From Bacteroides sp. (GTDB taxonomy: Bacteria; Bacteroidota; Bacteroidia; Bacteroidales; Muribaculaceae): a DNA stretch of 64,000 nt. A program made the translations under genes and the position numbers. Shown here piece by piece: positions 1 to 64,000 of the stretch (position 1 is its first letter; each line of letters starts with the position of its first letter). Below the pieces are notes generated by a model that was not told the DNA's origin, did no database searches, and saw only the letters and a program-made list of their open reading frames with translations. The stretch covers positions 1 through 64,000 of the forward strand of contig JAAVBC010000014.1 of the NCBI GenBank assembly GCA_014803765.1, written 5' to 3'.

Positions 1-200
1 ACAAAGGATATTTTGGGTTCTTTTCCAAAGATTTCATCGGTCACGATGCCCGCATCGCTCCCTCTTCAACTTTGAAAAATAACTCCAAAATCTCTCTTTG
101 TGCTAAAATCATTTAAAACCAAACACTCTCTTAACGACATCCCTTGATATTCCAAAATCTAAGATAGATTCATATTATCTTGGATGCCAAAGACTTCTTA
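1..200. other. left edge, no gene supported
   Basis: AT-rich sequence with no convincing open frame of useful length on either strand. A leftward ATG at 35-37 opens twelve codons before the window ends, which is too little to judge. Confidence 0.3.
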
Positions 201-359
201 TTAATTGCAGACAAGAGTGTTAAGAGTAACACCTGCCATCGCGACATAGGAGCGGGAGAATTGTCGGATAAAAGCAATTGTAGTCTGTCTGGGCTTTCTG
301 ACAGAGGGAGCCACGTAATCTTCACGAAGATAAATTGTGGAATCGTTAGGCATAGGCAT
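201..359 (-). CDS. small Bacteroidales protein with a TIAFIRQFSRSY motif (52 aa)
   Basis: An intact leftward frame from ATG at 357-359 (or ATG at 351-353, two residues shorter) to tandem TAA stops at 201-203 and 198-200. The product is basic in the middle, with RKPRQTTIAFIRQFSRSYV at about residues 21-39, and ends in LVCN. From memory, very small proteins with a basic RKP stretch, an IRQFAR-like core and a short hydrophobic tail ending in N are frequent unannotated genes in Bacteroidales. No function is known to me. No clear promoter was found upstream. The overlapping 73-codon rightward frame has no such family resemblance, so this strand is preferred. Confidence 0.5.
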   Translation of the reverse strand: MPMPNDSTIYLREDYVAPSVRKPRQTTIAFIRQFSRSYVAMAGVTLNTLVCN

Positions 360-565
360 TTAGATTTTCATAAATTAGATTTTAATATAAAGTATCTGTA
401 ATGTTTACTTACATACATATAACGCCGACAATCTCAAAATATTATGAATCCCTGAACAATAATGTTTTTTGAAAACTCATAACTATAAAAATGCTTTCAA
501 AACTTTAATAAGGAAATTTAAACGTTGAATTTTAACAATTATTATGTAGAATCTTTACAATAAAA

Positions 566-597
566 TTTGGAAACATAGTTGATTTTGCCTATCTTTG
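566..597 (+). promoter_or_regulatory. Bacteroidota promoter of the sigma-factor gene
   Basis: TTTG at 566-569, a 20-base spacer and TATCTTTG at 590-597 match the Bacteroidota sigma consensus exactly. Transcription would start near 603, leaving a leader of about 130 nt. The leader opens with a hairpin of GAAACAC (603-609) and GTGTTTC (631-637). Confidence 0.75.
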
Positions 598-731
598 CAT
601 TAGAAACACGCATCAGGAGTTAATAACTTAGTGTTTCGACCCCAAAATAACTCAAAATATAATATTTCATAATCACTCAAATCGAATTTTGCCTATAGAA
701 GGAACTCTACCTAATCAAAATTGAAGAAATA

Positions 732-1322
732 ATGGCAAATTATTCAAGCATGCCCGACGAACAGTTGGTCAAAGCTTACGCACAGGGTAGTAACGAGGCA
801 TTTGACGCTCTTTTGAAGCGCCATCAGGATCGCGTTTTCAATTACATTATCAGAATTGTAAAGAATGAGGATCTTGCCAACGATATCTTCCAAGAGACTT
901 TTGTAAAGGCTATTCTGACAATCAAGCAGGGTCGTTATACAGAGAATGGCAAATTCCCCGCGTGGATTTCACGCATTGCCCATAATCTTATAATCGATTA
1001 CTATCGTCAGGAAAAGTCAGAGAATCTCCAGTCGACTGATCTGGAGGATGTCGACATACTGAATCGTAAGGACCTTTGCGAAGCTACAATAGAAGACCTG
1101 ATCATCAACGATCAGATTCTCAATGATGTCAAGTCTCTCATTCAGGAACTCCCCGAATTGCAGCGGGAGGTGCTTCAGATGCGCTATTATCAGAATCTCT
1201 CTTTTAAGGAGATTGCTGAGAAGACAGGTGTCAGTATCAATACTGCACTTGGAAGAATGCGTTATGCGATCATCAATCTTCGAAGGATCGCAGCTGAAAA
1301 GGAGATTATCCTGACTTTATAA
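732..1322 (+). CDS. ECF-type sigma-70 family RNA polymerase sigma factor
   Basis: A 196-residue protein with the two-domain architecture of extracytoplasmic-function sigma factors. Region 2 spans about residues 10-80 (DQ-binding type core around FNYIIRIVKNEDLANDIFQETF), and region 4 spans about 135-185, with a helix-turn-helix at LSFKEIAEKTGVSINTALGRM. It would direct RNA polymerase to a dedicated regulon. No anti-sigma gene is adjacent: the next gene is prmA on the other strand beyond a terminator, so control is either at transcription (a good promoter 130 bp upstream) or through a partner elsewhere. Family assignment is firm; the regulon cannot be told from here. Confidence 0.9.
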   Translation: MANYSSMPDEQLVKAYAQGSNEAFDALLKRHQDRVFNYIIRIVKNEDLANDIFQETFVKAILTIKQGRYTENGKFPAWISRIAHNLIIDYYRQEKSENLQSTDLEDVDILNRKDLCEATIEDLIINDQILNDVKSLIQELPELQREVLQMRYYQNLSFKEIAEKTGVSINTALGRMRYAIINLRRIAAEKEIILTL

Positions 1323-1400
1323 CACTGAACGCATCCCTCTCATTCAATTATTTGAATGAGCTTAATACTCTTTGCGTTTAGTTTGCTGATTAAAAATATG

Positions 1401-1437
1401 GCGGTGTCGTAATATTTTACGACACCGCTATTCTTTT
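1401..1437. terminator. bidirectional intrinsic terminator
   Basis: A perfect 12-bp stem (1401-1412 with 1417-1428, loop TATT) lies between the convergent sigma-factor and prmA genes. The T-rich stretch on the plus side (ATTCTTTT) and the A-rich stretch before it suggest use in both directions. Confidence 0.8.
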
Positions 1438-1449
1438 AGAGCTATTATA

Positions 1450-2292
1450 TCATTGCTTCTTCAGGCGGAGGGAGGTCCAACCGCCCTCTTCTTCAAGGAT
1501 TGTTTCAATTGACAATCCATATAGCGAAGCAGCCCTTTCAAGCATCGCTACATCTTCCCTATAAAAACCGCTGAGGAGCATTTCTCCACCGGATTTCAAT
1601 GCAGCACTATAACGCCCGAGATCTGCCAGAATTACATTTCTGTTGATGTTCGCTATAAAGAGATCAGCCGGGATAAGAGAGGACAGGGCGGAGGAGTCTC
1701 CCGTCAGTATCTCAACATTCACATTGTTGAGTCTGACATTCTCACGCGCATTCTCTGCCGCATCAGGATCAATCTCAATACCCGTAATGCTTGTGGCTCC
1801 CCGCATTGCTGCAAGGATGGAGAGGATACCGGTGCCGGTGCCCATATCAATGACACTCTTATCCTTGAGATCCATTCCGAGCAGGTGGCTGAGCATCATA
1901 GAAGTAGTAGCATGATGACCTGTCCCGAACGCCATCTTCGGATCAATCACAATATCATATTTCGCTTCCGGCACATCCTTATGGAATGTGCTATGGACTA
2001 CGCAATCGCCACCGATCAAGATCGGTTGGAAGTAATTTTTCTCCCACTCTTCATTCCAATCCTGACTCTTTATAAACTCATCCTTGATTTGCCAATCTAT
2101 ATCCATTGGAAAATCCGAAAGCATTTCCTTAACACTCTCTGCCGAATATCCGGAAGCCTCAATGTAGGCGGTGAGTCCGGTCTCATCTGCTACAAACGAC
2201 TCAAACCCCATATCAGCAAGAAAAGCAGCCATCAGATCCGAGGCTGCTTCCGAGACGGGGGAGTATGTGATTTTCAATTCAATATAATCCAT
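1450..2292 (-). CDS. prmA: ribosomal protein L11 methyltransferase
   Basis: SAM-dependent methyltransferase that trimethylates ribosomal protein L11. The substrate-positioning motif FGTGHHATT lies at about residue 122, the SAM-binding glycine motif DMGTGTGILS at about 150, and the catalytic-site IANINRNV follows. I chose the ATG at 2290-2292 (product 280 aa, MDYIELKI start as usual in this phylum) over an in-frame ATG at 2346. The longer start would overlap the preceding gene by 38 bp and adds an 18-residue tail not typical of PrmA. An AAAAGG stretch sits just upstream of the chosen start. It is last in a leftward run after the holin-like and hypothetical genes. Confidence 0.93.
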   Translation of the reverse strand: MDYIELKITYSPVSEAASDLMAAFLADMGFESFVADETGLTAYIEASGYSAESVKEMLSDFPMDIDWQIKDEFIKSQDWNEEWEKNYFQPILIGGDCVVHSTFHKDVPEAKYDIVIDPKMAFGTGHHATTSMMLSHLLGMDLKDKSVIDMGTGTGILSILAAMRGATSITGIEIDPDAAENARENVRLNNVNVEILTGDSSALSSLIPADLFIANINRNVILADLGRYSAALKSGGEMLLSGFYREDVAMLERAASLYGLSIETILEEEGGWTSLRLKKQ

Positions 2293-2308
2293 TACCTTTT
2301 CTAATGCA

Positions 2309-2644
2309 TTATTTCTTCTTAAAAATAGATGCAATTTTTCTGACATGGGTAAAAATGGAATACCCGATCATTGCATAATCAACGTAGTTCATTCCCTTTA
2401 TGAACCGCGAAGCAATTCCGGAAGCTCTTCCAAGGGGTTTTGCCTTTCCGGAATAATCCTTACTGAAAGGGGAACTATTCTTGAGTTTCAGCGCATTATA
2501 TTGCATCTTCTCTTTGCAAAATTCCTTTTGCAGAAGCACTAAAGCCCGACGATGGCGGATTTCCCGAATTGTCAGACCCTTGATTTTAACGGGCTCGACA
2601 CTCTTCAGATCCTCGGGAAGTGCGATGTTCTGTTCTTCACTCAT
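2309..2644 (-). CDS. conserved hypothetical protein of the YtxH/holin cluster (111 aa)
   Basis: A basic, mostly helical small protein without a recognised domain. It has a Pro/Glu/Lys-rich start, a central Arg-rich helix (IREIRHRRALVLLQKEF) and a C-terminal amphipathic stretch ending in three lysines. The ATG at 2642-2644 is preferred over 2668 because it gives an 8-bp translational overlap with the upstream holin-like gene, suggesting coupling. In Bacteroidota such proteins often follow YtxH and phage-holin-like genes. A peripheral membrane role is possible but only inferred from context. Confidence 0.6.
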   Translation of the reverse strand: MSEEQNIALPEDLKSVEPVKIKGLTIREIRHRRALVLLQKEFCKEKMQYNALKLKNSSPFSKDYSGKAKPLGRASGIASRFIKGMNYVDYAMIGYSIFTHVRKIASIFKKK

Positions 2645-3002
2645 TTTCTTTTTCGGGTTTAATGTCAAGAATTAATTTGCTAATAAGTCGCGAAATAGGA
2701 TTCTCCAATAGAGGACGACGCAGGAGATATATCACTGCGATGATGACCAATATGACTCCGCATACACTCAGACAAGCGAGCCATTTCGCCATGAACATCG
2801 TGAAGACGTCGACAAGCGCGAGGGCGAGAAGGAGTAAAATCACCATCCCCAGCAACATTGCTACTGCTCCCAGAATGAGGGTAGACAGCAGGACAGTCAG
2901 TTTCTCTGCCATCGTCAGACGTGCATACTCTATTTCGAGTTTTATCCATTTTTTGCCATTATCAAAAATAGTTCCGATAAGGCTTGCTATACTATCTTTC
3001 AT
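2637..3002 (-). CDS. phage holin-family (DUF1469-like) membrane protein
   Basis: A 121-residue product from the ATG at 3000-3002. An amphipathic N-terminal region is followed by two long transmembrane segments (about residues 40-66 and 76-96) and a basic cytoplasmic tail ending in KPEKENE. This matches the Holin-X/DUF1469 type found beside YtxH proteins in non-phage chromosomal clusters. No lysin or other phage gene is nearby, so lysis is not implied. An upstream in-frame ATG at 3089 would add 29 Arg-rich residues not typical of the family. It precedes and overlaps the small basic hypothetical gene. Confidence 0.72.
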   Translation of the reverse strand: MKDSIASLIGTIFDNGKKWIKLEIEYARLTMAEKLTVLLSTLILGAVAMLLGMVILLLLALALVDVFTMFMAKWLACLSVCGVILVIIAVIYLLRRPLLENPISRLISKLILDIKPEKENE

Positions 3003-3175
3003 ATTTCTACGGAGTCTTAGTGAATCCCGAAGAGTTCCACTTTTATATAAGAAAAGTGCGGATTCAAAACGTAAGCTTAAAATCCGCACTTAAAGCTACT
3101 TTCACATTCTTCTATCCCAATGATTGCGAGAAAGATTCCTGCAATCCGGAAAGAGATGTGGATTATTTTCCATAT

Positions 3176-3370
3176 TTATGCTTCTTCTCCGGAAAGTTCA
3201 GCCACGAGGGCGTCAACTTCTGCATCGCTGATCTTGATGCCGTTGCGGCGCAAGATTTTGCAGATACGATGGCGGAGATCCTCACCCTTTTCAGGTGCAA
3301 AAAGAAGAGCCGCGCTGCAACCTACAATTGCGCCACCAAGGAAAGCGTAAAGAATATTTAGAGATTTCAT
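3176..3370 (-). CDS. YtxH-domain protein, copy 2
   Basis: A 64-residue protein with one N-terminal membrane segment rich in Gly/Ala and the YtxH signature LLFAPEKGEDLRHRI. It ends in an acidic helix (DAEVDALVAELSGEEA). Similar in size and plan to the YtxH gene at 3426-3629, from which it is separated by 55 bp, so the pair looks like an old tandem duplication. YtxH proteins are linked to envelope stress in some bacteria; the biochemical role is not known. Confidence 0.8.
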   Translation of the reverse strand: MKSLNILYAFLGGAIVGCSAALLFAPEKGEDLRHRICKILRRNGIKISDAEVDALVAELSGEEA

Positions 3371-3425
3371 TATTTCTCGAATTTAATAATATTAATAATA
3401 GAAGAAGTAAAATCTTCGGGGGTTA

Positions 3426-3629
3426 TTAGATGTGCTGCTCGATCTGATCTTCGATTTCATCCACGAGTTCTTCCATCTCGCTTTTCTTGAGATTGATGCC
3501 CTTTTCCTTAAGGAGCTTCACAATCTTATTGCGAGTGCTGCTACCTTTTTCGGGAGCGAGAAGAAGACCAACTGTTGCGCCTGCGATAGCGCCACCGATT
3601 ACTGCACAAATAACATGAAGAGGTTTCAT
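3426..3629 (-). CDS. YtxH-domain protein, copy 1
   Basis: A 67-residue protein. A membrane segment at about residues 5-25 (VICAVIGGAIAGATVGLLLAP) is followed by the YtxH motif APEKGSSTRNKIVKLLKEKG and a Glu-rich tail. It is the first gene of a leftward run continuing with the second YtxH gene, the holin-family gene, the small basic protein and prmA. About 200 bp upstream (3630-3829) are AT-rich, without a clear TAnnTTTG element on the minus strand. Confidence 0.8.
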   Translation of the reverse strand: MKPLHVICAVIGGAIAGATVGLLLAPEKGSSTRNKIVKLLKEKGINLKKSEMEELVDEIEDQIEQHI

Positions 3630-3829
3630 AATAATATCTTTTTTAGTTAATAATTCTTTTGATTAAAAATCTTTGTTGAGAGCCGATTAGATTCCCGGTA
3701 AGCCGGATTCTTTATGACTCTATATTCTTAACAATGATATTCAATCAAAGTTCATGGAATCATTAAAAAATTTTATGAAATATTATTAAGTGAGTTAAGT
3801 GAGTTATATTCTCATCCTTAACGGGGTCT

Positions 3830-4399
3830 TTAATACGCAAGCGCGAATCCTTCGCCCGCCATTTCGGGATGCAGACTCATGACACTCTCTTTGTAAGCCA
3901 TCACACCCTGCTCGGTCAGCTCGACGAGTTCATATTCACCCTGCGGACCTGCCACGCGGACATGAGTATCGTCGACAAAAGTCATGAAGGGGATATTCTC
4001 TCCATTCACCTCCACAGCCCAGGTTTGCTCATCCTCGATAAAGTTAAGGCGTGTTGATTCAGAAGTCAGCGTATTGGTGATTGTATAACCCTTTCCATCA
4101 CAAGCGATCTCATATTTTCCATGAGGAGTATCGACTACCTTGACAGAAGCCGTCAGAGGATTTCTGCCTGTCCAGAACTCGATTGAGTTGAGAACGAGGA
4201 CATCTGCAAGAGAAGTCACTTCGTAAACCGGCAATACCCAAAACGCAAAGAACACGAGTTCGTTAAGGAATTTGGATCCGACCTGATTGTTCCATTTCAA
4301 CACTGACTGAGTAAGGCGGAAACTTCCGATGCAGCTTGTCAGACTCATCGAACCAAGCAGCAGACAGACTGTTGCGACAGTGATATATCTCTTTTTCAT
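3830..4399 (-). CDS. DUF3332 family lipoprotein
   Basis: A 189-residue protein. A lipoprotein signal peptide ends in LTSC (lipidated Cys23). It is followed by the DUF3332 signature: a tryptophan-bearing segment (LKWNNQVGSKFLNELVFFAFWVLPVYEV) and ADVLVLNSIEFWTGRNP. This architecture is typical of a Bacteroidales lipoprotein family of unknown function. It is monocistronic, with its own promoter 50 bp upstream on the minus strand. Confidence 0.85.
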   Translation of the reverse strand: MKKRYITVATVCLLLGSMSLTSCIGSFRLTQSVLKWNNQVGSKFLNELVFFAFWVLPVYEVTSLADVLVLNSIEFWTGRNPLTASVKVVDTPHGKYEIACDGKGYTITNTLTSESTRLNFIEDEQTWAVEVNGENIPFMTFVDDTHVRVAGPQGEYELVELTEQGVMAYKESVMSLHPEMAGEGFALAY

Positions 4400-4448
4400 C
4401 GCTTTCGTATTTATTATTAAAATTTTGTTAAAAAGTCAATATTTTCAC

Positions 4449-4480
4449 CAAAGATAATATATTGTCGGCATATATACAAC
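4449..4480 (-). promoter_or_regulatory. promoter of the DUF3332 gene
   Basis: Read on the minus strand: GTTG (4480-4477), 20 bases, then TATCTTTG (4456-4449). The -7 element is perfect and the -33 element has one mismatch. Confidence 0.6.
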
Positions 4481-4541
4481 ATTTTCCTTATTCTTGGTTT
4501 ATTATCCTACTGGGTTGCGATATGGGAGCAACAGCAGGTTA

Positions 4542-5789
4542 CTATTTTTTGCGGGATGGGGCTTGAAACGAGGAGGAGTAGCCGTCATTATGTCCGCGAT
4601 GTCCTTTGACAATGCGGGAGGCGAGTCCGATGTTGCGACTTCCGACCGTATTGTTAATACGATCAATCGTCTGCATAAAGCGCCTTATCAATATTTCGTG
4701 CTCATCTTCTTCCTGAAATAACGAACCGGCTACCCCAAAATCCTGCGAGATATCTCCGATCCAGACTCCTGCCCGCTTGAAGGGGACTCCATCGAGATAG
4801 ATATTGTCGAGTATATGCAGGGCTGCCTCTGTAAGCTGAATCGTATCATTGGTAGGGTGGGGGAGTCGCACTGCCCCTTCCGGTTTACACCCTGAAGGGT
4901 GGGGATGAAAGGGATTCGTGCGCAGATATACTCCGATCGAACCTGCCACTCCCTGCATTGCCCTCAATTTCCGTGCACAATCGGAAGTGTAGATTACTAT
5001 GCGGGCGCGGATGTAATCATAATCATCGATATCTTCGGGGAATGTGCGGCTTTCACTGATGCTGTCCTGAAGCAGACGATCTACATGTTCCAACTCTATG
5101 CAGGGTCGGCAATGCAGTTCGAGCCATGAACGCTCGCCTGTCACTCCCAGCGACTGGCGAACCCATCCGGAATTGCATCTGGCAAAATCCCCGATTGTAT
5201 ACACACCGTTCTGATATAGCTTTTTCGATAATCTTCTTCCGACACCCCACAAATCCGATATATTCATCTTGTCCAGAATTGGCATTGCATCCTCTTCTCC
5301 ATATATAATACTGACCCGTTCACCACTCTTTTTGGCAGTTTCCGTAGCAATCTTCGCCAATGTCTTCGTCGGCGCAAAACCGATTGTGACCGGGATATGC
5401 ATTTCATCCCAGCATGTTTTATAAATGGCTTCGCCGATAGAGGGAAGGACATCTACAGGTATGCCGGTCATATCAAGGAAAGATTCATCAATCGAGTAAT
5501 CAAGAGCGGAGGGGACAAACCGCCGGAAAATATCATGAACCCTCAGGCTTATATCGCGATAAAGCAGATGATTTCCGGAGAGCGCTATCAGTTCTCCCTT
5601 TGCGATCATATCCCGAATCTCAAATGCCGGTTGCCCCATCCGTACACCCATCCGTTTGGATTCATTGCTGCGCGCCACGACACATCCGTCGTTGTTACTG
5701 AGCACGACAACAGCCTTTCCCTCCAAAGAGCGGTCGACACTCCTCTCGCAGGATACAAAGAAATTATTACAATCTGCAAGTCCTATCAT
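4542..5789 (-). CDS. umuC: Y-family DNA polymerase V catalytic subunit
   Basis: Translesion DNA polymerase of the UmuC class, 415 aa from the ATG at 5787-5789. The first metal-binding aspartate is in GLADCNNFF (residue 6), and the second acidic pair is in YSIDESF (about residues 101-102). The conserved VVLSNNDGCVVARSNE block and the C-terminal little-finger and DUF4113-like regions are present. An ATG 39 bp upstream is ignored because it would put residues before the invariant start. UmuC normally works with cleaved UmuD; no umuD lies next to it here. It follows recJ and recQ in the same direction, suggesting a DNA repair operon. Confidence 0.9.
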   Translation of the reverse strand: MIGLADCNNFFVSCERSVDRSLEGKAVVVLSNNDGCVVARSNESKRMGVRMGQPAFEIRDMIAKGELIALSGNHLLYRDISLRVHDIFRRFVPSALDYSIDESFLDMTGIPVDVLPSIGEAIYKTCWDEMHIPVTIGFAPTKTLAKIATETAKKSGERVSIIYGEEDAMPILDKMNISDLWGVGRRLSKKLYQNGVYTIGDFARCNSGWVRQSLGVTGERSWLELHCRPCIELEHVDRLLQDSISESRTFPEDIDDYDYIRARIVIYTSDCARKLRAMQGVAGSIGVYLRTNPFHPHPSGCKPEGAVRLPHPTNDTIQLTEAALHILDNIYLDGVPFKRAGVWIGDISQDFGVAGSLFQEEDEHEILIRRFMQTIDRINNTVGSRNIGLASRIVKGHRGHNDGYSSSFQAPSRKK

Positions 5790-5864
5790 GATTTTTTCAT
5801 GCGTTTGTTTTGATCTTTCATAATACAACGATACTCCTATACGGGGCTAAATCCCATGCAATAG

Positions 5865-7778
5865 TCAGTCGTTGAGAAGTAAGAACGGTCCTTCCATTCT
5901 CATAAATTCCTCCTCACATAATCTGCGTATCAAGGTGCGTACTCTTGAAATCTCATCAGCGAACTCCACTTCTATCATCTCATATCTCACAGTGCCGGAG
6001 TGCTTCTGAAAGTATGCAATGACAGTTTTGTATAACTCTGCCTCAGACATGCGGGTTGATTTAGTTCTCTCCCGGCGGCAGACATCACATTGCCGACATG
6101 CCGTAGGGTTAGGTTCGCCAAAATACGCCAACATTCTCTCTACCCGGCAGCTATCCGCATTGGCTGCATAGTCAATCATTGCCTCAATCCTATGCTCACG
6201 GCGTTTGAAACGATCTTCATAGACTGCCCTCCCGATCTGGATATAACGCGGCTCCTCGCGCGATGTCGGCATATATATATAAGGTGTGCGACTGCGAGGC
6301 ACATAACTGATTATCTTTAAGCGAGCGAGCTCAAGAAGACCCTGATACACCTCCTCATCCGTAATGTTCAGCTCCCGGGCGAGACGCTTTTCATTTATAT
6401 ACACGAAATCCGAGAAGAGACCGGGATATAAGCGGAGCGCCATGGCGAGCACCCTGTCGCCTCGTTCCGATTGCCCGCGGGCGTGATAGAGATCTTCACG
6501 TGTCAGTCGAATCATAATGCGCGAGGAGTTTTCCCGCTCATCTATAAATTGCATATATCCGGCTCTTTCGAGTATTGCCAAGGAGGACTTTACTTGTTCC
6601 GCCTGCATACGGAAAGTGGAAAGAAAGAGGTCGAGGTCGAACTCATACATTCTATCGTAGCCCTCGCTGACAGCTATCGAAAGATAATTGCATACACGTT
6701 CATACACCTTTTTTATCACCTCCCGATCCGGAAACTCAAGAGTGAGATGGCGACGCAATTTAGCTTTGTCTGAGGCATTATAGAGCAGCACGGCGTATGA
6801 TGGCTTTCCATCTCTGCCGGCGCGACCTGCTTCCTGATAATATTCCTCAAGAGATGGAGGCATATCATAATGAACGACGAGACGCACGTCCGGCTTGTCA
6901 ATACCCATTCCAAAGGCATTAGTCGCTACCATTACCCTTATTTCATCCCGCCTCCAGGCATTCTGGCGTTCTTCCTTTACGTCAAAGGATAGTCCGGCGT
7001 GGTAGAAAGTAGCGTTGATTCCGATGCTTTCCAGATACCCGGCAATCTCCATCGTGCGCTTTCTGTTGCGCACATAAATTATCGCACATCCTGACGTTCG
7101 CTGGAGAATCTTTCCTATCTCATCAATTTTCACTTCCGATTCCCTGACGACATAACTGATGTTATGTCGGGAGAACGACATCTGGAACGTATGATTTCCC
7201 GGTCGGAATTCCAGTTGCCTGCGGATATCTTCTGCGACTTGCGGCGTTGCAGTAGCCGTAAGAGCAAGCACGGTCAGGGAAGGGAATTGCTTGCGAAGTT
7301 CTTTTATCTTTAGGAATGAGGGACGAAAATCATACCCCCATTGCGAAATACAATGCGCTTCATCGACTACGATCAGAGATGGCTTGAGTGCCCGCAGTTC
7401 ATCAAGGAAGCGTCTGCTTTGAAGGCGTTCGGGGGCGACATATAGAAACCGGACCCTTCCGTTGACGAGCTTCTCCCAAGCGACACGCTGCTCCGGCAGA
7501 GTCATTCCGCTATGGAAATAGACGGCATGCAGATGATGCCGGCGCAGATTATCGACCTGATCTTTCATCAGGGAAATCAAGGGGGATATAATCAGGGTGA
7601 GTCCACCTATGGCAAGACCTGCCACCTGAAACACGATGGATTTTCCGCCTCCTGTCGGCATGAGTCCAAGTGTGTCATGCCCGGCGAGCACGGATTCAAT
7701 AATCTCCTCCTGAAGCGGACGGAAAGAATCGTAACCCCAATATTTTTTTAGAATAGCGTGAATGTTGCGTTCGCTCAT
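5865..7778 (-). CDS. recQ: ATP-dependent DNA helicase RecQ
   Basis: 3'-5' DNA helicase, 637 aa. Helicase motif I is MPTGGGKS (about 40-47), motif II DEAH (139-142) with the aromatic-rich loop [11 protein letters not shown], and motif VI is [10 protein letters not shown]. The zinc-binding RecQ-Ct domain is seen in CRQCDVC, followed by a winged helix. I see no clear HRDC domain at the end, so this is the short RecQ form. Its ATG overlaps the recJ stop by one base (TAATG), indicating translational coupling. Confidence 0.95.
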
Positions 7779-9511
7779 TATTGTTTTGATGGGCGGATAT
7801 CGCGGATCATCAATTGCACTGATTCTCCATTGCTGTTATGCTTAGCCGGCTCGATAGTGTAGCAGATATCGATCGGCTTGTGGGCATGGATCAGCTCGAA
7901 GTAGGGCGCCATGTTGAAGGCAATTGCATTGATTACGCGACTCGTGCTGTTATCTTCAAGTTCAAGTTTAATATGTTCAAGGTTTTTGCCGACAAGCTTA
8001 CTCGTACCGAAATCAAAGACATTTTTGGTGCAGAATACAGGCTTTTGATTTCCCGGACCGTAAGGGTTCAGCTTGCGCAGGGAGCTGACGAGTTCCGGCG
8101 TAATGTCAGCGAACTCGATTGTAGCGTCAATGTCAAGCTGAGGGGAGAGCTGGTTGGGCTGGATATGTTCTGCCACATATTGTTCGAAGCGGCGTCTGAA
8201 TTCAGGAATATTTTCCTCCTTGAGGGATAAGCCTACAGCGTAGGTATGTCCTCCGAAGTTCTCGAGCAGATCGCGTGTGCTGTTGACTGCGGAATATATA
8301 TCGAAACCCTGCACGGAGCGCGAGCTGCCGGTAGCAAGACCATTGGAATATGTCAGCACTACGGAGGGCTTATAGTAAAGTTCAGTCAGACGGGATGCCA
8401 CGATACCGATGATTCCCTTATGCCAGTCCTTATTATAGATGACAATAGAGCGCTTATCCTGAACGATTCCAACATTCTTCTCAATGAGATTATTGGCTTC
8501 CTCAGTGATTTTCTTATCGAGTTCCTTGCGGTCTTTGTTATATTGGTCGATATCTTTTCCTTTCTCGTAGGCATCATGAAGATCCCGGCTTACGAGAAGA
8601 TCTACGGCTTCCATTCCGCTCTGCATTCTTCCGGAAGCATTGATACGCGGACCGATCTTGAATATTACATCGCTGATAGTGATATCTTTGTTGGTAAGCT
8701 TGCAAAGGCGGATAATGCTTCTCAGTCCGAGATTGGGATTAGAGTTGAGGCGGCGCAACCCATGATAAGCCATAACTCGATTTTCATCTACAATCGGCAC
8801 GATATCAGCCGCTATGCTGACGGCGCAGAGATCAAGCAGAGATTCAAGTTCATTGTGGTTGCTGAGTCCGTTGCTCAGAGCGAACGCCTGCATAAACTTA
8901 AAGCCCACGCCACATCCGGACAGATGCTGACAAGGATATGTTGAACCCGGCATCTTGGGATTAAGGATAGCGACTGCATTCGGAAGCTCCTCATCCGGAA
9001 CATGATGGTCGCAGATTATGAAGTCAATCCCTTTCTCCTTGGCGTATGCAATCTCATCATTGGCTTTAATACCACAATCGAGCACAATCACGAGCTTAAC
9101 ATCATTTTCCGCAGCATAATCTATGCTTTTGCGTGAAATTCCGTAACCCTCTTCATAGCGCGTCGGAATATAGTATTCGATGTTGCTGTAATAGTTCTGA
9201 AGGTACTTATAGACCAGAGCTACAGCAGTAGTGCCGTCGACATCATAGTCGCCATAAATCATTATCCTCTCCTTGGCGCCCATTGCTTTGTTCAGTCTAT
9301 TGACTGCTTTCTCCATATCCGGCATCAGGAAGGGATCATGAAGGTCGCTGATTGACGGAGTGAAGAACGCAGTAGCCTCGGCGGGAGTTTTAACTCCGCG
9401 GCGCACGAGTATCTCAGCGACGGTCTTATTGCCGCCACACTCTGCGAGAATGTCGTCCGTCAGCTGCTGTTGCTGCTTTGTGAGAGGTTGATAATTCCAG
9501 TTGGTTGTCAT
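7778..9511 (-). CDS. recJ: single-stranded-DNA-specific exonuclease RecJ
   Basis: 5'-3' single-strand exonuclease of the DHH family, 577 aa. Metal-binding motifs are GDYDVDG (about 87-93), LDCG (about 144-147) and CDHH (about 167-170). The C-terminal DHHA1 domain carries GGHTYAVG, followed by an OB-like region. It is first in the recJ-recQ-umuC run, so end resection, unwinding and translesion synthesis are probably co-expressed. Confidence 0.95.
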
Positions 9512-9601
9512 GGTCTATGATGTCAGAGAATGCTGTCGGTAAAATTAGCCGAGGAAGATAAGTAAGTAATAAGAAGAATTCGGAAATACTCCCTAATTAT
9601 A

Positions 9602-9609
9602 CAAAGGTA
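9602..9609 (-). promoter_or_regulatory. -7 element upstream of recJ
   Basis: Minus-strand TACCTTTG (CAAAGGTA on plus) lies about 90 bp upstream of the recJ start. No good TTTG is found at the expected -33 distance, so the promoter is incomplete or activator dependent. Confidence 0.4.
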
Positions 9610-9683
9610 GCAAAAAATCTCCAAATCCGGACTATATGCAATCTTATTTTTCTTAAAATTTTCGCAAAAGAGGTAATAAAAAT

Positions 9684-9708
9684 CCCCAACCTGCATATCA
9701 AGTTGGGG
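9684..9708 (-). terminator. intrinsic terminator after the DUF805 gene
   Basis: CCCCAAC (9684-9690) pairs with GTTGGGG (9702-9708) around an 11-base loop. Read on the minus strand it is followed by ATTTTTATT, 12 bp after the DUF805 stop. Confidence 0.7.
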
Positions 9709-9720
9709 AAATATGGAAGT

Positions 9721-10155
9721 TTAATATTCCGGACTCTCTGATTCAAGATTGGGAACTTCGCCGTATTTATTGGGGAATGGCTGGCTCTCTGTGCAGAGAT
9801 AGACGATAATGATTATCGTGCCGATGACAGGGAGCAGAAGCCATAGCCAGTTCCACCCGCTGCGACCCGTGTCGTGAAGCCGGCGGAAAAGAAGACCGAA
9901 ATATGGGAGAAGAATGAAGAGCGACCATAGATAGACGACTCCGTTCCACACCGTAAAGGCAGGTTGCTCGGCTACTCCGTTCGCAATATTCTGAATCAGT
10001 GTGCCGTAGACCGGAGCGACCAATACAATGCCGACAATCTGAGTGAAGAGATAGAACCACCAGAACTCGGAGCGCGAAGCTCTCCCGGTAAACACGCAAT
10101 ACTTGGTAAATGCTCGTCTGATTGCATCCCAAAAAGAAACTTGATACTGACGCAT
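9721..10155 (-). CDS. DUF805 family membrane protein
   Basis: A 144-residue integral membrane protein. The DUF805 hallmarks are an N-terminal FTKYCVFTGRASRSEFWWF, four hydrophobic segments and the conserved loop FRRLHDTGRSGWNWL. Function is unknown in general. It is monocistronic, divergent from the acyl-glycan operon, and has a good terminator of its own. Confidence 0.9.
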   Translation of the reverse strand: MRQYQVSFWDAIRRAFTKYCVFTGRASRSEFWWFYLFTQIVGIVLVAPVYGTLIQNIANGVAEQPAFTVWNGVVYLWSLFILLPYFGLLFRRLHDTGRSGWNWLWLLLPVIGTIIIIVYLCTESQPFPNKYGEVPNLESESPEY

Positions 10156-10440
10156 AATCTATAATTTTAGGTTAATACTTACTTATCTTTCCTAACACCT
10201 ATCCTACAAAATAGGTTACAAAAAAAATGATATACCTCACAAATCTATAAAAAAATATCTATTTTCCCCAATTCTCCGGCATATTTTTTCAGTTTTTTAG
10301 TCTAAAATACACAAAATATCCGCATACAATTCAAATATTTGCGCGGATACAGAATAACGAAATTTCATTTTGTCGCTATTTTTTCGTATCTTTGCCGTAC
10401 TGAATCATTCGCCAATATATGTATTTACTTTCATAAATCA
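10156..10440. promoter_or_regulatory. divergent intergenic region with -7 element of the acyl-glycan operon
   Basis: AT-rich region between DUF805 (left) and the twelve-gene operon (right). TATCTTTG at 10387-10394 is a perfect -7 element for rightward transcription, starting about 40 nt before the first gene. The nearest TTTTG upstream (10368-10372) is only 14 bases away, shorter than usual. A small hairpin (ACCTAT/ATAGGT) lies near 10200. No long inverted repeats of the kind flanking invertible Bacteroides capsule promoters are seen. Confidence 0.5.
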
Positions 10441-11091
10441 ATGAAAAAGATAGCAATATACGGAGCAGGAGGTCTCGGTCACGAAGTTGCCGCCGCGATA
10501 CGCAACGGATGGATCAGGGACTCGGAGAATTGGAAAATCATCGGATTTTTCGATGATCGGAATTTCTCTGACAACCCGACCGACCGACTATGCGGTGAAT
10601 GGTTAGGAGGGGTTGACACGCTTAACGCCTGGAAAGAACCGATTGGAGTGATTCTCTGTTTCGGCAATCCTAAAATCCGAAGGGAGATAGCTGACAAAAT
10701 CACGAATCCACTCGTTGACTTTCCAAATTGCATTTCTTCCAATTTCCGGATTTCTGATCCGGAGTCATTCTCAATCGGGAAAGGAAATATCATTCAGGGA
10801 GACTGCATTGCTACGACCAACGTCGCTCTCGGCGACTTCAATCTGCTCAACGGGAGTGTGGTTGTCGGGCATGATACGATTATCGGCAATGCCAACGTAT
10901 TAATGCCGGGATGCCGGATTAGCGGAGAGGTCGCCATTGGCAATTCAAATCTCTTCGGGGCAATGTCGTTTGTGATGCAAGGACTTCTGATTGGCAACGA
11001 TATAACCCTTTCGCCCCTTTCAGCTCTTCTCTCCAACCCCGGAAACGGGAATACTTACATTGGTAATCCCGCTAAAATATTTAAATTGTGA
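10441..11091 (+). CDS. NeuD/PglD-type sugar acyltransferase
   Basis: A 216-residue left-handed beta-helix acyltransferase. The N-terminal Rossmann-like half begins KKIAIYGAGGLGHEVA, and the C-terminal hexapeptide-repeat half carries VVVGHDTIIGN, whose His is the general base in PglD/NeuD enzymes. The ATG at 10441 is used; the frame is open further upstream but enters the promoter. Family members N- or O-acetylate sugars from acetyl-CoA. Because ACP and condensing-enzyme genes follow directly, I infer that this one may use a longer acyl donor. It is the first gene of the operon. Confidence 0.85.
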   Translation: MKKIAIYGAGGLGHEVAAAIRNGWIRDSENWKIIGFFDDRNFSDNPTDRLCGEWLGGVDTLNAWKEPIGVILCFGNPKIRREIADKITNPLVDFPNCISSNFRISDPESFSIGKGNIIQGDCIATTNVALGDFNLLNGSVVVGHDTIIGNANVLMPGCRISGEVAIGNSNLFGAMSFVMQGLLIGNDITLSPLSALLSNPGNGNTYIGNPAKIFKL

Positions 11092-11190
11092 TATCCACGT
11101 TGATTATACCCTGTAACAGTGCAACAGTAAGTTACGAAGGGTTTAATCCGGAGATTTTCATTAACTGATCATCATAAAATACTCAACAAA

Positions 11191-11418
11191 ATGGAACTCA
11201 AGGAATTCATTGATAATTTTGCTGACCAATTTAATGATACTGACGCTTCTGAATTCACTGCTGACACTGTCTTCAAAGATCTCAGCGAGTGGTCGTCGCT
11301 CGTTGCTCTGAATATCATCGCGATGGTCGATGAGGTGTATGACGTGACACTGAAAGGGGATGATATTCTCAATGCGCTATCTATTGAAGATCTCTTCCAT
11401 ATCGTAGCTTCAAGGTAA
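11191..11418 (+). CDS. acyl carrier protein 1, atypical SSL motif
   Basis: A 75-residue acidic four-helix carrier protein. The usual phosphopantetheine site DSL is replaced by EWSSLVAL at about residues 33-40, so a serine is available but the preceding aspartate is not. Such ACPs are specific to side pathways rather than general fatty acid synthesis. The stop codon is followed 3 bp later by the KAS III start. It would carry the growing acyl group as a thioester in the cytoplasm. Confidence 0.82.
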   Translation: MELKEFIDNFADQFNDTDASEFTADTVFKDLSEWSSLVALNIIAMVDEVYDVTLKGDDILNALSIEDLFHIVASR

Positions 11419-11421
11419 GTT

Positions 11422-12489
11422 ATGGCTTTCATCAAATTCAATAATTGCAAAATTGCAGGTATCAGTGCTGGAGTTCCTGAAAATGTCGAACCGACCATTT
11501 CTAATTCAGACCGATATGCAACTGAGGAATATCTGCAGACAACAGGGATTCTGGAAAAGCGATACTCTAATGAGTTCACTGCTTCCGATCTATGTCTGCC
11601 GGCAGCCGAACGATTAATAGCTGATCTCGGCTGGGATAGGAAGGATATCGATGGATTCTTCTTCATTAGTCAAACCCCCGATTATATTCTTCCTGCCACA
11701 TCCTGTGTGCTTCATGGAAGGCTCGGGCTACCGAAATCATGTATGACTCTTGATATTTCTCTCGGTTGTTCGGGATGGGTATATGGAATATCTACAGCTA
11801 TGGGCATGGTGGAATCAGGCTATCTCCGTAAAGTTCTTGTGCTGGCAGGGGATGCCCGAAAACATGCCGAAGAGGAGCCGGATCAATTGTTCGGCTATGC
11901 AGGCACAGTGACTGCCATAGAATATAATCCCCTGAAAGCAGCCCCCGTGATGATTCAGTTAGGTTCCGACGGCACAAGATTCGACACCATCATCCGCCCA
12001 GGGGGGGGGTCGCGTAACCAACTGAATTTCAACTCGTTATCGCCCAAAAAGTGTGAAGATGGGCGTCATCGTCATGCCCTCCAGACACGCATGAAGGGTA
12101 TGGACGTATTCGCATTCGGAATTACTACAGCTCCTAAGTCAATAAAGCAACTCAGCAAAGAATTCGGATTTGACTATCATGATTATGATTTCGTCGTATT
12201 TCATCAGGCAAATCTCATGATGAATGAAATCATACGTAAGAAACTCAACCTTACTCCTGAAAAGGTGCCCTACAGTCTGACTAAGTTCGGCAACACCTCT
12301 TCAGCATCAATCCCTCTGACAATAGTTACACAACTTGCCGACAAACTCAAAGGTCATAAGAAAATTATCGGATGTGCTTTCGGGGTTGGTCTTTCATGGG
12401 GCACCATCGCTTTCGAGACCGACGACCTTGTGATCTCTCCTCTTGTGGAACTTCCATCAACCAATAATATTATATCAGATGGGAATTAA
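11422..12489 (+). CDS. 3-oxoacyl-ACP synthase III-type enzyme, copy 1 (with G9 tract)
   Basis: KAS III/FabH-like condensing enzyme, 355 aa. The catalytic triad is complete: Cys116 in SLGCSGWVYG, His261 in VFHQAN and Asn291 in KFGNTSSAS. It would condense an acyl starter with malonyl-ACP. A run of nine G at 12001-12009 encodes PGGGS at about residues 193-197; gain or loss of one G would frameshift the gene before the His and Asn residues. It sits between ACP1 and an SDR reductase, with which it overlaps by 11 bp. Confidence 0.9.
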   Translation: MAFIKFNNCKIAGISAGVPENVEPTISNSDRYATEEYLQTTGILEKRYSNEFTASDLCLPAAERLIADLGWDRKDIDGFFFISQTPDYILPATSCVLHGRLGLPKSCMTLDISLGCSGWVYGISTAMGMVESGYLRKVLVLAGDARKHAEEEPDQLFGYAGTVTAIEYNPLKAAPVMIQLGSDGTRFDTIIRPGGGSRNQLNFNSLSPKKCEDGRHRHALQTRMKGMDVFAFGITTAPKSIKQLSKEFGFDYHDYDFVVFHQANLMMNEIIRKKLNLTPEKVPYSLTKFGNTSSASIPLTIVTQLADKLKGHKKIIGCAFGVGLSWGTIAFETDDLVISPLVELPSTNNIISDGN

Positions 12490-13234
12490 TTGGAATCCGT
12501 TTTCTCTTGAGGGCAAGAGAATATTGGTGACCGGAGCTTCCTCCGGCATCGGGCTCTCAACTGCCATAGAAGCAGCCAAACTCGGGGCGCACATAGTGCT
12601 TGTGGCTCGCAATGAGTCCCGGCTGAATGATACTTTTAACGCCCTTCCCGGGGAATGCCATTCCATCATCTCAGCTGACCTTACAGATGAGACAGCAATA
12701 AATCGCGTGGTTGATGAGTGCGGTATGCTTGACGGGGCTGTCTTTTGCGCCGGAAAAGGTCTGACCCTCCCTCTGCAGTTCTCCGACCGCGCTCGCTTCG
12801 ATGATGTCTTCAATATCAATTTCTTCTCTCCGGCTGAGCTTCTCCGATTGCTCTATAAGAAGAAGAAATTGACGAAAGGGGCATCTGTAGTGCTGATTTC
12901 CTCCATGGGTGGAACCCGCGTGTTCTCAGGAGGCAATTCCATCTATGGAGCTTCGAAAGCCGCCTTGGACTCTTTCGTGAAGTTTGCAGCAAAGGAGTTC
13001 GCAGCGCGCAACGTGAGAGTCAACAGTATCTGCCCTGCAATGATAGATACCCCCCTTATCCATCGCGGCACAATCTCGGACCAACAGTTGGCAGAGGATG
13101 CTAAACGCTATCCTCTTAAACGCTATGGCAGACCGGAGGATGTAGCGTATGCCGCCGTCTATCTCCTCTCCCCGGCGTCGGCGTGGGTCACCGGCACTTC
13201 CATGATTATCGACGGAGGTCTTTCCATCTCCTGA
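12479..13234 (+). CDS. SDR-family 3-oxoacyl-ACP reductase-like enzyme
   Basis: A 251-residue short-chain dehydrogenase. The cofactor motif TGASSGIG (residues 18-25), catalytic serines at 141-142 and YGASK (Tyr156, Lys160) are present, as is a C-terminal GG. The ATG at 12479-12481 overlaps the KAS III gene by 11 bp; an upstream ATG at 12443 would extend the overlap and is less likely. Placed between KAS III and ACP genes, it most likely reduces a 3-oxoacyl-ACP to the 3-hydroxyacyl form. No dehydratase or enoyl reductase is present, so the chain may stop there. Confidence 0.88.
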   Translation: MGINWNPFSLEGKRILVTGASSGIGLSTAIEAAKLGAHIVLVARNESRLNDTFNALPGECHSIISADLTDETAINRVVDECGMLDGAVFCAGKGLTLPLQFSDRARFDDVFNINFFSPAELLRLLYKKKKLTKGASVVLISSMGGTRVFSGGNSIYGASKAALDSFVKFAAKEFAARNVRVNSICPAMIDTPLIHRGTISDQQLAEDAKRYPLKRYGRPEDVAYAAVYLLSPASAWVTGTSMIIDGGLSIS

Positions 13235-13308
13235 GAGCATCGTCTATTTTAACCACAAAAGAAACGAGGCAGACCACATCCATCAAATGAAATATCCGGT
13301 AAAATAAG

Positions 13309-13539
13309 ATGAGAAAAAGCAATAATGTAAGAGAAATAATAGCGGAAGCTTTAAATGTTTCCCCGGATTGCATCACGGATAATCTGGGAATCGGAGGAAT
13401 ACCACAATGGGATTCTATGGGGAATATGGCAGTTATAGCAGCCCTTGAAGAGCAACTGGACATCGAGTTTCCGATTGAGGATCTGTTTGAGCTTACTTCC
13501 GTAAACGCAATCATTGAAGAAATCGAGAAAATAAGCTGA
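13309..13539 (+). CDS. acyl carrier protein 2
   Basis: A 76-residue acyl carrier protein with the phosphopantetheine attachment site WDSMGNMAV at about residues 34-42 (Ser in DSM) and the usual acidic recognition helix (EEQLDIEFPIEDLFEL). It lies 75 bp after the SDR gene and 47 bp before the AMP ligase, a pairing that suggests the ligase loads this carrier. It differs clearly from ACP1, so the two probably serve different steps. Confidence 0.87.
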   Translation: MRKSNNVREIIAEALNVSPDCITDNLGIGGIPQWDSMGNMAVIAALEEQLDIEFPIEDLFELTSVNAIIEEIEKIS

Positions 13540-13586
13540 TTTTCTTTTCGGTTCTCTATCGATAAATCTTATAAATGTATTCATAA

Positions 13587-15080
13587 ATGATTGATATATC
13601 CCATAGCCCGATTCTGACCGCAACATTCCGTAATGCCGCAGAGATGCCGGACAAGACGGCTGTCATTACAACTGACGGCAAGGAAATTTCATATTCTACG
13701 CTGCAGCGCAATATCCTCCGTTGCGCCAACTGGCTTTATCAGCATGGAATATCATCGGGCGACCGGATTATGATTTCTGCCGAAAAGGATGTAAAGTTTA
13801 TTTATCTCTATCTTGCCGCTCATCTTATTGGAGCCGTGAATGTCGTGGCGGACGCTGAAGATAATGCGTCGCGTCTGAAACATCTGGCTGACATTGCCAA
13901 ACCTGCTATCTGCATAGGGATCGAGTCGGCAGACAGGCGGAGTTATCTTTATTCTGAAATAAATCTTTCAGATGAGTTGGAGGCTGATGGTCAGATTCCC
14001 ACATATCAGGAAGGAAATGCAGAGAGGATTTCTCCGGATACCCCTGCCGATATTATGTTCACTTCCGGAACTACGGGGATTCCTAAGGGAGTTGTCCTGA
14101 CTCATGCCAACATCGCCGGGGGAGCACGAAATATCAATTCCTTCATAGGCAACACGGCTGAAGATGTCGAGCTCTTATGTCTGCCGGTCAGCCACTCTTT
14201 CGGACTTGGAAGATTGCGATGCAGTCTGCTGGCGGGGGCTACAATCGTAATGCACGACGGATTTGCCAATCTTAAATCTGTATTCAATGCATTTGAGAAA
14301 TTTCGCGTCTCAGGCTTCGGAATGGTTCCGGCAGCCTGGGCTTATATCAGAAGATTCAGCGGCGACTTCATCGCAAGGTATGCCCCGCAATTGAAGTATA
14401 TAGAAATAGGGAGTTCAGCTCTCCCTCACGAGGAAAAGCAACTTCTTTGCGAACTTTTCCCGACTACACGCATCTGCATGCATTATGGTCTGACGGAGGC
14501 ATCGCGGGCTGCTTTTATGGAGTTGCATGAAGACAAAGAGCATCTTGATTCAGTAGGGAAGAGTGTAAACGGAAAAGTTGATATCCGCATATTAGGGAAA
14601 GATGGCAGAGAGGCGACTCGAGGAGAAATGGGGGAGATATGCATAAAAGGGGACATCGTCACTCCGGGGTATCTTGATTCCGCTCAGAACAAGGAAGCTT
14701 TCGTCGGCGATTACTTTCGTTCAGGGGATGTAGGATACATAGATGAGGTGGGCTATCTTTATCTCACCGACCGCATAAAGGAGATTATCAATGTCGGAGG
14801 CAAGAAAGTCAGTCCGATTGAGATTGAGGAGGAGGTCAGAAAAATCTCAGGCGCTGAATCGGTATGCATAGCGGCGCCTGATCCTGACGGGATTCTCGGA
14901 GAAGTGCCGTGTCTCTTTATTCTAAAAGATTCATTGAGAATGGATCTCGAGGAATTGAAGGTCGGGCTAATGAAAAGACTCGAAAATTATAAGCTTCCGC
15001 GTTTCTTCAAGATTGTTGATTCTCTTCCTCTCTCATCCAATGGAAAGAAGAAGCGAAGAGCGGACATTAACCTGAATTGA
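13587..15080 (+). CDS. acyl-CoA/acyl-ACP ligase-like adenylating enzyme
   Basis: ANL-superfamily enzyme, 497 aa. The phosphate-binding loop FTSGTTGIPKG is at about residues 158-168, the adenine motif YGLTEASR follows, then RSGDVGYIDEVGYLYLTDR with the hinge aspartate, and the catalytic lysine of NGKKKR (Lys487). It activates a carboxylic acid as the acyl-AMP and transfers it to a pantetheine thiol, here most likely ACP2. The acid cannot be predicted from sequence alone. Confidence 0.88.
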   Translation: MIDISHSPILTATFRNAAEMPDKTAVITTDGKEISYSTLQRNILRCANWLYQHGISSGDRIMISAEKDVKFIYLYLAAHLIGAVNVVADAEDNASRLKHLADIAKPAICIGIESADRRSYLYSEINLSDELEADGQIPTYQEGNAERISPDTPADIMFTSGTTGIPKGVVLTHANIAGGARNINSFIGNTAEDVELLCLPVSHSFGLGRLRCSLLAGATIVMHDGFANLKSVFNAFEKFRVSGFGMVPAAWAYIRRFSGDFIARYAPQLKYIEIGSSALPHEEKQLLCELFPTTRICMHYGLTEASRAAFMELHEDKEHLDSVGKSVNGKVDIRILGKDGREATRGEMGEICIKGDIVTPGYLDSAQNKEAFVGDYFRSGDVGYIDEVGYLYLTDRIKEIINVGGKKVSPIEIEEEVRKISGAESVCIAAPDPDGILGEVPCLFILKDSLRMDLEELKVGLMKRLENYKLPRFFKIVDSLPLSSNGKKKRRADINLN

Positions 15081-15096
15081 AAATATCGACTCAACT

Positions 15097-16155
15097 ATGC
15101 CGGGACTTACAGTTAAAAATATACGAATCGCCGGGATGGCAGCATGCGTTCCCTCCCGAATCGAAGAGAACCTGGATCTTTCCATCTTCTCAAATAGGGA
15201 AGAGATCAGGAAAGTAATCGCCACCACCGGAATAAAACGCCACCGTGCGGTGGATGCCGGGGTAACTGCTTCCGATCTCTCGGCAAAGGCTGTCGGAGGA
15301 CTTCTCAGTGATCTCGGATGGGAAGCTTCTGAGGTAGATTGCCTTTTCTATGTCTGCACTTCCCGCGATTTCATCGCGCCGCAGACTGCGTGCATCCTGC
15401 AGCATCGTCTCGGACTTCGCAAGGATTCCTTCGTAATGGATCTCCCGTTAGGTTGCTCGGGTTGGGTCTACGGAATGAGTGTTATCGGCAGCATGATGAG
15501 CTCCGGCTTTTTTAAGAAGGGACTGCTCATTGCCGCCGAAACCAATACGCTTAATCGCAGTCAGACCGACCGCACGGTCCGTCCGCTCTTTGGAGATGCT
15601 GCCACTGTCACCGCTTTGGAATTCAATCCTGCATCCGCTCCCATGAATTTTATGTTCGGAGTCGATGGCAGCGGTTATCAGGCAATCTGGACAAAGTTCG
15701 GAGGTATGCGGTTTCCGACGACTCAGGACGCATTGAAATTAGTGGAGTATGGACCCGGGATTTCCCGGCGCGGCATAGATATGGTGGTCAATGGGATGGA
15801 TGTGTTCGGATTCGCCATCAAGATTCCGCCAAAGGCTATTAAAGAGTTTATCTCGGAATTTAATATAGATGTAGATAATTTGGATTATCTGCTTCTGCAT
15901 CAGGCAAACAAGTTTATTGACGAAAAGATACGCAAATCTCTGAAGATACCGGCTGAGAAGGTGCCGTATTGTCTGGAGGATTTCGGTAATGTCACTTCAG
16001 CTTCGATTCCTCTGACTCTCATCACACGCTGTGCGGATGCTCTCCGCAATAGCCCGTGCAGGCTGCTCGCCTGCGGTTTCGGAGTCGGATTATCCTGGGC
16101 TACCATGAACTTTTCTACCGACGGCGTAGTCATCTCCCCGTTAATCGAGTATTAG
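15097..16155 (+). CDS. 3-oxoacyl-ACP synthase III-type enzyme, copy 2
   Basis: Second KAS III-like condensing enzyme, 352 aa, paralogous to copy 1. The catalytic residues Cys120 (LPLGCSGWVYG), His268 (LLHQAN) and Asn298 (DFGNVTSAS) are intact. It begins 16 bp after the ligase gene. Where copy 1 has the G9-encoded PGGGS this copy has FGGMR, without a homopolymer. Two condensing enzymes imply two extension steps or two alternative starters. A non-condensing KAS III acyltransferase role is also possible. Confidence 0.9.
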   Translation: MPGLTVKNIRIAGMAACVPSRIEENLDLSIFSNREEIRKVIATTGIKRHRAVDAGVTASDLSAKAVGGLLSDLGWEASEVDCLFYVCTSRDFIAPQTACILQHRLGLRKDSFVMDLPLGCSGWVYGMSVIGSMMSSGFFKKGLLIAAETNTLNRSQTDRTVRPLFGDAATVTALEFNPASAPMNFMFGVDGSGYQAIWTKFGGMRFPTTQDALKLVEYGPGISRRGIDMVVNGMDVFGFAIKIPPKAIKEFISEFNIDVDNLDYLLLHQANKFIDEKIRKSLKIPAEKVPYCLEDFGNVTSASIPLTLITRCADALRNSPCRLLACGFGVGLSWATMNFSTDGVVISPLIEY

Positions 16156-16212
16156 ATTCCGGAATCCTCTCCACAAGTAATTCTTATTATCTTATCATAT
16201 ATAAAATATAAT

Positions 16213-17214
16213 ATGGGCATTGCAAAGAAATTGAAATTATACCGGATAAAGACGGTGCTGAAATATATCCCCATGAGCCTGAAAAACAGTGTCAAATTGG
16301 CTGAACTCTCCAAACAGAGCCGACCGGTCTGCTTTTTCAACTTGTTGTATTGGTATTATTTCTATGGGTTTGATTTCATTGACTATTGTTCGTTCAAATT
16401 CTGGGAACTGTCGGCAGCCGAAAGAAAATCCTATATATCCTACAGACGCAATGACGTCCTGAGATTCCGTCTGTCTGATCCGGAATCTTACGATATATTT
16501 CTCGACAAGGCTCGATTCAATGAAAAATTCAGAAAATACATACGGCGCGACTGGAAACTTCTGTCAGAAACCGATCCGCTACGTGATCTGAACTCTTTTA
16601 TTGCCAAACATTCACAAGTTATTCTCAAGCCGGTCAGTGACTTTGGGGGGCGGGGAGTGATAAAATTATCCGACTTGAGCAGTGAGGATGAGAAGCGCGA
16701 AATTTTCAAGGATAATGACACACGTTATATAGTTGAGGAATGCATTGAAAACAATGAAAATCTCAAAAAGCTTGCTCCCGGCTCATTGAACACCATCAGG
16801 TTCGTCACATTGATCGACAAAACCGGGGAACTAAATGTATTGATAAGTGCTCTGCGGGTGGGTAACGGCTCTTCATTCATGGATAATTTTCAGAGTGAGG
16901 GGTTGGCTTGCGCCATTGATACGCAGACGGGAGAATTACGAGGGAAGGCGTATGGAATTTATTGCACGGAGTATGCCTCTCATCCATATAGCGGTATAAA
17001 ATTCGATGGCTACAAGATAGAAGATTTCAGAAAATGCTTTGAGTTCTTGAAAGACTTAACCAAGGTCGTGCCGGGCGCGAGGTATGTAGGATGGGATATA
17101 GCCATGACTCCATGGGGAATTGAGGTTATTGAGGGAAATATTCCCCCGGGAGAATATGTCACTCAGATAATATCAGGGAGGGGACTCTGGTATGAAATAT
17201 TAGAGAAAATCTAA
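16213..17214 (+). CDS. sugar-transfer-associated ATP-grasp protein
   Basis: A 333-residue protein of the ATPgrasp_ST type found in surface glycan loci. After a basic N-terminal segment it has the ATP-binding lysine and glycine loop VILKPVSDFGGRGVIKL at about 135-151. Further on are NTIRFVTLID and the metal-binding GWDIAMTPWGIEVIEGN near the C-terminus. ATP-grasp enzymes ligate a carboxylate to an amine or thiol through an acyl-phosphate. In this operon it could amidate or peptidylate a sugar; that is inference. Confidence 0.8.
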   Translation: MGIAKKLKLYRIKTVLKYIPMSLKNSVKLAELSKQSRPVCFFNLLYWYYFYGFDFIDYCSFKFWELSAAERKSYISYRRNDVLRFRLSDPESYDIFLDKARFNEKFRKYIRRDWKLLSETDPLRDLNSFIAKHSQVILKPVSDFGGRGVIKLSDLSSEDEKREIFKDNDTRYIVEECIENNENLKKLAPGSLNTIRFVTLIDKTGELNVLISALRVGNGSSFMDNFQSEGLACAIDTQTGELRGKAYGIYCTEYASHPYSGIKFDGYKIEDFRKCFEFLKDLTKVVPGARYVGWDIAMTPWGIEVIEGNIPPGEYVTQIISGRGLWYEILEKI

Positions 17215-17246
17215 ACATTTGTAACCATCATATCACGATAACACTT

Positions 17247-18233
17247 ATGCAAGAACATCAGGTTGAATCCCCGATTAAGGTTTCAGTCTTAGTGCCTGTC
17301 TATGGGGTTGAAAAATATATTGAAAGATGTGCGCGGTCATTGTTTGAGCAGACAATGAAGGATGACATAGAATTCATATTCGTTAATGATGCCACTCCCG
17401 ACAATAGCCTTGAGATACTGGAACGTATAATTGATGAATATCCTGAAAGGAAGAAAAATATTCGCATCATCAATCATGACAGCAATCAGGGATTAGCTGT
17501 AGTCAGAGTGACGGGGGTTAAGGCAGCCCGGGGGGAATACGTAATTCATTGCGACAGCGATGACTGGGTCGAACCGGATATGTATCGCCTGATGTATGAA
17601 TCGGCAAAAGCCAATGACGCCGATATTGTCGTATGCGGTTATTTCTCTGAATTTGGAGGAAGCCGAGGAGTGCATCATCAATCTTTATTACCTGATAGGG
17701 AACAGACAGCCTCAAGTATACTCAGGATTGAAAAGATTCACCAGTTTCTGTGGCAGAGATTGGTCCGCAGGGAATTCTATGAAAAGTATGATTTTCGGGC
17801 AGAACCCGGTGTCACTTATTGCGAAGACTTTGTAGTCGTGGTTCCCATGCATCTGATGACTGACAAGGTAAGCGTGGTTGATGTGCCATTGTATCATTAT
17901 AATTGCGCCAATCCGGGATCAATGACCCAAGTGAGGGATGTAAGAAGAATTGAAGCAGGAAAACGGGCATTGGACTTAGTGGAGAAGTTTATTTTAACGC
18001 ATAATCATCCCGCCGTGCTCCCTGCACTTCAATATAGGAAATTTCTATATTATTTGCCTCTCATTACCTGCCTGGAATCCTACGCCCCCAAGCGCTGGCT
18101 CGAACTTGACATCCCCTCCCTGGATATTGATCTTATGACGCGCAGCAGAATCTCGGTATGGTTGGTAAGACATAGATTGTTTTTGACCAACAAGCTTCTG
18201 CAGGTAGCTATAAGAAAAATCTTTAAAAGATAA
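17247..18233 (+). CDS. family 2 glycosyltransferase
   Basis: Inverting GT-A glycosyltransferase of family GT2, 328 aa. The N-terminal VSVLVPVYGVEKYIERC and VNDATPDNS form the nucleotide-binding fold, and HCDSDDW (Asp103, Asp105, Asp106) is the DXD metal site. No transmembrane segment is present, so it should act at the inner face of the membrane. It is the only glycosyltransferase in the operon, so the locus cannot build a repeat unit by itself. Confidence 0.88.
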   Translation: MQEHQVESPIKVSVLVPVYGVEKYIERCARSLFEQTMKDDIEFIFVNDATPDNSLEILERIIDEYPERKKNIRIINHDSNQGLAVVRVTGVKAARGEYVIHCDSDDWVEPDMYRLMYESAKANDADIVVCGYFSEFGGSRGVHHQSLLPDREQTASSILRIEKIHQFLWQRLVRREFYEKYDFRAEPGVTYCEDFVVVVPMHLMTDKVSVVDVPLYHYNCANPGSMTQVRDVRRIEAGKRALDLVEKFILTHNHPAVLPALQYRKFLYYLPLITCLESYAPKRWLELDIPSLDIDLMTRSRISVWLVRHRLFLTNKLLQVAIRKIFKR

Positions 18234-18247
18234 AAATCTCTACGAAT

Positions 18248-19423
18248 ATGTCGGTGAAGAAAAATATAGCGACAGCTCGCTGCAATAAGTCAAGAGGGGA
18301 AGGGTCTGCTAATGGGTCTGCCAAACCGCATAAGTTTGTAAGATTTATCGAACTCCGGATTCCTGTCCATGCATGCACTCTCAGATGTCAGTACTGCTAT
18401 ATAACTCATCGCAGTCTGTTTGATTCATCCGTCAGACCCTTCAGATATTCTCCTCACTACATACGAAGAGTCCTTTCCCGCCAACGTCTGGGAGGGGCTG
18501 CCATAATTAATATGTGTGCCGAGGGGGAGACTTTATTAAGCAGCGAAGTGATAGAATTAGCACGCGAATTGCTCGAAGAGGGTCATTATGTCATGATTGT
18601 GACCAATGCCACGTTGACCAACAGAATTGAAGAATTAGCGAATTTTCCTAAAGAGATCATTGACAGACTTTTTATTAAATTCTCCTATCATTATATGCAA
18701 CTTAAGGAGAGGGGACTGCTTGATAAATTTTTCAATAACATACGCATGATGCGCGATGCAGGAGCATCGTTTACACTTGAGGTGACCCCTCATGATGAAC
18801 TTATACCGTTGGTAGAGGAAATGAATCAGCGGGCTATTAAGGAATTGGGCGCCTTACCTCATTTTACTGTAGCAAGAGACGACCGCTATGCTGGCAGACA
18901 TCTTCCGCTTCTTACTCAAATGAACCGGGAGGAATACCGGAATTTCTGGGGGCGTTTTAATTCTCCTCTATTCGACTATAAATTCAAGATATTCGAACAA
19001 CCTCGCTCGGAATTCTGCTGTGCAGGAGATTGGTCGGGGATTGTTGAGATCGCAACAGGCACTTGGAGACAATGCTATTATAACGCGAGCCGACCTGTTG
19101 ATATCTTCACTGATCCTGACAGCCCTATCCCTTTCCTGGCAATAGGACATAACTGCATGAGTCCTCACTGCTGGAACGGGCATACATGGCTCGGACTCGG
19201 AAGCATTCCCGGCATGGAGACTCCCACCTATGCCGAAATGAGAAACCGTGTATGCGAGGATGGCTCGGAATGGCTTAATCCTACTTTCAAAGAGCTTTTC
19301 TCCCACCGTCTGGAAGAAGCGCACATCCCCTATTCCTTATCACGGCGAATCGCTACGGACCTGAAAGTGGCGCCGATTGCAATAGCAAAAAGAATCCGAC
19401 GTCTTATTTTCGGCTCAAGATAA
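18248..19423 (+). CDS. radical SAM protein
   Basis: A 391-residue radical SAM enzyme with the canonical cluster motif CTLRCQYC (Cys43, Cys47, Cys50), followed by the partial TIM barrel. Extra cysteines in EFCCAGDW and CYYNASRP, plus a later SPHCWNGH, may bind a second cluster or metal. It follows the glycosyltransferase by 14 bp. Radical SAM enzymes in glycan loci can epimerise, deoxygenate or methylate sugars. The substrate here is unknown. Confidence 0.82.
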   Translation: MSVKKNIATARCNKSRGEGSANGSAKPHKFVRFIELRIPVHACTLRCQYCYITHRSLFDSSVRPFRYSPHYIRRVLSRQRLGGAAIINMCAEGETLLSSEVIELARELLEEGHYVMIVTNATLTNRIEELANFPKEIIDRLFIKFSYHYMQLKERGLLDKFFNNIRMMRDAGASFTLEVTPHDELIPLVEEMNQRAIKELGALPHFTVARDDRYAGRHLPLLTQMNREEYRNFWGRFNSPLFDYKFKIFEQPRSEFCCAGDWSGIVEIATGTWRQCYYNASRPVDIFTDPDSPIPFLAIGHNCMSPHCWNGHTWLGLGSIPGMETPTYAEMRNRVCEDGSEWLNPTFKELFSHRLEEAHIPYSLSRRIATDLKVAPIAIAKRIRRLIFGSR

Positions 19424-19447
19424 GTAACTCTTAACTATACTGAAATA

Positions 19448-20347
19448 ATGAGTTTTTTTAAGAAGACCCTTACATATTTGCATAAATATTTGCGATCGCG
19501 ATTCTCAATTTGCAGGAGTGATCAAATCCCGGAAACACAAAGGAATCTCACTCAGGAAGAACTTGATTTCATATCAAGAGTTGAGGTGTGTGATTATAGC
19601 GGAAATTTTATGCACATCTCTTTTGATGATGTAAGCAAATCCCTCGAAGAATTATTCAGCCATAATCATCCATCCATATATTCTGTAGAGTTCTTTAAAA
19701 ATCTCAAGGAACTTCATGAAAAATATGGTGCTTGTTTCAGTCTATATGTTTTCAGTGATAAGTTAGATAATGTGAACGACCGCTATAAGATGGAATTTCA
19801 GCAGGCCAAGGATTGGTTAAGATTCAATTTCCATGCTTATAAAAATAAAAAGTATGGGAGAAGGGGGATTAAAGGGGATTATGATAAGGGTATCGAACGC
19901 CTGCTCGTCATGGTCGGAGGTGATTCCTACTGCCTTGACGGTCAGTTCCGGGCGAGCTATTGGGAACTGAGTTTGAGGAATAGCTTATATATTAAAAATC
20001 ATTCTCTACACAAATCTTATATATTTTGCGCGAGAGATTCTTTTTCGCCTGTTAACACAAACTATTATCTGACCAAGGAACAACAAAGGCGCGTATATGA
20101 TAATGCCATATATCCTGATGCCGGGAACGGAATTATCTTTATTCAGACCTGCGCAAGATTAGATACGGATGAATTCTACAGGAAGTCAATGAAGCTTATA
20201 TCAGAAAATATCAATTGGCAGAAATATTGTGAGGTGCTGAATCATGAATGGGGATTTAACAGGGAAAGAATGGAGAAATTTTTAGAGTGGGCAAAGAATG
20301 ATATGAACTTTAGATTCGGATTCTTTGAAGATATCTATTCTGAATAA
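19448..20347 (+). CDS. polysaccharide deacetylase-like protein
   Basis: A 299-residue protein resembling the NodB deacetylase fold. It has FMHISFDDV at about residues 54-62, where the Asp pair would hold the catalytic base and metal ligand, and a FNFHAYKN segment near 127-134 that could supply His. The match is loose and the usual HxxxH metal motif is not evident. Lys/Arg-rich and Tyr-rich overall, no signal peptide. Its place in the operon supports a glycan-modifying role; confidence in the exact reaction is low. Confidence 0.55.
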   Translation: MSFFKKTLTYLHKYLRSRFSICRSDQIPETQRNLTQEELDFISRVEVCDYSGNFMHISFDDVSKSLEELFSHNHPSIYSVEFFKNLKELHEKYGACFSLYVFSDKLDNVNDRYKMEFQQAKDWLRFNFHAYKNKKYGRRGIKGDYDKGIERLLVMVGGDSYCLDGQFRASYWELSLRNSLYIKNHSLHKSYIFCARDSFSPVNTNYYLTKEQQRRVYDNAIYPDAGNGIIFIQTCARLDTDEFYRKSMKLISENINWQKYCEVLNHEWGFNRERMEKFLEWAKNDMNFRFGFFEDIYSE

Positions 20348-20397
20348 GTCAATCATAGAACAGATATTAAAACAATCATAGGACAGATATATAAATT

Positions 20398-21372
20398 ATG
20401 GATCTAAACTCAAAAATAGCTGAATTGAGAGCATCCATTTATAATCAGCTTTCACCTTTAATTCCCGGGGATTATATATTGATGGATGCTCCTTATTACC
20501 GCAATGTCGGGGATGTGCTGATTTGGGAGGGTATTCATGATTTTTGCAGACGGCTGCCCGGCAGGAATCTGGGAACGTCAAATATGACAACATGTCTTTT
20601 CCCCGAATTGTCGCCGGATGTGACAATCTTGCTGACCGGGGGTGGGAATTTCGGCGATTTGTGGCGAATTTTTCAGGATTTTCGCCTGGAGATAGTCAAG
20701 CATTATCCCAACAATCGCATCGTAATGTTGCCCCAGTCCGTGTGGTATGAAAATCCGAATCTGATAAAGAAGGATGCGGAAATAATGACTAATCACACTG
20801 ACTTACATCTATGTGCACGTGATGCATACAGTTTTAAGTTCTTTTCCGAACACTTTAAAGAGTGCAATATTCTACTCGTTCCGGACATGGCATTCTTTAT
20901 AAATCCCGATACTCTGAAAAAGTATCGGAAGAAAACCTCTCCGCGAAAATTATATCTTAAAAGAAGCGATAAGGAACTGGTAGCGGACACTGTAATCTCC
21001 GACATAGGGGAGGTGTTTGATATTCATGACTGGAAGCCATTTGAAAAACCGGACAAAGGTCTGGCATTTCTTCAGCCACTACTGAGCATGGCTTATCGCA
21101 CACGTAATAAACCCACATTGAGCAAGCTGACAGCAATTCTTGCGAATAAAATAGCCGATAAATTGGTGCGCGAGCGGATGGTTAGGGCAGGAATCAAATT
21201 TCTGTCACCATATTCAGAGATTATCACAACTCGCCTCCACACCATGATATTAGGAATCCTATTAGGAATCCCGGTAAAGATCATTGACAACAAGACCGGC
21301 AAACTATCCTCCTTCTCCGATACCTGGCTAAGCGATACCGACCTCGCATCCCCATACAGGGATCGAAGTTGA
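20398..21372 (+). CDS. polysaccharide pyruvyl transferase family protein
   Basis: A 324-residue protein of the polysaccharide pyruvyl transferase family. The N-terminal APYYRNVGDVLIWEG and glycine motif LTGGGNFGDLW (about 78-88) are typical, and a C-terminal TTRLHTMILGILLGIPV helix carries the conserved RLH. Such enzymes transfer pyruvate from phosphoenolpyruvate to make a ketal on a sugar. Last gene of the operon; a repeat-rich region follows. Confidence 0.87.
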   Translation: MDLNSKIAELRASIYNQLSPLIPGDYILMDAPYYRNVGDVLIWEGIHDFCRRLPGRNLGTSNMTTCLFPELSPDVTILLTGGGNFGDLWRIFQDFRLEIVKHYPNNRIVMLPQSVWYENPNLIKKDAEIMTNHTDLHLCARDAYSFKFFSEHFKECNILLVPDMAFFINPDTLKKYRKKTSPRKLYLKRSDKELVADTVISDIGEVFDIHDWKPFEKPDKGLAFLQPLLSMAYRTRNKPTLSKLTAILANKIADKLVRERMVRAGIKFLSPYSEIITTRLHTMILGILLGIPVKIIDNKTGKLSSFSDTWLSDTDLASPYRDRS

Positions 21373-21977
21373 ATAAATGACGTCTTTTTGTCCTAAATCC
21401 TGTATACACGAGGCGAAGCCAAGTGTCAGTGAGAATCCAGTATATCTGACAAGGTATATCGAAGCAAAAAAAGTGAAATCCATACCGATCAAAACTATTC
21501 ATTCATAAACACGCTGAATACAAAGGCGCGTCAACAACCCGCGGAAGCGGGTTGCCTAACCGTAAACCGGGGGTTTAAGCCCGTAGCGCTTAAACCCCCG
21601 GACGTCAAGACTGCTCTAATGCAACCAACCTGCGGAGCGGGTTGCCTAACCGGGATACTCAAAGCCGATAAGCACTGAGCGTTGATACCCCAGTGAGGCA
21701 ACCCGCTCCGCAGGTTGGATGATACTGTATCAGGTTATAAGTCCGCAGGTTTCAGCCCTTTGGGCTTCAACCAGCGGTTAACGGTGAGGCAACCTGCTCC
21801 GCAGGTTGGATAAATGCGGATACAAAAATACCGATTCGACCTTAACCGTGCAAGGGAGATTATGTCGTTATTTTAAGTTTAAATGAAAAAGCCGCCGCAC
21901 ACAATGCTGCATTTATACGTTTACATAATAAGCTAACGGACTATAGATATTGATTTTTCCATCGGTAATCGTTTTTT
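21373..21977. repeat. intergenic repeat cluster (short palindromic modules)
   Basis: About 600 bp without a gene, filled with palindromic modules. A 26-bp module at 21406-21431 recurs exactly at 26000-26025. Hairpin 21535-21554 has an 8-bp stem and a GGAA loop. Hairpin 21567-21601 has a perfect 14-bp stem. A 94-bp unit (21625-21718) is bounded by a perfect 23-bp inverted repeat (21625-21647 with 21696-21718), with a further half copy at about 21785-21811. A degenerate copy of the 94-bp unit is at 25871-25960. No transposase is present. Confidence 0.8.
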
Positions 21978-22008
21978 TTTGTGAAGTGGAGAAGATTGTG
22001 TAATTTTG
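21978..22008 (+). promoter_or_regulatory. promoter overlapping the SprT-like start
   Basis: TTTG at 21978-21981, 19 bases, TAATTTTG at 22001-22008. The predicted start falls within a few bases of the ATG at 22012, so the transcript may be leaderless. Confidence 0.6.
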
Positions 22009-22011
22009 GGT

Positions 22012-22752
22012 ATGATTATTACACGCGAACTGCTGTTGGAGAAATTCAGGTATTTCAATGAGTTGATTTTTATGAATAGACTTCCTGAAATTCCTATTGA
22101 ATTGTCGGATGTGAAGAGTTATGTGGGACTCTGCTGCTTTAAGCGGAGGCGCAAACCTTCCGGAGGATGGCTATATAGTGATTTTAAATTGCGATTCAAT
22201 ACTCGTATAAATCTAACTGAAAGGGAACTGGAGGATATTCTAATTCATGAGATGATCCACTATTGCATCGGATGGAATCAAAAGACTGATTCGTCACCCC
22301 ATGGGGAACTATTCCGAGCAATGATGAACAAAATAAATACTCAATGGGGGAGAAGCATTACAATCCGTCACACATCATCGCCATCAGAAAAAGATTCACA
22401 TTACGATACCCGCGCACGCTGGCACGTTATAGCCGTGCTTAATCCGAGATCTCAGACTGAGCAGCCGAAGCACCCCGCCGGAGACGGGAAAGTGTTTATA
22501 AAAGTCCTTCCCAGAGTCATGGAAAAGATAATCAACTATTATAATGCTTTTATCGGAGATCCCCGAATCTCTGAAATAGAACTCTATCTAAGCAACGATC
22601 CTTTCTTCAATCGATATCCGAACTCGGCAGCTCTGAAGGCGCATGAGTGTGATGAAGCGACAGTCAGGAATCATTTAAAAAATGCACATCCGCTTGAAAT
22701 CATTGATGGGAAAGTTCGCGAAAAAAATGTCAAACAACGTCACTCACATTGA
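22012..22752 (+). CDS. SprT-like zinc metalloprotease-fold protein
   Basis: A 246-residue protein. An N-terminal SprT-like domain has the zinc motif HEMIHYCIGW at about residues 78-87 and a downstream HGELFRAMM segment supplying the third ligand. A basic patch (CCFKRRRKPSGG) comes before it. The C-terminal third is unrelated to known domains in my reading. ATG 22012 is preferred to the TTG at 22006 because the domain begins within ten residues. It is preceded by a good promoter and followed by two hairpins. SprT-like proteins are thought to act on proteins bound to DNA; the bacterial role is uncertain. Confidence 0.78.
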   Translation: MIITRELLLEKFRYFNELIFMNRLPEIPIELSDVKSYVGLCCFKRRRKPSGGWLYSDFKLRFNTRINLTERELEDILIHEMIHYCIGWNQKTDSSPHGELFRAMMNKINTQWGRSITIRHTSSPSEKDSHYDTRARWHVIAVLNPRSQTEQPKHPAGDGKVFIKVLPRVMEKIINYYNAFIGDPRISEIELYLSNDPFFNRYPNSAALKAHECDEATVRNHLKNAHPLEIIDGKVREKNVKQRHSH

Positions 22753-22767
22753 AATTGAAGACATGGA

Positions 22768-22818
22768 AAATATGTTTTGCAACATATTTCCACATTTTTC
22801 CTCAAAAAAGAGGAAAAA
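22768..22818 (+). terminator. two hairpins after the SprT-like gene
   Basis: A 9-bp palindrome (22768-22776 with 22781-22789) is followed by TTTTTCCTC (22795-22803) pairing with GAGGAAAAA (22810-22818). Neither has a long T tract on the plus strand, so termination before ureA is likely but not certain. Confidence 0.4.
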
Positions 22819-22945
22819 AACAGCTTTTTGATGAACCGATTTTGAATTTGGGTTGTTAAAAAATACAAATGGTCTGTTAATTCTAAATAAGGAATAACAA
22901 TATCATAAGGAAAGAAAATAAGTTTCACCCTATAATCCGAATGCT

Positions 22946-23248
22946 ATGCATTTTACACCGAAAGAGCAAGACAAGTTGACTCTGCTATGTGTAGGTCTTA
23001 TTGCCGAACGCCGCCTTAAGAAAGGTCTGAAATTAAATTACCCGGAGTCCGTAGCTTATATCACAAGTTGCGCTCTTGAGGGTGCCCGTGAGGGGAAGAC
23101 AGTAGAGGAAGTTATGCACGATGCCACTCAGGTTCTCACAAAGGAACAGGTAATGGATGGCGTTGCCGACATGATTAAGCTTCTTCAGGTCGAGGCAGTA
23201 TTTACCGATGGCAGTCGACTCGTATCAATTCACAATCCTATCCGCTAA
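22946..23248 (+). CDS. ureA: urease gamma subunit
   Basis: A 100-residue urease gamma subunit, full length for a separate UreA. It has the family start [11 protein letters not shown], the conserved [10 protein letters not shown], and TEV-like segments through [15 protein letters not shown]. Gamma binds alpha and beta to form the (abc)3 holoenzyme in the cytoplasm. First of ureABC; an A-rich leader of about 190 bp precedes it, and I see no perfect TAnnTTTG there. Confidence 0.96.
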
Positions 23249-23280
23249 GGAGAAGCGGCAATTATTAAAAACATTAAATT

Positions 23281-23892
23281 ATGGCTCAGACAACATCTAA
23301 TGCATCTCAGCAAGCCGGTTCTCATCCCGCTCCCAATCCTGTTCCGGATAAGCCGATGCCCGACTTCAAGAATGGTTATGAAACCCCGATGGGCGTATAT
23401 CCCGGCACTCCCGATATCGCATATCCCAAGACTCCCGGTTTTGAACCTAAAGAGTATGTGCCTGTAGGTGGAGTTATCCTTGCAGACACTCCTATTGAAT
23501 ATAACACAGACAGACGCACTGTCAAACTGAAAGTCCGCAATACCGGCGATCGTCCCGTACAGATCGGTAGTCACTTCCATTTCTTCGAGGTGAACCGCTA
23601 CATGGAATTCGATCGTCCGAAAGCATTCGGCTATCACCTGAATATTCCTGCTACGACAGCCGTTCGTTTCGAACCGGGTGAAGAGAAGGAAGTAGAACTC
23701 GTAAGCTATGCAGGCAAACACAGAGTTATCGGCTTCGACGATCTCGTCAACGGCTACACCGGTCTGGAAGACACTCCGACATATTATCCGAAGTATCTTG
23801 AGGCTGTGCGCCGCATGAAAGAGTATGGTTATAAATCTGTCAGCGAAGAAGAAGCTGATGGAGAGTATGACGAAAATCAAGTTAAATCCTAA
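23281..23892 (+). CDS. ureB: urease beta subunit with N- and C-terminal extensions
   Basis: Urease beta subunit. The conserved core ([16 protein letters not shown] to [14 protein letters not shown]) occupies about residues 60-165, including [21 protein letters not shown]. At 203 aa it is about twice the usual separate UreB (near 100). It has a Gln/Pro-rich N-terminal extension of about 57 residues ([14 protein letters not shown]) and an acidic 40-residue tail. It lies 32 bp after ureA and 12 bp before ureC. The extensions may affect assembly; no function is known to me. Confidence 0.95.
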
Positions 23893-23904
23893 AGATTAAT
23901 TCCA

Positions 23905-25623
23905 ATGGCTACAATATCACGTCAAGATAATAACATGCTCTTCGGCCCCACAGTAGGGGATAAGATTCGCCTTGGCAACACCGATTTGTATGTAGAAATC
24001 GAAAAAGACCTGCGTGTATATGGCGATGAAGTCGTATATGGCGGTGGCAAAACCCTTCGCGATGGCATGGGTCTTGCAAATGAATGCTCTTCAAAGGAGG
24101 GCTCACTCGATATAGTTATTACTAACGTCACTATCCTTGATCCGGTGCTGGGCGTTGTGAAAGCCGACGTCGGCATTAAGGACGGCAAAATTGCGGGTAT
24201 CGGTAAAGCCGGCAACCCGAATATCATGAAGGGTGTCACTCCCGGTTTGGCTACAGGTCCGTCAACGGATGCCATCTCCGGCGAGCACATGATTCTTACC
24301 GCTGCCGGCATCGACGGTCACGTTCACTTCATATCTCCGCAGCAGGCTTACAACTGTCTGTCGAATGGTATTACTACTCTTATCGGCGGCGGTATCGGTC
24401 CGACGGACGGCACAAACGGTACGACTATCACTTCCGGTCCGTGGAACCTTGAGAGAATCCTTCAGTCAATCGACGGACTTCCGATTAACATCGGTCTGCT
24501 CGGCAAGGGTAACACTTCTCGCAAGGAGGAACTCTATGCTCAGGCAGCTGCCGGAGCTATGGGCTTCAAGATTCATGAGGACTGGGGCGCTACTCCCGCA
24601 GTCATCAGAAGTTGCCTTGAAGCAGCTGATAACCTGGATATGCAGGTTGCCATCCACACCGATACACTGAATGAATCCGGCTTTGTAGAGGACACTATCG
24701 CAGCTATCGATGGCAGAACAATCCACACTTATCACACTGAGGGTGCCGGTGGCGGTCATGCTCCTGACCTCCTGAAAGTTGCGTCAATGCCTAATGTGCT
24801 GCCTTCTTCCACTAACCCGACTCTTCCGTTCGGTATCAACTCAGAGGCTGAACTTTTCGATATGATTATGGTCTGCCATAATCTTAATCCGAATATCCCC
24901 TCTGACGTTGCTTTCGCAGAGAGTCGTGTGCGTCCGGAGACTCAGTCAGCCGAAAACATCTTCCATGACCTCGGCATTATCTCAATGGTAAGTTCTGACT
25001 CTCAGGCAATGGGACGTGTCGGTGAATCCTTCATGCGTACATTCCAGATGGCTTCTTACATGAAATCAGTAAGAGGTAAACTTCCTGAAGATGCAGAGGG
25101 CAATGATAACTTCCGCGTGCTCCGTTATCTTGCTCAGATCACTTTGAACCCGGCAATCACCTATGGTATCTCTGATATCCTCGGTTCGATTGAAGTCGGC
25201 AAGATGGCTGACCTCGTAATCTGGGAACCGGAATTCTTCGGCACCAAGCCGAATCTTGTAATCAAGGGTGGTGTCATCAACTGGGCAAATATGGGTGACC
25301 CGAATGCTTCACTTCCTACTCCTCAGCCGAAGATTATGCGTCCGATGTTCGGTGCATTCGGCGAGGCTATGCAGAAGACCCGTGTCTCCTTCATCTCTCA
25401 GGCAGCTGCTGAGGAAGATGTCAAGACTAAATACGGCTTGACTTCCGATGTATATGCTGTTCATGGTGTTCGCCAGTTGTCGAAGGCTGACATGGTTCGC
25501 AACTCAGCTACTCCGCACATTGAAGTGGATCCGGAGACCTTCTATACTTACGTTGACGGCGTACTCGCTTACGTTCCGCCGGCAAAGGTGCTTCCGTTGG
25601 CCCAACTCTACTGGTTCAGCTAA
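23905..25623 (+). CDS. ureC: urease alpha (catalytic) subunit
   Basis: Catalytic subunit hydrolysing urea to ammonia and carbamate, 572 aa. All nickel-site residues are present and fall at a constant +5 offset from the Klebsiella enzyme: His139 and His141 (DGHVHF), carbamylated Lys222 (GFKIHEDWG), His251, His277 and Asp365. The flap Cys324-His325 is kept in MVCHNLNP, where the second flap His of many ureases is Asn. Full length and apparently active. A strong terminator follows. Confidence 0.98.
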
Positions 25624-25660
25624 TCAATGCATGAGATTATAAAAATCAGATGAATATTAA

Positions 25661-25697
25661 TTACGGTGTGTCCCCGAAAGACACACCGTAATTTTTT
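25661..25697 (+). terminator. intrinsic terminator after ureC
   Basis: A perfect 12-bp stem (25661-25672 with 25680-25691, loop CCCGAAA) followed by TTTTTT at 25692-25697. It separates ureABC from ureEFGD as transcription units. Confidence 0.9.
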
Positions 25698-25746
25698 ATA
25701 CTTATAATTAATTAACTTTGGGGAAACTTTTTAACATTTACATTTG
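25678..25746. repeat. 69-bp direct repeat, copy 1
   Basis: Identical over all 69 bases to 26383-26451. It begins in the right arm of the ureC terminator and ends with a promoter-like TTTG (25717-25720)-N18-TACATTTG (25739-25746). The two copies flank a 636-bp insert. Confidence 0.95.
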
Positions 25747-26382
25747 CTGACTTCGTCATTGCGTCACCCTAAATTACCCTCAGATTTAGCTATATTTTGT
25801 TGAAAATCTATCATCTTTATTTTTGACTCAAAAAATTGACGATGTCAGGCGCGAATCGACTCTCTCGACACCAACCCAGACAAGGATTGCCTAACCGGAA
25901 ACCTCAACGCCGACAAGCACCGAGCGTCAATACAACAGCAGGACACCCCGCTCCAGTTGGCGGATCTGCCCTCTCTGTCTTATCCGTGAGATCCCGTAAA
26001 CACGAGGCGAAGCCAAGTGTCAGTGTAAATCCAACCACTTCCTGCAAGAAATTATATGAAAAAATCCGTGAAATCCGTCAGCATCCGAGCAAAAAGATCC
26101 GTGCGCTCATAATCCAAAAACAATCCCATTGATCTCAATTATTGCCTACTTGTCATATTATCTTCTTAAGATTGGAATGGATTGATTTACACACGGATCC
26201 TTTTGCTCGGATGCTGACGGATTTCACGGATTTTTTTATTTTTTTGATAATGGCGATTATTTTTTCGGAAGGGAATCACACTGACGCTCGGCTTCGCCTG
26301 CGTCTCACGGATTTGTTCGGATTCCACGGATTTTCTGACCGCCCCTTGCGTACGATAGCGACATCCACAGTGCAGCACATGG
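25747..26382. repeat. 636-bp repeat-derived insert inside the urease locus
   Basis: No credible gene. It contains a degenerate copy (25871-25960) of the 94-bp palindromic unit seen at 21625-21718 and an exact copy (26000-26025) of the 26-bp module from 21406-21431. It also holds a long near-perfect inverted repeat: about 45-bp arms at 26060-26104 and 26192-26236, one mismatch noted, separated by about 87 bp. A 98-codon open frame at 25836-26132 runs through the repeats and is not protein-like. Confidence 0.8.
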
Positions 26383-26451
26383 AAGACACACCGTAATTTT
26401 TTATACTTATAATTAATTAACTTTGGGGAAACTTTTTAACATTTACATTTG
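26383..26451. repeat. 69-bp direct repeat, copy 2
   Basis: Second identical copy of 25678-25746. It carries the terminator's right arm without its left arm, so it should not terminate, and a promoter facing ureE. Confidence 0.95.
26422..26451 (+). promoter_or_regulatory. promoter of ureEFGD
   Basis: TTTG at 26422-26425, 18 bases, TACATTTG at 26444-26451. The predicted start near 26457 gives a leader of roughly 105 nt before ureE. Confidence 0.65.
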
Positions 26452-26564
26452 TTAAAAAGGAAGTGAGAGCCATAGTAACATTAGCTCTCTCTACTATAAG
26501 CAATATTTAATGTGCAAACCGGAAGGTTTCCACTATTTCAAATCCTAAATAAAAGAAAATTATT

Positions 26565-27263
26565 ATGAAAGTATACAGTGAAGTGCTCGGAAACGTGCGA
26601 TCTTCCGAAGAGTGGAGAAAGCGTATAGAATCTGTAGAGACTGACGAGATTTTTCTTGATCAGTGGACTGCCCAGAAATCCCGTTTCCTTGCAAAAGGCG
26701 TCTCCGGAACGGAATATCCCGTAGCGTTAACACGCGGTTCGCACATAGTAGACGGCGACGTTATCGAATATGATGCGGAAGCCGGCAAAGCTGTAGTAGT
26801 ACGCCTTGAATTGAATCCTGTATTGGTCGTTGATCTCGGCGGCATTGCGGACAAGGATCATGACACTATCATCCGAATTGCTTTGGAGTTAGGACACGCT
26901 ATCGGCAATCAGCATTGGCCCGCAGTTGTGAAAGGCACAAAGGTCTACGTTCCTCTTACTGTTGATAAGAAGGTTATGCTTAGCGTTCTGGAAACTCATC
27001 ATATCCCCGGCATCACATTTGAATTCGAGAAGGGACTTGATGTAATCCCTTACCTTGCGCCTCATGAGACACGCCGACTCTTTGGAGGAGCAGGCCACGA
27101 AAGCCACTCTCACGAGCATGACCACGGACATATCGTTCACTATCACGAGCACGAACACACCCACGCTGACGGCACAACACATAGTCATCACCATGACCAT
27201 GAGGGTGAGCACAATCACTCACATTATGACGGCTGTCGCGAAGAGTCGGATTCCATACATTAA
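26565..27263 (+). CDS. ureE: urease nickel metallochaperone UreE with His-rich tail
   Basis: A 232-residue metallochaperone delivering Ni(II) to the UreDFG-apourease complex. The N-terminal peptide-binding domain and the C-terminal metal-binding domain (with the conserved interface around VVKGTKVYVPL) are followed by a tail of about 45 residues from HESHSHEHDHGH onward with more than 20 histidines. Such tails store nickel in other UreE proteins. It starts the accessory unit and is transcribed from the promoter in the 69-bp repeat. Confidence 0.95.
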   Translation: MKVYSEVLGNVRSSEEWRKRIESVETDEIFLDQWTAQKSRFLAKGVSGTEYPVALTRGSHIVDGDVIEYDAEAGKAVVVRLELNPVLVVDLGGIADKDHDTIIRIALELGHAIGNQHWPAVVKGTKVYVPLTVDKKVMLSVLETHHIPGITFEFEKGLDVIPYLAPHETRRLFGGAGHESHSHEHDHGHIVHYHEHEHTHADGTTHSHHHDHEGEHNHSHYDGCREESDSIH

Positions 27264-27310
27264 AAAGACACCCACGGGTGACATCACCAACAACGTAACC
27301 CCCATTACTG

Positions 27311-27997
27311 ATGAACATAACTGAGATAATGCGTCTGCTCCAGTTTACAGACTCCACTTTCCCGGTCGGCACATTCTCCTTTTCCAACGGATTGGAGACT
27401 GCCGGATTTGAGAATATCGTCACTGATAAGGAGACTCTTCATGCGTTTGCAAAATCGCAGGCTGTGCAGGCGGCTTTCACCGATGGCATTGCAGCCTTAG
27501 CAGCCCACAGAGCTTTCCTTTCCGGAGATTACGATAAAATCGTTGAAGCTGACAAAACGCTCATTCTTTGTAAAATGAACGATGAAGCACGCCAGATGCT
27601 CAAGAGAATGGGTAAGAAATTAGGTGAGCTTGCCGTAAGACTCTTTGATAGTGAAATAGCGAAGAAATGGCTGGAGGATATTAAGAATGATCAGACTCCG
27701 GGCACATATCCTGTAGCTCAGGGGATTGCTTTCGCTGCCGCCGGAATTTCCGAGGAAGATCTCTTCAGTTCGCATCAGTATGGAGTCGTCAACATGGTGC
27801 TTTCAGCCGCTTTGAGATGCGTTCGAGTATCTCATTACGATACTCAGGAAATTCTTTATTCAATGAGTTCGGAAGTGAAAGATCTGTATGACAGAGTCAA
27901 AGTTATGGGAGTGAATGAAATGAATGCATTTTTCCCCGAACTGGATATACTCGCTTCGCTTCATGAGAAAGGGAATATGCGAATGTTTATGAACTGA
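27311..27997 (+). CDS. ureF: urease accessory protein UreF
   Basis: A 228-residue all-helical accessory protein with the family start LLQFTDSTFPVGTFSFSNGLE and the conserved HQYGVVNMVLSAALRCVRVSH in the C-terminal half. UreF bridges UreD and UreG and gates GTP-dependent nickel insertion. It lies 47 bp after ureE. Confidence 0.95.
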   Translation: MNITEIMRLLQFTDSTFPVGTFSFSNGLETAGFENIVTDKETLHAFAKSQAVQAAFTDGIAALAAHRAFLSGDYDKIVEADKTLILCKMNDEARQMLKRMGKKLGELAVRLFDSEIAKKWLEDIKNDQTPGTYPVAQGIAFAAAGISEEDLFSSHQYGVVNMVLSAALRCVRVSHYDTQEILYSMSSEVKDLYDRVKVMGVNEMNAFFPELDILASLHEKGNMRMFMN

Positions 27998-28093
27998 TCC
28001 CTTCGTCAGCTTCTCTACTCAATAAATTATAAAATCATATAAGCGTACTCTCGAAGTATGCACTCTAATCACTAATAAACTTATACTTACTAT

Positions 28094-28726
28094 ATGAGCC
28101 AGACTTGTAGAATTGGAATCGGCGGCCCCGTCGGTTCAGGAAAGACAGCACTTATTGAAGCTATCACTCCGCGTTTGCTTGAACTCGGACAGAATGTGCT
28201 GATTATTACTAATGATATAGTCACTACCGAGGACGCCAAGCATGTGCGTAAGACACTTAAAGGTATCCTTGTTGAAGATAAAATTATCGGCGTGGAGACC
28301 GGCGCATGCCCTCACACAGCAGTGCGCGAAGACCCGTCGATGAATATCGCGGCTGTTGAGGAAATGGAAGAGAAATTCCCGGATACAGATATTGTACTGA
28401 TCGAGTCTGGAGGTGACAACCTCACTCTTACGTTCAGCCCTGCTCTCGTGGATTTCTTTATCTATGTCATTGATGTCGCTGCAGGAGATAAGATTCCCCG
28501 TAAGGATGGTCCCGGCATTTCTCAGAGCGATATTCTCGTTATCAATAAGACCGACCTCGCTCCCTACGTTCATGCCGACCTCAGCGTTATGGATCATGAT
28601 TCCAAGCTGATGCGCCCCGGCAAGCCCTTCGTTTTCACTAATTGCATGACCGGCGAAGGCATCAACGAACTTGTTGATCTCATCTTCAAGATGGCTCTCT
28701 TCGATAAGGCAAAGAAGAATTCCTGA
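28094..28726 (+). CDS. ureG: urease accessory GTPase UreG
   Basis: A 210-residue SIMIBI-class GTPase that powers nickel delivery. P-loop GGPVGSGKTALIEA is at about residues 8-21, the metal-binding Cys-Pro-His (GACPHTAVRED) near 75, switch motif ESGGDNLT near 105, and guanine-specificity NKTDLAPYV near 155. The order ureEFG followed by ureD is intact. Confidence 0.97.
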   Translation: MSQTCRIGIGGPVGSGKTALIEAITPRLLELGQNVLIITNDIVTTEDAKHVRKTLKGILVEDKIIGVETGACPHTAVREDPSMNIAAVEEMEEKFPDTDIVLIESGGDNLTLTFSPALVDFFIYVIDVAAGDKIPRKDGPGISQSDILVINKTDLAPYVHADLSVMDHDSKLMRPGKPFVFTNCMTGEGINELVDLIFKMALFDKAKKNS

Positions 28727-28773
28727 TTTCACCCTCCAACGCTTCGATCCCGGAGCTTTAAATCCCAGTAGAT

Positions 28774-29745
28774 ATGGCATTTGATTATCAATTAAGAGAG
28801 ACGACCTCAAGCTCGTCGAAAATACCTGAGGTGGATTTCTCACATTGCAGTGAGATGGCACCCTATCTCGATGAACCTCAGGCAATGTATGTCGGAGCTC
28901 CGGGTAAGCATGGTTATCTGAGACTCGGATTTGAGATTGATCCGCGCGGAAAGTGCATCCTGCGTGACCTTGACCGCAGAGCACCGTTGATTGTGCAGCA
29001 GGCACTTTATTTCGACAAAGAGATGCCTGAGATGCCCTGTGTGTATATTCTGTCGTCGGGCGGTCCGAATGTTGAGGGCGATCGCTATCAACAGGATATA
29101 TATCTCAAGAAAGATGCTTTTGCGTTTGTCACTACCGGCGCTGCTACAAAATTAGCGGAGATGACTCATAATTATTCGGGACTGATTCAGAATATCACTC
29201 TCGATGAGGGGAGCTATCTGGAGTTTATGCCCGAACCCGTGTATCCCTGTAAGCACACCCGCTTTATTTCGGATACGACAATTAAGGTTCATCCGACGGC
29301 AACGCTTTTCTATTCTGAAATCTTCATGGGCGGCAGAAAATACTATGGAGAGGGTGAGTTGTTTGAATACGACATACTTTCCGTCTGCAGCCATGCGGAG
29401 CGACCTGACGGCACTCCACTCTTCAGAGAGAAATTCATCATTGACCCCAAGATGCAGAATCCCCGTCAACTCGGGATTATGGGGGATTATGATGTTTTCG
29501 CAAATGTGATTGTTCTTACCCCTAAGGAGGATGCGGATAAGATTTATGAAGCTACCGAGCCTTTTATCGATAGAGAAAATAAGCTTGCATGTGGAATAAC
29601 ACATCTCCCCAACGACAGCGGATTGCTCTTCAAGGTTCTGGGAATGGAACCGGGGCCCGTGAAGAAAGTGGTTCGCGATTTCCTCGATAAAGTCCGGCGC
29701 ACTGTCAAGTCCAGACCCCTGCCGGAAGAATTCCCCTGGCGCTGA
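28774..29745 (+). CDS. ureD: urease accessory protein UreD (UreH)
   Basis: A 323-residue beta-rich urease accessory protein. The conserved elements are YVGAPGKHGYLRLGFEI, a phospho-like YILSSGGPNVEGDRYQQDIYL, the TTGAATKLAEM segment and the C-terminal half with GDYDVFANVIVL. UreD docks directly on apourease and provides a nickel tunnel. It is last in the accessory unit and converges on the nhaC-like gene. Confidence 0.93.
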   Translation: MAFDYQLRETTSSSSKIPEVDFSHCSEMAPYLDEPQAMYVGAPGKHGYLRLGFEIDPRGKCILRDLDRRAPLIVQQALYFDKEMPEMPCVYILSSGGPNVEGDRYQQDIYLKKDAFAFVTTGAATKLAEMTHNYSGLIQNITLDEGSYLEFMPEPVYPCKHTRFISDTTIKVHPTATLFYSEIFMGGRKYYGEGELFEYDILSVCSHAERPDGTPLFREKFIIDPKMQNPRQLGIMGDYDVFANVIVLTPKEDADKIYEATEPFIDRENKLACGITHLPNDSGLLFKVLGMEPGPVKKVVRDFLDKVRRTVKSRPLPEEFPWR

Positions 29746-29767
29746 TATTTGGATATACGAATACAAT

Positions 29768-29796
29768 CGCCTCAACTCTTTGCGAGAGTTGAGGCG
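29768..29796. terminator. hairpin between convergent ureD and nhaC-like genes
   Basis: A perfect 12-bp stem (29768-29779 with 29785-29796) and a 5-base loop between converging genes. The T tract is weak (TTAATTTT after six bases). Confidence 0.6.
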
Positions 29797-29831
29797 ACAC
29801 TTAATTTTGTAGGTACGCGCGGGAGTGTGGG

Positions 29832-31148
29832 TTAATTAGTTGTGAGTTTACGGTTGAGACGGCGGGGGAAAAGGAATACAATCGAGAGTATTATCATCAA
29901 CGCCAATGCCCAGGGATAATAGAGATAGGGGAATGTCGAAGCAGGGGAGATTCCCGCAAGAGATGTCGCAAGAAGAGTCTGGGCTCCGTAAGGAATAAGA
30001 CATTGCACGACGCAGGATGTGGAATCCAATAAAGATGCTGTCTTACGAGGATCTATACCAAAGCGGCGGGATATGTCGCGCGAGATTCCTCCGACTGTAA
30101 TGATCGCTACAGTATTATTTGCAGTGCATAGATTCACAATAGCCACAAGGCAGGCTATGACCGATTGACCTCCCCGCACTCCATTCACTCCCTTTGTCAT
30201 GACCCTCAGCAGAAAACTTATACCTCCGGCTTCTTTTATAACGCCCAACATTCCTGCTGCCAAAAGGGTAATTATAATCAGACTCCCCATTCCGTCAATA
30301 CCTTTGCCGGAAGACTCCGCCATGTCAAGGATACCATATCCATAAATACTTCCCAAAATTAACGCAGAGCCAATTCCGAGCGTTAAGACGATAGTCACAT
30401 TAATTCCCGCAATAGCAGTCGCTATCACTGTCAGATAAGGAATGACAAGCGCCCAGGGAGCTTCTTTAGGCATCTCAATACTATGCGGGGTCTGAATTTC
30501 CGTAAATATATAGAAACAGAGAGTCACTACTGCTGCCGGAAGAGCAATCCATAGGTTAGCCTTGAATTTATCGGACATATTACACTCCTGAGAGCGTGTG
30601 GCGGCAATAGTCGTGTCAGAAATAAATGAAAGATTATCTCCGAAAAATGCACCCCCGAGAACGGCTGCCACATAGAATGGCACTAACCCTCCTGAAGCAG
30701 TCGCAAGACTTGAGGCGAGGGGAGTGAGAGCTACGACCGTGCCTACTGATGTGCCGATCGAAAGGGATATAAAGCAGGAGGCAAAGAATAGCATCGGCAC
30801 TACATATTCCGGGGGAAAGGCTTTAAGAGCGAGACTGACAGTGGCATCGACTGCACCTATATAGACCGCCAGAGACGAAAAAGCGCCCGCAAGAATAAAT
30901 ATCCAAATCATGTACAGTATGTTCGAATGTCCTGCGGCGCGCGAGAATATCTCTATACGCTTGTTCAACGGCTTTCCGCGCAAAATAAGAATAGCCCATA
31001 CAGATGCCACGACAAGCGCAACGCTTATAGGCATCTTATAGAAGTCGCCGATTATAAGGGAGACTACTACATATAAAATCAGAAAAACAATAATCGGGGA
31101 AAGAGCCAACAGTCCTTTCCCCGAAGTAATTTCGGAAGTATTATTCAT
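29832..31148 (-). CDS. NhaC-family Na+/H+ antiporter
   Basis: A 438-residue integral membrane protein with about eleven hydrophobic segments. The NhaC-type motifs are GTSVGTVVALTPLA, GGAFFGDNLSFISDTTIAAT and TANNTVAIITVGG. It exchanges cytoplasmic Na+ for external H+. It is third in a leftward operon after the urea channel and an MFS transporter, 32 bp from the latter. Its place next to urease suggests a role in pH or ion balance when ammonia is produced; that is inference. Confidence 0.88.
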   Translation of the reverse strand: MNNTSEITSGKGLLALSPIIVFLILYVVVSLIIGDFYKMPISVALVVASVWAILILRGKPLNKRIEIFSRAAGHSNILYMIWIFILAGAFSSLAVYIGAVDATVSLALKAFPPEYVVPMLFFASCFISLSIGTSVGTVVALTPLASSLATASGGLVPFYVAAVLGGAFFGDNLSFISDTTIAATRSQECNMSDKFKANLWIALPAAVVTLCFYIFTEIQTPHSIEMPKEAPWALVIPYLTVIATAIAGINVTIVLTLGIGSALILGSIYGYGILDMAESSGKGIDGMGSLIIITLLAAGMLGVIKEAGGISFLLRVMTKGVNGVRGGQSVIACLVAIVNLCTANNTVAIITVGGISRDISRRFGIDPRKTASLLDSTSCVVQCLIPYGAQTLLATSLAGISPASTFPYLYYPWALALMIILSIVFLFPRRLNRKLTTN

Positions 31149-31180
31149 TTCAAGTCAAGTCAGCTAATTTATCTACTTAC

Positions 31181-32593
31181 TTAAACGACTTGATCAAGCG
31201 ATTTATTGACTTTCCGTCCATAATATTGGGTAATTATTGCTCCTGCCGCCATAATTGCTGCTGAAACACCAAGCACCAACACGCCTCCGCCTGCCTTTAA
31301 TAATATCGGAATTATGAACACGGCGAGAACAGCCCCCATTTTTCCGATTGCCGCAGCTATGCCTGTGCCTTGTCCACGAACCGCAATCGGATAGATTTTC
31401 GGGGGAAGAAGATATGTCACCAGGTGAGGGCCGATATTCAGGAAAAGTTCAAATGCCATAAAACTGATGAGCGAAATCCAGACAGGGAGCTTAAATCTGT
31501 AGGATATCAGCAACACCACCAGCGAAACGCAGCAAGCCCAGAAACTTAATGTCTGGAGTCGGGTCTCCTTCACTTTCTTCTGCGCAAGCCAGATACCTAT
31601 GAGGAATCCGGGAAGAATTATACAGGAAATCCAGAAGGTAGTCTTCACCGATTGAGCTACATTCTCAATTGCCGTTGCATCCGGAAGCTGCTTTTCAATT
31701 CCGAGCGCCATAACAAGAATCGGGATAAAGACTCCGATACCATAAACTCCCAATCCCTCGCATGCCCAGGGAATGCCACTGAGCATTACCCGGTTCCAGA
31801 ACTTCTTGCAGAACTCAAGTGTCGACAGTTTATTATCTGCTGAAACGTCGGTTGGAATGGCAGTCATTTCAGCCGAAGGCGCTACATTATTTCCGAGAAA
31901 TTTGTGAAGAGCTATGAGGGCTTTTTTATCCTCGCCATGATCGTAAAGCCATTTTGGACTCTCAAAGAAGTATATTCTTGAAATAAGCATCAAGGCTCCT
32001 ATTCCTGCTACGATCCACATCAGATCAGGCCAAGACCCCGCATTATTCAGGTCAATCACGAGCCAGAAACATAGCGCTGCTCCGAGGATATTTCCGAAAG
32101 CAGCTCCTGTCTTGCACATTCCGAGCATCACCAGCTTATACTTGTCAGGCATCAGAACCGAGACATAGTCGGAATCCAAAGAATATTCACCGCCAATTCC
32201 AAAACCTATCACGAACAGGCAGACAACAAGTACCCAGACATTGGGCACGAATATTGCCAACAAAGAAAAGAGCGTAATCAGAAGCGGACAAAGACGGAAG
32301 AAAGGTAGATATCCATATTTGTCGCTAAGCTTACCGAATACTACCGACCCGACCATTATACCTATCAGATCCGCTGCTCCGATCAGACCTTGCACAAATG
32401 AAGACAGACCGTTGTGGGCAGTAATCATTATCATAGGTATAATCACTCCGGCAATCGTAGCTACCGCAGTGCCGACCAATTGACCGAGCCCTGCCACAAT
32501 CGTAATCCACCAATGTCGCCAGGTTAACGGCATATCCGAAGAGTTGACTGAAGTTCCCTGCACCATGTTTGATTTGGAATTTTCCGATGACAT
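31181..32593 (-). CDS. MFS transporter (organic solute type)
   Basis: A 470-residue major facilitator with twelve membrane segments. The cytoplasmic loop motif GKLSDKYGYLPFF follows TM2, GFGIGGEYSLDSDYVSVLMP is in TM4, and the RGQGTGIAAAIGKMG region is in TM11. This resembles the metabolite:H+ symporter and SV2-like groups. The substrate is unknown. It lies 64 bp after the urea channel in the same operon, so a nitrogenous or ureide solute is a reasonable guess. Confidence 0.82.
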   Translation of the reverse strand: MSSENSKSNMVQGTSVNSSDMPLTWRHWWITIVAGLGQLVGTAVATIAGVIIPMIMITAHNGLSSFVQGLIGAADLIGIMVGSVVFGKLSDKYGYLPFFRLCPLLITLFSLLAIFVPNVWVLVVCLFVIGFGIGGEYSLDSDYVSVLMPDKYKLVMLGMCKTGAAFGNILGAALCFWLVIDLNNAGSWPDLMWIVAGIGALMLISRIYFFESPKWLYDHGEDKKALIALHKFLGNNVAPSAEMTAIPTDVSADNKLSTLEFCKKFWNRVMLSGIPWACEGLGVYGIGVFIPILVMALGIEKQLPDATAIENVAQSVKTTFWISCIILPGFLIGIWLAQKKVKETRLQTLSFWACCVSLVVLLISYRFKLPVWISLISFMAFELFLNIGPHLVTYLLPPKIYPIAVRGQGTGIAAAIGKMGAVLAVFIIPILLKAGGGVLVLGVSAAIMAAGAIITQYYGRKVNKSLDQVV

Positions 32594-32657
32594 ATACGAA
32601 ATTAGTTAAGAACTCCCCAAAGAATTAAATCTTCGGGGAGCAGGATTCTTTTATTAC

Positions 32658-33626
32658 TTAATTTTTAGGCTGAAACATCTTATATTGAGGGAGAAGGAAC
32701 AGCCATGTGCCGATACAGAACGGACCGGTCAATGTAGCAAGTCCGATGGGCGCGAAAGCGGCATTCATACCGGCTTGAATAAAGACAGTCGCTGCAATGC
32801 CGAGGATTGCCCAAATCCATGTTTTCCAGTTATTGCTGTTGCAGAAAGTAGCGCCGAGTGCAATACCTGTCAGCACTGCAGAGAAACCGTAAAGACCTGA
32901 TGCGATATCGGCTGCAGGTCCCTGCCATACAATTATTATAAAGAGAGATTCCGCAGATGCAATAGCAGCCCAGAGAGCCGCTTTCCATGAACACAATGCC
33001 AGACCCACAAGGAAACAAATACCGGTCACCCAGGAATTGATAAGGAAAACCTGAGATATTCCCTTAAGCCAATAGACCACGAGATCCCCGAAGCCCATGT
33101 CGAGATGCCCGAGTGTCTCAGCCGCCACCGCCGGAGTGCTTTCAAAAGCAGGAGGCATTCCATGCATATAGCGTGCGGCAAGAAGGAAAAACCATGTGCT
33201 GAGCACAAAGGGGAATGTAAATGAGCTGACACCCCATTTACCCATAATATTATTCAGACCGGTGCGGACCCAGGTTGTCATGGCTGCACAAAGAATCAAT
33301 GCAATCCACATCCAGATTGTGTTACCCATAAATGTCGGGAACGCACATCCTACAAGAACGCCATTGAACCCCCAAAGACCTTGCGCTCCATTTTCATCCG
33401 GCAGATTAAGAAAATAACCGGTAAGGGTTGAGACTATAACGCCGACAAGAGCTCCCCAAGCCACAACTCCAAAGCCCTCTTGATAAGCACCCCAGAATAT
33501 ACCGATAAAAAACAGAAGTCCGGTCCAGAGACTGTCTTGAAACATCACCTGTCCGACTCCGCGTAGGACTGTACGTGGAAATTCTTTCCAAGGTACAGCT
33601 ACAGAAGTAGAATTTGACTCTGACAT
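32658..33626 (-). CDS. urea transporter (UT family channel)
   Basis: A 322-residue urea channel of the UT fold, with two homologous halves. Each half carries the selectivity-filter type motif (NGVLVGCAFPTF and FSAVLTGIALGATF), preceding FTFPFVLSTW and LTGPFCIGTW, which match the family LxxPxxT/PF pattern. It would let urea diffuse in for the adjacent urease. It leads the leftward operon UT-MFS-NhaC and is divergent from the nickel importer. Confidence 0.93.
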   Translation of the reverse strand: MSESNSTSVAVPWKEFPRTVLRGVGQVMFQDSLWTGLLFFIGIFWGAYQEGFGVVAWGALVGVIVSTLTGYFLNLPDENGAQGLWGFNGVLVGCAFPTFMGNTIWMWIALILCAAMTTWVRTGLNNIMGKWGVSSFTFPFVLSTWFFLLAARYMHGMPPAFESTPAVAAETLGHLDMGFGDLVVYWLKGISQVFLINSWVTGICFLVGLALCSWKAALWAAIASAESLFIIIVWQGPAADIASGLYGFSAVLTGIALGATFCNSNNWKTWIWAILGIAATVFIQAGMNAAFAPIGLATLTGPFCIGTWLFLLPQYKMFQPKN

Positions 33627-33776
33627 AACAATTCGTTTTAATAATTTGACCTAAGTATTTCACATTTTTAAACATATAAACACCTTGATATGTTCAAATA
33701 CTTCTTTTTTTGAACTATCTTCTTATCGGATGTGTTAAAAACTATAAATTGTAAAATAAACTAATACGTATATATT
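33627..33776. promoter_or_regulatory. divergent regulatory region: urea channel / nickel importer
   Basis: A 150-bp AT-rich region driving both operons. No perfect TAnnTTTG element is seen in either direction. A dyad TTGATATGTTCAA lies at about 33691-33703 and could bind a regulator; this is only a visual suggestion. Confidence 0.3.
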
Positions 33777-34772
33777 ATGCACATGGCTGACGCGCTCGTC
33801 AGCACTCCGGTCGCACTGACTGCCGGAGTTGCGGCGGCTTCTCTGCTTGGAATAGCAGGTTATAAGGTGAATAGAGAAAAGAATGTGAATTCAAAGATAA
33901 TCCCGCTGATGGGCGTCTTGGGAGCTTTTATATTTGCTGCCCAGATGATTAATTTCACTATTCCGGGCACAGGCTCCTCCGGACATATTATAGGAGGAAT
34001 ATTATTGGCAGCATTTCTCGGTCCGTGGGCAGCGTTTCTCACCCTTTCCTCAGTACTTATTATCCAATGCCTGATTTTTGCTGACGGAGGTCTGCTGGCA
34101 TTGGGATGCAATATCATTAATATGGCTGCGATGTCAACTCTCGTTGCCTATCCTTTGATATTCCGTCCGATTGCCGGGCAAGGTTCTTCGGCAGGGCGAC
34201 TTATAGCAGCCTCTCTGCTTGCGTGCCTTGTCGGAATTGAATTGGGAGCGTGTGCCGTCACTCTTGAGACGGAGCTATCCGGAATCACGGCGCTTCCGAC
34301 CTCTTATTTCCTTGCATTGATGACCGGCATTCACCTTGCTATCGGAATAGGGGAAGGACTGGCTACGGCTGCAATACTCGTGTTTGTGGCAAAATCGCGC
34401 CCGGATCTGCTTGCGACTTCAGGGCAGTTCGGTTCTCTCTCCAATAAGAATCTCAAGAAACTCCTGTGGGGATTCGGCTTAGCCGCGGTCTTACTTGGGG
34501 GAGGACTGGCATTCTTTGCTTCAGAATATCCTGACGGATTGGAATGGAGTATTCAGAAGATAACAGGCAGCACGGAATTGGAATCTTCATCCTCTTCAAT
34601 TGCAGGATCATTAGAAAAAGTGCAGTCCGCAACCTCCATTATGCCGGATTACGACAATAATCTTGCAGGCATAATCGGAGCTGCAATGGTAGTCATTCTC
34701 GTATGGGCTGTGACTTCTCTCCTTCTGCGTAATCGCGGCAGAAAAGAGGAAATGAATGAAAATAAACAGTAA
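33777..34772 (+). CDS. ECF nickel transporter component CbiM/NikM with PDGLE domain
   Basis: A 331-residue membrane substrate-binding component. It begins MHMADAL, whose position-2 His and N-terminal amine bind Ni/Co in this family, and continues with the CbiM core (GSSGHIIGGILLAAFLGPWAA). After about residue 220 comes a NikN/PDGLE tail with FASEYPDGLEWS and a last membrane segment. The fused layout is typical of nickel importers. Next to urease, nickel is the likely substrate rather than cobalt. Confidence 0.9.
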   Translation: MHMADALVSTPVALTAGVAAASLLGIAGYKVNREKNVNSKIIPLMGVLGAFIFAAQMINFTIPGTGSSGHIIGGILLAAFLGPWAAFLTLSSVLIIQCLIFADGGLLALGCNIINMAAMSTLVAYPLIFRPIAGQGSSAGRLIAASLLACLVGIELGACAVTLETELSGITALPTSYFLALMTGIHLAIGIGEGLATAAILVFVAKSRPDLLATSGQFGSLSNKNLKKLLWGFGLAAVLLGGGLAFFASEYPDGLEWSIQKITGSTELESSSSSIAGSLEKVQSATSIMPDYDNNLAGIIGAAMVVILVWAVTSLLLRNRGRKEEMNENKQ

Positions 34773-34799
34773 GCAGGTCGTTAATATCTCTTACGCTAT

Positions 34800-35588
34800 A
34801 TGAGCAAACTGGAGAAGGCTTATCTGCAACTGACGTCGGCTGCTTACAACACGATGCCGGGCGCTCCCGATTCAAGGGTCTGCATCTTGGTGACAGTGCT
34901 GTATCTATGCCTTTTGCTCAGTGTGCCTCTTGATCATCTGTCGCAGATCATCTGGTTTGCCCTTTATCCCGTTATTACTTCGGCTATTATAGGAATCAGA
35001 TATTCTAAAATATTTATTGCTTCCTTATTTATCATCCCTTTGTTGGCGCTGATAGGAATTTTTAATCCTATTTTTGACACCCGACCGCTTTTCCGCATAG
35101 GTAATATAGTGATTTCTAACGGATGGGTCACTTTTACGTCAATAATATTTCGAGGACTATTCGCTCTTCAGAGTGTTCTGATTCTTATTCGGGCTGTAAG
35201 CTTCGAGGGGTTATGCCGGGGACTTCGCCGACTCGGGATTCCGGCATTTCTTACGGATCAGCTTCTATTCGTGTTCCGTTATATCTCAGTTCTTCTAATG
35301 GAGACAATAACAGTCAGACGCGCCATTGATTCGCGTGGATATGGAAAGAAGCATCTTCCTATAAGACTATGGGGAAGAATAGTCGGGCAACTCTTTATCC
35401 GCACCCTTGATCGGGCGGATAAGATCCATCAGGCAATGTTGGCACGCGGATTCAGCGGTACTCTTCCTGAGGGATATGGAGTCAGGAGTAAGCTTAATTC
35501 ATCAGATTTGATTTTTCTTATCGGATGGAGCGGAGCTCTAATATTGATGAGAGTCTACAACATCTCCGCATTGTTGTTTCACAATTAG
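34800..35588 (+). CDS. ECF transporter transmembrane component CbiQ/NikQ
   Basis: A 262-residue T component with about five membrane segments and the two coupling-helix motifs of the family, DSRGYG (about residue 180) and LARGFSG (about residue 218), which contact the ATPase dimer. It starts 27 bp after the CbiM-type gene. It converts ATP hydrolysis into toppling of the substrate-binding component. Confidence 0.9.
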   Translation: MSKLEKAYLQLTSAAYNTMPGAPDSRVCILVTVLYLCLLLSVPLDHLSQIIWFALYPVITSAIIGIRYSKIFIASLFIIPLLALIGIFNPIFDTRPLFRIGNIVISNGWVTFTSIIFRGLFALQSVLILIRAVSFEGLCRGLRRLGIPAFLTDQLLFVFRYISVLLMETITVRRAIDSRGYGKKHLPIRLWGRIVGQLFIRTLDRADKIHQAMLARGFSGTLPEGYGVRSKLNSSDLIFLIGWSGALILMRVYNISALLFHN

Positions 35589-35603
35589 ATTATACGCTAA
35601 AGC

Positions 35604-36317
35604 ATGAGTCATCATTATATACAGTTCAGCGATGTGAAATATCGCTATCCCGGAAACAAGGAGGAGGCTCTTAAGGGAGTCAGCTTCCGCATCAACCACG
35701 GCGAAAGAGTCGCTCTTCTGGGGCGGAACGGAGCCGGGAAATCCACCATTATACTTCTTACTAACGGACTTCTTCTCGCCTCTTCGGGAGAAGTGAATAT
35801 TGGTGACGTGCCGGTTGTAAAAAAGACTTTGAAAATAGTCAGACAAAGTGTAGGGATGGTGTTTCAGAACCCGGATGATCAATTGTTTATGCCTACAGTG
35901 GAGGAGGATGTGGCGTTCGGTCCGATGAATATGGAATTACCTGAAAAAGAGATCGAACGCCGAGTCGCGTCGGCTCTTGAAATGACAGGGATTTCAGACC
36001 TGCGCAAGCGCCCGTCAGCGCGGCTGTCGGGGGGACAGAAACGGAGAGTTGCCATTGCTACGGTGCTTTCGATGGAACCATCGATTCTTGTTCTTGACGA
36101 GCCCACTGCCAATCTTGACTTTGCCGCACGACGCGATCTGCTGAATATACTGAAGGGGTTTGAACATACTCAGCTGATCGCCACTCATGACCTCGACATG
36201 GTCAGGGAATTATGTCCGCGCTGCATCGTTATTGATTCAGGAAAAGTAGTGGCAGACGGAAAGACTTCGGATATTCTGGAAAATCCTGAAATAAGAGAAA
36301 TACTGGGTATGGACTGA
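35604..36317 (+). CDS. ECF transporter ATP-binding component CbiO/NikO
   Basis: A 237-residue ABC ATPase. Walker A GRNGAGKST lies at about 38-46, Q-loop FQNPDDQLF follows, with signature LSGGQKRRVAIA near 140 and Walker B ILVLDEPTANLD. It begins 15 bp after the CbiQ gene and completes the importer, forming a homodimer under the CbiQ/CbiM pair. Confidence 0.94.
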   Translation: MSHHYIQFSDVKYRYPGNKEEALKGVSFRINHGERVALLGRNGAGKSTIILLTNGLLLASSGEVNIGDVPVVKKTLKIVRQSVGMVFQNPDDQLFMPTVEEDVAFGPMNMELPEKEIERRVASALEMTGISDLRKRPSARLSGGQKRRVAIATVLSMEPSILVLDEPTANLDFAARRDLLNILKGFEHTQLIATHDLDMVRELCPRCIVIDSGKVVADGKTSDILENPEIREILGMD

Positions 36318-36440
36318 ACCATTCTCTTTCTCCTTAAGTTTTATTAATAGAAGTCCTTGAGGACTTTCACTAAACTTTATATTTTCCTGTTCCCTGCTAA
36401 GTACGGAATACAAATCAACAATCCTTAATCTATACTCAAT

Positions 36441-37238
36441 ATGGCACATGTTTTTACACCGAAAGAGACTCATCGAAGAAAGATCGTCTATCTCTGGATG
36501 CATATTTTTGTGCTTCTGCTTTCGCTCTTTCTCGTGATCTTTATTTCCATTGACACATTTAAGAATATCGCATTCTACGAAGAACCGGAATTTATGACTG
36601 TTCAGTTCTGGATATGTATCCTTTTTCTGGTCGATTTCTTTGTGGAATGGATTATGGCGGAGAAAAAATGGCATTATCTTTTGACCCATTTCTTATTCTT
36701 CCTCGTGTCAATACCTTATACAAGTATTATTGATTATTATGGTTGGCAGTTTCCTGCTAACGTGGAATATCTTATTCGCTATATCCCCCTTGTCAGAGGA
36801 GGCTACGCTCTTGCACTCGTAGTGAATTGGCTCACGGCGAATAAGGCGACAGGGCTTTTCCTTAGCTATCTGATTTCACTCGTCGCTACGCTGTATTTCT
36901 CCAGTGTAATATTCTTCGTGTTCGAGCAGAATATCAATCCTGACGTCAACAATTACTATGATGCTCTTTGGTGGGCAGCTATGGATATGACTACAGTAGG
37001 GTCGAATATCATTGCCGTCACTACAATAGGCAGAATTCTTTCAGTGATTCTCGCGGCACTCGGAATGATGCTCTTCCCGATATTCACAGTATATATCACC
37101 AATATAATTCAAGCCCGCAATAAACGCGGATGGATCATAGGAGAGGGTAATTTCGAAAACCCGGATCAAATAGAAGAGTCATCCACTAATTCTTCAAATC
37201 AACCGGCAAATCCACAATCTCAACCGACACAATCCTAA
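36441..37238 (+). CDS. voltage-gated-like potassium channel family protein, filter TVGSN
   Basis: A 265-residue membrane protein with six hydrophobic segments. An S1-S4-like region with an Arg at the end of S4 (LIRYIPLVRGG) is followed by a pore region with pore helix ALWWAAMDMTTVGSNI at about residues 175-190. The filter TTVGSN replaces the K+ signature TVGYG, so selectivity may differ. The tail is Asn/Gln/Ser-rich, without an RCK domain. It stands alone after the nickel importer and ends at a strong terminator. Confidence 0.78.
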   Translation: MAHVFTPKETHRRKIVYLWMHIFVLLLSLFLVIFISIDTFKNIAFYEEPEFMTVQFWICILFLVDFFVEWIMAEKKWHYLLTHFLFFLVSIPYTSIIDYYGWQFPANVEYLIRYIPLVRGGYALALVVNWLTANKATGLFLSYLISLVATLYFSSVIFFVFEQNINPDVNNYYDALWWAAMDMTTVGSNIIAVTTIGRILSVILAALGMMLFPIFTVYITNIIQARNKRGWIIGEGNFENPDQIEESSTNSSNQPANPQSQPTQS

Positions 37239-37253
37239 TACGATAACTCGTCA

Positions 37254-37296
37254 TAAAAAATCAAGGACGCTAATAATTAGCGTCCTTGATTTTTTA
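37254..37296. terminator. bidirectional intrinsic terminator
   Basis: A perfect stem (37261-37273 with 37277-37289, extendable through flanking A and T runs) between the convergent ion channel and Mur ligase-like genes, with A6 on the left and T6 on the right. Confidence 0.9.
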
Positions 37297-37317
37297 TATC
37301 CCGAATAAATAGACAAC

Positions 37318-38919
37318 TTATTTGAAAGAGTCCGGAAGATCGTTTTCGTAAAGTATGACATCGCCGGGGCGGAGAATGCCGGAAAGTATCTTCTGTGCTT
37401 CATCGAATGAGGCTGCTTCATAAAGATTCTTTTTATCAAAGCCTGTAGAGAGAACTCCTTCAGCGAGATATTCTCTATTGTATTCATTTACGAGAATGAC
37501 CACGTCTGAGTTTTTACCTATATGTTCTCCGAGTTCCTTGTTGAGTTGCTCACGACTGTCGCCAAGTTCAATCATTCCCGGAGTGACACAGATACGTTTC
37601 CCGGACGTAAAACTACCCAAAACATCCAATGCCATCTTCGAACCTACAGGATTTGAGTTGAAGGCATCGTCAATAATGGTTATCCCTCCGGGGGTCTTTT
37701 TCACACTCAGACGATGCTCAACCTGTTCAACGCGCTTCACTCCCTGCTTAATCTTATCCTCACTGACTCCAAGTTTCAATGCGACGATTATAGCCGCCAG
37801 TAAGTTTGAGATATTACACTCTCCCAAGAGGCGTGTCGAGAATGAAATTCTTTCGCTATCCGGGCAAACGACATCAAATTGCGTGCCGTCGGAGGAGTAG
37901 GTTATATTCTCTACCGTATAATCCGCATTTTCCTTATTACTGATGCCATAACGGATACATTCAGTGTTTTCAACTCCTCGTGAGGCTGCCGGAGCAAAGT
38001 CGTTATTGACGACTACAAATCCGGATGACGGAATAGCATCGGCAAGTTCAAATTTTGTGGAACATACTGTGTCGATATTCCCGAATGTCTCCAGATGCAT
38101 CGGTCCGACAGCAGTTATGATTCCACAGTCAGGATCTACAAGATCGCATATTTCCTTTATATCTCCCTTCTGTTTCGCTCCCATCTCGCAAATGAATACT
38201 TCAGTGTAGGGTTTCATCATTTCGCGGACAGTGCGGATAACTCCCATCGGAGTATTATAGCTTCCGGGAGTCATAAGGGTCTCGAACTGTTCTGAAAGAA
38301 TTGCATGGAGATAATGTTTTGTGGATGTCTTGCCGTAAGAGCCTGTGATACCTACAATCTTAAGATCCGGCATATTCTTCAGAATCGAACGAGCCTCATT
38401 CCAATATTTCCGATTAATGCTATTCTCCACCGGTTTGAGCAACCATACAGCCGCAATAACCCATGCCCAGGAAAGAGTGGTGATGAGGAACATCACTGCC
38501 AACACCATTCTCGGACCTGAATAAAAACCGGCGGCATCCCCCGAAGCTCCGTAGGTGAATATAAGAGCCAGATAGGGGATTAATGCCAAGACCCATGTCA
38601 CACTGCATATTCTGCGCACACGCGGAGTCACTACCAACGGCTTTTTAAATTTTGCGCGAGCCATCATCACCATCTTCACAACACTCACAATTGCGGCAAG
38701 AAGAGCTGCAAGAGGAGTATTCAGAAGAGTCGACATCAGAAGGAACGCCACGGCGAGGTCAGTAAGTCTCCACGCAGTCATGAAATTCCCTTGCTCAAGC
38801 CATCTCCAATAGCGGCTTATGCGATAACTGTTCTGCTGGAGAATATGAATATCACGCTTGAAGTTATAAAGCAGATAGGCTCCGCAGATTATATAGATAA
38901 CTATAAGTAAAACACTCAT
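37318..38919 (-). CDS. membrane-anchored MurF-like Mur ligase
   Basis: A 533-residue protein. About 165 residues with roughly five membrane segments precede a Mur ligase body. The ATP loop is GITGSYGKTST (about 191-200), followed by the MurF-like CEMGAKQKGDI, NNDFAPAASRG, and the adenylate region IIDDAFNSNPVGSKMAL. The body resembles UDP-MurNAc-tripeptide:D-Ala-D-Ala ligase, but membrane anchoring is not found in housekeeping MurF. The substrate may therefore be lipid linked or a different amide ligation. Last gene of the leftward aguA operon. Confidence 0.78.
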   Translation of the reverse strand: MSVLLIVIYIICGAYLLYNFKRDIHILQQNSYRISRYWRWLEQGNFMTAWRLTDLAVAFLLMSTLLNTPLAALLAAIVSVVKMVMMARAKFKKPLVVTPRVRRICSVTWVLALIPYLALIFTYGASGDAAGFYSGPRMVLAVMFLITTLSWAWVIAAVWLLKPVENSINRKYWNEARSILKNMPDLKIVGITGSYGKTSTKHYLHAILSEQFETLMTPGSYNTPMGVIRTVREMMKPYTEVFICEMGAKQKGDIKEICDLVDPDCGIITAVGPMHLETFGNIDTVCSTKFELADAIPSSGFVVVNNDFAPAASRGVENTECIRYGISNKENADYTVENITYSSDGTQFDVVCPDSERISFSTRLLGECNISNLLAAIIVALKLGVSEDKIKQGVKRVEQVEHRLSVKKTPGGITIIDDAFNSNPVGSKMALDVLGSFTSGKRICVTPGMIELGDSREQLNKELGEHIGKNSDVVILVNEYNREYLAEGVLSTGFDKKNLYEAASFDEAQKILSGILRPGDVILYENDLPDSFK

Positions 38920-38986
38920 TTTTCATTCAGTTTTTGTCTCTCAACAATATTCCTCCGAAAATTGAATGATGATTGAGACAAGAATA

Positions 38987-39772
38987 TTATTTATTATTCA
39001 GTTCGTTCTTAAAAAATTCCTGCATGACAGCCCTGAATCCACCGGGTTTGTCGAGGAAGCTATAATGACCTGCACCCTCGAAATTCACAAGACCTGCGTC
39101 CGGAATAAGGCGCTCCATCGTCTTTGCATCCGAAAGGGGAGTGGCAGTGTCTTTACTGCCCCATATCAGTAAGGTCGGGGCTTTTATGTCAGGCATAACT
39201 CCCTTTAAATCCTCGTTGACGCATTTACTCATGATTCCTCGCATCACGGGCGATGAATTCCGATAATCAGCCGATCCGGCTTTCCCACGATATTTATCAA
39301 GAAGCTTTCCTCCCGTCTTCTGACCGAATAAGAGGGGAAGAAGATGCTTAAGAGTTTTATAGGAATAGACTTTGAGATAATAAGAGAGTGGACGCTTTGG
39401 CTTTATCCCGGCAGCATCCACGAGCACGAGTTTATGGATATCCTGATTCCGCGAAGAAAGAAGAATACCGATACGCCCTCCAAAGCTATGCCCCAGAAGA
39501 GTGACATCCTTCAGTCCTAATTCCGATATAAATTTTTCTATCAGATGCGTATAATCCTCTACACCCCATATTGAAGAGGGTTCATCGCTGGCGCCATGTC
39601 CGGGGAGATCAACATTAAGAACTCTCATTCCCGGTTCGAGAATACGGGCAATTGACTCAACAGTGTGCAGATTACATCCCCAGCCATGCATTATGACAAT
39701 GGGCTTTCCCGCAGCATTTCCGGAGTCTGAATAATGGAGTTTCAACCCTTCGATTATGATGTCTTTTTCCAT
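38987..39772 (-). CDS. alpha/beta-fold hydrolase
   Basis: A 261-residue alpha/beta hydrolase with oxyanion motif HGWGCN, nucleophile elbow GHSFGG (Ser96), an acid in WGSKDTATP (about 216) and catalytic His in GAGHYSFLDKP (about 243). No signal peptide. Substrate unknown; esterase or thioesterase activity is likely. It sits 18 bp after the SPFH gene in the same operon. Confidence 0.87.
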   Translation of the reverse strand: MEKDIIIEGLKLHYSDSGNAAGKPIVIMHGWGCNLHTVESIARILEPGMRVLNVDLPGHGASDEPSSIWGVEDYTHLIEKFISELGLKDVTLLGHSFGGRIGILLSSRNQDIHKLVLVDAAGIKPKRPLSYYLKVYSYKTLKHLLPLLFGQKTGGKLLDKYRGKAGSADYRNSSPVMRGIMSKCVNEDLKGVMPDIKAPTLLIWGSKDTATPLSDAKTMERLIPDAGLVNFEGAGHYSFLDKPGGFRAVMQEFFKNELNNK

Positions 39773-39790
39773 CAGAAAATGAAAGATAAT

Positions 39791-40714
39791 TTAATTCTGA
39801 CCGGTGTTGACAATCGGAGATGCAGGTTCGTCGCCACAGAGCACGACTAACAGATTGCTCACCATGGCTGCCTTCTGAGAATCAGTCATGTTTACGACTC
39901 TGCCATCTTCCAGGCGCTTGAGTGCCATCTCCACCATTGATACCGCACCGTCTACAATCTTTTCTCGTGCTGAAATAATCGCAGCCGCCTGCTGACGACG
40001 CAACATCACTGCGGCAATCTCGGGAGCATAAGCAAGATAGTTAAGCCTTGCCTCCACAACCTCTATTCCTGCCATTGCCAGACGCTCATTGATCTTATTT
40101 TCAAGAAGATCGTTGATCGCTTCACCTCCATCGCGCAGTGTCAGATCGTCGGGATGACCGGGCTGCGGATCGTAGGCAAATTTAGATGTCACCTCGCGAA
40201 GGGCAGCATCACTCTGAATACGCACGAAATTTGTCAGTGCCGCAGAGTTAATTGACCCCGGAGCATTGGAAAGAGAAGCTGCATCAAGGTCAAAGACGAC
40301 TTTATATGTATCTGACACTTTCCAGACGAGCACCATTCCGATCAGCACCGGATTACCGACCTTATCATTAACCTTGATAGGATCGATATCCATGTTGCGG
40401 ATTCTCAAAGATATCTTTTTACGATTTACGAAAGGATTCGCCCAAAAGTATCCCACTTTTGTGCAGGTGCCGACATATTTGCCGAAGAAAGTCATTACTC
40501 TGGCTTCATTGGGTTCCTGAACGAAATATCCCACCGTGCCGAGTATGAACATTATAAAGAGTATCAATGAGCATCCTACTGACAGCCATAGATTCTCTTC
40601 CCCTCCATTCCATATACATAGCAGAATTAAAATCGGAATAAGAATCCATGTAAAGAATAGCATGCTGAATCCGTTGATGACGAATCCGCGATAAGCATAT
40701 TGTTCCTGAGTCAT
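39791..40714 (-). CDS. SPFH/band 7 domain protein
   Basis: A 307-residue membrane scaffold protein. Two N-terminal hydrophobic segments (about 15-35 and 44-66) precede an SPFH domain beginning EPNEARVMTFFGKYVGT. A helical region with RRQQAAAIISAREKIVDGAV is typical of prohibitin or stomatin-type proteins. Such proteins organise membrane microdomains or bind proteases. Operon neighbours do not reveal its partner. Confidence 0.87.
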   Translation of the reverse strand: MTQEQYAYRGFVINGFSMLFFTWILIPILILLCIWNGGEENLWLSVGCSLILFIMFILGTVGYFVQEPNEARVMTFFGKYVGTCTKVGYFWANPFVNRKKISLRIRNMDIDPIKVNDKVGNPVLIGMVLVWKVSDTYKVVFDLDAASLSNAPGSINSAALTNFVRIQSDAALREVTSKFAYDPQPGHPDDLTLRDGGEAINDLLENKINERLAMAGIEVVEARLNYLAYAPEIAAVMLRRQQAAAIISAREKIVDGAVSMVEMALKRLEDGRVVNMTDSQKAAMVSNLLVVLCGDEPASPIVNTGQN

Positions 40715-40744
40715 ATCTTTTAATTTTAGGGTTCAGTTAACTTA

Positions 40745-41650
40745 TTAATCAAGAAAACGCTTTGTCAGTCCGCCATATTCATCTATGCGACGATCGCGCA
40801 GAAAGGGCCACCATCTTCTTACATTCTCCGAACGCTCGAGATCGATTTCTCCCAATTCCTCCTCTGCTGCGGACTCACTGCACTCAATGATAAACTCACC
40901 TTGCGGACCGGCAATGAAACTCGACCCCCAAAAATCTATTCCGGAAGTGGCACCCGAAGGATCTTCTTCATACCCTACACGATTCACACTTATTACCGGA
41001 ATCCCGTTCGCCACAGCGTGTCCACGCTGCACAGTAATCCAGGCATCTCTCTGTCGGCGTTTCTCATCTTCCGGATCATCGGGATTCCATCCAATAGCAG
41101 TAGGGTAAATCAGGACTTCCGCTCCACGCAGTGCCATCATACGCGCTGCTTCAGGATACCATTGGTCCCAGCAAACAAGCACTCCTAATCTGCCGATGGA
41201 TGTGTCGATGGGTTCGAAACCCATATCTCCGGGAGTGAAATAGAATTTCTCATAGAATCCCGGGTCATCGGGTATGTGCATCTTACGATACATCCCGGCA
41301 ATGCAACCATCTTTTTCAAACACAACCGCCGTATTATGATAAAGTCCCGGTGCACGACGCTCGAAAGCACTCGTGACGAGCACGACTCCGTTCTGCTTCG
41401 CTGCTTCCGCATAAAAATCCGTGAAGTCACCGGGAAGTTCTGTTGCCAGATCAAAGTTGTCGACATTTTCTGTCTGACAGAAATATAATGAATCGTGAAG
41501 TTCGGAAAGCACAATCAATTCCGCTCCTTCCTCTGCGAGATTAGAAATCGCTGCCAGATTGCGGCTTCTGTTAAGATCAATGTCATCCGAAAATGAATGT
41601 TGCACAATTCCAACCTTGACCTTTCGGGGTTTCTTATACATATTTTCCAT
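40745..41650 (-). CDS. aguB: N-carbamoylputrescine amidase
   Basis: Nitrilase-superfamily amidase, 301 aa, converting N-carbamoylputrescine to putrescine, ammonia and CO2. The catalytic triad is Glu50 (SELHD), Lys123 (RKMHIPDDP) and Cys160 (LVCWDQWYPE). The AguB-typical IGWNPDDPEDEKRRQRDAW segment supports the specific call. It lies 35 bp after aguA, giving the agmatine deiminase route to putrescine. Confidence 0.93.
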   Translation of the reverse strand: MENMYKKPRKVKVGIVQHSFSDDIDLNRSRNLAAISNLAEEGAELIVLSELHDSLYFCQTENVDNFDLATELPGDFTDFYAEAAKQNGVVLVTSAFERRAPGLYHNTAVVFEKDGCIAGMYRKMHIPDDPGFYEKFYFTPGDMGFEPIDTSIGRLGVLVCWDQWYPEAARMMALRGAEVLIYPTAIGWNPDDPEDEKRRQRDAWITVQRGHAVANGIPVISVNRVGYEEDPSGATSGIDFWGSSFIAGPQGEFIIECSESAAEEELGEIDLERSENVRRWWPFLRDRRIDEYGGLTKRFLD

Positions 41651-41685
41651 TTCTATTTTTCCTTTCTGTTTATTCTCGGAATCGG

Positions 41686-42759
41686 TTATTCCGAGAAGAT
41701 TGCATCATTAAAGAATTCTGCCGGAAGTTGCATTGTCGCGCAATGCAGCGACCCATGCTGCTTTATCAATGCCCTGCAATCAATCCCTTTGATTTCATGA
41801 TCGGGGAAAACTATCTTTAGTGTTCTTGCCGCCAGCGTGTCATTCTCCGGTTGATTGTAAGTCGGCAGATAGATATACTTATCTGTTACGAGATAATTGG
41901 CGTAGGTCGCCGGCAGTCTTTCTCCATCCTCATCATAGATTGCCGAGGGGAGAGGGAGTTCCACGAGATTATAGGGATTACCCTCTGGAGTACGGAAAAG
42001 AGTCAGCTGCGCACGCATTTTGAGCAATTCCTCAAATTGCTCATCGTCGACATCCCGGCATCCTGTGAATAATATTGAATCATCGGGGGCGAGTCGGGCG
42101 AGAGTGTCAATGTGTGAATCTGTGTCATCGCCGGCAAGCGCACCGTAGTCGAGCCATAACACATGATCCACACCGAGTCGTTCGTTGAGGATTTTATTAA
42201 GTTCCTGCTTCGATTTTCCGCCGTTGCGATTAGGAGATGTCAGGCATCGGGTCGTGGTCATCAATGTGCCTCTGCCATCGCTCTCCACCGAACCTCCTTC
42301 TAAAATGAAATCACGCTCATTGCGATATTGCTCGGGAAGGACGACAAACTTATCACGAAGCTGAAGATTGACAAGATTATCCTTATCGGACGCAAACTTC
42401 AGTCCCCAGCCGTTGAAACCGAAATCCAGCGAACGATTTCTTCCGAATCTCTCTACAGATATCGGACCATAGTCGCGGGTCCACGTATCATTAAAGTCTG
42501 CTTTTATCAAAAGGAGACGTGAGTTATTCTTAAGATGACTGAAAAGAGTTGATGCATATTCCGGATCTTTGCACAGCAGTATGACATTCTGACCGGTAGC
42601 AGTCAGACATTCTACTATAGCCACATAGCATTTCTCCACTTCAGTGAGCATATATGCCCAATCTGTCTCGGGGTGAGGCAAAGCCATGAGGATTGCACCG
42701 GCGCCCTCCCATTCTGCGGGAAATCTTATCGATTCTGTATGATTTGATGATGTAGTCAC
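41686..42759 (-). CDS. aguA: agmatine deiminase
   Basis: Peptidylarginine deiminase-fold enzyme, 357 aa, hydrolysing agmatine to N-carbamoylputrescine and ammonia. Motifs include TWTRDYGPISV, the substrate-binding FNGWGLKF, EGGSVESDG, and the catalytic cysteine near the end in GSLHCATMQLP (Cys340). First gene of a leftward operon aguA-aguB-SPFH-hydrolase-Mur ligase. Confidence 0.93.
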   Translation of the reverse strand: MTTSSNHTESIRFPAEWEGAGAILMALPHPETDWAYMLTEVEKCYVAIVECLTATGQNVILLCKDPEYASTLFSHLKNNSRLLLIKADFNDTWTRDYGPISVERFGRNRSLDFGFNGWGLKFASDKDNLVNLQLRDKFVVLPEQYRNERDFILEGGSVESDGRGTLMTTTRCLTSPNRNGGKSKQELNKILNERLGVDHVLWLDYGALAGDDTDSHIDTLARLAPDDSILFTGCRDVDDEQFEELLKMRAQLTLFRTPEGNPYNLVELPLPSAIYDEDGERLPATYANYLVTDKYIYLPTYNQPENDTLAARTLKIVFPDHEIKGIDCRALIKQHGSLHCATMQLPAEFFNDAIFSE

Positions 42760-42792
42760 CTCAATTTATCCAATTAAATTCATATTAATATT

Positions 42793-42821
42793 CAAAGTTA
42801 ATCTCTTTTTTCCTAAATTTG
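42793..42821. promoter_or_regulatory. closely spaced divergent -7 elements (aguA / DUF1599)
   Basis: Minus-strand TAACTTTG (42800-42793) faces aguA, and plus-strand TAAATTTG (42814-42821) faces the DUF1599 gene, only 13 bp apart. Both lack a good TTTG at -33. Polymerases could not occupy both at once, so the two operons may be expressed alternately. Confidence 0.45.
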
Positions 42822-42891
42822 CATCTCGAAGTAGAAAAAAATTCATTACTTACATTAAATAACCTTACATATTAAACCTTACATATTAAAT

Positions 42892-43437
42892 ATGTCTGAC
42901 ACTAAAAAGGAATTTGCAGCCGAGATTGCCCGGTGTAGAGAGATATATGAAAAGAAAATGCGTGATTACGGCACTTCATGGAGAATCATGCGCCCTACAT
43001 CTCTGACAGATCAGATTTTTATCAAAGCTCGCCGCATCCGCTCCCTGGAGGAAAAACATGGCAAGTCGGCTGTCGAAGAAGGAATCGAACCGGAATTTAT
43101 CGGCATTGTCAATTATTGCGCAATGGCACTCATCCAACTTAAATTAGGAGCAGGGGAGAGTCTTGAACCGACAGAGGCTCTCAGACTTTATGACGAAGCC
43201 ATAGAGGAATCAACATCCCTGATGATAAATAAGAATCATGACTATGATGAGGCATGGCGTCAGATGCGTGTCAGCAGCTTTACTGATATTATCCTTCAGA
43301 AACTTCTCCGCACTAAAGAAATTGAGTCCAATGACGGAAAGACTCTGATTTCGGAAGGGGTAGACGCAAATTATATGGATATGATCAATTATGCCCTTTT
43401 CGCATTAATAAAACTGACTGAAGCCAAATCCAAATAA
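42892..43437 (+). CDS. DUF1599 protein with two internal repeats
   Basis: A 181-residue all-helical protein formed of two DUF1599 repeats: about residues 10-80 (EKKMRDYGTSWRIMRPTSLTDQI) and 103-175 (INKNHDYDEAWRQMRVSSFTDII). Each repeat ends in a NY-A--AL-- helix. The family has been grouped with nucleotide-modification-associated domains, but a chromosomal housekeeping role in Bacteroidota is unclear. It is followed 15 bp later by the BT_3928-type gene, suggesting co-transcription. Confidence 0.85.
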   Translation: MSDTKKEFAAEIARCREIYEKKMRDYGTSWRIMRPTSLTDQIFIKARRIRSLEEKHGKSAVEEGIEPEFIGIVNYCAMALIQLKLGAGESLEPTEALRLYDEAIEESTSLMINKNHDYDEAWRQMRVSSFTDIILQKLLRTKEIESNDGKTLISEGVDANYMDMINYALFALIKLTEAKSK

Positions 43438-43452
43438 GCATTATAAAGCGGA

Positions 43453-44838
43453 ATGAAAAATCAGACTGAGCGTGGCATCCTCCGGCTGCTGACATGGGTT
43501 ATCCGAATCCTGACGGGACTGACTTTTATCGTGTCCGGTTTTGTAAAGGGAATTGACCCTTACGGCACTTTCTATAAGTTGGAAGAGTATATGGGAGCTA
43601 TGAGTCTTCCCGTTTTTCCCAACCTCCTCTTAGTGGGAGCATTCGTGCTGTTCGCGTATGAGTTTATTGTCGGAGTTTTTCTTCTCTTGGGTTGCTTCCG
43701 CAAATCCTCTCCTATATTGGCTCTCCTATTCATGGCTTTAATGCTCCCACTGACCTTATGGATTGCCGTATGGAATCCTGTAGAGGATTGCGGATGTTTC
43801 GGAGATGCGATAAAATTGGGAAACTGGGCGACTTTCTGGAAGAATATCGTTTTGACGGCTGCCATAATATGGTTGCTCAAATTCAATAGCAGATGCAAAT
43901 GCCTGATCCGTCCATCGCTCCAATGGCTTGCACTTCTGGGTTCGGCAGTCTATATTGCCACAATCGGTCTGTTCGGTTACCTCTATCAACCCTTGATCGA
44001 CTTCCGACCTTATCGTGCAGGGGAACCCATAATGGATTTCTCCCAAAACATTGATGAGGATTCATCCGAAGAGGAGACACTTCGATTTATCTATGCCAAA
44101 GATGGAGTCGAAAAAAGTTTTTCTATCGACGATGAACTGCCGGACGAGGAATCGGGATGGGTCTTCGTCAGAAGAGAGGAAGAACCTGCCACTTCGACTG
44201 CCGACAGTGCCACCTCCATTCATCCCGAGGAATCTCAAGCAGATTATGCACTGAAGGAAAAGAATTTCCGCGTATGGAACGAGGATGGAGAGGAAGATGT
44301 CACAGAAGAAGTGCTTCATGATACCGGCAGACAGATGCTCCTATTGATTCCCGACATGAGCGGAGCAAGTATTGCAGGAACATGGCAGATTAACTCACTA
44401 TACTCCTGGGCAGAAGAGAATGACATAGATTTCATTGCAATTGTCAATGGCAGCGAAGCCCGGATTGCAGACTGGAAGGATCTGTCGCTTGCGGCTTACC
44501 CGATTTATACTTCGGATGACACGGAGATAAAGATGATCGCACGCGGGAACCCTGCGATAGTCTATCTGGAGAATGGGATAGTAAAATGGAAAAGTTCCTT
44601 GCGCGCTCTGAGCACGAAGGACTTCCAAGCTTCAGGAGCTTCGTCTGATCCTATGGCGTATGCCCGGCATGACAAACTTATTCTATATAACATCACCGGA
44701 TTTTATCTGCTCCTGATCCTGCTTCTTATCGGTGCGTCCATTATTCCGGTAAAAGATATGTTCCGTCCTCACTGGAGAACTCAGCTGAAACTAAGGAAGA
44801 GAATCAGTCATGGTGATAAGGAAGACCATGAAGGATAG
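43453..44838 (+). CDS. BT_3928-type DoxX-like membrane protein
   Basis: A 461-residue protein. The N-terminal 160 residues form a DoxX/MauE-like four-helix membrane unit (LTFIVSGFVKGIDPYGTFYK) with the cysteine pair VEDCGCFGDAIKLG. A fifth segment, a long extracytoplasmic acidic region with a thioredoxin-like beta-rich domain (LLIPDMSGASIAGTWQINSL), and a C-terminal membrane helix follow. The family is common in Bacteroidales, and a redox or disulfide role is likely from the DoxX/MauE relation. Its 3' end overlaps convergent rlmH by 35 bp. Confidence 0.82.
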   Translation: MKNQTERGILRLLTWVIRILTGLTFIVSGFVKGIDPYGTFYKLEEYMGAMSLPVFPNLLLVGAFVLFAYEFIVGVFLLLGCFRKSSPILALLFMALMLPLTLWIAVWNPVEDCGCFGDAIKLGNWATFWKNIVLTAAIIWLLKFNSRCKCLIRPSLQWLALLGSAVYIATIGLFGYLYQPLIDFRPYRAGEPIMDFSQNIDEDSSEEETLRFIYAKDGVEKSFSIDDELPDEESGWVFVRREEEPATSTADSATSIHPEESQADYALKEKNFRVWNEDGEEDVTEEVLHDTGRQMLLLIPDMSGASIAGTWQINSLYSWAEENDIDFIAIVNGSEARIADWKDLSLAAYPIYTSDDTEIKMIARGNPAIVYLENGIVKWKSSLRALSTKDFQASGASSDPMAYARHDKLILYNITGFYLLLILLLIGASIIPVKDMFRPHWRTQLKLRKRISHGDKEDHEG

Positions 44839-45277
44839 AGATGCCTCGATAAATCTGTTCGGTAAAAAAGAGACGGACCATCTCATGATTAAATGTCATT
44901 CGCGAGAGTGACATTTTTGCATCTGCCCGATTGTAGACAGCCTGAGAGAATCCGTAAGGACCGCCGATAATGAAGACAGTCCGCTTCCGCCCGGAACTCA
45001 TCAGGCGCTCTAGATATCCGGCGAATTCGCGGGATGAATATTCCTTTCCTCTTTCATCAAGCAACACGACGAAATCCGAATCATTTAAAGACTTCAATAT
45101 CATGGAGCCCTCCGCCTCCTTCTGTTCGGCTTCCGACACTTTTCCTGACTTGCGCGCATCCGGAAGTTCCTGAATGGAATAGGGGATATAGCGGCTCAGA
45201 CGACGGCAATATTCCGCAATGCCTTCTTTGACATATCCGATAGTGGTTTTTCCCACTGTCAATAACTGAATATCCAT
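44804..45277 (-). CDS. rlmH: 23S rRNA (pseudouridine1915-N3)-methyltransferase
   Basis: SPOUT-class methyltransferase, 157 aa from ATG 45275-45277 (MDIQLLTVGKT). The trefoil-knot SAM site is FIIGGPYGFSQAV (about 102-114), and the typical end LHGLPYHHD is present. An ATG at 45391 opens the same frame but adds 38 residues absent from RlmH. Length matches the family exactly. Confidence 0.95.
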   Translation of the reverse strand: MDIQLLTVGKTTIGYVKEGIAEYCRRLSRYIPYSIQELPDARKSGKVSEAEQKEAEGSMILKSLNDSDFVVLLDERGKEYSSREFAGYLERLMSSGRKRTVFIIGGPYGFSQAVYNRADAKMSLSRMTFNHEMVRLFFTEQIYRGISILHGLPYHHD

Positions 45278-45401
45278 AATTTTTAGTAATTTTGCAATCT
45301 GCATTGGAATAACTCTAAATTGAGCCATTCCATCAACTGAAGGATAAAAATAATCCTTCTTGATTTTCTTTACAAAATTAACAAATCCCAAAATATTTAC
45401 A

Positions 45402-46250
45402 ATGAAAACAAGAGATCAACTCATCGAAGAACTCCTGAATCTGGCATTTGCCGAGGATCTCGGAGATGGCGACCACACCACACTTTCCACAATTCCCGCG
45501 GACGCGCAGGGCAGAAGTCGACTCATCATCAAGGAAGAGGGTGTGCTCTCCGGAGTTGAGATAGCTAAAAAGGTGCTGGCGAAAGTAGATCCCTCAATTA
45601 AAGTGACAGTAATGATTGAGGATGGCGCTCACGTTAAGCCGGGAGATATCGCTTTTACGGCTGAGGGTCCTGTGCGCTCTCTTCTTATAGCAGAGCGCAC
45701 TATGCTCAATATAATGCAGCGAATGAGTGGAGTGGCAACTATGACTGCCAAATATCAGAAGCAGCTCGAAGGATTGCACACACGCGTGCTTGATACACGC
45801 AAGACAACTCCGGGAATGCGCATGCTGGAGAAAGAGGCTGTAGCATGCGGAGGCGGCACTAATCATCGCATCGGACTCTATGACATGATACTTATCAAGG
45901 ATAATCATATCGATTTTGCCGGCGGAATTGAGAAAGCTATCACCCGCGCCAATGAATATTGCAAGGAGAATGGCAAGGATCTTAAGATCGAAGTGGAGGT
46001 GAGAAGTCTTGATGATATCCGCAGAGTAATGGAACACGGGGGAGTGGATCGCATAATGTTTGATAATTTCACTCCCGAACTGACGAAAGAAGCCGTGGCT
46101 CTTGTAGGCGGTAAATACGAGACTGAGTCCTCCGGCGGCATCACTATTGAAAATCTGCGGAAGTATGGCGAAGCGGGTGTCGACTTCATCTCTGTGGGTG
46201 CGTTAACTCATAGCGTCAAGGGACTCGATATGTCGTTCAAAGCTTATTAA
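45402..46250 (+). CDS. nadC: nicotinate-nucleotide pyrophosphorylase (carboxylating)
   Basis: Quinolinate phosphoribosyltransferase of NAD biosynthesis, 282 aa. Conserved segments are EDLGDGDHTT, AERTMLNIMQRMSGVAT, DTRKTTPGMRMLEKEAV and LIKDNHI. The ATG at 45402 is preferred over 45360 by family length. A possible -7 element TAATTTTG lies at 45287-45294 without a -33 partner. nadA and nadB are not in the window. Confidence 0.95.
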   Translation: MKTRDQLIEELLNLAFAEDLGDGDHTTLSTIPADAQGRSRLIIKEEGVLSGVEIAKKVLAKVDPSIKVTVMIEDGAHVKPGDIAFTAEGPVRSLLIAERTMLNIMQRMSGVATMTAKYQKQLEGLHTRVLDTRKTTPGMRMLEKEAVACGGGTNHRIGLYDMILIKDNHIDFAGGIEKAITRANEYCKENGKDLKIEVEVRSLDDIRRVMEHGGVDRIMFDNFTPELTKEAVALVGGKYETESSGGITIENLRKYGEAGVDFISVGALTHSVKGLDMSFKAY

Positions 46251-46308
46251 GTAAGTAATTCCTTCACTATCTACTAAAATGGTATCGTTTCCGATACTCA
46301 CTTAATAG

Positions 46309-46839
46309 ATGCCCTATAAGGATAAGATATCAGAAATAGACTGGAGCGAACTGACCCCGGAAGGATTTGAGAAGAAGGTAACTACCATCCTCCAACATCC
46401 TCCGGGTTCACCGGGCTATGAAAATATCTATAAAAGCTTGTTTGCCGGGCAGAAATTCAAAAAGATATATTCCGAGACCTGGGGGCGTTACGCTGAAGCG
46501 AAGACGATTGAACATCTCATCCTGCAGGGACTTCCTATCCGGGAATGGAACTGGCACCCGGAATCCGGAAAGGGTGAAATTGACATTATCGCACAGCGTG
46601 GCAATCGCCTGCTTTTCATAGAAGTAAAAGCGCGATCTGACAAGAAAGATGATCCCTGGGAAGCAATTACCGATAAAAAAATGCGCGAACTCTGCCGGGG
46701 AGCGGATCTATATATCAAGACAAATGAGTTAGATCTTGAATATCAATTTGATCTTGCACTTTTCAGCGGAAATCCCGAGGATTACAGATTTGAATATATC
46801 GCGGATGCTTTTCTATGTCCACTGACAAGCAAGCGCTGA
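46309..46839 (+). CDS. UPF0102/YraN-family nuclease-fold protein with N-terminal extension
   Basis: A 176-residue protein. Residues from about 60 on match YraN: GRYAEAKTIEHLILQGLPIREWNW and GEIDIIAQRGNRLLFIEVKAR, the latter a PD-(D/E)xK nuclease core (Asp, then Glu-x-Lys). YraN is usually near 120 aa; here about 55 N-terminal residues, predicted helical and acidic, are added. Function of the family is unproven. It lies 58 bp after nadC. Confidence 0.85.
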   Translation: MPYKDKISEIDWSELTPEGFEKKVTTILQHPPGSPGYENIYKSLFAGQKFKKIYSETWGRYAEAKTIEHLILQGLPIREWNWHPESGKGEIDIIAQRGNRLLFIEVKARSDKKDDPWEAITDKKMRELCRGADLYIKTNELDLEYQFDLALFSGNPEDYRFEYIADAFLCPLTSKR

Positions 46840-47214
46840 CTTCCTGTATAGACAAAAAAAGAAAAATTACATAAAAGTATATTTTCTCATAAAACCTTTT
46901 CCTAACCTTTGACGTTATACTATCGAAAGAAAGATAAATTGTTAGCTTAATCAAAAGTTAATAGACTTTAGTTAAGCAATTCATGATGTTAGGTTAGTTA
47001 AAGATTATTATGAAAAGCACTTGACTGCGGCTCCCTGTGAAGGGAGCCGCAGTCGCATTATATTAGAAAAGAGAGGAATTGCGATAAAAAATCGGATAAA
47101 ATAGGTAGGTTTTCAAGTATTTTTTCGTAAATTTGTAAGATTTAAGTAAATATCCCCGTGTTCGGGGAATACTTGCTGAAATTTTTTTATAATTTAGAAT
47201 CTGAATAATTCTTC
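46840..47214. other. intergenic region with hairpin and nfo promoter element
   Basis: About 375 bp without a gene. A perfect 13-bp stem (47023-47035 with 47042-47054, loop TGTGAA) has no T tract downstream on plus, though the minus strand ends in CTTTT. TAAATTTG at 47128-47135 is a -7 element for nfo, with no clear -33 TTTG. Confidence 0.5.
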
Positions 47215-48057
47215 ATGAAATATATAGGTGCACATGTAAGCGTAAGCGGGGGAGTGGCATCCGCTCCGATCAATGCTAACGAAATAGGCGCTAAGGCATT
47301 TGCTCTTTTCACCGGGAATCCCTCTCGATGGACTACCAAAGCCATATCCGAAGAAGAGGCAAATCTTTTCAAGCAACGTTGCGCTGAATTCGGATATAAT
47401 CCGGAAGTAATCCTGCCGCACGATAATTTTCTCATTAATCTCGGATCTCCGGATTCAAAAAAACTTGCCATGTCGCGCAAGTCCTTCCTTGATGAAATGC
47501 GTCGATGCGAGCAATTAGGGCTGAAATTACTGAACTTTCATCCGGGCAGCCATCTGCGTGAAATTTCTGAGGAGGAGTGTCTTTCTACAATCGCAGAGTC
47601 TATCAATATGACTCTGGACGCCACTTCCGGCGTGACCGCTGTCATTGAGACTACTGCCGGTCAGGGTTCAAATCTCGGACATGATTTCAATCAGGTTGCC
47701 TATATTATCGACAAAGTTGAGGATAAAACCAGAGTTGGAGTTTGCCTCGATACATGCCATACATACTCCGCCGGCTATGATCTCCGATCTCCTGAAGGCT
47801 ATGAAAAGACATGGAAAGAATTTGATGAAATTATAGGACTATCATATCTGAGGGGAATGCACCTTAACGATGACAAACGCGAGTGCGGGTCACACATCGA
47901 CCGCCATGAAAGCATCGGCAAAGGGACTCTGGGTGAAGAGTTTTTCATACGCCTGGTAAATGATCCTCGCTTTGACAATATCCCGTTGATACTCGAGACT
48001 CCGGATGAATCGATCTGGGCTCAGGAGATCGCCTGGCTTTATTCTCAGATAAAATAA
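47215..48057 (+). CDS. nfo: deoxyribonuclease IV (endonuclease IV)
   Basis: AP endonuclease, 280 aa, TIM barrel with three zinc ions. Ligand motifs are NFHPGSH (about 104-110), VCLDTCHTYSAGYD (about 177-190), HLNDDKRECGSHIDRHESIGKG (about 219-240) and LETPDE. It cuts at abasic sites in base excision repair. The start is the ATG at 47215, with the family-typical MKYIGAHVSVSGG. Confidence 0.96.
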   Translation: MKYIGAHVSVSGGVASAPINANEIGAKAFALFTGNPSRWTTKAISEEEANLFKQRCAEFGYNPEVILPHDNFLINLGSPDSKKLAMSRKSFLDEMRRCEQLGLKLLNFHPGSHLREISEEECLSTIAESINMTLDATSGVTAVIETTAGQGSNLGHDFNQVAYIIDKVEDKTRVGVCLDTCHTYSAGYDLRSPEGYEKTWKEFDEIIGLSYLRGMHLNDDKRECGSHIDRHESIGKGTLGEEFFIRLVNDPRFDNIPLILETPDESIWAQEIAWLYSQIK

Positions 48058-48132
48058 TCATCTTTTATTAAGAATAAAATATATTGGATAAATTCCTGCA
48101 TAACATTAAAATCTAAAAACTAAATATAACTC

Positions 48133-49977
48133 ATGAAAACTAAACCGGATTTAAGTTTCTGGAAACTGTGGAATCTGAGTTTCGGATTCTTCGGCGTACA
48201 GATTGCGTACGCGCTTCAGAGCGCCAACGTATCGCGTATTTTTACCACCATCGGAGCGGACCCGCATGATCTTTCCTACTTCTGGATCCTTCCCCCGCTG
48301 ATGGGTCTTATCGTTCAACCAGTTGTGGGAATGTGCTCCGACCGCACATGGAATCGTTTCGGACGTCGTCTGCCCTATCTGATTTTTGGTGCGACAATCG
48401 CCGTTATAGTGATGTGTCTTCTGCCCAATGCCGGCAGCTTCAACCTTTCCATTCAAGGTGCTATTATTTTCGGACTGATAGCCCTGATGCTCCTCGACAC
48501 TTCCATTAACATGGCAATGCAGCCCTTTAAAATGCTTGTCGGCGATATGGTCAATGAAAAGCAGAAGGGACTTGCATACAGCATTCAGTCATTCCTCTGC
48601 AATGCCGGTTCTGTTGTCGGTTTTATTTTCCCGATTCTCTTCGGCGCTATCGGATTGGCTAATACAGCTCCGGCAGGTGTTGTGCCCCAGACAGTGATCT
48701 GGTCGTTCTATGTAGGCGCGGCAATTCTCCTTATCTGTGTTATTTACTCTCTGATTAAAATCAAGGAATGGCCTCCTCATGTTTATGCCGAGTATAATGG
48801 AGGTGCAGATACTTCCAAAGAGAAAGGGAACGCCAACCTCTTCAAACTCCTTGTGAATGCTCCCTCTACTTTCTGGACAGTCGGCATAGTGCAGTTCTTC
48901 TGCTGGTTCGCTTTCCTGTTCATGTGGACATACACGACAAACACTGTCGCGATCAAAGCTTATAATACTCCCTCGATGGAGAGTGTCGTTGGTATTAAAG
49001 ATGGCGACAAGGTGTATGAAGGCAAAAACATTCTTATCTCCAATGATGCGCTGAAGGATGTTATGATCGTAAATCATGGCGTAGCAATGGCAGAAGGCGT
49101 GGAAGTCAACAATGTGTTCTATCCGGCGACGTCTGTAGTCATCAATGGCAATGACACAATTGTCAGCGACCACAAGATCGTTCTAAACGATGAAGGCGTA
49201 GCTAAAGTGAAGTTCAATGAGATGCTTTCAAATGTCAGCAGCGTAGCTGTTAACGGGAAGACACTTGACGACTCTTCCTTTGTGAAAGTTAAAGATTATA
49301 TCTCAAATCTTCAGGGTAAAGCGACTCTCACTGTCGCTGCTATTGTCAGCAAGGACAAGGATGGTCAGACTGTACTTGAAGATGCCAAGAATTATGATAT
49401 TCCTCAGGCAGGCAATCTGGCTTATGAAACAAAGGTAGTGCTTAACGCTGCTTCCAAGCAGTATAATGAAGCAGGCAACTGGGTTGGTTTGCTCTATGCG
49501 ATCCAGGCTTTAGGTTCAGTAGCATGGGCTGTAGTTCTTCCGCGTTTCCGCAGCCGCAAATTCTCTTACGCGCTGTCGCTGATTCTCGGTGGTATAGGTT
49601 TCATAAGCATGGGCTATGTGACAAGTCCTTATCTTCTCTTCGTAAGCTTCCTGCTTATCGGTTGCGCTTGGGCAGCTATGCTGGCATGGCCGTTCACTAT
49701 CCTCACTAACTCTCTTAAGGGTGGTAATATCGGTGCATATCTCGGTCTGTTCAACTGCACAATCTGCATACCCCAGATTATCGCCGCACTCATGGGTGGT
49801 TGGATTCTCCATCTCCTCTCAACTCCCGGTGAGCTCGCGCCCGAGAACCTTATGATGGTGGTAGCCGGCGTAGCAATTGCAATTGGAGCTCTCTGCGTTG
49901 GTTTCATCAAGGAAGGTAAGAAATCCGATGACGAAATGAAAGTCCAGGAAACTCCCGAAATTTCCGAAACCCTCTAA
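48133..49977 (+). CDS. sugar-type MFS transporter (SLC45/GPH-like) with inserted domain
   Basis: A 614-residue major facilitator. The SDRTWNRFGRRLPY loop after TM2 and the QSANVSRIF and PFKMLVGDMV segments place it with the disaccharide/sucrose-type carriers. The twelve-helix core is interrupted between TM7 and TM8 by a hydrophilic insert of about 165 residues (about 281-445). The insert is rich in Val, Asn and Asp with a beta-strand pattern (GDKVYEGKNILISNDAL), probably periplasmic. Monocistronic, ending in a strong terminator. Confidence 0.85.
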   Translation: MKTKPDLSFWKLWNLSFGFFGVQIAYALQSANVSRIFTTIGADPHDLSYFWILPPLMGLIVQPVVGMCSDRTWNRFGRRLPYLIFGATIAVIVMCLLPNAGSFNLSIQGAIIFGLIALMLLDTSINMAMQPFKMLVGDMVNEKQKGLAYSIQSFLCNAGSVVGFIFPILFGAIGLANTAPAGVVPQTVIWSFYVGAAILLICVIYSLIKIKEWPPHVYAEYNGGADTSKEKGNANLFKLLVNAPSTFWTVGIVQFFCWFAFLFMWTYTTNTVAIKAYNTPSMESVVGIKDGDKVYEGKNILISNDALKDVMIVNHGVAMAEGVEVNNVFYPATSVVINGNDTIVSDHKIVLNDEGVAKVKFNEMLSNVSSVAVNGKTLDDSSFVKVKDYISNLQGKATLTVAAIVSKDKDGQTVLEDAKNYDIPQAGNLAYETKVVLNAASKQYNEAGNWVGLLYAIQALGSVAWAVVLPRFRSRKFSYALSLILGGIGFISMGYVTSPYLLFVSFLLIGCAWAAMLAWPFTILTNSLKGGNIGAYLGLFNCTICIPQIIAALMGGWILHLLSTPGELAPENLMMVVAGVAIAIGALCVGFIKEGKKSDDEMKVQETPEISETL

Positions 49978-50050
49978 GCATCTAAATGTGGCTTAGAAAC
50001 ATACTATCTCTAAGCCCCACGAACACCAATAAAATACACTCTATCCTCAT

Positions 50051-50087
50051 AAAAAAGGAGTTGCTCAGCCGAGCAACTCCTTTTTTT
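50051..50087. terminator. bidirectional intrinsic terminator
   Basis: GGAGTTGCTC (50057-50066) pairs with GAGCAACTCC (50071-50080) around AGCC, flanked by A6 and T7. It serves both the MFS gene and the convergent Abi gene. Confidence 0.92.
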
Positions 50088-50129
50088 ATAAAACCATAGG
50101 AATAGTATAGTTTATTATTACTGTGCTTT

Positions 50130-50143
50130 ACCGTATGCTTACG
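50130..50143. repeat. flanking 14-bp repeat, left copy
   Basis: ACCGTATGCTTACG, 13 of 14 bases identical to 51034-51047. The pair brackets the Abi gene and its neighbouring RNA candidate. Confidence 0.4.
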
Positions 50144-50210
50144 ATATGAGAAGTGACTATTGCAACTTGCGACACTGCCCAAAATACCCAAAATATTTTC
50201 TGCCACATCT

Positions 50211-50882
50211 TCATTTCAATGCTTCAATTTTAGCAATGGTAGAGTCCGGCAATATGTCTATGCCATAGAATAGATGACTGCTCTGATAGCCCAGAAAGTT
50301 TATATATTTGAGTATGAGCGCATATTTGTTTTGTGTTCTCGATATGTCAATGCTACCATCCTCATCAAAGCAAATTGCCTCGTGGTGAGCTATACGGTTG
50401 CGGAAAGTCTTTATCTCTTGAAGCTCGTTGAACACCGCTCGTTGACCCAATCCAGGTGTGCGGTTCGGAAATATACGCAAAAGATTCTGACCGCCCAATC
50501 GGTAAGGCTGACGAGTGAACAAATGCGTCCAAAAGCCGAAAGAGACCGACGAAACGACACGGTCGTTGGTATATCGCCCGTTTTGTCGAAGCCTGGCAAT
50601 TATACGAAGCACCTCTTTTTTCTGCGGAGCGTTCTCAATCATGCCACCGTGCCTCATCTGATTCTCTACCCATTCCAAATCATTGAATACGCGTTGATAG
50701 TGAGCGTTGATAGCGTTGCGAAGCACAACCTCGAATATATTTAGTATGCCATAAAACTTTTGGCACAACTTTACGTTATGCCTATACAGTGTCAGTGCTT
50801 TGGCTGTATTGCCACCGCACGCAACTAAATATTTGTTGAGACGAGCGGGGGAAAACGCCTTTTCATACTCGGAATACTTCAC
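50211..50882 (-). CDS. Abi_2/AbiF-like HEPN abortive-infection protein
   Basis: A 223-residue, mostly helical protein of the Abi_2 (AbiD/AbiF) family. The N-terminal half carries FYGILNIFEVVLRNAINAHY. The C-terminal HEPN signature FRNRIAHHE provides the Rx4H catalytic pair (Arg161, His166) expected of a metal-independent RNase. VSFGFWTHLFTRQPYR is a further conserved segment. It stands alone, without restriction or other defence genes, between a sugar transporter and a dehydrogenase. A small RNA candidate is transcribed divergently from its 5' side. By family it should arrest growth or kill after phage infection. Confidence 0.85.
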   Translation of the reverse strand: MKYSEYEKAFSPARLNKYLVACGGNTAKALTLYRHNVKLCQKFYGILNIFEVVLRNAINAHYQRVFNDLEWVENQMRHGGMIENAPQKKEVLRIIARLRQNGRYTNDRVVSSVSFGFWTHLFTRQPYRLGGQNLLRIFPNRTPGLGQRAVFNELQEIKTFRNRIAHHEAICFDEDGSIDISRTQNKYALILKYINFLGYQSSHLFYGIDILPDSTIAKIEALK

Positions 50883-50906
50883 TTCGCAATTTTTAACTAA
50901 TTTCGA

Positions 50907-50938
50907 TTTGCAAAATTACGAAAATATTCATAACTTTG
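50907..50938 (+). promoter_or_regulatory. perfect Bacteroidota promoter divergent from the Abi gene
   Basis: TTTG at 50907-50910, exactly 20 bases, TAACTTTG at 50931-50938. No coding sequence follows on this strand before the terminator at 50998. Confidence 0.75.
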
Positions 50939-50943
50939 CAACG

Positions 50944-51025
50944 GAATCCCCCGAGTGTCCCTGTCTTCGTACAAACCTCGGGGTTTAGTCTTTTATAGCC
51001 GCTCCTAATTAGGGCGGCTTTTGTT
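50944..51025 (+). ncRNA. candidate small structured RNA beside the Abi gene
   Basis: About 80 nt bounded by a perfect promoter (50907-50938) and an intrinsic terminator (50998-51025). CCCCGAG (50949-50955) can pair with CTCGGGG (50977-50983). An alternative hairpin AAACC-TCGG-GGTTT (50973-50986) uses the same 3' strand, so two folds compete. No open reading frame of note. A structured RNA next to abiF-type genes has been reported in comparative surveys (abiF RNA motif, from memory). Whether this one matches is untested. Confidence 0.55.
50998..51025 (+). terminator. intrinsic terminator of the small RNA
   Basis: GCCGCTC pairs with GGGCGGC (50998-51018, one G-T pair), followed by TTTTGTT at 51019-51025. 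It faces away from the Abi gene and ends no coding sequence. Confidence 0.7.
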
Positions 51026-51033
51026 ATCTCTTC

Positions 51034-51047
51034 ACCATATGCTTACG
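51034..51047. repeat. flanking 14-bp repeat, right copy
   Basis: ACCATATGCTTACG, one mismatch to the copy at 50130-50143. Confidence 0.4.
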
Positions 51048-51118
51048 CGCAATTGTTCGTCCTCAAACTCTTTCCGGTCAAGATTCATCAGGAATACGCT
51101 ATAGGTCGGTGTCGGACG

Positions 51119-52075
51119 TCAGTTGACGCGGTTGGTGGGGGAACCGGCGAGGTAAGCGCGGATGTTTTCTATGGCGATGGCTATCAGACGACGGCGCGCT
51201 TCGAAGGATGCCCAGGAGATATGGGGCGTCAGGATACAGTTGCGGGCTTTCAACATGGGATTGTCCACTTTTGGTGGTTCTGTACTCAAAACGTCTAAAC
51301 CGGCTCCGGCTATTCTACCGTTGTTTAACGCATCAGCTAAGGCTTGCTCATCTATCAGAGCTCCTCGCGCCGTATTTAGAAGATAAGCAGTAGGCTTCAT
51401 CTTCGACAGCATCTCCTCATTTACCATCCCGACATTTTCTGCCGTCAATGGACAATGAAGGCTTACGACATCCGACTCTGCGAAGAGTTCGTCTATTGTT
51501 ACCTTTTTCACACCTTCACCCAACTCTTCCTGCGAACGGGATGAGGCTACATAGATAAGCATCCCGAACGCGCGTGCAATCTGAGCGACCTCCTGACCTA
51601 TGTGACCATAGCCGACGATGCCAAACACCTTTCCTGCCAACTCCATCAAAGGATAGTCCAAATAACAGAAATCCTTACATTTCGTCCATCTGTCTTCAGT
51701 CCGTATGCGGCGATCATAATCCTCAGCATGATTCGTGAGCGCCAAAAGAAGAGCAAATGTGTTTTGAGCTACGGATGTGGTGCTGTAAGAGGGGATATTG
51801 CAGACCATAATTCCTTTCTCCTTTGCCGCATCAAGATCTATTAGGTTAAATCCTGTGGCGAGCACTCCGATATACCTGCAAGACGTAAGGGAATTAATCG
51901 TATCCTTATCCAGAGGCACTTTATTTGTCAACACTATTTCTGCATCCGAAGCCCTCTCTATAACTTTATCAGCCGGAGTCCGATCAAAAATCTCCACTTC
52001 TCCGAACTCTTTCAAACCATCCCAAGACAAATCGCCCGGATTGATGGCATACGCATCAAGAACTACTATTTTCAT
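51119..52075 (-). CDS. D-2-hydroxyacid dehydrogenase (glycerate/hydroxypyruvate type)
   Basis: A 318-residue NAD-dependent 2-hydroxyacid dehydrogenase. The NAD loop is GIVGYGHIGQEVAQIA (about 145-160). The catalytic Arg is in LNTARGALIDE, Glu in the GAGLDVLSTEPP block and His in LTPHISWAS. It most resembles glycerate dehydrogenases acting on hydroxypyruvate, but substrate choice is not fixed by sequence. It lies 11 bp after radA in a leftward trmH-like/radA operon. Confidence 0.9.
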   Translation of the reverse strand: MKIVVLDAYAINPGDLSWDGLKEFGEVEIFDRTPADKVIERASDAEIVLTNKVPLDKDTINSLTSCRYIGVLATGFNLIDLDAAKEKGIMVCNIPSYSTTSVAQNTFALLLALTNHAEDYDRRIRTEDRWTKCKDFCYLDYPLMELAGKVFGIVGYGHIGQEVAQIARAFGMLIYVASSRSQEELGEGVKKVTIDELFAESDVVSLHCPLTAENVGMVNEEMLSKMKPTAYLLNTARGALIDEQALADALNNGRIAGAGLDVLSTEPPKVDNPMLKARNCILTPHISWASFEARRRLIAIAIENIRAYLAGSPTNRVN

Positions 52076-52086
52076 TGCTTACTTAC

Positions 52087-53454
52087 TTATTCAAAGAGAC
52101 GGCGGAAACATTCCTCTACTTTGGAGACCTCCACAATCTCTATCTTAAAATTCTTTTTTATACCTTTCAGATTCCCTTTGGGAACGAATGCCCTTTGAAA
52201 ACCAAGTTTCTCTACCTCTGCTACCCTCTGTTCAATACGAGTGACAGTGCGTATTTCGCCGGAAAGACCAACCTCCCCGATAAACACAGTGGAACGCGGA
52301 ATACTGACGTCGAAATTGCTGGACATTACGGCGGCTACCACGGCAAGATCCATCGCCGGATCAGCGATCTTCAATCCGCCTGCCACATTGAGAAAGACAT
52401 CCTTCTGAGCAAGCCGGAAACGAGCACGCTTCTCCAAGACTGCCAATAACATATTCAGGCGACGCTGATCAAACCCTGTAACACTGCGCTGGGGTGTACC
52501 GTAAGCAGCACTTGATACAAGCGCTTGAATCTCTACAAGAAACGGACGTACACCCTCTGTCGTCACGCCGATTGTGATGCCGCTCATCTCCTCATCCCTA
52601 TTTTCAGAGAGGAGCATCTCAGATGGATTGCTCACCTCCTTCAGCCCTTTCTCCACCATTTCATAAATCCCTATCTCATTTGTAGAACCGAATCGATTCT
52701 TTATTGCCCTAAGGATTCGATACAGGTATTGGCGATCTCCCTCGAACTGAAGCACTGTGTCGACAATATGCTCAAGCACTTTCGGACCCGCTATTGCTCC
52801 ATCCTTATTTATATGTCCGATGAGCAGAACCGGCACGCCGCTCTGTTTGGCATAACGTAGCAATGAAGCAGCACATTCCCTTACCTGGCTGACACTCCCG
52901 GCAGCCGACTCAATATCTGTCGATGCTATGGTCTGGATCGAGTCTACGACCACTAACCCCGGCTTTATATTTTCAATCTGGGTGAAAATCCCCTCAAGAG
53001 AGGTTTCACATAATATATAGGTGTTGTCCGAAACCTTTCCCAATCTGTCTGCACGCAATTTAAGCTGCGTGGCGCTCTCCTCGCCGGAGACATATAGAAT
53101 TGTGCGATTGCGTATGGAGAGAATATTCTGGAGTAGGAGAGTCGACTTTCCGATTCCGGGTTCTCCGCCGATCAGAGTCAGACTCCCTGCTACAAGACCT
53201 CCGCCAAGCACGCGATTCAGTTCTTTTGAGGGAAGCGCAATACGCGGCTCTTCCAGACTCTCTATCTCCGAAAGTCTGACGGGACGTGTTCTTTCTACAA
53301 GTCCCTTGTTCTTACCGGCGGAAGTGCGTGAGGATTTCGATACCTTCTCTTCTACAAAGCTATTCCACTCTCCGCATCCCGGACACTTTCCAAGCCATTT
53401 CGGGGATTCATATCCGCAGTTGGAACAGAAAAAAATATTCTTTGTTTTCACCAT
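52087..53454 (-). CDS. radA: DNA repair protein RadA
   Basis: RecA-related branch-migration ATPase, 455 aa. An N-terminal C4 zinc finger (CSNCGYESPKWLGKCPGCG, residues 10-28) is followed by Walker A GGEPGIGKST (about 96-105) and the RadA-specific KNRFG motif (about 253-257). The C-terminal Lon-protease-like domain has VFIGEVGLSGEIR. Typical length; complements the recJ-recQ set elsewhere in the window. Confidence 0.96.
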   Translation of the reverse strand: MVKTKNIFFCSNCGYESPKWLGKCPGCGEWNSFVEEKVSKSSRTSAGKNKGLVERTRPVRLSEIESLEEPRIALPSKELNRVLGGGLVAGSLTLIGGEPGIGKSTLLLQNILSIRNRTILYVSGEESATQLKLRADRLGKVSDNTYILCETSLEGIFTQIENIKPGLVVVDSIQTIASTDIESAAGSVSQVRECAASLLRYAKQSGVPVLLIGHINKDGAIAGPKVLEHIVDTVLQFEGDRQYLYRILRAIKNRFGSTNEIGIYEMVEKGLKEVSNPSEMLLSENRDEEMSGITIGVTTEGVRPFLVEIQALVSSAAYGTPQRSVTGFDQRRLNMLLAVLEKRARFRLAQKDVFLNVAGGLKIADPAMDLAVVAAVMSSNFDVSIPRSTVFIGEVGLSGEIRTVTRIEQRVAEVEKLGFQRAFVPKGNLKGIKKNFKIEIVEVSKVEECFRRLFE

Positions 53455-53491
53455 GGTTTTTGATTATAATTTTGAGGCGGGTTGAATTCAA

Positions 53492-54295
53492 TTATTTCTT
53501 CAATAATGCAAGCGTAATTCCGGTGGCTACTGCAACATTCAGGGATTCTGCATGATTCGTCGGGTCTGCAGGGGGGATAGTGAGAGGAAGCGTAACCCGC
53601 AGACGCATCTCTTCCGAGAGTCCGGAACCCTCATTGCCCATAACAATAAATCCGAAACCGGGTTTAACACTCTTATAGATATTCTCCCCCTCCAAAAGTA
53701 GTCCCAATACAGGAAACAATGGATTCGTGTCTACGAGCTTTGGTAGATCAGTGTAAATCACATTCACTGCCGCCATTGAACCCATAGAGGATTGGATAAC
53801 TTTCGGATTATAGCAATCCGCAGTCTGCCGAGAGGCAAAAATTGTGTCGATTCCAAACCAATGAGCGGTGCGGATAATAGTGCCGAGATTTCCCGGATCC
53901 TGTATTCCATCGAGAAGTAGATAGTAGCGAAGGGGGAGGGTATGATCCTGTCGCTCTGAGAGAAGTTTCTCTAAATTATCTTCCTCGGGAAGTCGGCATA
54001 CTGCGATTACATCCGGGGCGGTAGAGAGCGATGACGCCTTCTTCAACTCCGAACTATCAGCACAATACGTCTTATCTGACTGAAGACCGATTTCCCGCAG
54101 CGAATGAAAGTTCTTATCGAGCCATTCCGCAGAAGCCGCAATATACTCCACTTCGAAGCGATTGGGGTAGTCAAAGAGGATATCTCTGACACTCTTATCC
54201 CCCTCTATTGAAAAAAGACGATGACGCTGCCGCATCTTTTTCTGACCTAAAGATGCAATCACACTAATCTTACTCTTTGAAATTTTCTCAATCAT
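53492..54295 (-). CDS. TrmH/SpoU-family RNA 2'-O-methyltransferase
   Basis: A 267-residue SPOUT methyltransferase. An N-terminal substrate-binding domain (KKMRQRHRLFSIEGDKSV) precedes the knot domain with LLDGIQDPGNLGTIIRTA (motif 1), VMGNEGSGLSEEM (motif 2) and AESLNVAVATGI (motif 3). Likely modifies 23S rRNA or tRNA. First gene of the leftward unit with radA and the dehydrogenase; a minus-strand -7 element lies 50 bp upstream. Confidence 0.9.
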   Translation of the reverse strand: MIEKISKSKISVIASLGQKKMRQRHRLFSIEGDKSVRDILFDYPNRFEVEYIAASAEWLDKNFHSLREIGLQSDKTYCADSSELKKASSLSTAPDVIAVCRLPEEDNLEKLLSERQDHTLPLRYYLLLDGIQDPGNLGTIIRTAHWFGIDTIFASRQTADCYNPKVIQSSMGSMAAVNVIYTDLPKLVDTNPLFPVLGLLLEGENIYKSVKPGFGFIVMGNEGSGLSEEMRLRVTLPLTIPPADPTNHAESLNVAVATGITLALLKK

Positions 54296-54346
54296 TCTTT
54301 AGAAAATAATAACTCAAATTATCGCTCCCCGAAAGGCGATGATTTA

Positions 54347-54394
54347 CAAATATAATGATTTTTATGCTTATCTCCGATTTTTTCCTTAAATTTG
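54347..54394. promoter_or_regulatory. divergent -7 elements (trmH-like / TPR gene)
   Basis: Minus-strand TATATTTG (54354-54347) faces the trmH-like gene; plus-strand TAAATTTG (54387-54394) faces the TPR gene. The plus element ends only six bases before the TPR ATG at 54401. Neither has a clean -33 TTTG. Confidence 0.45.
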
Positions 54395-54400
54395 TAACTA

Positions 54401-56428
54401 ATGAAATCACGCAAACTTAAATATTTCGTACCCGCGGTCTTTCTTTCCGCATTGTCGGGGGCAACTCCGTCTTATGCGCAGGTCAACGCCGAGCAAGTGA
54501 TGAATATCGGCAGAAATGTCCTCTCCATGGAAGATTATCTGCTATCCATTCAATATTTCAATCAGGCGATTAAAGCAAAACCTTATTTGGCAGACGCATA
54601 TTTCTATCGCGGATTGGCAAAACTCAGTCTTGACGATTATGATGGAGCAATCGCTGACTGCAACCTTGCTCTGGAGCGAAATAAGTTTAAATCGGAAGCC
54701 TATAAAGTCCGAGGATTCGCGTATATGAATATAGGAAAAGATTCTCTGGCTATTGCTGATTTCAACAAAGGGCTCGAATACAATCCCGACGACCGCTACT
54801 TCCTTTTTTATAAAGGAATCGCACAATCGGAACTTAAGAAATATGAGTCGGCTGATTCCACATTCAGCTATCTGCTAAGACGTCATCCCAACTTCGAAGA
54901 CGGTTATCTCGCAGCCGGCAGAATGGACTTGCAAAGAGGGGATACAATCACAGCGCTTGCGAAAGTCGATCATGCTCTGAAAATATCCAAATCCCTTCTG
55001 AACGCTTATCTGCTGAAAGCTGAAATCGCGGCGGGTAAAAAAGAGTGGGAGAACTCAATTCAGAATATGGACGAAGCGATCAGATTGCGCCCTGAGCAAC
55101 CGGAGTATTATATCAACCGCGCATATCTCAGATATAATAACGAAGATTTCTTCGGAGCTATGAGTGATTATAACTACTCACTGCAGTTAGATCCGGAGAA
55201 TTCAGTTGCTCTCTTCAATCGCGCTCTGCTACGCACAGAAGTAAAGGAACTTACAAACGCGGACGCCGATTTTACGCATGTCTTGAAACTCGATCCCAAC
55301 AATTTTTATGCTCTCTATAACCGGGGTCTCGTGAACCTTGAACTCGGGAATTATAAAAAGGCACTTGAAGATTTCAGAAAGATTGCCCGACGCTATCCCA
55401 GATTCCATCCTGCATATTACGCAATTGCAGAGTGCCTGCGTCACACCGGTGATATGAAGGGGATGGTAGATAATATCAAGAAAGCTGACAATCTCGTGGC
55501 AGGATATGTGGCAAATCCCACCAAGAATCCGCTTGATCGTCCGGCGATCAGCTCCGGAAGCAATTCATCGCGACGCAATGACGACACTCCCGAGACCGAC
55601 GAAGAATTCATGCAGCGATTCAATCAGTTGATGACAACGACTGCTGATAATGTGCAGGAATTGGCATTCAATGATAGGATCAAAGGGAGAGTACAGGACA
55701 GGAACATCAATGTCACTCCGGAAGGTGCATATTTCATATCCTTTATCCGACCTGAAACAAATCTGCGAAATCTCTCCAATTACTTCCGAGATCTTGATAA
55801 TCTTAACAGGAGACGTTACATCAGCCGCCTGCTATATATCCGTCAGGACACACCGATGCCCTCATCCACAGCAGAGATGCAACAGACATTCGCTATAGAG
55901 GACGACTTTTCGCGGGGGATTGTCGGGAAGGATAAAGCAAGACCTGTAGATATGCTCGGGAGGGGAGTGGCAAGAATGATGCTGAAGAACTATGACGAAG
56001 CTATTGCAGATCTGACTGCGGCTATCGAGGGATCAGAAAACTTCACTACCGCACTCTTCGCTCGCTCAAACGCATATTATCTGCGGTCGAAAGCCATGCC
56101 GGATAAAGAAGGAGCCGGATCAATGCTGACACGGGCAGACCTGCAGATGGCGATGAATGATCTCGACACCCTGTTGAAACTGTCGCCGGGTATGGTCTAC
56201 GGATGGTTTAACAAAGGATTGCTCTATTACGAAGCAGGGGATTACACATCAGCCTTGCAATGTTTCGATGAAGCTATCAGGCTCGACCCTGAATTCGGAC
56301 CCGCATACTTCAATCGCGGACTTGCATTCCTTCAGCAAGGGAATAGGCAGAAAGCCTTTTCCGACCTCTCAAAAGCCGGTGAACTTGGTGTCTTACCCTC
56401 ATATAATATCCTAAAACGCATGAAATAG
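54401..56428 (+). CDS. exported tetratricopeptide repeat protein
   Basis: A 675-residue protein with a signal peptide (about 1-27, ending PSYAQ) and two TPR arrays: about residues 35-350 (at least eight repeats such as ADAYFYRGLAKLSLDDYDGAI) and 510-670. They are separated by a Ser/Asn/Asp-rich linker and a conserved central segment around FISFIRPETNLRNLSNYF. It probably scaffolds protein interactions in the periplasm. Common in Bacteroidales but without known function. The -7 element six bases upstream suggests a leaderless mRNA. Confidence 0.85.
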   Translation: MKSRKLKYFVPAVFLSALSGATPSYAQVNAEQVMNIGRNVLSMEDYLLSIQYFNQAIKAKPYLADAYFYRGLAKLSLDDYDGAIADCNLALERNKFKSEAYKVRGFAYMNIGKDSLAIADFNKGLEYNPDDRYFLFYKGIAQSELKKYESADSTFSYLLRRHPNFEDGYLAAGRMDLQRGDTITALAKVDHALKISKSLLNAYLLKAEIAAGKKEWENSIQNMDEAIRLRPEQPEYYINRAYLRYNNEDFFGAMSDYNYSLQLDPENSVALFNRALLRTEVKELTNADADFTHVLKLDPNNFYALYNRGLVNLELGNYKKALEDFRKIARRYPRFHPAYYAIAECLRHTGDMKGMVDNIKKADNLVAGYVANPTKNPLDRPAISSGSNSSRRNDDTPETDEEFMQRFNQLMTTTADNVQELAFNDRIKGRVQDRNINVTPEGAYFISFIRPETNLRNLSNYFRDLDNLNRRRYISRLLYIRQDTPMPSSTAEMQQTFAIEDDFSRGIVGKDKARPVDMLGRGVARMMLKNYDEAIADLTAAIEGSENFTTALFARSNAYYLRSKAMPDKEGAGSMLTRADLQMAMNDLDTLLKLSPGMVYGWFNKGLLYYEAGDYTSALQCFDEAIRLDPEFGPAYFNRGLAFLQQGNRQKAFSDLSKAGELGVLPSYNILKRMK

Positions 56429-56469
56429 TGGGATCTAAAGTGAACTTTAACATCTTTTCATGCATTGTA

Positions 56470-56501
56470 TTTGTGCAAATCGAAAATATATACTAACTTT
56501 G
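56470..56501 (+). promoter_or_regulatory. promoter of the thrS-infC-rpmI-rplT operon
   Basis: TTTG at 56470-56473, exactly 20 bases, TAACTTTG at 56494-56501. It leaves a leader of about 90 nt before thrS. No T-box-like structure is seen. Confidence 0.8.
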
Positions 56502-56597
56502 TATTAAGAAGTGTAGAGTTCCCAACGAAAGGAATTTCTGAAGAATTCTGCCCTTATTGAGAATAAAAAATTCAATCAAAAATCACGATTTTTTGAA

Positions 56598-58547
56598 ATG
56601 ATCGACATAAAATTTCCCGACGGCAGTGTGCGCCAATATGAAGAAGGCGTTACTCCCTTTCAGGTAGCCGAAAGTATTAGCCCGAGATTTGCTGCCGATG
56701 TGCTCGCAGCAAAGGTTAATGGAGAAGAATGGGACATTTCCCGCCCCATCGCCACTGACGCAGAAATCCAGCTTTTCAAATGGGATGATCCGGAAGGCAA
56801 GCATGCATTCTGGCATTCTTCAGCCCATCTTCTTGCCGAAGCGCTTCAGGAACTTTATCCCGGCGTTAAATTCGGTATCGGTCCGGCAATCGAGAATGGT
56901 TTTTACTACGACATCGACCCGGGTGAACATAAAATCACGGCTGAGGATTTCCCGAAGATTGAGAAAAAAATGCAGGAGCTCGTAGCCAAAAAGGAAGCTA
57001 TCGTACGCTCTGATATCTCCAAGGCTGACGCCCTCAAAATGTTTGGCGACCGCGGAGAAACATATAAATGTGAATTGATCTCCGAGCTTGAGGATGGTCA
57101 TATCACGACATACACCCAGGGCGAATTCACCGACCTTTGTCGCGGTCCGCACCTTCCCTCCACAGCTCCCATCAAGGCTGTGAAGGTGCTCTCTCTCGCC
57201 GGCGCTTATTGGAGAGGAGATGAAAAGCGCAATCAGCTTGTCCGCGTATACGGCATCACTTTCCCCAAGAAAAAGATGCTCGACGAATACCTCGCCCTGC
57301 TTGAGGAAGCTAAGAAACGCGACCATCGTAAGCTTGGCAAAGAGATGGAACTCTTCACATTCTCTGAAACTGTAGGCAAAGGTCTGCCGTTGTGGCTTCC
57401 GAAAGGCGCTGCTCTTCGCGACCGCCTTGAGCAGTTCCTTCGCAAGATCCAGAAGCAATATGGCTATCTGCAGGTGATCACTCCGCATATCGGTAATAAA
57501 GCGCTTTATGTGACTTCCGGTCACTGGGCAAAATATGGCAAGGATTCTTTCCAGCCCATCAACACTCCCGAAGAGGGAGAGGAATATCTCCTCAAACCGA
57601 TGAACTGCCCCCACCACTGCGAAATTTTCAAAGCGGGTCCGCGCAGCTATCGTGATCTTCCGATGCGACTTGCGGAGTTCGGCACAGTATATCGCTATGA
57701 ACAGAGCGGCGAGCTTCATGGTCTGACCCGCGTCCGCGGCTTTACTCAGGATGATGCCCACATCTTCTGCGCACCCGAACAGATCAAGGATGAGTTCCTC
57801 AAAGTAATGGATATTATCCTTTATATCTTCAAGGCTCTTGACTTCAAAAATTTTGAAGCTCAGATTTCACTCCGCGATCCGAAGAACAAAGAGAAATACA
57901 TCGGCAGTGATGAAAACTGGCATCTCGCCGAGAATGCGATTATCGAAGCTTGTGAAGAAAAAGGTCTGAAAGCACGTCAGGTAGAAGGCGAAGCCGCATT
58001 CTATGGTCCGAAACTTGACTTCATGGTGAAAGATGCAATCGGCAGACGCTGGCAGCTCGGTACAATTCAGGTTGACTACAATCTCCCCGAACGCTTCCAG
58101 CTCGAGTATACAGGTTCCGACAATCAGAAGCATCGCCCTGTTATGATTCATCGCGCACCCTTCGGTTCGATGGAACGCTTCGTAGCCGTGCTTCTTGAGC
58201 ACACTGCCGGCAGACTTCCTCTCTGGCTTATCCCCGAGCAGGCTGTAGTCCTTCCTATCAGTGAGAAATTCAATGACTACGCAAAGAGAGTCGTAAAAGA
58301 ACTCGACGCGAAGGGAGTAAGAGCGATTGTCGACGACAGAAATGAGAAGATCGGCAAGAAGATTCGCGACAATGAGATGAAAAAAATCCCATATTTGCTC
58401 ATTGTTGGCGAAAAAGAAGCAGAAAATGATGAAGTTTCTGTAAGAAAACATGGCGAAGGTGACCAAGGTTCGATGAAAATCATTAACTTTGCAGAAACTT
58501 TGAATGCAGAAGTAGAAAATATGATAAACCATTCGGCTGAAGCATGA
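56598..58547 (+). CDS. thrS: threonyl-tRNA synthetase
   Basis: Class II aminoacyl-tRNA synthetase, 649 aa. An N-terminal TGS domain (1-62) and the editing domain with [11 protein letters not shown] (about 75-85) precede the catalytic core. The zinc Cys is in [13 protein letters not shown], motif 2 is [22 protein letters not shown] and motif 3 [11 protein letters not shown]. The C-terminal anticodon-binding domain is complete. First gene of the translation operon, 40 bp before infC. Confidence 0.97.
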
Positions 58548-58587
58548 CTCAAAACGAAGGAATGTAAGGTCGAAACAAAACTTATTA

Positions 58588-59286
58588 ATGGAGAAAAAAC
58601 CTAATTTTTCCGGACCCCGTAAGCCGGGAGGCAACAACCGCCCCGGACAGAGGGGAGGAGCACGCGGTAAAAACGACAAGGATCCCTATGCAATCAATGA
58701 GCAGATCCGCGCTCGCGAAGTAAGATTGGTAGGCGACAATGTAGAACAGGGCATCTATCCCATCGACAAGGCACGCAAGATAGCTGCCGGCATGGAGTTG
58801 GATCTTATAGAGATTTCCCCTACAGCGGAGCCCCCCGTATGCCGCATTCTGGATTATCAGAAATTTCTATATCAGCAGAAAAAGCGCCTGAAGGAGCAGA
58901 AGCAGAAAGCGACTAAGGTCGTAGTGAAGGAGATCAGATTCGGTCCGCAGACTGATGATCATGATTACAACTTCAAGCTTAAGCACGCCCGCGGCTTCCT
59001 CCAGGAAGGTTCTAAAGTGAAGGCATACGTCTTCTTCCGAGGCAGATCAATCCTCTTCAAGGAGCAGGGAGAAGTGCTTCTCCTGCGCTTCGCCAACGAT
59101 CTTGAGGATCTCGGTAAGGTAGAGCAGATGCCGGTGCTTGAAGGGAAGAGAATGATCATTATGATCACTCCTCTCAAGACTCAGCCCAAGAAGGATGCTC
59201 CCAAGAAGGATGCCGCTCCCAAAGCTGCACCAAAAAAGGAGACTCCTGAATCGGAGACTGCAGGCGAAGACAACAACGAAGCATAA
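58588..59286 (+). CDS. infC: translation initiation factor IF-3
   Basis: A 232-residue IF-3 with N-domain ([23 protein letters not shown]), Lys-rich linker and C-domain ([38 protein letters not shown]). A 40-residue Lys/Pro/Ala tail ([19 protein letters not shown]) extends past the usual end. It starts with ATG rather than the rare start codon used for autoregulation in E. coli. It prevents premature subunit joining at initiation. Confidence 0.96.
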
Positions 59287-59306
59287 CACAGAGAATAATA
59301 ATAGAG

Positions 59307-59338
59307 ACCGTAGGCACCCAGTGCCGAGGTGATTTTTT
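59307..59338 (+). promoter_or_regulatory. attenuator-like hairpin in front of rpmI
   Basis: GGCAC (59313-59317) pairs with GTGCC (59321-59325), extended by ACC (59307-59309) with GGT (59328-59330), then TTTTTT at 59333-59338. It resembles an intrinsic terminator inside the infC-rpmI gap. It could adjust expression of L35 and L20, as L20-controlled leaders do in other phyla. Confidence 0.45.
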
Positions 59339-59362
59339 AACAACTAAAATTTTTCAACTAAA

Positions 59363-59560
59363 ATGCCTAAGGTAAAGACCAATGCCGCGTCAAAGAAGCG
59401 CTTCGCGCTCACCGGCACAGGAAAAGTGAAGAGAAAACATGCTTACCACAGCCACATCCTGACCAAGAAGTCGAAAAAGCGTAAACGCAATCTCGACCAC
59501 ACTGCTCTCGTGGATTCAGCGAACATCAAGCAGGTTCGTTCACTCCTCAACATGCGTTAA
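59363..59560 (+). CDS. rpmI: 50S ribosomal protein L35
   Basis: 65 residues, highly basic, with the family pattern [20 protein letters not shown] and [14 protein letters not shown]. It sits in the conserved infC-rpmI-rplT order. The 160-bp gap to rplT is long for an operon and contains a small AGCTC/GAGCT hairpin near 59672. Confidence 0.97.
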
Positions 59561-59720
59561 TCCGCAAACGAGGCAAACCTCAAAGGATACGCCACCCGGC
59601 GTAAACTTTAATTCTCTTCTCAGACAATCCTTCTCCTCACAAACAAACAACATTTTTCAATAACCGAGTGTAGAGCTCCATCAAGAGCTATTAGCCGCTC
59701 ACATTCAAAATTTAAAAAAA

Positions 59721-60065
59721 ATGCCTAGATCAGTAAATCACGTCGCTTCACGCGCAAAAAGAAAGAAAATCCTTAAACTTACCCGTGGTTATTACGGCAG
59801 CCGCCGCAATGTATGGACAGTAGCCAAAAACACTTGGGAAAAGGGTCTGACTTACGCTTATCGCGATCGCAAGCAGAAAAAGCGCAACTTCCGTGCTCTC
59901 TGGATCCAGCGTATCAACGCAGCAGCTCGTCAGGAGGATCTTTCTTACTCAAAGCTCATGGGTCTTATCCACAAAGCAGGTATCGAGATCAACCGCAAGG
60001 TTCTCGCTGACCTCGCAATGAATAACCCTGCAGCTTTCAAGGCTATCTGCGATAAGGTAAAATAA
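59721..60065 (+). CDS. rplT: 50S ribosomal protein L20
   Basis: 114 residues with the basic N-terminal arm ([24 protein letters not shown]) and the globular end ([22 protein letters not shown]). L20 is needed for early 50S assembly and represses its own operon in several bacteria. Last gene of the operon. Confidence 0.97.
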
Positions 60066-60199
60066 ATTTTTATCTCGCTTGATAAACAATTGCACGTCTC
60101 GCAACGTTTTATAAGTGTAAATAAAGTGGATATCCCCACATCAAAGTTGATTGGGAAACTCATCAAATTAAAATGAAATACCGAGACAAGCTTTCTTCT

Positions 60200-60375
60200 T
60201 GATGGCGGGCCCCCATTCCTTCGGGAGTGCAGGTTCTTTCGAGAGCCACAGGCGGATTACAAAGAGATCTAAGCCCTCAAATCCTGTCTATCGGAGTTTC
60301 GTCACAACACTTTGGTGTGGACCCTATAGCGGGGACGGATCGGATTCTTATCCGTTCCGCCCCCGCTTCTTTTTT
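60200..60375 (+). ncRNA. candidate Bacteroidales-1 RNA downstream of rplT
   Basis: A structured stretch without coding capacity. CATTCC/GGAGTG (about 60213-60228) and GGTTCT/AGAGCC (about 60234-60249) each close a TTCG tetraloop. ACAC/GTGT closes a TTTG loop (about 60307-60318), and a long GC-rich hairpin (60329-60366) precedes a T tract to 60375. From memory, the Bacteroidales-1 RNA lies downstream of rplT, ends in a terminator and has been proposed to be a 6S RNA. I did not find a perfect promoter, so the 5' end is approximate. Confidence 0.6.
60329..60375 (+). terminator. terminator of the rplT-downstream RNA
   Basis: GCGGGG (60329-60334) pairs with CCCCGC (60361-60366), with an inner GGAT/ATCC stem and few mismatches, followed by TTCTTTTTT. 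Confidence 0.8.
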
Positions 60376-60406
60376 AACAGTGTTATTATAAATAAATCTC
60401 TTTATC

Positions 60407-61159
60407 ATGAAAGATGTAAAAGACACATTACTCGACCGAGTCAGCATCCGACGCTATGAGCGTGAGGCAATTCCTCAGGAAACTATGGATTTCATCTATA
60501 AGGCTGTAGAGAACACTCCGACTTCTTATAATGGTCAGCAATTCTCCGTAATTGATATTGATGACCAGAATCTAAAGGAACAGCTTTATGAATTGACCAA
60601 CCAGAAGCAATTGAAGACCTGCAATCGTCTGCTGATCTTCCTCTCCGATTATAATAAGATTTCTCTTCTCGCAGAAAAAAAGGGTCTGAAAATGCCTCCT
60701 TTCACCGACACTATGGATGGTGTCACTATCGGCATTATTGATGCCTCCCTGGCAATGATGAGCGCCGTAGCAGCAGCTGAAGCTTGCGGACTCGGCACTA
60801 ATTGCGTAGGATATCTGCGCACCGTAGACCCGGCAAAGGTTGCCGAATTGCTTAAGTTGCCGAAAGGCGTATTCGTAGTCTGCGGACTGGCATTAGGCAT
60901 ACCGCGTGAGCATCCTGACCATAAGCCGAAGCAACCGACTTCGCTTGTATTCCACAAGAATCATTATCGTCAGGATAATGCAGAGATGGTGAAGGAATTG
61001 GAGGATTATGACGAAGTAATCAAACATTATAATGCCACACGCGCCGGCGGCACAAGCGACAACGATTGGGTAGCCCACATCCTTAGCTACTATGATCACG
61101 CCATGGAATATCGAATCCTCGACTACCTGAAAGACCAAGGTTACGATATCCAACGCTAA
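60407..61159 (+). CDS. nitroreductase-family flavoprotein (NfsA-like)
   Basis: A 250-residue FMN-dependent oxidoreductase with the FMN-binding RVSIRRYE start, the NTPTSYNGQQFSVI segment and AAEACGLGTNCVGYLR. The C-terminal arm GIPREHPDHKPKQPTSLVFHKNHY places it near NADPH-type NfsA reductases. It may reduce nitro compounds or quinones; the physiological substrate is unknown. It begins 30 bp after the structured RNA. Confidence 0.88.
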   Translation: MKDVKDTLLDRVSIRRYEREAIPQETMDFIYKAVENTPTSYNGQQFSVIDIDDQNLKEQLYELTNQKQLKTCNRLLIFLSDYNKISLLAEKKGLKMPPFTDTMDGVTIGIIDASLAMMSAVAAAEACGLGTNCVGYLRTVDPAKVAELLKLPKGVFVVCGLALGIPREHPDHKPKQPTSLVFHKNHYRQDNAEMVKELEDYDEVIKHYNATRAGGTSDNDWVAHILSYYDHAMEYRILDYLKDQGYDIQR

Positions 61160-61544
61160 TCTTCTCAATCCTCTGCCCGGCACACACGGAACACCCCCTA
61201 TAGAATCTCCCTATTTGAACCGATACCCGAAAGTTGGACATAAAACTCCAGAGGGCACATCAAATAGGGAGGTTTTGTACTATTAATGCGGAAACGATTG
61301 CGGGAAAAAGAAAAACGGTGCAGGGGACGCATCCTCTACACCGTTTTGTCGTAGTAAATAGCATTGTTTTATTACCGAAGCTCACGCTCCGCTTTTACGA
61401 ACATGTCTACGACATCGTTCTCTATATCATTTAAACACCGTGGATAAGAAAAGGTTTAACCGTTTACTGCGATTTAACACTCTTTAACTTTTCGCTATTA
61501 ATCAGATTTTAAAATATCGTTAATATCCAACTTAATAGCGAGAA
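61160..61544. other. intergenic region with inverted repeats
   Basis: No gene. A 14-bp inverted repeat (61204-61217 with 61261-61274, one G-T mismatch) spans a segment, ACCCGAAAGTTGGACATAAA, that reminds me of IS3-family ends. A second hairpin (61312-61320 with 61339-61347) forms a candidate bidirectional terminator. Confidence 0.4.
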
Positions 61545-62159
61545 TCAGTGACGGTGCTTTCCATGCTTGTCGTGTTTGTCGTGTTTGTCGCGCTTGTCGT
61601 GCTTATCGTGCTTATCGTGTTTATTCGGTTTCCCCGGCTTGGAGGGTTTAGTGTGATTGCCGGGACGTTTATCAAATTTATGGGGTTTGCCATGACCTAT
61701 TGCAGGATTGCCGGGGCGATTATCATGCGTCATCAAGATCGGTTTCGGACCGGCTACCGGCTTTCCTAACGAGCCGGGGCGGGGTGCGGAATGATATCCT
61801 ATACCCGGACCGACAGACCATGCATAAAACATTTGATATTGAGATGCATTCAAATAGCGCTTCAATTCCTTCAGATATGCTTTACGCGCTTTCTCACGCG
61901 CTTTTTCTGCTTTATGAGCCTGCTTTGCCCACTTTTTATAATGTTTATCACGAATCCGCTGATAGTTCGCCCACTGACCGGGTGTCAGCGCCATCTGAGC
62001 TCTGATGCCTACGTCATCGAGAAAGAGATACCCCAAATCCGGGGCGTTGACATTTACGTTGACTGACACAACGGGGGAGGCTGCCGAAGCAAGCGGAGTT
62101 GCAATCGAAGATCCGATTGCTATTATACCGGAGAGAAAAAGGAGTCCAAATTTCTTCAT
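61545..62159 (-). CDS. exported protein with Lys/His/Asp repeat tail
   Basis: A 204-residue protein. A signal peptide (about 1-27) is followed by a helical middle (LTPGQWANYQRIRDKHYKKW and KAEKAREKARKAYLKELKRYL) recalling Spy/LTXXQ-type periplasmic proteins. A Pro/Gly/Lys linker leads to a C-terminal tail of KHDKHDKRDKHDKH-type repeats with about ten His. The DNA of the tail is a short tandem repeat and may vary in length. Metal binding is a reasonable inference. Monocistronic. Confidence 0.65.
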   Translation of the reverse strand: MKKFGLLFLSGIIAIGSSIATPLASAASPVVSVNVNVNAPDLGYLFLDDVGIRAQMALTPGQWANYQRIRDKHYKKWAKQAHKAEKAREKARKAYLKELKRYLNASQYQMFYAWSVGPGIGYHSAPRPGSLGKPVAGPKPILMTHDNRPGNPAIGHGKPHKFDKRPGNHTKPSKPGKPNKHDKHDKHDKRDKHDKHDKHGKHRH

Positions 62160-62224
62160 AGCTTCAAAGTTTAGCAGTTATTTATCCTTTTGTCAATTAT
62201 TAGACTTAAAACCTTACAATTGGT

Positions 62225-62887
62225 TTAATCAGTGCAAGATCTGCATGTGACGAGTTTATATATTTCGGAAGGATTGCTCACAATATGCTCCGCATAAGCC
62301 TTTCTCAACTCACTGACAGGACGGAAGCCCCAGGTCACACCGATTGAACTGACGCATGCTCTGCGTGCTGTCTCCATATCGACTGCGCTGTCGCCTACAA
62401 ATGCTACTTCCGCTTTCGGGGTAGGACTTATATTCAGCACAGCAAATGCGATAGAGGGATCCGGCTTGGCGGGTCGTGAAGAGACCTGCCCGAGAATAGC
62501 CACAAAAGGAATCTCCGGGAAGTAATGTTGGATAATCTTCTCAGCCGCTTTCTGATATTTATTAGTGGTAACGGCAACTTTAACACCCTGCTCCGTCAGA
62601 TTCTTCAAAAGTTCTTCGATGCCGGGATAGGGCACAGTAGTGTCCGTGCAATGCTCATCGTAATATTCGCGAAAATATTTCAGAAGTTCCTCAATTTTTA
62701 TCTCATCAGCGTCCGGAGCAGCCCTGTTCATCAGAACCCTCACACCATTACCTACCATATAATTATATGCCGCTATAGGATGGGTCTGGAAACCGCATTT
62801 TTCCAATGCGTAATTGCACGCCGCTCCAAGGTCGGAGATTGTATTGAGCAATGTGCCGTCAAGATCAAACATTACCAGTGATTTCAT
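62225..62887 (-). CDS. HAD-family phosphatase, phosphoglycolate-phosphatase-like
   Basis: A 220-residue HAD hydrolase from ATG 62885-62887. Motif I is FDLDGTLLNT, motif II VTTNKYQKAAE, motif III the KPDPS Lys, and motif IV AFVGDSAVDMETARRA, with a helical cap between I and II. It resembles Gph but many HAD phosphatases share this pattern. It follows the outer-membrane barrel gene by 62 bp, possibly co-transcribed. Confidence 0.88.
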   Translation of the reverse strand: MKSLVMFDLDGTLLNTISDLGAACNYALEKCGFQTHPIAAYNYMVGNGVRVLMNRAAPDADEIKIEELLKYFREYYDEHCTDTTVPYPGIEELLKNLTEQGVKVAVTTNKYQKAAEKIIQHYFPEIPFVAILGQVSSRPAKPDPSIAFAVLNISPTPKAEVAFVGDSAVDMETARRACVSSIGVTWGFRPVSELRKAYAEHIVSNPSEIYKLVTCRSCTD

Positions 62888-62949
62888 AAGTATCAAATTT
62901 AATCATATCAAAGTAAAAAAGTGGAGAATATCCTTTATGCCAGGTATTC

Positions 62950-64000
62950 TCAGAAGGGATATCCGATTGAGAAATGGAAAGCGCGATCGCGTCCCCAACG
63001 AGGATGAATGATTGGCCAGGATTCCTGACCCTCGGCAGGATTATGAGCCTTCATTCCCAAATCGAAACGAAGCAGGAAATAGTTGAAGTCCAAGCGGATA
63101 CCCAACCCATAAGATGCAGCCAATTCCTTGTAGAAAGACTTAAATTGAAATAATCCGCCGGGCTGATTGGGATAATCACGGATGGTCCAGATATTTCCGG
63201 CATCCACAAATAAGCCGAGTTCAACAATCCAAAAGAGTTTGGCTCTATACTCCGCACTCATTATAAAGCGTATATCGCCACATTTGTTCATGAAGTCGCT
63301 CGAAGAATCATTCCCGGGAAAGCGTCCGGGACCGAGAGTGCGCACACCCCAGCCTCTCACACCATTCGCCCCACCTCCATAAAAGCGCTTTTCAAACGGG
63401 AGTACACCGGAGTTGCCATACGGAACTCCGACGCCTAATCCCACATGAGTCGCCACAGACTGACGCTCATCAAATACATGAGTATATCCAAAATCAGAAT
63501 CGAACTTAAAATACTGTGCATAATGGATTCCGAAAATTTTATAAGGATCCTGATGGAAATTAGAGCGATGAGAGAATATGCTGCTTAAGGCAAACAGGAG
63601 ATTACCCGCAAATTCTCCGCGTGCACGCACTGTGTAGATATCCTTCTGCCGATTGCGTTGCCAAGGGGGGAGATTGCGCTTATTTGTATGATAGAATGAA
63701 TATCCGAGTCGCATTATGAAATGATCTTCATAACTATAGCGAAGCAGCGGATTATCCGGCGCTATCTGATTTATAAAGTCATTGGTAGAAGCCGGCAGGT
63801 ATACATAGTTGATATCTATCGGAGTGAAGATATGTTGCGTACGCCGTGATCGCTCAGTCCATTTATACGACCATCCCGCCGTAGAGACTATACGTGTATA
63901 TTCAGGTCGCTCCTGATAGTTGATAGAGAGATTAAGCTCTGTAGAGGCATTGACATTCCTCTTGAAACTTTCAGCTAAAAATGGCGCTTTGAATTTAGGA
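62950..64000 (-). CDS. BamA/TamA-like outer membrane barrel protein, C-terminal part (5' end outside window)
   Basis: An open leftward frame runs from the window edge to the stop at 62950, giving about 350 residues; the beginning is missing. It shows alternating beta-strand patterns, the surface-antigen signature GGANGVRGWGVRTLGPG (like the BamA VRGF loop), LGLFVDAGNIW, and ends in a strand with terminal Phe (AFHFSIGYPF) as needed for Bam-mediated insertion. Bacteroidota often carry such an extra Omp85 protein besides BamA. Confidence 0.85.
   Translation of the reverse strand, partial: PKFKAPFLAESFKRNVNASTELNLSINYQERPEYTRIVSTAGWSYKWTERSRRTQHIFTPIDINYVYLPASTNDFINQIAPDNPLLRYSYEDHFIMRLGYSFYHTNKRNLPPWQRNRQKDIYTVRARGEFAGNLLFALSSIFSHRSNFHQDPYKIFGIHYAQYFKFDSDFGYTHVFDERQSVATHVGLGVGVPYGNSGVLPFEKRFYGGGANGVRGWGVRTLGPGRFPGNDSSSDFMNKCGDIRFIMSAEYRAKLFWIVELGLFVDAGNIWTIRDYPNQPGGLFQFKSFYKELAASYGLGIRLDFNYFLLRFDLGMKAHNPAEGQESWPIIHPRWGRDRAFHFSIGYPF

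Follow-up and report, generated by a model that had tools for sequence, protein, structure and literature searches.

The closest described systems are found in F. psychrophilum and P. syringae. In F. psychrophilum strains carrying wfpC-wfpG, a 3,5-dihydroxyhexanoyl group on Qui2NAc4N has been assigned by NMR; according to the available part of that account, the roles of the genes are predicted, two ketoacyl-ACP synthases (KAS) are assigned to the one acyl group, and its transfer from acyl carrier protein (ACP) is likewise a prediction of the authors (PMC6519341). The viosamine island of P. syringae consists of vioA-vioB-vioS-vioR-acp-vioM-vioT, and the accessible text reports that deletion of vioR abolishes modified viosamine (PMC3927599). 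Here we compare with these systems a run of 12 genes from a Bacteroides sp. contig, contained in a stretch of 64,000 nucleotides (hereafter the window). Similarly to wfpC-wfpG, the run encodes two ketoacyl-ACP synthases, ACP, a ketoacyl reductase and a PglD-type acyltransferase. In contrast, the available portion of the wfp account names no AMP ligase, second ACP, radical SAM, deacetylase or pyruvyl gene, and wfpC-wfpG sits in an O-antigen locus, unlike the window operon (PMC6519341). The viosamine island shares a KASIII, a ketoacyl reductase and an ACP in combination with VioB, proposed to place 3-hydroxybutyryl on the 4-amine of dTDP-viosamine, and is also a genomic islet flanked by conserved genes. 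However, compared by gene description in the accessible text, KASIII, reductase and ACP occur there once each, none of the seven ORFs is a ligase, and an aminotransferase and a glycosyltransferase are part of the island itself (PMC3927599). The Pgl bacillosamine pathway (PglC-PglD-PglE) has the PglD-fold transferase in common with the window, whose NeuD differs in belonging to an ACP-linked clade and in showing GHD rather than DHE around the catalytic His; PglC and PglE are not in the window.

ACP, KASIII and ketoacyl reductase genes adjoining a NeuD/PglD-type transferase, the arrangement by which we recognize a wfp/vio cassette, are all found in the window. Judged from sequence, the operon is probably a member of the wfp/vio kind of acyl-ACP-fed amino-sugar N-acylation. 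The preliminary description knew of no system with this exact set. For the acyl half this does not hold, given wfpC-G (PMC6519341) and vioS/vioR/acp/vioB (PMC3927599), and the idea of a wholly undescribed operon was rejected; what stands is that the available parts of both accounts name neither the ligase nor the second ACP. No description of the ligase variant was found in the open-licence literature searched, and the starter branch fed by the ligase seems to vary known acyl-ACP sugar N-acylation in a new way.

The operon occupies positions 10441-21372, with all 12 ORFs on the + strand, every frame open and no intergenic gap longer than 99 bp, and is flanked by divergent recJ/DUF805 and by SprT/urease. 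This bears out the continuous rightward run initially proposed, with family assignments by Pfam for every product except P0011. Seven genes form the acyl line (NeuD, ACP1, KASIII-1, SDR, ACP2, AMP ligase, KASIII-2) and five are glycan genes (table 1). Gene content, gene order, active-site motifs and clade membership were established directly. The SDR frame begins before KASIII-1 ends: with the in-frame ATG at 12479 as start codon the overlap is 11 bp, and with the TTG at 12443 it is longer. Both KASIII match ACP_syn_III and ACP_syn_III_C and retain Cys-His-Asn; the remaining Pfam matches are adh_short_C2 (SDR), AMP-binding, ATPgrasp_ST, Glycos_transf_2, Radical_SAM and PS_pyruv_trans. YxxxK in the SDR, His144 in NeuD and CxxxCxxC in the radical SAM protein are also intact, as is Ser36 in both ACPs. 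ACP2 scores above the PP-binding cut-off (35.7 against 20.8 bits) and ACP1 just under it (19.2 bits). That WSSL makes ACP1 a dead carrier was considered and rejected, since this motif or WSSM is present in 82 of the 130 ACP1-type matches (overlapping copies of the same loci included). The -7 box call relies on what we take to be the Bacteroidota promoter consensus. Upstream of the first gene, its -33 TTTG partner is absent at the usual spacing and the strict two-box pattern has no match; sigma-70-type and terminator-like sites are no more frequent than chance predicts.

Table 1. Window coordinates of the operon genes and the candidate promoter element
Feature	Positions	Strand	Evidence
TATCTTTG, Bacteroidota-type -7 box 5' of first gene	10387..10394	+	sequence reading
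NeuD/PglD-type left-handed beta-helix acyltransferase, P0001; presumed catalytic His144 in GHD motif	10441..11091	+	Pfam, TIGR, tree, motif
ACP1, P0002; Ser36 in WSSL; proposed extender ACP	11191..11418	+	Pfam just under cut-off, motif
KASIII-1, P0003; 14-row clade, members adjoin ACP1 and/or SDR	11422..12489	+	Pfam, tree, motif
SDR, proposed 3-ketoacyl-ACP reductase (P0004 minus first 12 residues)	12479..13234	+	Pfam, motif
ACP2, P0005; Ser36 in WDSM; proposed ligase partner	13309..13539	+	Pfam, neighbourhood, motif
AMP-forming acyl ligase, P0006; proposed starter loader for ACP2	13587..15080	+	Pfam, solved relatives, neighbourhood
KASIII-2, P0007	15097..16155	+	Pfam, 11-row clade, motif
Sugar-transfer-associated ATP-grasp, P0008	16213..17214	+	Pfam
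GT2 glycosyltransferase, P0009	17247..18233	+	Pfam
Radical SAM protein with further C-terminal cysteines, P0010	18248..19423	+	Pfam, motif
Predicted CE4-type polysaccharide deacetylase fold, P0011	19448..20347	+	structure model, alignment
Polysaccharide pyruvyl transferase family protein, P0012	20398..21372	+	Pfam

The branching pattern of NeuD provides clues on its probable donor. In a tree of 79 rows (185-270 aa; loci L067-L088 and exact copies left out), the window NeuD falls in a 35-row clade (SH-aLRT 99) in which every row is ACP-adjacent. A second NeuD of the same genome (L090), located between PglC and DegT, belongs to a separate clade with the G139 and G209 NeuDs (support 100); no ACP was found in the examined stretches of these three, two of which are near contig ends. 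ACP linkage is not confined to one clade, since 17 of the 52 ACP-adjacent NeuDs sit outside the 35-row clade and the label changes 7 times on the tree (shuffled mean 22.5). A survey independent of the KASIII choice gave 27 NeuD matches in 149 family genomes; an ACP gene lies within the flanking 1.5 kb of all 7 matches with E <1e-49 and of 4 of the 20 weaker ones (E >1e-18). The residue before the catalytic His is G in 50 of 52 ACP-adjacent NeuDs and D in 3/3 of the PglC-NeuD-DegT clade; G is likewise found in 6 of the 14 NeuD-like rows that have no ACP or sit at a contig edge. P0001 matches PglD_N (42.1 bits, cut-off 23.4) and scores below the curated cut-off of TIGR03570 (NeuD_NnaD; 125.8 vs 160.8 bits). 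The tree argues against a NeuD restricted to acetyl-CoA, and with NeuD in an ACP-associated clade an acylated amino sugar, as previously suggested, is still the best guess. The clade would help annotators to separate probable acyl-ACP transferases from ordinary PglD, for which the GHD motif alone is insufficient.

The ligase and second ACP had been given no role in the preliminary description. Among the best 80 of at least 561 GTDB loci by likeness to P0007, which is not a random sample, 23 of the 26 ligase-bearing loci have a second ACP; this recurring pair looks, from its neighbourhood, like a starter loader. The best solved relatives of the ligase have fatty, oxalyl and coumaroyl acids as substrates, a diversity that makes its own substrate unreadable from sequence. 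In the KASIII tree, drawn with loci from a hand-picked list, KASIII-2 belongs to an 11-row clade (support 100) of which ten members adjoin a ligase and one (L108) an ACP next to a ligase; thinned at 75% identity, the clade keeps 7 rows, all ligase-side, with support 100. Ligase-side KASIII as a whole are spread over several clades, with 6 label changes vs 14.3 when shuffled (116 of 193 rows, after 75% identity thinning). KASIII subclades tend to follow their starter-module partner. In some relatives FkbH and an ACP take the place of the ligase and ACP2, as in L061, where the order PglC-NeuD-ACP1-KS1-SDR-KS2-FkbH-ACP retains the common core and FkbH (271 bits, cut-off 147) replaces the ligase. 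FkbH (TIGR01686) is a HAD-type enzyme, whereas its window counterpart is an adenylating ligase; we take the FkbH/ACP pair to load glyceryl-ACP.

With moderate confidence, we put forward that the operon has an accessory role, the synthesis of a short hydroxyacyl group and its transfer to an amino sugar (most likely a 4-amino one) within a surface glycan; here we infer product, acceptor, starter and indeed all substrates, the order of steps and the number of extensions. The AMP ligase would adenylate a small carboxylic acid and load it onto ACP2, KASIII-2 would join this starter to malonyl-ACP1, and the SDR would reduce the resulting 3-keto group. KASIII-1 could append another malonyl unit and the same SDR could act again, which would yield 3,5-dihydroxyacyl-ACP1. 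NeuD would then take the finished acyl off ACP1 and place it on the free amine of a nucleotide-linked, UDP-Qui4N-like sugar, supplied by PglE/DegT-type aminotransferases encoded elsewhere in the genome, and the GT2, ATP-grasp, radical SAM, CE4-fold and pyruvyltransferase proteins would build or trim that glycan. Neither dehydratase nor enoyl reductase was detected by Pfam in the 12 genes, as noted previously, or in 28 other window ORFs. A 3-hydroxyacyl-ACP, the end product originally favoured as simplest, is plausible; the 3,5-dihydroxyacyl product allowed by two KASIII and one reductase is equally so.

A point against this scheme is that KASIII-1 might take acetyl-CoA and be the first enzyme to act. 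In a rather unlikely alternative, KASIII-1 would form 3-hydroxybutyryl-ACP1 in a single extension, as the viosamine island with its single KASIII, reductase and ACP genes would do in the accessible account (PMC3927599), leaving ligase, ACP2 and KASIII-2 to make or salvage a second, alternative acyl. The gene order does fall into ACP1/KASIII-1/SDR and ACP2/ligase/KASIII-2 clusters, which the KASIII clades match; however, the block has only one NeuD to take two products, and in F. psychrophilum two KAS are assigned to one acyl group in the available text (PMC6519341). An improbable scenario has the acyl line producing a free or lipid-linked small molecule, with the glycan genes an unrelated pathway and chance neighbours in the island. 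The two halves are indeed also found apart, which in part goes against the single unit of the preliminary description by its own criterion of separate occurrence in relatives: L292 has rSAM-pyruvyl-GT2 without the acyl line, and the examined stretches of ten g18 genomes hold the acyl line with none of the radical SAM, P0011 and pyruvyl genes. NeuD is missing from the examined stretch in 37 of the best 80 of at least 561 loci, so this KASIII family serves further uses too. Yet NeuD is the first gene of the operon and belongs to an ACP-linked clade, and the search for the block across relatives recovered the 7-gene acyl order in L047 and L101. It also recovered the wider set in G209, where two contigs carry it, an additional aldo/keto reductase gene is present, and PglC, GT2 and a DegT aminotransferase accompany it. 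The arrangement is thus more than chance.

The Pfam scan of the same 12 and 28 ORFs also yielded no aminotransferase, polymerase, flippase or initiating transferase, the last two expected of a Wzx/Wzy-type locus. This agrees with the decoration module proposed earlier in that initiation and export genes are lacking; however, the missing initiating transferase is a trait of this copy, as the G209 set shows, although PglC and DegT are also absent near the L101 and L106 copies in the stretches examined. The same absences would suit a decayed remnant whose acceptor locus was lost, as would the lack of a strong 4,6-dehydratase (PF02719) in the own assembly, a point that also counts against our preferred scheme, one being present in G139 and G209. 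We regard such decay as very improbable: all 12 frames are open with intact motifs, the assembly is just 58% complete, and the genome retains on other contigs PglC, DegT and flippase loci, including two PglC loci on contigs with flippase genes as well.

Returning to the hydroxyacyl-transfer scheme, we tentatively extend it to Bacteroidota, where amino-sugar decoration might be a modular polyketide-like line, a constant NeuD-ACP1-KASIII-SDR core combined with an exchangeable AMP ligase/ACP or FkbH/ACP starter module, each with a matched KASIII lineage. If so, a module swap would alter the acyl cap and hence the surface antigen, starter loader and KASIII lineage could predict Bacteroidota acyl caps, and a source of gut-bacterial surface variation would be testable with few purified proteins.

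In one of 12 recJ regions, that of G259, UreD and its neighbour lie ~175 bp from recJ and the islet is absent; at the other 11, that side holds different window genes or none, or the contig ends there. G259 is therefore a candidate empty site, only suggestive. SprT was rejected as a conserved neighbour, genus matches reaching at most 45% identity.

P0011, which matches no Pfam family, Polysacc_deac included, gave a poor first model (pLDDT 40.6); seven sequences led to a usable core, predicted to have a CE4-type, NodB-type fold, in line with the earlier deacetylase-like guess. D60, D61, H90, H129 and H266 are invariant across seven sequences, and the closely spaced His pair, a classic feature of the CE4 metal site, is not apparent in them. 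Both P0011 and the radical SAM protein are rare: counting the own genome, P0011 occurs in 2 of 344 order genomes and, by profile, in 5 of 395 phylum genomes, and for the radical SAM protein 7 of 295 order genomes have a match, a weak one in three of these.

The twelve open reading frames of the operon all lie on the forward strand, separated by intervals of 3 to 99 bp apart from one overlap, which bears out the continuous rightward twelve-gene run of the preliminary description. Their Pfam and NCBIfam assignments are, in order, NeuD/PglD, ACP, KASIII, SDR, ACP, AMP ligase, KASIII, ATP-grasp, GT2, radical SAM, a protein without family (P0011) and pyruvyl transferase, and the active-site motifs are intact. 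On the left are found DUF805, recJ, recQ and dinB, all in the opposite orientation; on the right, 633 bp with repeats lead to SprT and then to a urease cluster. The repeats may have a role in ending transcription, or mark an insertion site. The promoter-like match downstream of them fits a separate transcription of SprT.

Coordinates of the operon, its surroundings and related loci
Feature	Sequence	Coordinates	Strand	Description
Operon	window	10441-21372	+	twelve ORFs
Repeats	window	21532-21811		between operon and SprT; imperfect direct and inverted, ~28-36 nt, CAACCTGCGGAGCGGGTTG type
Promoter-like match	window	21978-22008		full two-box Bacteroidota match, immediately 5' of SprT
Urease region	window	22946-35588		after SprT; urease genes, urea transporter, CbiM/CbiQ-type metal uptake genes
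Promoter-like sequence, copy 1	window	25717-25746		urease region; 30 bases, two-box
Promoter-like sequence, copy 2	window	26422-26451		identical to copy 1, 705 bp apart
PglC locus of contig C12	L089	10868-17010		PglC, PLP decarboxylase, PylC-like ATP-grasp, two ATPgrasp_ST, aldo/keto reductase, DegT
P0011 relative	L284	998-2233		

The search for the seven-gene acyl line in relatives, as suggested earlier, showed that the block recurs (G139, L101) with different flanks. In G139, of the same genus, the window order NeuD-ACP1-KS1-SDR-ACP2-ligase-KS2 (KS1 and KS2 being KASIII-1 and KASIII-2) is kept, and continues into the ATP-grasp gene, at 64-81% identity up to the contig end; the left neighbours (nicotinate phosphoribosyltransferase, integrase, type I specificity gene) differ from those of the window, and so this copy occupies another site. 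In G209, from another genus of the family, one contig terminates in PglC-GT2-?-NeuD-ACP1-KS1-SDR, while a second reads SDR-ACP2-ligase-KS2-ATPgrasp-AKR-rSAM-pyruvyl-GT2-P0011-like, its later genes including a GT2, an acyltransferase-3, a metallo-hydrolase and the first part of a DegT aminotransferase. The two probably adjoin, since their SDR pieces cover separate parts of P0004 (residues 13-67 and 96-263); the ATP-grasp gene and the GT2 gene of G209 each have a split frame, which was kept as such. The locus L101 has the exact seven-gene order, together with a UDP-sugar dehydrogenase, an aminotransferase and a TupA-type ATP-grasp, with neither PglC nor DegT within the 19 kb examined; the window copy and L106 likewise stand without these two genes. 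A KASIII-2 orthologue (at least 62% identity) is present in 13 of 247 family genomes, namely the window's own, G139, G209 and ten of the genus g18. The g18 order is PglC-NeuD-SDR-ACP1-ACP2-ligase-KS2-ATPgrasp-MBL-DegT-NeuD-ACP1-KS-GLO-GT2-FkbH-ACP, with one gene missing or undetected in several genomes. Thus, the acyl line recurs as a module, in many cases inside Pgl-type loci.

The surroundings of recJ in 12 regions of the window's genus are variable on the operon-bearing side, and in G259 UreD and its neighbour lie ~175 bp from recJ, the islet being absent. No integrase occurs within the twelve-gene block. Together with the different site in G139, the variable side and the islet-free G259 fit an accessory islet.

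Among the best 80 of at least 561 GTDB loci, in the stretches examined, we found NeuD in 43, ACP1 in 74, SDR in 77 and two or more KASIII in 59. A ligase is present in 26 (with a second ACP in 23) and FkbH in five (all with a second ACP); PglC occurs in 20, DegT in 39, and NeuD together with either in 36, while 37 have no NeuD. By title, 71 of these 80 belong to Bacteroidota; seven carry the names of other phyla, probably wrongly in some cases, and for two the title gives no phylum. The locus L098, titled Clostridium sp. (NALB_7821a_17), has the gene map of contig C32 of G209, and its title looks wrong. A different arrangement, KS-ACP-KS-SDR, recurs in other Bacteroidota (L132, L141, L143, L147, L150, L159), without NeuD in the stretch examined.

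In the KASIII tree, 12 of 14 presumed housekeeping FabH rows form a separate outside clade (100); the other two are L255 (G007) and a KASIII that also belongs to the L055 locus. KASIII-1 belongs to a 14-row clade adjoining ACP1 and/or SDR (99), and KASIII-2 to an 11-row clade (100), ten of which adjoin an AMP ligase and the eleventh (L108) an ACP next to a ligase. Those adjoining FkbH or its glyoxalase-like gene form a single clade (99, before and after thinning). With rows thinned to 116, the ligase-side label requires 6 changes against a shuffled mean of 14.3 (0 of 500 shuffles as low). Ligase-side KASIII are nonetheless spread over several clades, and so lineage follows partner gene as a tendency. 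The locus L061 (PglC-NeuD-ACP1-KS1-SDR-KS2-FkbH-ACP) keeps the core of the window operon and carries a different loader. The assignment to FkbH is solid (TIGR01686, 286 bits in one protein and 271 in that of L061, cut-off 147). The newest element would be a starter module that can be exchanged, to which KASIII lineages are loosely matched.

The window NeuD falls in a 35-row clade of the 79-NeuD tree (SH-aLRT 99), every member of which has an ACP gene no more than 1.5 kb away. Outside this clade, the tree includes another 17 ACP-adjacent NeuDs. The genome's other NeuD (L090, between PglC and DegT) clusters with NeuDs of G139 and G209 (100), and no ACP gene was seen beside these three, two of them near contig ends. 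Since most rows came from KASIII loci, P0001 (NeuD) was also searched against 149 family genomes, independently of KASIII, giving 27 matches. An ACP gene flanks (1.5 kb) all seven strong matches (E <1e-49; six of six without the window) versus four of 20 weak ones (Fisher p ~4e-4, by hand, treating matches as unrelated). Glycine precedes the catalytic His in 50 of 52 ACP-adjacent rows, 13 of 13 with KASIII only and 6 of 14 without ACP or at contig edges; all three PglC-NeuD-DegT rows have Asp.

Acyl-ACP-fed N-acylation of amino sugars is already known (wfp, vio), and by analogy the operon would be a variant of it; the V. cholerae O1 tetronate genes, with ligase and ACP, are a further likely parallel. 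PMC6519341 predicts that wfpC-G make 3,5-dihydroxyhexanoyl, passed from ACP to UDP-Qui2NAc4N, the group itself being assigned by NMR. PMC3927599 shows loss of the modified viosamine on deletion of the reductase gene vioR, within a pathway that its authors propose.

On the acceptor side, PglC is encoded twice in the window's genome, on contig C10 and on contig C12, in both cases with a flippase gene ~19 kb upstream. Both contigs (ends of L090 and L089) break within the same kind of multi-copy DegT gene, their last 119 bases being identical; contigs of G139 and G209 likewise terminate in DegT, indicating that glycan loci of this kind are break points of these assemblies. C10 reads PglC-NeuD-DegT. 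A strong PF02719 dehydratase is present in G139 and G209 and was not found in the window's own assembly, which is 58% complete. On C12 no NeuD separates PglC from DegT, and 6.7 kb upstream of PglC there is a gene for a hexapeptide-repeat protein. This locus looks like an amino-acid-type sugar decoration, and it is tempting to regard C12 as the acceptor locus for the operon's acyl group.

Relatives of P0011 (L284, L295-L298) include one with a TAT-like start, and some adjoin GH109- or GH20-type genes; they possibly represent a deacetylase family outside Pfam.
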